Virus record (IMG/VR): IMGVR_UViG_3300010885_011255
Coordinates: 1-24,274 of that record
DNA length: 24,274 nt
Strand: one strand, 5' to 3'
Origin: a virus
Of the stretch, positions 1 to 24,274 are shown piece after piece; positions within the stretch are counted from its first letter, which is position 1; every line of letters begins with the position of its first letter. A program made the translations under genes and the position numbers. The notes beneath the pieces are model-generated. The model worked only from the letters and a program-made list of their open reading frames with translations. It had not been told where the DNA came from and searched no databases.

Positions 1-1032
1 AGTAATCACACTTGAGGCAGCCGATGTCACGGCATTGGTCACAGCAGCAACGACTACAGAATCTACAAGGCTTAGAGTTCCAGCAGTTAGAACAGGGGCA
101 ACGGTGACAGCACTTTTTACAATCACATTGGCACTAGCGTTGTTGACGGTTATGAAGTTTGGATTTCCACCAAAGATGGCTACTAATCCAGCCCCAGTAA
201 TACTTGCGACACCGAGGTCGCACAAACGAAGAACGGTGTAGTCAGCATTACTGCTCTTTGTAAAAGTTCCAGAAACTTCACAGTTCAAGATGTTTACATT
301 CCCTGTACCAGTGGGCGTAGTGACAGTAAGGTTTGTCATCTTTATGCCCGCAATAGTACAGCCAGTACTTGTGCTTACAGTTCCAGAGATTACGATGTTC
401 CCACCAATAAGCCCTGGACCAGTTATGGTCGTGTATTGGACAGTTATTGACGGGCTTTCAGTGTACGTTCCTGGGTGGACAATAATTGTCTTACGCTGCG
501 ATGTAACTAACGTCAACGCTTTAGTGATAGTGGCCACTGGTTTTAGAATGTCACCGTTACCAGTGGTGTTGTTGCCGTCTACTTGGCTAACGTGGATTTC
601 GTAGTCGTAACCAGTGAATGCAGCAGCAACTTCGGCTCTAGTAGCAGCAGCTTGGACCTCAGCCAAGTAGACAGCAGCTGCCGCAGTATTCGGATCGGCA
701 AGTGCGGTGTCGGGGTCTACATCTACCAGCTCATCAAAGTCAAATGGACCAGCACCGCCAGGGAGACGCACGGTACGAATAAGGGTAGTAAGCCCACTGA
801 CATAAACACCAACACTCCAATACATCCCTACTGGAAGTTGAAGTAGCTCAAAGTTCGAAACCGGAACACCCGCAACAATAGAGAGTTCAATACGCTTCGG
901 GAAGATAACGGTGTTGTCGACAGTCCGAGTAGCAGGCTTTCCAGCAGAGAAAGCTGTTGCCACAATTTTTGCGTCAGTAACGCTAGTACCGCCCAAAGAG
1001 TCGATCAGAGTACTGATGTTGATAATTGCCAT
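1..1032 (-). CDS. Tail fibre/tailspike protein with right-handed beta-helix repeats (3' end beyond window)
   Basis: The frame is open from the ATG at 1032 to base 1 (344 codons, no stop), so the C-terminus lies outside the window. Residues 1-110 look like a beta-rich virion-attachment domain (a run around IELSIVAGVPV, then VYVSGLTTLIRTVRLPGG). Residues 110-140 are Ala-rich and probably helical. From about 150 the sequence changes to DGNNTTGNGD, then PVATITKAL, then IIVHPGTYTESPSI. That series is the classic entry into a pectate-lyase-like parallel beta-helix (DUF1565-like), and short hydrophobic rungs continue to the edge. Such proteins in phages are usually tail fibres or spikes that bind or cut surface glycans; that role is inferred. 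It lies 15 bases downstream of the glycosyltransferase gene on the same strand, probably one transcript. No strong Shine-Dalgarno site precedes it. No catalytic residues can be judged from this fragment. Confidence 0.72.
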   Translation of the reverse strand, partial: MAIINISTLIDSLGGTSVTDAKIVATAFSAGKPATRTVDNTVIFPKRIELSIVAGVPVSNFELLQLPVGMYWSVGVYVSGLTTLIRTVRLPGGAGPFDFDELVDVDPDTALADPNTAAAAVYLAEVQAAATRAEVAAAFTGYDYEIHVSQVDGNNTTGNGDILKPVATITKALTLVTSQRKTIIVHPGTYTESPSITVQYTTITGPGLIGGNIVISGTVSTSTGCTIAGIKMTNLTVTTPTGTGNVNILNCEVSGTFTKSSNADYTVLRLCDLGVASITGAGLVAIFGGNPNFITVNNASANVIVKSAVTVAPVLTAGTLSLVDSVVVAAVTNAVTSAASSVIT

Positions 1033-1047
1033 ATATCAATAGTACCG

Positions 1048-2085
1048 CTAAACGTAGAAGGCGAGATTATTCTTGAGACGCTCGTTGTCTGGAGCGAGCT
1101 CGTGAGCAACGGTTCCATACTTGAGCGCCAGTTCGTTCTGACCCAGACGATGGGCACAAATGGCAGCCAAGTCGTAGGCTTTCTCTCCCCACGCAAATGC
1201 TTCACGCTGGTACGCCAAGATGTGATTGCCATCCTCGATTGCGATTGCTTTCTCAGATGCAGCCAGTCCTTCTGCCCATTGCTCACGGTCATAGTGCCAC
1301 TGTGCGAGTTCGACCCACGCTTCTCGGTAGTGGGGGATTTCTTCTGTTGCCTGCTGAAGCCAGAGCTTACCCTCGATGCCAGGAGACATCTCAGCCAAGA
1401 AGCGACAGGCCCGAGCCCGATCCACATTCCACACGGCACTCTTTAGATTCAGATACCGGACAAACTCCTCTTTGGCTTCACGGATACGGGAGTAGAAGAA
1501 CAGCTCCCGCGAATAGTAGTACGCATACCGAGCATCTTCTGGTTCTTCTCTTGCCCAGAACTCAAGCAGGTGGAGGTAATTCCCCCGAGACTTAGTTTCA
1601 TCTGGATGATGTTCCATTGTGATATTGACGGGCCGCTCGACTTGAGTGATGTCGACTACGCAGATTGCCTCGTGGATTGCCCACCTCCAGCGATACCCGT
1701 GCCGAGCATGGATCCGTTGAGCCAAGAAAGTCAAGTCCTCGTTGTAGACAAAGCTCGGACGGGGAAGTGTAATTCCGTCCTCAAGGCACTTCTCTAGTTC
1801 TTGCCGGAAGTTAGGACTAATGATTTCATCCATGTCCATTGAGATGCAGTAGTCGATGTCGTCGGGAATTCCGTCGAGGGCCGCATTTCGAGCAGTGTCA
1901 AATCTCCACGGATCGACGGTAGTTTTGATTACGCTAATCCCTAGATCACGGGCAATCTGAACGGTATCGTCTTCTGATCCAGTGTCGCAAATCAGCAGGT
2001 AGTCGGCATCTTTGGCCGACTGATACCAGCGCTCGACGTGCTTCGCCTCGTTCTTGGCGATTGTGTAGATAGCAATCTTTACCAT
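1048..2085 (-). CDS. Family 2 glycosyltransferase with C-terminal TPR-like helical repeats
   Basis: The protein has 345 residues. The N-terminal half is a GT-A fold: IAIYTIAKNEA at 4-14, the nucleotide-binding segment CDTGSEDDT at 33-41, the DxD-type metal site DMDE at 84-87, and the WRWAIHEAI segment near 133-141 seen in this subfamily. From about 175 to the end the protein is helical with TPR-like pairs (for example EAWVELAQWHYDREQWAEGL and LALKYGTVAHELAPDN), a common arrangement in GT2-TPR proteins. It probably transfers a sugar from a nucleotide-sugar donor in the host cytoplasm; the acceptor is unknown. Candidates are a virion protein, phage DNA, or host surface glycan. Its position directly before a tail-fibre gene mildly favours a virion or receptor-related role. 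The gene begins 6 bases after the primase-helicase stop, so the two are likely co-transcribed. GT2 membership is strong; the substrate cannot be told. Confidence 0.85.
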   Translation of the reverse strand: MVKIAIYTIAKNEAKHVERWYQSAKDADYLLICDTGSEDDTVQIARDLGISVIKTTVDPWRFDTARNAALDGIPDDIDYCISMDMDEIISPNFRQELEKCLEDGITLPRPSFVYNEDLTFLAQRIHARHGYRWRWAIHEAICVVDITQVERPVNITMEHHPDETKSRGNYLHLLEFWAREEPEDARYAYYYSRELFFYSRIREAKEEFVRYLNLKSAVWNVDRARACRFLAEMSPGIEGKLWLQQATEEIPHYREAWVELAQWHYDREQWAEGLAASEKAIAIEDGNHILAYQREAFAWGEKAYDLAAICAHRLGQNELALKYGTVAHELAPDNERLKNNLAFYV

Positions 2086-2091
2086 GTCAGC

Positions 2092-4743
2092 CTAGCGAGC
2101 CCAGTTAACGCTTGAGCTGAGACCAGCAATATCGAAGGCACCACCAGCAGTGTGGCTTGGGGCCGCAGTTGGGATAAAGCCACGATTCATCAACATCGCG
2201 CGACTTCCATCTCCCTCGATGGGGATACCTCGGTCACGAAGTTTACGGAGCAGGGCAATCTGAGTCATGGCTCGTTCACCGCGAGATTCGCTCCACATGC
2301 GGTAGCGGAGGTACATGCTACTAATAGCAAGGTTGAGTCCAGGAGTCTCTTCCGTTTCCTCGACCAAGAACATTCCAATACGGTCCTCACTACGGCGATA
2401 CACATCTGAGGCTTGGTGCACAGCAGTACACCAACCAAGAGGGTCAATGTCCTTGGACCCCAAGTACTTTATTGCACCCTCGACAGCCCATGCCAGAATT
2501 GCAGGCATGCCACCCTCGGGATCGAACAAGAACTCCTTGAGCGTGGGATCAGCCACCGCAGGAACCTGCGACCACGGAATCGGACGAATACGACGCCACA
2601 TTGCATCGTCAGTAATGATTGGTCGGTGGTTGGTCGTGAGCCACAACTTGGCGTGCGACTGAAACGTAAACGGCTTCTCACCGGGAGAGCGCGCCGAGAT
2701 TTCAGACGAACCAGTCAACTTCTTGACTGCGTTCTCCTTGATACGCTCCGACTCAGGCAACTCGTCAACCCAGACCATACGACGACCACGGAGTTCAGCC
2801 CAGTGGTAGAGGTCGGTGTTGTTGGACTGTCCGTTGTCCTGAGCAAGAATAGTAGAGTCCATCGGCCACGCGTACTGCTGAGTTCCGAGGCACTTAACGA
2901 TTGCCTCGACAAAGGTGTTTTTACCCGACCCAGGGGGACCGTAAACAAGGAACATCACATCTTGTGTGTTGAGACCAGTGATTGTGTAGCCAACCGCACG
3001 CTGAATCCAGTCCTGAAGTTCCTTATCTCCGCCCGTAGCAAAGTCAACAAACTCAGTCCAACGGTTGTTGACTCGGCCTGGCTGGTAGGCAACAGGGCTA
3101 CGTCGCGTGATGTGGAGGTCGGGACGGCCCTTAAGGAGTTCTCCAGTCCGCAGGTCGACGACACCATTCTTGACACCGAGTAGGTGATCGTCGCTATCCC
3201 ACTCATCGACTGGCACAAAGACACGGGGGTCAGAGGTACAGCTGTCAATAGCTGAGTTAAGACGAGCGTTTGACTTAGTCTGCATAGCCCACTTCATGAC
3301 TTCTTGCTTCTTGTTGGGGTCGTCGTAGTGGATCACCTCACTGGCGATAGTCACAGAGACACGCTTCGCCAACTCACGCAACTCGAGGTTCTCAATGTCG
3401 TTTTTCCAGTGTGTCCCAGACCATGTGTACCAGCCAAGACCTGGAGTGTAGCGAACACCCTGACCAAAGTTGTCAACAATACGACGCCCATTCCCGACGT
3501 CGGTGAGCGAACGCTGTCCAGCAATTCCACCGTCCTCTGGGTTTACAGCATCGGGGTCCTTGGGAACATCGATGTTTCCCATAGTTGAAGCGCCCATGAT
3601 TGATTCACCGTTGTGGACACCGATGGAAACCATGCCACCAATAGTTCCGTCTAGTGAATAGTCGACGTCGTCGTCAGGATCACTAGTTGAGACGGAAGCC
3701 GTGCGCGAAAACGATGCTGAGGTATTTTGCGACCCACCAGCAATACGGGCAGCAGCCTCTTTCTCCCAGTCAGAGATTCCAGTCCAGCCCCGCGAGTGCT
3801 TGGGGTTGTTGTGTACAAAGTCAATAGCTCGACGGACGTGGCCGAGAAGTCCGGTCGCTCCTTCGAGTTCGAGTGGGGGACGAACCTTTTCATAGTTGAA
3901 ACGGATCATCATGTTTTCTACGGCCTGACGACCGAGCTCATCCTGAGGAAACTTGTTAGCAAGAGCACAGGACATGGCGTAGATAGTTACGGCACGCTCG
4001 CCCTCCTCAAGACCCTCCTCAAGAAGCTTGTCCACGTCAATGCGCTCGCCCTTAAACTCAAGACCGTCAAGAGCAGACCAGTCACCAGAGCCGAGGGACG
4101 TCGAGCTACGCATTGAAGCAGTACGACCACGCTTACGCAGAGTGTCGAGCAGTTCATCAGGGGCTTCGGCCATGTGGATTTCCCACGGAGCGTGGCCAGG
4201 CTTCCATCCATAGGACACACCTGAGATGTGATTAGAGGGGTGAAGCAAAACATAGCCGTTGTGCTTTATGTCAATACCGGGAAGCTTGGCCGCCCTAAGG
4301 TTGCCAATTAACTCTTCCTTGAACTCACACTTATAGAAGAGGTGCCGTCCGCGAAGGATCTGTCCCTTGTAGGTGTATTCACCAGTAATGGCTTCTACAG
4401 TCGGGGGGAGTGCCCCATTGACCAGTTCCTCAAACTTGAGGAACGATTCAAAGCCACCCGATCGAGGGTCAATGTCGACTACAAAAAAGCCGGAGTCCCG
4501 ACAGGCAACGCCGATGTTGTACCGGGATTCAGCACGCCACCACGACGAAATCTGATTGGGATCGGTTGTGGCCTGATTGGGCCAGTCGTAGATAGCGGGG
4601 TGCTTACCAATGTCCTTGGGGTCAGAGTGCTGACCACCACAGGTGCACCGACCACCCTCGGTCACCCCATGACAGGGAAGAATTTTCCAGCCTAACCCCG
4701 TGTACCACGAAGCCAGCTTTTCCAAATTTTGTTCGTCGCTCAC
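2092..4743 (-). CDS. Bifunctional primase-polymerase / SF3 replicative helicase
   Basis: The 883-residue protein starts at a GTG preceded by AGGA. Residues 1-215 match the PrimPol family: Cys/His pattern PCHG...RCTCGG...H (24-39), GKHP at 46-49, the metal-binding VVDIDPR at 88-94, GRHLFY at 132-137, and GYVLLHPSNH near 163-172. An all-helical region follows, then a Ser/Thr/Asp-rich linker (about 335-420). The C-terminal part is a D5/SF3-type helicase: Walker A GPPGSGKNT at 602-610, Walker B MVWVDE at 656-661, sensor-like LTTNHRP at 702-708, and Arg717-Arg718. The protein should synthesise primers and unwind DNA at the phage fork. Fusing both activities in one chain is well known in phages and plasmids. 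The gene diverges from the lysis island across a 198-base gap and leads a minus-strand unit with the glycosyltransferase and tail-fibre genes. Confidence 0.92.
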   Translation of the reverse strand: MSDEQNLEKLASWYTGLGWKILPCHGVTEGGRCTCGGQHSDPKDIGKHPAIYDWPNQATTDPNQISSWWRAESRYNIGVACRDSGFFVVDIDPRSGGFESFLKFEELVNGALPPTVEAITGEYTYKGQILRGRHLFYKCEFKEELIGNLRAAKLPGIDIKHNGYVLLHPSNHISGVSYGWKPGHAPWEIHMAEAPDELLDTLRKRGRTASMRSSTSLGSGDWSALDGLEFKGERIDVDKLLEEGLEEGERAVTIYAMSCALANKFPQDELGRQAVENMMIRFNYEKVRPPLELEGATGLLGHVRRAIDFVHNNPKHSRGWTGISDWEKEAAARIAGGSQNTSASFSRTASVSTSDPDDDVDYSLDGTIGGMVSIGVHNGESIMGASTMGNIDVPKDPDAVNPEDGGIAGQRSLTDVGNGRRIVDNFGQGVRYTPGLGWYTWSGTHWKNDIENLELRELAKRVSVTIASEVIHYDDPNKKQEVMKWAMQTKSNARLNSAIDSCTSDPRVFVPVDEWDSDDHLLGVKNGVVDLRTGELLKGRPDLHITRRSPVAYQPGRVNNRWTEFVDFATGGDKELQDWIQRAVGYTITGLNTQDVMFLVYGPPGSGKNTFVEAIVKCLGTQQYAWPMDSTILAQDNGQSNNTDLYHWAELRGRRMVWVDELPESERIKENAVKKLTGSSEISARSPGEKPFTFQSHAKLWLTTNHRPIITDDAMWRRIRPIPWSQVPAVADPTLKEFLFDPEGGMPAILAWAVEGAIKYLGSKDIDPLGWCTAVHQASDVYRRSEDRIGMFLVEETEETPGLNLAISSMYLRYRMWSESRGERAMTQIALLRKLRDRGIPIEGDGSRAMLMNRGFIPTAAPSHTAGGAFDIAGLSSSVNWAR

Positions 4744-4941
4744 CGTATTCCTGACTGTGCAAGTGTCCCAACTCTATCTTCTTCTGTGTCAAAAGAGAGT
4801 GGAAAGACCATAGTAACACGAAAACTCGCCTGCCACAAAGAGCGGTAAAATAGACTTAATACACAAATATTCCGTCGTATTACAGCTACCGAGAGGCTGA
4901 CGGATAGCCCTGTCTGCCCACTACCAGAAAGTGTATCCCAC
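4744..4941. promoter_or_regulatory. Divergent intergenic region between primase-helicase and lysis island
   Basis: This 198-base stretch is the longest non-coding interval in the window and must carry signals for both directions. On the plus strand a TAAAAT box lies at 4846-4851. Between it and the start at 4942, TCCGTC (4871-4876) and GACGGA (4899-4904) could pair across a 22-base loop in the leader, but a 6-bp repeat is weak evidence. On the minus strand a TACTAT box (4810-4815) could serve the primase gene, with a poor -35. A consensus-like TTGACA (minus strand, 4787-4792) has no -10 box at the right distance. No convincing coding sequence or RNA gene was seen. Confidence 0.5.
4844..4862 (+). 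promoter_or_regulatory. Promoter-like motif upstream of the lysis island
   Basis: The sequence GGTAAAATAGACTTAATAC contains a -10-like TAAAAT followed by AGA. It matches the element at 6983-7001 in 14 of 19 positions (GGTAAAAT, five variable bases with one chance match, TAATAC), and its TARAATAGA core matches two minus-strand sites (11013-11021 and 18344-18352). No TTGACA-like -35 sits 16-18 bases upstream. If used, transcription would begin near 4858 and leave a leader of about 84 bases before the first lysis gene. The assignment rests on recurrence in intergenic gaps only. Confidence 0.5.
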
Positions 4942-5241
4942 ATGAAAGAAATCACCAAGAGCATTGTGCTCCGTTCCATCGGTATTGTGCTGATGACGTT
5001 TATCCCTGGAATGGGGATTGGCGCTGTCGCAGCTGGTGGAGACTGGATGATGGGTGGCATCATTGCCACTGGCACATCATTCGCAACCGTTATTATTTAC
5101 CTCGGTGTCGTACTTGCTTGGTCAGGCAACTGGTCCGCGACCGACGTTCAAACTGCATTCCGCGCCGCTGCATCTAAGGCTGCCGAAGGCAACGAAGACG
5201 TTCAGGCCGCACTCGACAACATTCAAGAAGACCAGAGATAA
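4942..5241 (+). CDS. Small two-helix membrane protein, holin candidate
   Basis: The 99-residue product has two hydrophobic segments, about residues 8-31 and 36-60, joined by a short turn containing AAGGDW. A soluble, charged helical tail (about 62-99) follows, rich in Ala, Glu and Asp. This size and topology fit phage holins, particularly the r1t-like group, which make the inner-membrane lesion that releases endolysin. Its place as first gene of a cluster containing an M23 endolysin supports that reading, but no diagnostic motif exists for holins. The Shine-Dalgarno site is poor (AGAAAG about 10 bases before the ATG), which could keep expression low. The next gene starts 13 bases after its stop. 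An alternative is an unrelated small membrane protein partnering the PA14 protein. Confidence 0.6.
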   Translation: MKEITKSIVLRSIGIVLMTFIPGMGIGAVAAGGDWMMGGIIATGTSFATVIIYLGVVLAWSGNWSATDVQTAFRAAASKAAEGNEDVQAALDNIQEDQR

Positions 5242-5254
5242 GTAAAAATATTCC

Positions 5255-6805
5255 ATGCGCTTACCGAGACAAGCGCTGGAAGTCGTAGCAACGACTAATG
5301 CGCTGATTGCTTCAATTCTTGGCGTTGTAGTGCTCCCACTTGTGCTACTGGCTTCTCCAGCATATTCATACCCCACTCCTCAGTCACAAGAGGAGTACAA
5401 CCGATATGTCCGTGAAGCCGACGCTAGAATTGAACAATCACGCGCAGATCTCGAGAGCGCTCAATCTAATCTGATTGACGCGTCTTTTGCTGTTGAATCC
5501 GCACAGACGCAGTTGGCTGAGTCCGAAAATCAACTGGCTCAGACCACGCTCAATCTGGCAATAGCGCAGGTGGCGTATGAGTCTGCTGTTGCTGAGTTAT
5601 CTACGGCTCAGAGCAATTACGACAACAATCTTATTCCCGACACCGAATCTCCAGGCGAAGAGCGGATTCCTGGCATACGCGCAGACATCTACAATCAACT
5701 ATCTGCCCCCAACCCCACCCGCGCAGACAATCTCTACAATCTCTGTAAGACGGTGACGTTCACGCACATCAACCATCAGTGGGGCGGTGGGAGTGTCGAA
5801 GGGTGTGGAAACGATTCTGTGATGATCCACTACACCGGATACCTTACGATCCCAGAGTCCACACCATACGGATATGACTTTCTCAACAACGCCGACGACG
5901 GCTGGTACATGACACTTGATGGAATGGTTATCAACGACAACTGGGTACTCAAAGGTTGTGGCGGTTGGTGGAGTCAGAAGTTTCACCTCGAGGCCGGACG
6001 TTCGTACCAACTTGACGCTTGGTACTATGAGTGGAGCGGTGGAGCGTGCTCGACGCTGTACTACGACAACGGGTACACCTGGGGAGTAATCCCAGCCAGC
6101 TGGTACTCGCAGAACGACTACGCCGAGATAACTTATATACACAATCCTGCGCTTCTGGCCATCCTCCAAGAAAAACAAGCCGTACAAAGTAGAGCATCGT
6201 CAAGTCTCTTAGTCGCCGAAGAAGGCTATACCTCGGCTCAAGACAGATATAACACAGCCTTAACTCTTACGGAGCAGACAGCTCAAGCTAAATCAGAAGC
6301 TGAAGTAGCCGTTCCTCCCCTCGAAGAAGCACTGCAAAACGCCTTGGATATGCGGGCTTCAATTCAGCCATACATTCCCTATGTAGAGCCAGAGCCAGAG
6401 CCAGAGCCAGAGCCAACTACAGAATCCACCCCAGAACCTTCCCCCGAACCTACAGTTAAGCCAACTGTAGAGCCAACTCCTCCGACCGAAGAAGAAGTCA
6501 TGGAGGAGTTGTGGGCGGAGGCAACAGCTGACGACATTGTCGTCTCAGAAGAACTTGCGGCCATTCCAGTCCTCGGTAGCGCGATCGTAGCACTGGCAGA
6601 TGCAATCAACTTTGTCGGCAACGTGGGTGCTGACATGTCTCCCGAGGTCCGCAAGCAATCTGAAAAAGTTGTTGTCTCCGCCATCATCGTTACGCAGATT
6701 GCTACGCAAGCTGCCGCCACTGCAACTATGGCTGCTACCACATCAGCGAGCGCCTCAGCCTCTTCAAAATCAGGATCATCGAGCACGGGAAGGAGGAAAC
6801 AATGA
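5255..6805 (+). CDS. Secreted coiled-coil protein with PA14 domain and proline-rich spacer
   Basis: The protein has 516 residues. Residues 1-38 form a signal peptide or N-terminal anchor (basic start, hydrophobic 18-33, ASPAYS before a possible cleavage). Residues 45-122 are a coiled coil. Residues about 150-290 match the PA14 beta-barrel: NNADDGWYMTLDGMVIND at 211-228 (the DDG...DG core), a Trp, then FHLEAGRSYQLDAWYYE (243-259) and a Cys-containing final strand. Four cysteines (164, 184, 235, 265) could make disulfides outside the membrane. A second coiled coil spans about 300-370, a Glu-Pro/Thr-Pro spacer 377-411, and the C-terminus has hydrophobic helices (about 434-456, 471-495) before a Ser-rich basic tail. 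PA14 domains in other proteins often bind carbohydrate. This suggests a cell-envelope or surface protein, but its role is unknown. Its stop overlaps the next start (ATGA). Confidence 0.82.
   Translation: MRLPRQALEVVATTNALIASILGVVVLPLVLLASPAYSYPTPQSQEEYNRYVREADARIEQSRADLESAQSNLIDASFAVESAQTQLAESENQLAQTTLNLAIAQVAYESAVAELSTAQSNYDNNLIPDTESPGEERIPGIRADIYNQLSAPNPTRADNLYNLCKTVTFTHINHQWGGGSVEGCGNDSVMIHYTGYLTIPESTPYGYDFLNNADDGWYMTLDGMVINDNWVLKGCGGWWSQKFHLEAGRSYQLDAWYYEWSGGACSTLYYDNGYTWGVIPASWYSQNDYAEITYIHNPALLAILQEKQAVQSRASSSLLVAEEGYTSAQDRYNTALTLTEQTAQAKSEAEVAVPPLEEALQNALDMRASIQPYIPYVEPEPEPEPEPTTESTPEPSPEPTVKPTVEPTPPTEEEVMEELWAEATADDIVVSEELAAIPVLGSAIVALADAINFVGNVGADMSPEVRKQSEKVVVSAIIVTQIATQAAATATMAATTSASASASSKSGSSSTGRRKQ
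6791..6797 (+). promoter_or_regulatory. Strong ribosome binding site for the 58-residue membrane protein
   Basis: AGGAGGA ends four bases before the ATG at 6802 and lies inside the last codons of the PA14 gene. It is the best Shine-Dalgarno match on this strand and supports a real gene too short for ordinary ORF calling. Confidence 0.8.
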
Positions 6806-6978
6806 AAGGTTTTTTAAACGACATTATTGGACAGCTTTGGACATTGCTTGGCATGTTTGTCGCTTGGGTTGTACTCGAAGGATCGGCTAAAGAAGTAGTC
6901 GGATGGTGCATTCTTGTGTCACTCTGCATCTGGATTGTCACTTACAGGCTTCGCAACCCTAAAGACGACGACAAGTAA
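6802..6978 (+). CDS. 58-residue two-helix membrane protein, second holin/antiholin candidate
   Basis: The frame starts at an ATG overlapping the stop of the PA14 gene (ATGA), with a near-perfect ribosome binding site, and ends at TAA 6976-6978. The product begins MKGFLND, has two strongly hydrophobic stretches (about residues 8-27 and 32-51) separated by the charged turn LEGSAKEVV, and ends RLRNPKDDDK. Two helices with a short charged tail just before the endolysin gene is a usual holin arrangement. Since another two-helix protein opens the island, one may be holin and the other antiholin, or one may work with the PA14 protein. No sequence motif distinguishes these. Translational coupling with the PA14 protein suggests linked dosage. 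The gene is well supported by start context and composition; its function is inferred. Confidence 0.75.
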   Translation: MKGFLNDIIGQLWTLLGMFVAWVVLEGSAKEVVGWCILVSLCIWIVTYRLRNPKDDDK

Positions 6979-6982
6979 TCAC

Positions 6983-7001
6983 GGTAAAATTGTAGTAATA
7001 C
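6983..7001 (+). promoter_or_regulatory. Promoter-like motif upstream of the endolysin
   Basis: The sequence GGTAAAATTGTAGTAATAC in the 47-base gap before the endolysin repeats the layout of the element at 4844-4862 (GGTAAAAT, five bases, TAATAC). The TAAAAT box is at 6985-6990. It would give the endolysin its own transcript with a short leader that retains the AGGAAG ribosome binding site. No -35 box is evident. Confidence 0.5.
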
Positions 7002-7025
7002 TACTCCCACAAAGGAAGAAAAATC

Positions 7026-7829
7026 ATGGCAAAAGCACAATATGCAATCGACGGAAAGCCTGGAAAAGCTTGGAAAGTTACGTCCACAATGGGCTGGCGC
7101 ATCCACCCCGTCACAAAAACTAAAAAACACCACAACGGCACTGACATCTGGGCCTCAGCAGAGCCTTGCTGGATTGAAGCACCATATGATGGTACAGTCC
7201 TTTACATTGGCAACAATCCCGCTGGTTTTGGAAATAGTGTTACGCTACTTCACAAAATTAAAGGCGATTGGTACACCACGCTGTATGCACATATGGCTGA
7301 TGGGTCAATCAAGGTAAAAAAGGGTCAGAAAATTGAAGCCGGAACCCCGCTCGGAAAAATGGGATCGACAGGTATGTCAACTGGTAAGCACCTCCACTGG
7401 GAGCTTCATAAAGGTAAGGTACACACCTGGAACGCAACTGGAGCAGGTTACATCGAACCAGTTAAGTTCTTTGATCACCTCATTGAGTGGGAAAAGTCAA
7501 TTGCCACTGCACCAGTAGAGACCCCGCCCGACGCACCTGTTGCACCAGCTCCAACGCACGACGATCAAGGCGCTGCTGAATTGGTAAAGACTGAGGCAGC
7601 AGTAGCTGTCGCAGCCGCCGTTGCAGCCCCAGCTACCCCCATATCTCGACCCGCAGTCAAGGTTGGATCAAAGGGAGTACACGTCAAGCATCTTCAAGAG
7701 AAACTCGGCATTACTGCTGATGGAGTCTTTGGCCCTGACACTAAGAAGCACGTCATGGAGTTTCAGGCTAAGCACGACCTTAAGGTTGACGGAACTGTTG
7801 GGCCAAACACATGGAAGGCTATCGGCTAA
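7026..7829 (+). CDS. Endolysin: M23 peptidase plus C-terminal peptidoglycan-binding domain
   Basis: The 267-residue enzyme should cleave peptide cross-bridges of peptidoglycan at lysis. Residues about 15-150 form a zinc metallopeptidase of the M23 (lysostaphin/LytM) type: HNGTD at 36-40 supplies the first His and Asp, His89 lies in LYAHM, and HLH at 122-124 supplies the third zinc ligand. An Ala/Pro-rich linker (about 160-208) follows. Residues 210-267 are a PG_binding_1 domain (VGSKGVHVKHLQEKLG, ADGVFGPDTK, VMEFQ, VDGTVGPNTW), a wall-binding three-helix fold. There is no signal peptide, so export would depend on a holin. AGGAAG precedes the ATG. All catalytic residues are present. The next gene starts after a three-base gap. 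Confidence 0.93.
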   Translation: MAKAQYAIDGKPGKAWKVTSTMGWRIHPVTKTKKHHNGTDIWASAEPCWIEAPYDGTVLYIGNNPAGFGNSVTLLHKIKGDWYTTLYAHMADGSIKVKKGQKIEAGTPLGKMGSTGMSTGKHLHWELHKGKVHTWNATGAGYIEPVKFFDHLIEWEKSIATAPVETPPDAPVAPAPTHDDQGAAELVKTEAAVAVAAAVAAPATPISRPAVKVGSKGVHVKHLQEKLGITADGVFGPDTKKHVMEFQAKHDLKVDGTVGPNTWKAIG

Positions 7830-7832
7830 CTA

Positions 7833-8255
7833 ATGTCCCCAGATCGCGACCCCACCCCCGGCGAGCTCCGAGTTATGCTCGAGCACATTACTCGTGTGCT
7901 TGAAACCATGCAAGCTCAAATGGCTACCCGTGAGTTTGTCAACCTCAAGTTCGACTCATACAACGAGCGCATCACGAGGGTGGAACGCGATCTTAAGGAT
8001 TCAGATATCGACAATGCCAAATCAGTCACGGAGTTGAAAAAAGACGTAGCCAGTCAGATCCGTGAGTCGGATATCGAGCGTCAATCAATGAGCGCCGATA
8101 TCCACTCGCGGATTGACGACATCATTGAAGACCAAAAAATACAGCGACGAACGATTGACGGACAGCGTCATAGCAAGAATCAGGCAATTGGTATTGCCGT
8201 CTTGGGAGCCGTCTTGAGCATCATTGTTGGTATCGTCACAAATATCTTCGTTTAA
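7833..8255 (+). CDS. Coiled-coil protein with C-terminal membrane anchor, XhlA-like
   Basis: This 140-residue protein has a long charged helical region (about 10-115) with heptad-like spacing, rich in Asp, Glu, Arg and Lys. One C-terminal hydrophobic segment, about 117-138 (IGIAVLGAVLSIIVGIVTNI), is followed by only a couple of residues. This coiled coil plus C-terminal anchor is the shape of the XhlA/haemolysin family that assists holins in several Gram-positive phages. Its position three bases after the endolysin stop supports a lysis role. A structural tether to the membrane is an alternative. The start is the ATG directly after the endolysin stop, with only weak ribosome-binding sequence. 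Assignment rests on topology and context, not on a catalytic motif. Confidence 0.6.
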   Translation: MSPDRDPTPGELRVMLEHITRVLETMQAQMATREFVNLKFDSYNERITRVERDLKDSDIDNAKSVTELKKDVASQIRESDIERQSMSADIHSRIDDIIEDQKIQRRTIDGQRHSKNQAIGIAVLGAVLSIIVGIVTNIFV

Positions 8256-8300
8256 TCACCATTAGTCTGATAGACTTTACCTCAGGTATTACAATTACTT

Positions 8301-8305
8301 GGAGG
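8301..8305 (+). promoter_or_regulatory. Ribosome binding site fixing the start at 8311
   Basis: GGAGG lies five bases before the ATG at 8311. A longer reading from TTG at 8299 would place this site inside the coding region, so the ATG is preferred. Confidence 0.8.
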
Positions 8306-8310
8306 TTGCT

Positions 8311-8580
8311 ATGTCAAACGCAGACAAGGTTCGAGAAGTACTTAAAGGTCTGACGTCTCGCCAATGTAAAGTTGCACAGTGTGTCGATGATCAGGACACT
8401 GAGACCCAAGATCTCTTCAACGAGATTATGTGGATGGCAAAGAACAGCAAGAACCGCCCCACCAACTATCAACTTGCTCAGGCGCTTCGTACTCTCGGAT
8501 ATGAGATTTCTGACGCAACCATGGACAGACACCGTCGCAAGACGTGCGTCTGTTTTGCATATCTAGTAGAGAAAGCATAA
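8311..8580 (+). CDS. Small HTH-like protein, possible DNA-binding regulator or partner of the phosphoesterase
   Basis: The 89-residue product has a helical C-terminal half, NYQLAQALRTLGYEISDATMDRH at 52-74 (split: NYQLAQALRTLG, then YEISDATMDRH). This resembles a helix-turn-helix in which LAQAL starts the first helix and ISDATMDRH is the recognition helix, followed by basic RRK. Four cysteines (19, 24, 79, 81) are spaced C-x4-C and C-x-C and might bind metal, which is uncertain. Its stop overlaps the start of the metallophosphoesterase (TAATG), indicating translational coupling and a shared task. A family name cannot be given. Alternatives are a small terminase-like or replication accessory protein. 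Confidence 0.6.
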   Translation: MSNADKVREVLKGLTSRQCKVAQCVDDQDTETQDLFNEIMWMAKNSKNRPTNYQLAQALRTLGYEISDATMDRHRRKTCVCFAYLVEKA

Positions 8581-9779
8581 TGAGCGACGAATTAAAAAAG
8601 ACCTTGGCTGACTTGGTTTCTCCCGGACAGAATGGTTCGGACATCAAGCAGACCGGAACTCCAGAGTCATGGCGTCCCCGCGTTGAGCTAGGACCCGATG
8701 GTGGGTTCATAATCTCTACCGCTAACGCCGAAGGTAACACCCCCGGTGCTGAAGAAATTCTGCGTGAGCGTGGCCTCGATCCTGCTGAGTGGATTGTGAC
8801 ATCTGTTCGTAAAGGATCGTGGCAGACTTTCCACGGAGACTGGCTGGAATCCGTTCGCGTCAATGTCACTCCTGCTCGAGGAGTTGTAGAGCGTGACTTT
8901 GATCTTGAAGATCTTGTTGACCACATTAGAACGTGGCGTCCCGGGAAGGGGATCAAGACTGCTACTGGCACCGGAGCCTACGCTCACGTCGGTGCTGACA
9001 AACAAATTGGTAAAAAGTCTGGCGCTGGCGGAACTAATCAGACTGTAGGTCGTATCCTTGAGGGGACTCGACGAAGCGTGGAACGATTTGAGGGGCTTCA
9101 GAAGATGGGTATCTCTATGGGAACCATTGTTCTTCCTGAACTTGGGGACCACGTCGAGGGAAATGTCTCTCAGAATGGACGTCTCCAAGGGCTGGCCTCA
9201 TCAGACCTCGGACAGACAGAGCAAGTACGCGTTGCTCGACGTCTCTTACTTCAGCAAATAAAAACATTTGCTCCTTACGCTGAACGACTGATTGTCCCTG
9301 TAGTCAACGGAAACCACGACGAGGTTACTCGTCAAGTGGCCGCCGACCCTGCTGACGGCTGGAACGTTGAGATTGCTTCGGCAGTTCAGGATGCCTGCGC
9401 CGAGAACCCTGCCCTGCAACACGTCGAGTTCCGATTCCCCGCCTCTGGACACCAGACACTTGTTACTGAAATCTGCGGAACTCACTTGGGAATGTTCCAC
9501 GGACACCAGTTCTCACGCGACGTAGAGAAGTATCTCAACGGACAGGCCATGGGCCAGACAGCTCTAGGCGGTGCAGACCTTTGGATTAGTGGACACTATC
9601 ACCACTTTAAGTCACAGGACGTTGGGTCCCGTCTCTGGGTACAGGCTCCGACAGTGGATCCTGGCTCGGACTGGTATCGCGATCGAACAGGAGCATCCTC
9701 GCGTCCCGGCTTCTTGACGCTTGTCTTCGGTGGAGACTACGATCCTCGGGAGTTTATCAGTATTCTTGCAGTGGACTAA
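8580..9779 (+). CDS. Calcineurin-like metallophosphoesterase (possible nuclease)
   Basis: The preferred start is the ATG overlapping the preceding stop, giving 399 residues. The N-terminal third (about 1-125) is a separate domain with many charged residues. The rest has the metallophosphoesterase signature in order: ADKQIGK (D-x-Q where D-x-H is usual), LGDHVEGN, GNHDE, FHGHQF and SGHYHH, which together supply a dimetal site. Family members include SbcD/Mre11 nucleases and nucleotide phosphatases; nothing here separates these options, though a nuclease or phosphodiesterase acting on nucleic acid fits a phage. Upstream coupling to an HTH-like protein hints at action on DNA. It ends tail to tail with the WhiB gene, with a 3-base overlap (9777-9779). 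The fold is secure; the substrate is not. Confidence 0.87.
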   Translation: MSDELKKTLADLVSPGQNGSDIKQTGTPESWRPRVELGPDGGFIISTANAEGNTPGAEEILRERGLDPAEWIVTSVRKGSWQTFHGDWLESVRVNVTPARGVVERDFDLEDLVDHIRTWRPGKGIKTATGTGAYAHVGADKQIGKKSGAGGTNQTVGRILEGTRRSVERFEGLQKMGISMGTIVLPELGDHVEGNVSQNGRLQGLASSDLGQTEQVRVARRLLLQQIKTFAPYAERLIVPVVNGNHDEVTRQVAADPADGWNVEIASAVQDACAENPALQHVEFRFPASGHQTLVTEICGTHLGMFHGHQFSRDVEKYLNGQAMGQTALGGADLWISGHYHHFKSQDVGSRLWVQAPTVDPGSDWYRDRTGASSRPGFLTLVFGGDYDPREFISILAVD

Positions 9780-10237
9780 CTTAGTCCATACTGCGAACGG
9801 TAGCCATCGACTGAGTTTGCGCTGGTTCTACTGATCCACGTAAACGCACAACGTGAGCAGGTTACCGTTCGTCTTACTGTCCACCGTCCTCCACCAGGAA
9901 TATCAATCTGTCCGGTGTGAAGAAACTCTGTATCAGCGTTGCAATAAAGGCAGTACGGAGCTTCGCCCTTCTTAGTTCGACGTACTTCGCGCTCGTCTTC
10001 TGTGAGACAGAGCACATCACGAATTTCGTCTTGTGACGCTCCACCCCAGACTCCCCAAATCTCTCGATTATTGAGGGCCTTAGAGAGACACTTTTTTCTG
10101 ACAGGGCACGACATACAGAGAGTCTTGGCTTGCTCGACCTCGTCCTCATTGTCTGAGAAGAAAAAGTTTATCTTCGACTTATTGCTCTCCTGAGCACACG
10201 CAGCTTCATCTAACCATTCTTGTTCTTCATCAGACAT
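9776..10237 (-). CDS. WhiB-family iron-sulfur regulator fused to a C-terminal zinc ribbon
   Basis: The start chosen is the ATG at 10237, which overlaps the stop of the preceding gene by eight bases; a TTG at 10246 is the alternative. The 153-residue protein carries the Wbl iron-sulfur ligands Cys14, Cys41, Cys44, Cys50 (C...CxxCxxxxxC) and the turn GVWGG at 62-66. Wbl proteins bind a 4Fe-4S cluster and usually act with the primary sigma factor to alter transcription. A phage copy could redirect host RNA polymerase. Unlike typical 80-130-residue Wbl proteins, a second module follows: CLYC at 96-99 and CSRC at 127-130, a probable zinc ribbon with beta strands between. This extra domain might add DNA or RNA polymerase contacts. 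It is the last gene of its minus-strand unit. Confidence 0.9.
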   Translation of the reverse strand: MSDEEQEWLDEAACAQESNKSKINFFFSDNEDEVEQAKTLCMSCPVRKKCLSKALNNREIWGVWGGASQDEIRDVLCLTEDEREVRRTKKGEAPYCLYCNADTEFLHTGQIDIPGGGRWTVRRTVTCSRCAFTWISRTSANSVDGYRSQYGLS

Positions 10238-10559
10238 CAAGTCCAACCCATGTTCCTACTAAAATTGTGTCCACTAGATCTCCTCGAGGAGTCCATCCTT
10301 CGTGGTCACATATTTGTGGCTCATCGTCACCATCGACGTAGCCGAAATAACCTTTGTAAATATTTATGATGTCAACTACGCGGTATGCTTCACCAAGTCC
10401 ATCAACGAGCCCACTTCGCTGCACGGCTGAGACAAGCCCACCAAACACCGTCTCGTGATCGACGTCAACAAACTCTTCTGTATAATAGATTACTCGATGA
10501 TGAAGAGGGCAGTGATGGCCGCTCCACTCCATCCAGAGCACTTCACCGCGACGTTCCAA
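10230..10559 (-). CDS. Hypothetical protein, 109 residues, start uncertain
   Basis: I do not recognise this family. The frame runs from a TTG directly after the preceding stop (TAGTTG) to TGA at 10230-10232; a GTG at 10541 or ATG at 10532 are possible later starts. The product has a His/Cys-rich beginning (GHHCPLHHRVIYY), a central region with alternating hydrophobic residues suggestive of beta strands, and an acidic segment VDGDDEPQICDHEGW. Histidines and cysteines near residues 15-21 might bind a metal. It abuts the 142-residue gene and overlaps the WhiB start, so the three are probably one translationally linked set. Coding status is supported by this tight packing and the lack of any other explanation for the stretch. 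Confidence 0.6.
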   Translation of the reverse strand: MERRGEVLWMEWSGHHCPLHHRVIYYTEEFVDVDHETVFGGLVSAVQRSGLVDGLGEAYRVVDIINIYKGYFGYVDGDDEPQICDHEGWTPRGDLVDTILVGTWVGLDV

Positions 10560-10988
10560 CTAGACCACACGCTTCTCGAGCTTGCTCGGCGGGAGGTGGA
10601 CGCCATCAAGCAGAGGCTTACGGTCGTCGTCCGATCGGAACACAATGTCTCCATAGCGAATTCCGACAATCTTTCCGCGTCTTCCGTTGAGGCGTACTCC
10701 TTGATCGCCTGTAAACGCATCTGACTTGACGCGGATTAGGTCGGCAACCTTGAGGTCTCCCGGACGAGCGTCTACCCAAATCTCGTCTTTATACGGCTCT
10801 AGTACCGAGTGGCTCTGCGCGAGGTGTTTGAACAGGGTCAAGCCCTCTTCAATCTGTGCCGGGGTCAGCGCATCTGTGGCAATACCGTCCCATGCCTTTA
10901 ACAGCGCGACAGTTAATTTACCCACAGGGATACGAACTTTGGCTCCTGCCATTTGTTCGTCTACCCAAGAAAAGTCTACTTTAGACAT
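10560..10988 (-). CDS. Hypothetical protein with beta-rich C-terminal domain
   Basis: The 142-residue product starts at an ATG with a good AGGAG site four bases upstream. The first 60 residues are helical (VGKLTVALLKAWDGIATDAL, then PAQIEEGLTLFKHL). The second half looks like a small beta barrel: GDLKVADLIRVKSDAF, RLNGRRGKIVGIRYGDIVFR, ending in PPSKLEKRVV. The pattern of basic-Gly-Lys followed by beta strands resembles KOW/SH3-like nucleic-acid-binding barrels, but this is only a visual resemblance. It is the first gene after the terminator/promoter at 11013-11057, so it heads its own unit with the next unknown gene and WhiB. Confidence 0.7.
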   Translation of the reverse strand: MSKVDFSWVDEQMAGAKVRIPVGKLTVALLKAWDGIATDALTPAQIEEGLTLFKHLAQSHSVLEPYKDEIWVDARPGDLKVADLIRVKSDAFTGDQGVRLNGRRGKIVGIRYGDIVFRSDDDRKPLLDGVHLPPSKLEKRVV

Positions 10989-11012
10989 TGTTCTCCTAAG
11001 TTAAAGTGTACT

Positions 11013-11021
11013 TCTATTCTA
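11013..11021 (-). promoter_or_regulatory. Promoter-like TAGAATAGA for the WhiB unit
   Basis: On the minus strand TAGAAT (11016-11021) is followed by AGA, identical over nine bases to the site at 18344-18352. Transcription starting six to eight bases downstream would leave a leader of about 20 bases that includes the AGGAG site of the 142-residue gene. It begins only seven bases after the terminator stem, so the terminator occupies the -35 region. Confidence 0.5.
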
Positions 11022-11057
11022 CAACAAAATAGACCCAAACTCAGCGTTTGGGCCTAT
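11022..11057 (-). terminator. Rho-independent terminator after the DUF669-like gene
   Basis: Read on the minus strand, ATAGGCCCAAAC (11046-11057) pairs with GTTTGGGTCTAT (11029-11040) around the loop GCTGA. This is a 12-bp stem with one G-U pair, followed by the T-rich TTTGTTG. On the plus strand the same position is an A-C mismatch and no T-run follows, so termination is expected for minus-strand transcription only. It ends the long replication unit 16 bases after the stop at 11073. Confidence 0.75.
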
Positions 11058-11072
11058 CTTGTTGCTCACCGA

Positions 11073-11681
11073 TTAGAAAGGAGCGGAGGGGAGTGCACCA
11101 GGAATGGGGGGTGCACCAACCGGAGCAGCAACAGCTGGGGCGGGGGGAGCCACAGGAGCGCTGACAACGGGAGCAAGAGCCGGAGCAGGAGCGGCCACAG
11201 GGGGCGCAAAAGCAACGGCGGGGGCGGGCGCAGACACAGGAGCTGCGACGGTAGTCGCAACACCGGGCTGTGTCGAGATCGGGTAGAACATCTGGATCTC
11301 GTTGTTGATTTTACCCTGGTAGTCAGCCTGAGTGACCTGACCACGGAATGAACGACCAATCATGGCACGAGCAATCGTGTCAACGTCGGGGTTCTGAGCA
11401 AAAAACTCTTGGGTGAGTCCGAGTGCGCCCATCTTGCGAAAGAACATACCAAGAGCGGTAGGGTTCTCCGTGACGAGGACAAGGTTGTTCCACACACGAC
11501 GACGTGCGTGAGGGCCATCAATCACCTCAGTGGTGATCTTCCACATATCGCGGCCACTCTGGGCTTTCTTATATGAGGCTTCCTTGATGGTGAGGTTGTA
11601 GTCTCCTACGGGGAGGGGCTCAAAGGATGTACCGCTTTCAGCGGCTTCCTTAATTATTTCTCCCCAGTTGATCTGTGTCAC
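11073..11681 (-). CDS. DUF669-like putative single-stranded DNA-binding/recombination protein
   Basis: The 202-residue protein starts at GTG with AAGGAG five bases before it. Residues 1-135 match the DUF669 pattern: an N-terminal helix, FEPLPVGDYNLTIKEA (about 20-35), WKITTEVIDGPHARRRVWNNLVL (split across about 47-69), a helical part with GALGL, and GRSFRGQVTQADYQGKINNEI (about 109-129) as the closing beta strands. This family sits beside Sak4-like ATPases in many phages and is thought to bind single-stranded DNA. From about 140 a low-complexity tail of Ala, Pro and Val runs to a terminal Phe; SSB proteins often use a terminal Phe to dock partners, but the acidic residues usual there are absent. 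It is the last gene before the terminator. Confidence 0.72.
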   Translation of the reverse strand: MTQINWGEIIKEAAESGTSFEPLPVGDYNLTIKEASYKKAQSGRDMWKITTEVIDGPHARRRVWNNLVLVTENPTALGMFFRKMGALGLTQEFFAQNPDVDTIARAMIGRSFRGQVTQADYQGKINNEIQMFYPISTQPGVATTVAAPVSAPAPAVAFAPPVAAPAPALAPVVSAPVAPPAPAVAAPVGAPPIPGALPSAPF

Positions 11682-11707
11682 TTTATCTCCTTAGTAATCG
11701 GTTCTTG

Positions 11708-12463
11708 TTACTGGTCCGCACTCGGCTGAGTACGGGGTCCGAAAATCAAGTCTAGCATACGCTCTACTCCGAGGTCACCCTGTTCAACAATTGAACCGAG
11801 TCGGCCTTGTACGCGCTCGCCTGCTTCAAACTTTTCCGTGCGCTCAACGTACAGACGGCGAACCTTGTACGGTGGTTGCATGGGATCGGGATTCGGGAAT
11901 GTCTCGTTAGACAGGTATCCAAGGATATCGTAGAAGTACGGTGCCTGAGTTTTGAGCTGTCCTTGGAGGTAAGGGTGCATAACACCTTCACGCTCCTGAG
12001 CCATTGCCGTGAGAACGACAGCCTCGAGAGGTGCCGTCGGGTGCGAGGTGAGGTCACGAACGTCGCGGAGGAATGCTCCCATACGACGCAGGATTTCGCC
12101 CCACTGCTGCATCTTGACCGCATCCTGTCCTGCAATGTCGGTCATGTACTTGTCCTGCAACTCCGAGATGGAGTCAATAATCAGGGACTTGAACTGGTGC
12201 TTACCAGCCTGAAGCCACTGATAGGCCTTGAGCACAACGTGGAGGTCGCGAACGATCACAACGCAGGTGTCCCAAGTTCCGTCAGCCACCGGGGGTTCTT
12301 CCCGCATAGGGTCCCAGTATTTGACGTTGATGGGAAGGAAGCGGTGGCCGCCCTCCACATCGAGCATGAGACGGGGGTATGGTGCTGTGACGGCAAAAGT
12401 GGACTTACCCACCTTTGACGCGCCATAGATCATCATCGTCAGAGAGCGCTGAATATCAGACAC
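11708..12463 (-). CDS. Sak4-like RecA-fold ATPase (AAA_24), single-strand annealing/recombination
   Basis: The 251-residue protein begins at a GTG that overlaps the previous stop by one base (TAGTG), after AAAGG. Walker A is GASKVGKST at 14-22. LMLDVEGGHR at 32-41 follows, and the Walker B-like strand SLIIDSISEL is at 93-102 with Asp97. The region EVVLTAMAQEREGV (near residues 150-165) fits the RecA core. Size, motif spacing and context match phage Sak4-like ATPases, which are single-domain RecA paralogues implicated in annealing with a partner SSB-like protein, here probably the DUF669-like product just downstream. It lacks the DNA-binding extensions of full RecA. A DnaB-type helicase is unlikely because the chain is too short. 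Confidence 0.8.
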   Translation of the reverse strand: MSDIQRSLTMMIYGASKVGKSTFAVTAPYPRLMLDVEGGHRFLPINVKYWDPMREEPPVADGTWDTCVVIVRDLHVVLKAYQWLQAGKHQFKSLIIDSISELQDKYMTDIAGQDAVKMQQWGEILRRMGAFLRDVRDLTSHPTAPLEAVVLTAMAQEREGVMHPYLQGQLKTQAPYFYDILGYLSNETFPNPDPMQPPYKVRRLYVERTEKFEAGERVQGRLGSIVEQGDLGVERMLDLIFGPRTQPSADQ

Positions 12464-13398
12464 TATTCACTACCTTTCGGGTCGTCTTTTCCGTAATATG
12501 CATACGGGTCTGCAGCTTCGTAGCCCATTTCCAAAGCTGACTCTGCGGCACTTCCATCATCGATGAGAGGGCAGATAGCAAAGAATTCGCACTTCCACTT
12601 GCAGTCCCGGTTCGGACGAGGATAGGCCACTGCAAAGTGACTTTCGCCGTTGTCCAAAGCATCTTTAGTTCTTATCAAATCTGATACTACACCATGAAGT
12701 CGCTGCCAGAAGGCTCGCAACGTGTATACATTGTGTCGTACTTCGAATTGATCGTAGAACGGTGGCTTTGCGGTAGCAGTGCGCTTTACCTTCTTGAGGA
12801 GGGTAAAGAGACCACCTTCGCTTCGCTCATCCGTTCCCTCGTTCTGGGCATTCTCCAAGAGCATGTAAGTAAGAATTTGCTCATTCATGTGAGCAGTCTC
12901 GCCAAACTGAGTGAACGATCCGCCCACCGTCTTGAAATCGCGGAACATACGAACACCATCCGCCTTACGGCGAACTCGCATATCCAGTTTTCCTTGAAGT
13001 TCAACGCTACCGTCAAACATCGGCATGGTCAGGATCTCTTCCGTCGAGATAAACTCGAGGTCAGCGTCGATTCCTTCCTCCTCAACCCAGTCAAGGTAGC
13101 CTTCGAGCATGATACGACCAAGGTCGGCTTCTGTCTCGAAGTCGCTTGTGAACTCCGTCTGGGCCTCGACGAGCTTACGCTCCTCGTGAACAAGGCCAGC
13201 GTAGATGTCGAGAAGCGGAGAGTCAGTCGAGTAGTACTGATCCAGTGCCTCGTGGACACGAGATCCAAGAGCCAAGGGGCCGCTGTACTTCTTCTGCTTT
13301 GGCTTCAGACGTCGGTAGTAGGCCAGCCACCATTTACGGCGACAGTCCTTATACGTCTGAATCTCCGAGTTGGAGAGCGTGTAGGTTCCTTCTGTCAT
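12463..13398 (-). CDS. RecB/Cas4-like PD-(D/E)XK nuclease with iron-sulfur cysteines
   Basis: The 311-residue product has the RecB-family nuclease core: SNSEIQTYKDCRRKWW at 9-24, the helix with GSRVHE (His49), the strand GKLDMRV with Asp139, DFKT with Asp154 and Lys156, and the QxxxY motif (Gln174, Tyr178). Four cysteines, Cys19 and Cys266, Cys270, Cys276 (CKWKCEFFAIC), have the arrangement that holds a 4Fe-4S cluster in Cas4 and AddB proteins. The enzyme should trim DNA ends, producing single strands for annealing by the adjacent Sak4-like and DUF669-like proteins. There is no CRISPR array or cas gene here, so an adaptation role is not supported. AAGGGA lies eight bases before the ATG. All expected motifs are intact. 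Confidence 0.86.
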   Translation of the reverse strand: MTEGTYTLSNSEIQTYKDCRRKWWLAYYRRLKPKQKKYSGPLALGSRVHEALDQYYSTDSPLLDIYAGLVHEERKLVEAQTEFTSDFETEADLGRIMLEGYLDWVEEEGIDADLEFISTEEILTMPMFDGSVELQGKLDMRVRRKADGVRMFRDFKTVGGSFTQFGETAHMNEQILTYMLLENAQNEGTDERSEGGLFTLLKKVKRTATAKPPFYDQFEVRHNVYTLRAFWQRLHGVVSDLIRTKDALDNGESHFAVAYPRPNRDCKWKCEFFAICPLIDDGSAAESALEMGYEAADPYAYYGKDDPKGSE

Positions 13399-13410
13399 TT
13401 TGTAATTCCC

Positions 13411-13539
13411 TTATTTAGGAGGTGCCGGAACAAGTCGACGCTTTTCAGCATCGAACTGCTTGGGGTGTTTCTTAAATCCTTTACCATTCTGACGGTCGTT
13501 GTTACGAACGCCAGAAGACTTTCCTCTTTTTTTAGCCAC
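13411..13539 (-). CDS. 42-residue basic protein, unknown
   Basis: This short frame starts at GTG 13539, four bases after the SNF2 helicase stop, with AGGAGGGG upstream inside the helicase's last codons, and ends at TAA 13411-13413. The product begins VAKKRGKSSGVRNNDR and ends RRLVPAPPK. About a third of its residues are Lys or Arg and it has no hydrophobic core, so it is probably disordered until bound to nucleic acid or a partner. A longer reading from 13599 would overlap the helicase deeply and is not preferred. Position between helicase and nuclease suggests a small accessory to replication or repair. Function cannot be assigned. Confidence 0.6.
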   Translation of the reverse strand: MAKKRGKSSGVRNNDRQNGKGFKKHPKQFDAEKRRLVPAPPK

Positions 13540-13543
13540 GGCT

Positions 13544-15331
13544 TTACCCCTCCTTGAGCATCTTAAGAAGTTGCTCTTTGTCTTTGACGATCTGTTCAAA
13601 ATTGTCGGATTTTGATTCTAGCACGTCAACCACGCGTTCCTGCACAGTTCCGCCAGTGACATAGTCGGTAATAATGATTGAGTCGTGAATCTCAGAACCA
13701 ATACGGTGAACGCGGTCATTGACCTGTCGATCATCAACGAGAGACCACGGACGTTGCAGACGAATGAGTCGACGAGCTGCCGTCAGGGTCACTCCAACGC
13801 CCCCTGCTTGGGCCGTAAAGAGTATCCACTTAGTGCGCCCAGACTGGAAGTCGTCGATAGCGTACTGTCGCTCATCGCCACTCTGAGCCCCTGTGATAAG
13901 GCCATGAGCAATGCCTTCCTTGGTGAGACGAGCACTGAGTAAGTAAATCAACTGCCGAGATACAGCAGAGACAGCAACCGAATCTTCACCAAAGTCACCG
14001 TTCTTGATATCGTCCATCAAGGCATCAATTGTGCACGACGGCTCTGAGAGGATCACGCGCTCTTCGCCCGAGTTCTCATCAATCTCGATGGTAGCGTATG
14101 CACTCGAGAGCTGGAGGAGACGAAGAGTCTGAGTCAGGACCGAGGGAGCAGTAACAACGCCACCGTCCTCAATCTCGGCAATCATCTGCTCTTTCATATC
14201 CTTGTAAGCTTTTTTCTGCTTGGGTGACATCTCAACATCCCGACGGTCAACAATGACTTCGGGGAGCCACGGAAGCACAACCTGCTTGAGCATACGGCGC
14301 ATACGCGGATTGATTGAGGCATAGAACTCATCCTCCATCTGTGGCTTTACACCGAGAACCATCATCCCGCCGAAAGCATTGAACATGGTATCTACCATGC
14401 GGTCAATCCAGCGAGTACGGCTCGGGAATTCAGTTGGGGCAAGCCAGTGGTAGATTGGCCACAGGTCAACAACATCTTTGGCAATCGGAGTTCCGGTAAG
14501 TGCAAATCGAATATCTGCGTTGCCCGACGCCGACCATAGGGCACGAGTCTGCTTTGACTTGGGGTCTTTGGATCGGTGGATTTCATCCGCGACCACAGCC
14601 TTGAAGTCAATAGAGTTGAGCTCGCGTGGGTGAACCTCACAACGGCTTTCGGTCATAGAGCCGTTCTCTCCGCCACACGCTTTACAGCGAGCTAGCGAGA
14701 CCGAGCCATAGGGAGCCAAGCGCGAGTGTGTGCGGAGGCTTTCCCAGTTAATGACATAGACCTGAGCAGGCTCTTCGAACTGCTTGCGACGCTGTACAGC
14801 CGTACCGCCAATGATGGTCACGTCTACACCTGGCCACCACCTGTCAAACTCGCGTTCCCAGTTTTTCTTGAGGGTATTGGGGCAGACAATCAAGGCAGGA
14901 AATACATCCCCTCCCCGATCGTGAAGTTTCTTGATAGCGCGAATAGCCTGTGCAGTCTTGCCGAGTCCAGGCTCGTCGGCCAACAACGCCTGACGTGCGG
15001 TAATCAAGAACTCAACACCAGCACGCTGGTGGGGGAACAGGTCGGCATCGCCCTCGTCTGAGGCGGTAAGTTCACGCAGTGCATTAGCAGGATCGATACG
15101 ACTAGTTCGCTCATCTGTTGCCCACTGCGCCAGTCCCGGACCAATTGCAAGGGCATCTCGGAACGTAGAGCGCAGGGCAAGGCAGCCAGACCACGAAACG
15201 GGCATACGCCACACATCGCTCTTAGAGTCCCATGTCGCACCAGGAATCGTCTTACACAGCTCCTTGAAACGCCACTCGGCGCTAATAAGAATTTGTGTGC
15301 GCTCCTCGTTCAGTTCGACATTAATCGTCAT
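13544..15331 (-). CDS. SNF2/DEAD-like superfamily 2 helicase
   Basis: The 595-residue ATPase starts at an ATG overlapping the stop of the RuvC-like gene (ATGA). Residues 1-75 form a beta-alpha domain resembling the HARP-type module of SMARCAL1-like annealing helicases (ATWDSKSDVWRMP near 32-44). Motif I is DEPGLGKT at 119-126, motif II DEIH at 249-252, motif III LTGTP at 278-282. The C-terminal RecA lobe has the SNF2 motifs (GAQSGDERQ, AGGVGVTLTAA, and QVNDRVHRIG). A Cys/His cluster CKACG...CEVH at 216-234 sits inside the first lobe and may bind zinc. Such phage proteins are thought to remodel forks or anneal strands. It groups with resolvase and nuclease genes, consistent with recombination-dependent replication. 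Confidence 0.88.
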   Translation of the reverse strand: MTINVELNEERTQILISAEWRFKELCKTIPGATWDSKSDVWRMPVSWSGCLALRSTFRDALAIGPGLAQWATDERTSRIDPANALRELTASDEGDADLFPHQRAGVEFLITARQALLADEPGLGKTAQAIRAIKKLHDRGGDVFPALIVCPNTLKKNWEREFDRWWPGVDVTIIGGTAVQRRKQFEEPAQVYVINWESLRTHSRLAPYGSVSLARCKACGGENGSMTESRCEVHPRELNSIDFKAVVADEIHRSKDPKSKQTRALWSASGNADIRFALTGTPIAKDVVDLWPIYHWLAPTEFPSRTRWIDRMVDTMFNAFGGMMVLGVKPQMEDEFYASINPRMRRMLKQVVLPWLPEVIVDRRDVEMSPKQKKAYKDMKEQMIAEIEDGGVVTAPSVLTQTLRLLQLSSAYATIEIDENSGEERVILSEPSCTIDALMDDIKNGDFGEDSVAVSAVSRQLIYLLSARLTKEGIAHGLITGAQSGDERQYAIDDFQSGRTKWILFTAQAGGVGVTLTAARRLIRLQRPWSLVDDRQVNDRVHRIGSEIHDSIIITDYVTGGTVQERVVDVLESKSDNFEQIVKDKEQLLKMLKEG

Positions 15332-15804
15332 TCGTTATTTCCTTTTCTGAGTAGTGGTAAAAAATTCCACTTCTCCTGTTGTACCACATAAAGTAGCGCA
15401 TGTCGAATTGCATCGAGGGCGTGCCCAGCACCTCCTCGGTACCAGTAGCCCATGGTCTTGATCTTGGCATTAGGGAACATGCTCATTGCATTGGCAGGAA
15501 GTTGATACTTCAGCTCTTCGGGGTCGCGGCCATAGTACATCATGACCGCCTTGAGAACACCGATACACTCGAGGCTGTATGGAGCCTGAGACTTTTTAGC
15601 CGTCTGCACATTAATTGTGAATTTTTCGCAGACAATCTCAAGATCGTCTCCGTACGTCACGAACAGCTGATGAAGCTTTTGGTAGTAGTCAAACATCTCC
15701 AGCTCGTCGGCCCAGATTAGCTGCGGGTCGCCCCCCTTTTCAAAGGCAGCGAGCGCCATGCCCGTTGTCTTTCCGGGGTCTACTGCCAGCACAAACTTAG
15801 GCAT
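15328..15804 (-). CDS. RuvC-like Holliday junction resolvase (RNase H fold)
   Basis: The start preferred is the ATG at 15804, overlapping the polymerase stop by eight bases; an upstream TTG at 15828 would add eight residues. The 158-residue chain shows the RuvC-like catalytic set: LAVDPGKTTG with Asp9, IVCEKF with Glu60, and GHALDAIRHAL with His128 and Asp131. The order and spacing fit a RuvC fold that cuts branched DNA with two metal ions. In a phage this would resolve replication and recombination intermediates before packaging. The length is near that of bacterial RuvC. It overlaps the helicase downstream (ATGA), so the two are likely co-translated. Confidence 0.82.
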   Translation of the reverse strand: MPKFVLAVDPGKTTGMALAAFEKGGDPQLIWADELEMFDYYQKLHQLFVTYGDDLEIVCEKFTINVQTAKKSQAPYSLECIGVLKAVMMYYGRDPEELKYQLPANAMSMFPNAKIKTMGYWYRGGAGHALDAIRHALLYVVQQEKWNFLPLLRKGNNE

Positions 15805-17638
15805 CGTATTTCTGGCCCCAGTTCTCAAACGGTCCGTCTACTCCAGCAGTGAGCGGAATATCCCAGCCTTCAGTGGTGGTCATGCAGGACTGCACGACAC
15901 GCATGATTTCCTCGGCGTTGTCTCGAGGTGCTTGAAGCACGATTTCGTCGTGCACAGGAACAATAAGAAGTTCGGTCAGGTCAGCCTGATCAAGTCGAAT
16001 CAGGCTCTGCTTGAATACTTCTGCTGCCGTTCCCTGAATGAGGTAGTTGGTCAGCGAGTAGACGCGGTCGTCGTCGCAGGGGAGTCGGCGTCCGGTTCGA
16101 GTCATAACGTAGCCCCTACCCTCTTCACGGAAACGACGCATCCCAGATTCTTCAATTCGCTTCTGGAACATCTTGACACCGGGGTAGTTTCCGTCGAAAG
16201 CCTCGACGACCTCACGCATGATTTCAGTTGTAACACCTGCGGTCAGAGCCATCTTGTCGACACCAGCGCCATAGAGCTTTCCGTAGATAACACCCTTGAT
16301 GAGTTTACGACGAGGATCTGATTTGGTCAGCGTGTTATCTTGATAGACCTGCTGCATGATCGAGGTAAACACGTCTCCACCAGTAGCATCGGCATCGTGG
16401 AACAACTTGATAAGGGTTGCATCTTCGCTGTAGTTGGCAGTGATACGGAACTCGACTTGATCAAGGTCGGACGAGATAATGACGTGGTCCTCATCCTTCG
16501 GAATAAACGCACGACGAACTGTGGCATCCCCAGAGGGAAGGGTCTGGAGCGCGGGTTCGGTAATCGACATACGACCAGTACGGGCACGCAGCAAGTTGAT
16601 GGACGGGTGTACGAATCCATCGACATTGTCGTTGATAAAGTTGAGGAAGTACGAGCTAGCCAGCTTGTCGGCCTTGCGTTGCTTGAGTACGGCATCAGCC
16701 AACTGCTTGACATCTGCATTACCGTCACGGACCAGCATGGAGAGTTGATCCTTGCTAACCGACTTATTGCCCGACGGAGTGGTCTCCGTGATGTTAGCAC
16801 CGAGCCCCTCAAAGGCATGGACAAGTTGCATGTTGCTTGTGATTAATACACCGCCATGAGCATTTTTAGCCCACTCCTTGACGGAGTCGGAGTAGCTCAG
16901 GAGTTCGTCGTACTTGCTCTTGGAGTACTCAAGATTTATTCGAGCGCCGTTGATTTCCATGCGCGTAACAATCTTGCGAGCGGCCATCTCGAGTTCGTAG
17001 GCAATACTATATGGCTTCCCCGGACCGCAAAGTTCATAGAACTGCTCAAACAGACGCATCGTCAGTACGGTGTCCAGTGCTCCATACGCCCAGTACGGCT
17101 CAAACGTGACAGGGACAGTGCCCCACGTCCATCCGTTATCCATAAATTGACGATCAAGAGTGTCCTGCAAAGCAACTGAGCGACCATCTACATACCGAGC
17201 AGCAAGGCGCTTGAGTGCTGCTGTCCCAAGAGGGTCAATGATTTGAGCCATAATCATGGTGTCATGAGCTTGGTGCCACGGCAGATCCCAGCGCGACTTG
17301 ACGGCAAACCATCGAGCCTCAAACGCAATGTTGTGGCAGACGATAGGGCCCTCGTAGTTCTCCATCCCCTGATAGAAAACTCCAGACCACTCCTCCCAAG
17401 GGATTGCCCAGCCTTGCTGTGCGTCGCCCACCTGAACAAGGCGAATGTTTCCGTGCCATGGGGAGAATGTATCGGTGCGACGACCGCCTGGCTTCTCGCC
17501 CGTCTCAATATCAATGGCAATAGCGTTCATCGGTCGGCGCTCGCCAAGCCACGAGAGAAACTGTTCTGCCTTTTCGACAGTGTCTACCAAGTGAAGCTTA
17601 ACGTTAGAGAGGCCGCTCTCCGCTGGGGTCGTCGTCAT
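15797..17638 (-). CDS. polA: Family-A DNA polymerase with 3'-5' exonuclease domain
   Basis: The 613-residue enzyme lacks the 5'-3' exonuclease of bacterial Pol I, as is usual in phages. Exonuclease motifs are DIE at 43-45, CHNIAFE (Asn103, with Glu107 where Asp is usual) and YGALD (Tyr185, Asp189). Polymerase motif A is DLDQVEFR at 391-398, motif B RRKLIKGVIYGKLYG at 443-457, motif C VHDE at 562-565. In motif B, Tyr452 aligns with E. coli Phe762. Metal-binding Asp391 and Asp564 and the steric-gate Glu396 are present. It should be the replicative polymerase. The start is supported by AGGAG (17648-17652); the gene overlaps the preceding acidic-tail gene by 35 bases and the resolvase by eight. 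Confidence 0.95.
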   Translation of the reverse strand: MTTTPAESGLSNVKLHLVDTVEKAEQFLSWLGERRPMNAIAIDIETGEKPGGRRTDTFSPWHGNIRLVQVGDAQQGWAIPWEEWSGVFYQGMENYEGPIVCHNIAFEARWFAVKSRWDLPWHQAHDTMIMAQIIDPLGTAALKRLAARYVDGRSVALQDTLDRQFMDNGWTWGTVPVTFEPYWAYGALDTVLTMRLFEQFYELCGPGKPYSIAYELEMAARKIVTRMEINGARINLEYSKSKYDELLSYSDSVKEWAKNAHGGVLITSNMQLVHAFEGLGANITETTPSGNKSVSKDQLSMLVRDGNADVKQLADAVLKQRKADKLASSYFLNFINDNVDGFVHPSINLLRARTGRMSITEPALQTLPSGDATVRRAFIPKDEDHVIISSDLDQVEFRITANYSEDATLIKLFHDADATGGDVFTSIMQQVYQDNTLTKSDPRRKLIKGVIYGKLYGAGVDKMALTAGVTTEIMREVVEAFDGNYPGVKMFQKRIEESGMRRFREEGRGYVMTRTGRRLPCDDDRVYSLTNYLIQGTAAEVFKQSLIRLDQADLTELLIVPVHDEIVLQAPRDNAEEIMRVVQSCMTTTEGWDIPLTAGVDGPFENWGQKYDA

Positions 17639-17870
17639 CTAGTAAATCTCCTTCGTCGTTTTCGTCGTCTAAATCTTCTAGGTCTTCAGTGTACTGGATA
17701 TCCTCGTCCGACACAAGTGGACGGTCCATCATCTGATCGTACAAGATGTGACCAATAATTTCGTTAGAGTCCTTGGATGAGAACCCTTGACGCTGTAATT
17801 CTTGGTGAAGCTCGTGCATTTCAACCAGCAACATTTGTAGGGGGCTGTGTTGAAAGTCTGGGTTTATCAC
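17604..17870 (-). CDS. 88-residue protein with acidic tail, unknown
   Basis: The gene starts at GTG 17870, overlapping the preceding stop (GTGA), and ends 35 bases inside the polymerase gene. Residues 1-50 are helical (LQMLLVEMHELHQELQRQG). From about 54 the chain becomes strongly acidic, with long runs of Asp and Glu (LEDLDDENDEGDLLDDDDP) before ERPL. Acidic tails of this kind can imitate DNA or dock onto basic replication proteins, but I see no family motif. Dense overlap with both neighbours suggests co-expression with DNA polymerase, possibly as an accessory. Function is unknown. Confidence 0.68.
   Translation of the reverse strand: MINPDFQHSPLQMLLVEMHELHQELQRQGFSSKDSNEIIGHILYDQMMDRPLVSDEDIQYTEDLEDLDDENDEGDLLDDDDPSGERPL
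17648..17652 (-). promoter_or_regulatory. Ribosome binding site fixing the polymerase start
   Basis: AGGAG on the minus strand lies nine bases before the ATG at 17638, inside the acidic-tail gene. It supports independent initiation of DNA polymerase despite the 35-base gene overlap. Confidence 0.75.
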
Positions 17871-18337
17871 GGGATGCGCTCTATTCTGTAGATAGATTCT
17901 ATACGAGAGTCGTTGTGTGATGCCGACTCAAGCAGTCGCTGTGCGACCTTAGTCAGATATCGCGCACCTCCTTCATCATACTTGTAGAGAGCTTCGAGGA
18001 CCGCCTGCGGCTCGTCGCTGACTTGGGCCCAGTATCGGTTCTTTTCAGGGAATACGAGCTGAGCCTCTGGGCTCGGCAGACACTCAGGGCATTCGAGAGA
18101 GTCAACATCAATGTCGCTCCACTCAACCTCGGTCAGACCATAGCGGGACACCAAGGTACATGAAGCTGTATGATAAACCTTTGATCGGCCAATGCGCGAA
18201 AGGATGTAGGCTCCGCTTCCGGTCTGGTAGAGCTTGAACTCGATCCACCGAATAGAGTCACCGCGCCGAGAGGTAGATTCGCCAAGAAGACGCCCCTCGA
18301 ACTCGAGGGTACGCGGCCCGTCTTTTACGTAGTACAT
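17867..18337 (-). CDS. Hypothetical protein with a His/Cys metal-binding pattern
   Basis: The 156-residue product heads the replication unit. Residues 1-55 look beta-rich (FEGRLLGEST, IRWIEFKLYQ, YILSRIGRSKVYHT). A pattern YHTASC...ECPEC (His56, Cys60, Cys83, Cys86) is a likely zinc site of treble-clef or ribbon type. Residues 95-156 are helical (QAVLEALYKYDEGGARYLTKVAQRLLESAS). I do not recognise the family. A promoter-like TAGAAT ends only nine bases before the ATG, so the transcript may be nearly leaderless; a GAGGG lies in the same interval. As first gene of the unit that continues into DNA polymerase, it may be an early regulator, but that is inference. Confidence 0.72.
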   Translation of the reverse strand: MYYVKDGPRTLEFEGRLLGESTSRRGDSIRWIEFKLYQTGSGAYILSRIGRSKVYHTASCTLVSRYGLTEVEWSDIDVDSLECPECLPSPEAQLVFPEKNRYWAQVSDEPQAVLEALYKYDEGGARYLTKVAQRLLESASHNDSRIESIYRIERIP

Positions 18338-18343
18338 TGTCCC

Positions 18344-18352
18344 TCTATTCTA
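18344..18352 (-). promoter_or_regulatory. Promoter-like TAGAATAGA for the replication unit
   Basis: The minus-strand TAGAAT (18347-18352) followed by AGA is identical over nine bases to the site at 11013-11021. It lies in the 67-base gap between the tail genes and the replication unit. The box ends nine bases before the ATG at 18337, so the mRNA leader would be only a few bases or absent. No -35 hexamer or terminator is evident in the gap. Confidence 0.5.
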
Positions 18353-18404
18353 TCATTTTTATGGAACAACAGTGTGAGTGTTAGGTCTACCTAGGCAATA
18401 GAAT

Positions 18405-18740
18405 CTAGTAAATTGATCCCGTGAGTGCAGATATTTCCTCGCGGGTCAGGCCTAGGCGAATAAGTTTATCTACTGCACTGGCTCGACTAGCCTCTCTGTT
18501 CTGGGCGTCTGTAGATGCCTGCAAAGCTGCTGCGATGTACGCGGACCCCCAAGCAAGTGCATCCTGATCTGTCGGCCACGGTTCGTTATTGTTTTCTGGG
18601 TCCCACGGCTGGATGGCAATAATCTCGCCGTCACGCACCACCACCGGAAATGGTCCAAAAATTCCGTTCCGGTAGCTGTCTATTTGTTCTTGTGTGTATT
18701 GGTAGAAGTCTCCGCTTCCACCGTACAGTTCTACGTTCAT
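18405..18740 (-). CDS. Small tail-module accessory protein
   Basis: The 111-residue product starts at an ATG preceded by AAGGAA and lies six bases after the beta-propeller tail gene. The N-terminal half has aromatic and Tyr-rich sequence (YQYTQEQIDSYRNGIFGPFP), then a beta pair (VVVRDGEIIAIQPWDP). The C-terminal half is helical (ALAWGSAYIAAALQAST) and ends SALTGSIY. Small proteins of this layout at the end of tail-fibre clusters often assist fibre folding or attach to the tail tip, but I see no defining motif. It is the last gene of the tail group before the promoter of the replication unit. Confidence 0.65.
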   Translation of the reverse strand: MNVELYGGSGDFYQYTQEQIDSYRNGIFGPFPVVVRDGEIIAIQPWDPENNNEPWPTDQDALAWGSAYIAAALQASTDAQNREASRASAVDKLIRLGLTREEISALTGSIY

Positions 18741-18746
18741 TTTTCC

Positions 18747-20981
18747 TTAATACCTCTCTGACATTGTATTAGTATCAAATATTTTAATCATATTTAATAT
18801 TGCTTTGTTAGAATAATATACGGGATACACAGCAAGTATACCGTTTGAGATGCTGTGCAGGGGTTTGTATTCTGACGGATTGACAACCGTGACTGATAAA
18901 AAAGTTGTTGTCGACGTTACTAGTGTTCCTGTTGTTGCGTCTCTCCCGTAGAAACCCCCACCGGGGGCGCTACCGTCGCTAGCGGCTACATACGCTATCC
19001 CATTTTTCTCGAGCATACCCTTATAGTTTTCCCCGCCAGTAAAAGACGATGATACTGAGTCAATAGTTTGTCCGGTAGTTAGATCAACTCTGATGATTTT
19101 TCCCGGTACGCTGACGGGAGATACAGTATTGAATTTTGCAGTATCAAATTGCCCCCATATATACATTTTTGTACCGGCTTCATTTAAAGACATTCTTACG
19201 TTAGTGGCTGCTTGATCACTAGCTGAATCATATACTGCTGGGTCCCAGGATGTGAGTTCATATGTTGCTAAGTTTATGGCTGCTGCTCCATACCTAGTCT
19301 GATTAACCAATGACGGGCCGGTGTAGGTGTCAAAGTAGCCGCTAATATATCCAATTGAGCCATTAACTACAATTGAGTTTATTATTGAATCAGTTCCAAA
19401 GCTTGTTTCAGATGCATACGTATTGCCGGTCCCAGTATTTGTAGTGGTGTCTACCCTGGCAAATCCATTACAATTGGTGTTATTGATTGCTGTAAACTGA
19501 CCGCCAACCAGCAGCGTGTCTCCATAGAGGGTAAGAGCATAGATAACAGATGAGGGTCCCAACTCCATACTTGAACTTAATAGTGCACCAGTTGTCGCGT
19601 CTACTGCCGCAAGTCCAACCCTGGAAGTTCCATTTACTGTCGTAAATGAACCTCCAATATAAAGTGTGTTTCCTTTTTTGACCATTGCATAGACGCCAGG
19701 AGCAGCGCACCTAAAACTAGTCAGTTTTCCGCCAGAGTCAATGCAAAAAAGCGAAGTATTTGTAATGGCTGCTTTGGGTGATCTAGCAACATAGACTGAC
19801 AAAACTGACCCAGAAACGTCTATCTGAGCGCCAGTACCAATCAGATGGGAGTAAGAATTTACTATTGCATTTGTTGTCACGTCTACTGAAAATAATGGAC
19901 CAACGGACGTAGCCCCCACTGTGCTCTGATTCTGTAGGCCAACGTACAGAGTAGATCCACTGATTGCAAGGGTTCTTACGTTAACTCCAACAGTTGCAAG
20001 TGAGAGAGTTGTCACCGCTCCAACACCTCCCCCGGATGGGGCAGTCCATGATGCAAGATTTGATCGTGAGTTACCTCCTACCGTAGTAAACGATCCCCCA
20101 AAATATACAGTTTTTGTTGTTGTGCCAGTTGTTAGAATAGTTACCACGGAGGGAGAAACACCACCGGATACTGACGGATTCCATGCTTGTAGTGCGCCTG
20201 TACTGGCTAGAGATACCTGTGCCAAGCACAATCTAGCGGTGCCCCCAACTGTTGTAAATGATCCGCCAATATAGGCTACGTTGTTGGTCTCATCAATATT
20301 GACCGCCCCCACGAATGCGTTTGGTGCCGGGTTCCATGCTGTAGCTAGAGCGGTTGAGATAGTGATTGCTGCTAGTTGAGACCTAGTTTGTCCACCTATT
20401 GTAGTGAAGTTTCCTGTAACATAAAATATTGTTCCGGCGATATTTGAGACGATGTTATATACATAAGTAGCATTTCCTCCCGGATTCCACGAAAGAAGAG
20501 CACCTGTGTCTGAATTAAGTGCTGCTATGCCCGCTCGGGCAGATCCATTTACACTAGTAAAGTTTCCGCAGATATATAGAGTAGACCCGTCACGAATAAC
20601 TTTGCTGACACTTGGGGTAGACCCCGCTGATTGGGCAAGTGTTGGATTTGTCCAACCAGTTACAGTTTTTTTGTTTATGTCAATTCGAGTTAAATAATAG
20701 GAAGCGTTAGAATTGTTGTATAGATAGTACCCACCTGAACCATCTTCTACCCAATACCCGCCCGGGTCATCAATAATTCCAAAAAGTTCCCCAGTTGTTG
20801 TGTCAAACTGAAGTGTACCGCCGGGTTTTTCGTATAAAGATGAATTAGATTGGCTTTGACCTATATAAGTATTTCTTGTCTCACTGTCGTAGAATGCTCC
20901 AGTTATGGAACTACTAGCTAATGCATATTTTCCTAGTAGATTAGGTGCTCTATTGTGGGTGGTCCCACTTACGTAAACCAT
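18747..20981 (-). CDS. Tail-tip protein with DUF5122-like beta-propeller repeats
   Basis: Using the ATG at 20981, which overlaps the previous stop (TAATG), the product has 744 residues; a GTG at 21014 would add 11. About ten repeats of 45-65 residues cover most of the chain. Clear copies are YICGNFTSVNGSARAGIAAL, FYVTGNFTTIGGQTRSQLAA, AYIGGSFTTVGGTARLCLAQ, VYFGGSFTTVGGNSRSNLAS and LYIGGSFTTVNGTSRVGLAA, several followed by a TGAL..WNP ending. This is the pattern of DUF5122/delta-60-type propeller blades. In a tail cluster it is probably a receptor-binding or adhesion protein on the virion; no catalytic site is visible. Later repeats drift (LLVGGQFTAI, GYISGYFDTY, MYIWGQFDTA). No signal peptide is present. 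Confidence 0.8.
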   Translation of the reverse strand: MVYVSGTTHNRAPNLLGKYALASSSITGAFYDSETRNTYIGQSQSNSSLYEKPGGTLQFDTTTGELFGIIDDPGGYWVEDGSGGYYLYNNSNASYYLTRIDINKKTVTGWTNPTLAQSAGSTPSVSKVIRDGSTLYICGNFTSVNGSARAGIAALNSDTGALLSWNPGGNATYVYNIVSNIAGTIFYVTGNFTTIGGQTRSQLAAITISTALATAWNPAPNAFVGAVNIDETNNVAYIGGSFTTVGGTARLCLAQVSLASTGALQAWNPSVSGGVSPSVVTILTTGTTTKTVYFGGSFTTVGGNSRSNLASWTAPSGGGVGAVTTLSLATVGVNVRTLAISGSTLYVGLQNQSTVGATSVGPLFSVDVTTNAIVNSYSHLIGTGAQIDVSGSVLSVYVARSPKAAITNTSLFCIDSGGKLTSFRCAAPGVYAMVKKGNTLYIGGSFTTVNGTSRVGLAAVDATTGALLSSSMELGPSSVIYALTLYGDTLLVGGQFTAINNTNCNGFARVDTTTNTGTGNTYASETSFGTDSIINSIVVNGSIGYISGYFDTYTGPSLVNQTRYGAAAINLATYELTSWDPAVYDSASDQAATNVRMSLNEAGTKMYIWGQFDTAKFNTVSPVSVPGKIIRVDLTTGQTIDSVSSSFTGGENYKGMLEKNGIAYVAASDGSAPGGGFYGRDATTGTLVTSTTTFLSVTVVNPSEYKPLHSISNGILAVYPVYYSNKAILNMIKIFDTNTMSERY

Positions 20982-21376
20982 TAGTAGGCCGCCGTATCTC
21001 CAGTTACCAGCCACTCATTTGTATCTATTTTTATCAGCGTGAGGATAGAGTACTGTGTGCGCGATCGTAAAGTGTTTGTGTAGCGAAGTGTCACTCCTAC
21101 TGCAGAGGCGACAGTTATTTGTCCGCCACCGTATGCAACGAGGCTGAGTCCCTGGCCTACTGCAATTGCTACTGATGCATATGTCGGAACAGTCACCGTA
21201 ATTGCCGACGTTGACGAAAATAAAATTAGCGAATCAGCGTCAGTAAGGGCCAGTGTCCTAGCAGTTGTTGCATCAGTTGTCGTCGAGTTGTAGGTTGCAC
21301 CAGCTGGACCAACTGATCCAACTGCAACTGCTTCCCAGGCCGAAGTGCCAGTGTTATATTTTTTAAGAACTGCCAT
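20981..21376 (-). CDS. Small fibre-tip-like protein
   Basis: The start preferred is the ATG at 21376, overlapping the long fibre stop (TAATG), for 131 residues. It opens [20 protein letters not shown], a phrase typical of phage fibre or adaptor proteins, followed by a short Gly-rich segment (GSVGPAGATYNST). The remainder is a beta-sandwich of the kind found at fibre C-termini: SAITVTVP, VGQGLSLVAYGGGQITVASA, YSILTLIKIDTNEWLVTGD. It is likely a separate subunit of the tail tip or a fibre cap. It lies between the collagen-like fibre and the propeller protein, and both junctions share the same one-base stop/start overlap, implying coupled translation of all three. Confidence 0.72.
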   Translation of the reverse strand: MAVLKKYNTGTSAWEAVAVGSVGPAGATYNSTTTDATTARTLALTDADSLILFSSTSAITVTVPTYASVAIAVGQGLSLVAYGGGQITVASAVGVTLRYTNTLRSRTQYSILTLIKIDTNEWLVTGDTAAY

Positions 21377-24274
21377 TATGCCCACGCTCCAATTGCTGTG
21401 TTAGTTGCCGTGTTGCTGTTTACTGGAGTTACTTTGACGTATGAGCCAGCAGCAATGGTCAAGTTACCAGAGACACCACCAGATGCGGACCATTGCATTT
21501 GAGGGGTCCATGTTCCACCAACCGAGAGTCTAAAGAATCCCCGAACCAAGATGCTACGTGTAACAGAGGCAGCCGTTGTTGCAGCACCTGTAATTGCAAG
21601 AACAGTTGATACGGTTCCAGAGGTAGTAATTGCTGCTGCTGCGGCAGAAGATGTCACCGATGACGTCACTGAAACATAGTTTATCGAGGCGTATGTCCCG
21701 CTTGTACAGGGGAATAGCAGCTGTAACGTGTGCGAGGTTGTGGTCTCAGTTTGTGTCTCTTGGAAGAACATCTCAAACTCATACGACCCTGTTCCCAGAG
21801 TTAGACCTACTCCTGTTGTAGTTGTTCCTGCACCAAAAATACCTGTAGCTGTTGCTGCCGGAGTAGTCACTGTTCTAGCGGTATTTTGGTAGTACGCGTA
21901 AGAACTTTGAGCTAGCGCCCTACCGCTCGTTGCTACTAGAGTCTTATAGAAGGCGACACCATCAAACTCGATTGCCCCAGCTGAAGCACCCGTAGCACTA
22001 GTTCCGTTTGATCCAGTAGCAAAGTCAAGAGGCGGGACAGTGTTAGTTCCTGCACCTAAACTGATAGTGCTTGCAGCTCCCGTAGTTACACCGCCTGTAG
22101 CAGTTGTAAGTCCAGTAACACCAAGTGTTGTAGACGCAGTTATTGCCGTTGTACCAATGCCACCATTAGCGGTGAGTAGCCCGGTCAGAGTGGTGGCACC
22201 AGTAACAGCTAGAGTAGTGGAAGCCGAAAGAGAAGTTGACGAGACTCCGCCACTAGCAGTGATCAGGCCCGTTGCTGTTACGGTGTCAATTGTTTTTGAG
22301 TTGACCCACTTGGATGTTCCGCTGTTATACCTAAGAAGATCGTTGTTACTTACTGAGGTAAGAGTAGTATTACCGAGATCCTGAAGATTTAGCGTGCTGG
22401 CTGTCGACACAGTGTCGAGCCAGAGAACTGAGGTGTCTCCTGGTGCAGTTGACTGCGTGAGGATTCCCTGCGTTCCAGTACTACCCGTCGCGCCTGTTAC
22501 TCCGGCTCCTGTTGGACCTGTTGGACCAATACCTGTCGTCATTAGCGCAGCTGAGAAGAATGTCCCCTGACCGTTGGAGTTTCCACCCCACTGGAGACTC
22601 TGGGCAGAGCTGTTGCCCGTGAAGGCAGTGAACTCTACATAATCTGTGGAGCCATCCAGATACACCAGCTTTGTCACATTTTGTGAGTACCCAGAGCCAG
22701 TGAAAGTTTGAGTTTGACTGATGGCAACAGTGTTGCCGCCCTTGCGAATTTGAATGTTGTCCTGGTTGTTAGTTACCGCAGCAGCAGTCCACCAGACCTG
22801 CAAGGTGATGTTGTAGTACCCAGCAATAGTAGGCGTGAACTTCTTTGCTGTAGCATCCCACCAGTTGTTCGGGTCAAAGTCATCAACAAACGGAATGACA
22901 AGGTCAGCATTCGGAGTCACTGAAGTGTCAGCAGTAAGTCGACCCTGAGCAACAGTGTTAGTTGCCGAGATGTTTGCGCTTGGTCCTGTTGGTCCCGTTG
23001 CGCCCGTCGTGCCCGTCGCGCCAGTAGAACCTGTTGGTCCGGCAACTGTCGAGGCTGCGCCCGTCGGACCCGTGTTACCCGTGTTACCGGTAAGACCAGT
23101 GTTACCAGTTGCGCCTGTTGCTCCGGTCGGTCCAATCGCACCCGTTGGACCAACCGCGCCAGTTGGTCCGACAACAGTTGAGTCTGCGCCTGTGGGTCCT
23201 GTAGATCCTGTCGGACCCGTAGGGCCAGTCGGTCCGGCAACTGTTGAAGCAGCGCCAGTAGGGCCTCTACGGCTATCTAAAATATATAGCGGGTTGTTGT
23301 TGGTTGGGATTGTTCCCGAGACGTATGTTACGGGAATTTTGTAATAGGTAGTAGCGTTGATTGGCGCGCCTGCAGTATCAAAAATAATGTTTCTACTGCT
23401 TGTCCCATTTTTGAGGGCTAGGCGCCCACCGTTATTGTCGTTTAGGCTAGAAAGCCATGCCGTGTTGCTGCCAGAGTTGTAGTCAGTAACATTGATGTAA
23501 AGAAATGTTACAGATGCAATTGTTGCGTTATTAAATCTAATCGTACCGGTACTAGATCCGTCGGTGGTTGTTGAGCTAAACGTGTACCTAAATCCTTGGC
23601 TTGTACCAGTAGTTCCTTGATTACCTTGAAGTCCAGCAATACTGAAGACCCACGAAGTGTATGGACCTGCTCCACCAGTAGTTACAGTAACACCAACCGT
23701 AATACTGGTGTCAGCCACAAGGGACGTAATTACTCCTTGTACATATTCACTTGTCCCTACCGCACTCACCGTCACAAAGTCATTAACAGCGTACGCGCCA
23801 GTATTTGACGTGTAAAAAGTCATAATGCCAGAGACGGGATTAGCGTCAAGACTTGTTGCCGAGGTTACAATGTAACCTGCACCAGTTGGGCCCGTTGATC
23901 CAGTAAATCCAGTTGATCCCGTGAATCCAGTTGCACCAGTTGCCCCAACAGCACCAGTGTTTCCTACCGCGCCTGTGTTTCCGACTGCCCCCGTATTACC
24001 GACTGCACCAGTTGCTCCAACAGCGCCTGTGTTTCCGGTAAGTCCAGTATTCCCAGTAAGGCCAGTAGAGCCACGATCACCAGTACGAATAAACTCTACA
24101 ACAACCAGTTCAGCATTAGATGGGACTGTTCCCGAGACATATGTAACTCCAAGTCGATATCCCGCACCAGCAACAAGACTTATCCCTGTAATGTTAAAAA
24201 TAGCGTAGGTGTTGTCACCATTTGTGTTGCTTTTTATGATGAGTTGACCCTTGACAGTACTAGTGGAGTCTGCC
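21376..24274 (-). CDS. Collagen-like tail fibre with C1q-like domain (5' end beyond window)
   Basis: The frame is open without a stop from 24273 to TAA at 21376-21378, so at least 965 residues belong to one protein; the Met codon at 23823 is internal and the true start is upstream of the window. Order of parts from the edge: a beta-rich module with [15 protein letters not shown]; a collagen-like G-x-T-G run (23882-24079); a beta domain; a second module with [15 protein letters not shown]; a longer G-P-T-G run (22975-23268); a C1q/TNF-like beta domain (about 22540-22975); a third short G-x-T-G run (about 22460-22530); a stretch of LxVTGxTTxxGxLTAxGG repeats (about 22045-22300); and a beta-rich C-terminal domain. 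Phage collagen-like fibres form trimeric rods; this one probably bears the receptor-binding tip. Confidence 0.85.
22975..23268 (-). repeat. Collagen-like Gly-Pro/x-Thr-Gly coding repeat
   Basis: About 290 bases encode tandem G-x-T-G units, many G-P-T-G. Within it the phrase [14 protein letters not shown] occurs twice, with a variant [14 protein letters not shown] between, so the run grew in blocks larger than one triplet. At DNA level this gives many similar short copies. It is coding sequence and not a CRISPR array, since there are no constant repeats with unique spacers. Confidence 0.85.
23882..24079 (-). repeat. Second collagen-like coding repeat, Asn/Ala-Thr/Val-Gly type
   Basis: About 200 bases encode G-x-T-G and G-A-V-G units (for example [19 protein letters not shown]) in the same frame as the downstream fibre. 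Its composition differs from the Pro-rich run at 22975-23268, with Asn and Val replacing much of the Pro. Confidence 0.82.

Follow-up and report, generated by a model that had tools for sequence, protein, structure and literature searches.

A possible two-gene surface-display unit with exchangeable ectodomains beside the lysis genes of probable freshwater actinophages

The window, by which we mean the whole stretch of DNA analysed here, is a virus record of 24.3 kb. For its DNA polymerase, the nearest relative is that of Actinomycetia phage DSL-LC01 (69%), a metagenome-assembled lake phage (PMC10611076), followed by those of Microbacterium phages, which makes a freshwater actinobacterium the most likely host. 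The lysis cassette forms a plus-strand island amid minus-strand replication genes at 2092-4743 and 9776-23823, among them a primase-helicase, an SNF2-type helicase and a DNA polymerase A. A promoter and terminator scan gave matches no commoner than those in shuffled sequences. On the plus strand, ORF calling places three genes exactly where the original prediction had them: hol1 (4942-5241), whose 99-aa holin-like product has two hydrophobic segments by hydropathy and was followed with an iterated HMM; a gene for an exported 516-aa protein (5255-6805), called the CT protein here after its C-terminal (CT) module; and mem2 (6802-6978), encoding a 58-aa two-helix membrane protein. The stop/start coupling claimed for the last two genes is present as an ATGA overlap (6802-6805). 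After 48 nt, mem2 is followed on the same strand by an endolysin that combines an M23 and a peptidoglycan-binding domain (7026-7829; Pfam PF01551, 9e-24, and PF01471, 2e-12) and then by a gene for a 140-aa coiled-coil protein with one C-terminal transmembrane segment by hydropathy (7833-8255), which is probably a further membrane protein of the lysis cassette.

The signal-like N terminus that had been noticed in the 516-aa protein consists of a 19-residue stretch with a mean hydropathy of 2.65 followed by SPAYS, and close relatives show SPAYA or SPAFA at this position. We assign aa 1-38 (5255-5368) as a signal peptide of the non-lipoprotein type, with cleavage likely after SPAYS. A hydrophobic N-terminal 12-mer occurs in 81 of 104 family members, compared with 55 of 534 control ORFs. 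The structure of the protein was predicted with AlphaFold from an alignment with 31 relatives. Behind the signal-peptide helix, the model has a long helix at aa 45-124 (5387-5626; pLDDT 81-90), a confidently predicted beta-sandwich head at aa 125-296 (5627-6142; block pLDDT mostly 83-97), a second long helix at aa 298-369 (6146-6361; pLDDT 75-90), a disordered linker rich in Glu-Pro (aa 378-409, 6386-6481; pLDDT below 50 at 384-406) and C-terminal helices of low confidence. The two coiled coils, the Glu-Pro spacer and the hydrophobic C-terminal helices of the original prediction can all be recognized in this arrangement. The two long helices flank the head in the sequence, and we infer that they form an antiparallel stalk.

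The head had been read as a four-cysteine PA14 domain. At 21.4 bits (E=2e-4), the Pfam match in the window protein misses the 24-bit cut-off, which PA14 matches in its relatives exceed. A phmmer search matched the protein to the anti-sigma factor RsgI3 (E=3.7e-12), and a Foldseek search of the head retrieved PA14 sugar-binding domains at ~1e-9, with matches between 1e-9 and 1e-7 that include yeast adhesins, sugar-bound PA14, Flo and Epa domains and the PA14 domain of an ice adhesin. The RsgI3 match together with the predicted fold confirmed the PA14 domain, and judged by the model the closest solved relatives of the protein are PA14 sugar-binding proteins. All four cysteines (C164, C184, C235 and C265) lie inside the PA14 region, as does a D214-D215 pair within an ADDGWYM motif. 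This pair falls in the part of the domain where PA14 lectins hold calcium, and is a candidate calcium/sugar site only. We attribute a whole-protein PHROG match to a tape measure protein (E=0.003) to coiled-coil bias and set it aside.

Relatives were collected using the 516-aa protein and the M23 lysin as queries, and what most of them have in common with the window protein is confined to its last ~92 residues. This CT module, defined by iterated HMM and alignments (aa 410-501 in the window, 6482-6757), forms the end of proteins that range from roughly 270 to 1280 aa, with mem2 directly downstream of it. By sequence, the defining unit is therefore this ~92-aa module plus mem2 and not PA14. Among loci with 1.2 kb of flank, taken from viral contigs and one bacterial chromosome, CT is followed by mem2 in 165/165 and mem2 is preceded by CT in 165/165; these loci include some contigs fetched twice, and the distinct CT+mem2 pairs number 150, in 35 clusters at 70% identity. 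The search for linkage in related phages that had been proposed at the outset thus finds the two-helix gene behind every CT protein with sufficient flank, an arrangement conserved far beyond chance, and the outcome named there as refuting, a PA14 gene that mostly lacks membrane genes at its flanks, did not occur. Most CT/mem2 junctions measure -4, -1 or 0 nt, which indicates translational coupling. In one group of relatives a gene for a 135-138-aa protein sits between the CT gene and mem2 (L009:11881-12297, L047:9114-9530, L055:3386-3802, L056:9032-9439 and L092:3419-3829).

Within the CT module, the motif N-x3-N-x-G-x-D-x2-P-x2-R lies between two hydrophobic helices, and its invariant residues include N55, N59, G61, D63, P66 and R69 (numbering of the aligned segment). 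A hydrophobic helix follows the motif in 98% of members and a basic C-terminal tail is present in 136 of 138, as expected from sequence for a C-terminal membrane anchor. The partner is likewise well conserved: mem2 carries the sequence QxWTLLGM...AWxVLEGSAK, has a mean pairwise identity of 64%, and is modelled as two helices (2-26 and 29-51, pLDDT 83). Used as a query, it retrieved at least 589 stretches in viral contigs of one database, and it occurs once per large contig. Neither CT nor mem2 belongs to a named family in Pfam, PHROG or NCBIfam; mem2 has no Pfam match above cut-off, and none of 24 members matches any PHROG family. Neither mem2 nor a CT consensus gave a tblastn match in 50,697 phage records, a CT profile search of the PDB returned nothing, and no Foldseek match of mem2 was significant, the best being an uncharacterised protein of an uncultured phage. 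The expectation of an undescribed conserved small system at this locus is borne out by the CT-mem2 pair.

We determined the genomic setting of the unit from an unbiased set of 49 loci retrieved with mem2 that have 3 kb on both sides, counting same-strand genes up to 3.5 kb away. A lysin, M23 or CHAP, is near mem2 in 43 of these loci and a hol1 relative in 41; both are present in 40 and neither in five. The endolysin type switches while CT and mem2 stay constant. Conversely, 26 of the 32 M23 loci with long flanks have mem2 inside the fetched stretch, and for one of the other six (L044) it lies just outside, on the same contig as L151. The suggested link to membrane genes and an M23 lysin is therefore well founded, with CHAP lysins as an alternative. 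The two flanking two-helix genes of the original prediction are both present, but they belong to different families and do not form a symmetric pair: mem2 is the obligate partner, whereas hol1, whose family counts 135 ORFs in related loci by iterated HMM, recurs in related lysis cassettes at varying position. In these loci, the members of phrog_26427 (L127:9535-9774 and L022:7626-7877) likewise prove to be small membrane proteins of the hol1 type encoded in lysis cassettes, and the label 'nuclease' of that family looks like a misannotation. In CHAP-type cassettes, a 650-740-aa protein and a gene for a 64-74-aa protein with a transmembrane segment and a coiled coil are regularly found upstream of the unit; the larger protein is represented by L127:5883-7910 (phrog_11667, no assigned function), with equivalents in L106, L126, L132, L134, L156 and L163.

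Lysis is the usual setting of CT-mem2, not a requirement. The unit adjoins terminase genes in two loci (L173 and L174) and ribonucleotide reductase genes in another (L022). In addition, a freshwater bacterial genome, an acMicro-4 MAG, harbours CT and mem2 (L095:9003-10165), here with a lipoprotein signal as well as a Glu-Pro linker, placed between a tRNA-Thr/MFS transporter region and a sugar PTS operon. This MAG was the only match when genome contigs were scanned with mem2, and among 400 genomes of its family it alone matched strongly; a second genome matched at E=1e-4 within a 612-aa frame, probably by chance. A search for attachment repeats around the chromosomal pair found none, and the pair is as likely to be a phage-derived remnant as a cellular version of the unit.

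In contrast to the constant CT-mem2 pair, the ectodomains vary. PA14 is present in 14 of 31 diverse members, and the rest carry fibronectin type III or nothing recognisable. Ectodomain similarity is undetectable in 60 of 160 pairs with a CT identity of 80-90% and in 147 of 308 pairs at 70-80%. This variability rules out PA14 as the defining part; it is one of several exchangeable ectodomains, and the one present in the window. Among large contigs, PA14 was matched in 11 of 18, with a single match each. Positions were checked in four of them (G407, G411, G415 and G417), and there the match falls at most ~2.5 kb from mem2; with its sole PA14 match near mem2, such a phage lacks a PA14 tail protein that the ectodomain could mimic. 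The SEC10/PgrA model (TIGR04320), which represents coiled-coil surface proteins of Gram-positive mobile elements, is matched by 8 of 31 members (best E 9.8e-15). The window protein reaches 20.5 bits, below the 70-bit cut-off, and this match (aa 53-124) is confined to the stalk helix.

In one clade, the ectodomain gene ends just before CT, and CT continues in a different frame. The CT frame is -1 in 42 of 42 such split loci (38 contigs), and every one of the 42 has a phased X_XXY_YYZ heptamer (CCCAAAA, TTTAAAA or AAAAAAA), with the 0-frame stop following after 0 or 3 nt, compared with 8 of 1041 control ORFs (0.8%). A stem-loop begins about six nt after the heptamer. Its stability, assessed against synonymous shuffles that preserve the protein, has a mean z of -2.79, with 33 of 34 loci below -1; L154, with AAAAAAA, shows no excess stability. 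The stem arms co-vary (CCCCCAA/TTGGGGG, CCCAAC/GTTGGG and CCCAGC/GCTGGG). The common frame offset and the phased heptamers rule out assembly or sequencing error as the origin of the 42 split loci, and this clade seems to use programmed -1 ribosomal frameshifting. The signature lies at the ectodomain/CT junction (L103, L104, L105, L107, L114, L145, L154 and L177-L218), and the clade arose once in the CT+mem2 tree. Because signal peptides are present on 19 of 19 inspected ectodomains of the clade and CT is in the -1 frame, the 0-frame product would be secreted and the shifted product anchored. One further split gene (L003) is alone in having an in-frame TAG (3276-3278), which opens the Glu-Pro linker and separates the ectodomain from CT in the same frame; with a poly-C run nearby, this is possibly a sequencing error. 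The window lies outside the clade, and frameshifting is ruled out there, as its gene is fused and 5255-6805 contains no canonical heptamer.

Starting from the CT-mem2 linkage, the lysis-cassette location, the variability of the ectodomains, the PA14 fold and the frameshift signature, all of which are read from sequence, we propose a two-gene surface-display unit of freshwater actinophages; the membrane complex, its display, timing, glycan target and purpose are what the proposal adds. The first gene would encode an exported protein with a variable ectodomain, in the window a lectin-like PA14 head on a helical stalk, ending in CT, and the second, translated by stop/start coupling, would supply mem2 as the dedicated partner of CT. 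mem2 may hold or assemble CT in the cytoplasmic membrane, where the CT helix would halt with its basic tail inside, and the stalk and linker would carry the head into or beyond the cell wall. Since the unit usually belongs to a lysis cassette, with its genes beside holin and endolysin, expression is probably late in infection. In the frameshift clade, the -1 shift would balance secreted against anchored ectodomain. The likeliest purpose would be the occupation or masking of glycans on the infected cell, perhaps also on its debris after lysis, which would spare further phages and the phage's own progeny unproductive adsorption. Of the roles suggested for the window protein in the original prediction, the surface lectin fits best.

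We consider the anatomy of the display unit very probable. The whole proposal, glycan masking included, we advance tentatively and rate at somewhat under an even chance. Several points count against it: the place in the lysis cassette implies expression that is late for classical superinfection exclusion, the large contigs with a single PA14 match offer no tail protein of this type for mimicry, the ectodomains are not all PA14, and the CT part of the model has low confidence. A fuller version, a system common among freshwater actinophages in which an exchangeable and often glycan-binding domain sits in a universal CT-mem2 socket, frameshifting sets the shares of soluble decoy and anchored form, and masking (or an external signal) is coordinated with lysis, is more tentative still.

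The strongest rival is a lysis-control complex, in which mem2 and the CT helices would be part of a holin/antiholin and the ectodomain an external sensor or a tether to the wall. It would fit the 40 of 49 loci with hol1 and M23 or CHAP lysins beside the unit, and mem2, small, with two transmembrane helices in its model and adjoining the endolysin, resembles a holin in shape and position; moreover, the PA14 sequence that comes closest belongs to the sensor of a transmembrane anti-sigma factor. Nevertheless, most cassettes already have a separate holin-like gene, mem2 with its 64% mean identity is unusually conserved, unlike the holin-like proteins of actinobacteriophage lysis cassettes, described as highly variable (PMC9671378), and the unit also stands by terminase genes or in a bacterial chromosome that has no lysis genes around it. 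We regard this reading as unlikely. Similarity of the fold to Flo/Epa adhesins and to the ice-adhesin PA14 domain, the long stalk, and the existence of secreted and anchored forms would also suit an adhesin or tether, a displayed and secreted lectin that binds cells, particles or debris and keeps progeny near hosts or clumps cells. The members that match SEC10/PgrA, a surface-exclusion model of surface and aggregation proteins, point the same way, although the window protein is below the cut-off and this similarity may be coiled-coil bias. With planktonic hosts clumping is unlikely, and we find an adhesin distinctly improbable.

The pair in the acMicro-4 chromosome, with its lipoprotein signal, raises the question of whether a cellular surface module was taken up as a moron, with a role apart from infection timing such as a change of the host or lysogen envelope. 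One strongly matching bacterial genome stands against the viral stretches retrieved with mem2, and the chromosomal copy may equally derive from a phage, so we give this origin a small probability. It is very unlikely that the protein is a fibre or decoration of the virion that lies by chance at the end of the tail genes. Many relatives do have the 650-740-aa phage protein and the small transmembrane gene before the unit, and virion proteins of other phages carry carbohydrate-binding modules. In addition, phage coat and tail proteins with frameshift-added C-terminal domains are known (PMC5009743). A protein assembled in the cytoplasm, however, would hardly be expected to have four to five cysteines, to end in a hydrophobic anchor or to depend on an obligate partner in the membrane, nor to bear a signal peptide, as most members and all those inspected in the frameshift clade do. 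The spanin-like role that had been considered is unsupported: spanins are membrane-fusion pairs with an outer-membrane or lipoprotein partner in Gram-negative hosts, the relatives here point to actinobacterial hosts, the signal peptide is not of the lipoprotein type, and spanin-family matches stay within noise (Rz-like, for hol1, E=0.24). The unit is also found away from lysins, with neither a lysin nor hol1 nearby in five of 49 loci, and in one bacterial chromosome.

Several known systems resemble parts of the unit. The PA14 carbohydrate-binding domains of MpAFP, RsgI3 and Flo/Epa share the fold and the exported ectodomain, and RsgI3 the sequence match, but here the helical stalk ends in CT with a dedicated membrane partner, and binding is predicted only. 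'Cryophage', a Bacteroidetes phage, encodes variable cargo sorted by the T9SS, including a PA14 protein, for which superinfection exclusion or competition was suggested (PMC7468147). The likeness is that a phage encodes secreted proteins whose C-terminal sorting domain is conserved while the cargo varies; the T9SS, however, is confined to the Bacteroidetes superphylum and thus unavailable here, where the protein has its own small partner, strict two-gene linkage, a place in the lysis cassette and, in one clade, probable frameshift-controlled anchoring. In tailed phages, frameshifting near the gene end appends optional C-terminal modules, examples being Ig-like domains and the coat and tail proteins of T3, A2, A118 and PSA (PMC5009743), whereas in our loci an exported base protein would gain a predicted membrane anchor, and the shift would decide between secretion and anchoring. 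Ebola virus likewise makes a soluble and a transmembrane glycoprotein from one gene by transcript slippage (PMC5009743), but there the polymerase of an RNA virus slips, and no homology exists. Lysis cassettes of actinobacteriophages cluster the endolysin with several small transmembrane genes, the holin-like proteins being highly variable; in our loci, CT-mem2 is constant and the lysin changes, and PA14 goes unmentioned in that account (PMC9671378). A search of the open-access literature found no PA14 proteins in freshwater actinophages or lysis cassettes. Surface proteins encoded by phages are already known, and so are C-terminal domains added by frameshifting (PMC5009743); a universal two-gene anchor with exchangeable heads, usually placed in lysis cassettes and with anchoring set by a frameshift, was not found in the family libraries and open-access literature searched.

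Freshwater actinobacteria are abundant lake bacteria, and their closest phages are known mainly through metagenomes. If the proposal is true, a variable head on a universal socket would be a general rule for the way these phages reshape the infected cell's surface, and CT-mem2 would provide a sequence handle for recognising such surface proteins. It would also be a rare case of a DNA phage in which frameshifting picks between a secreted and a membrane-anchored product.
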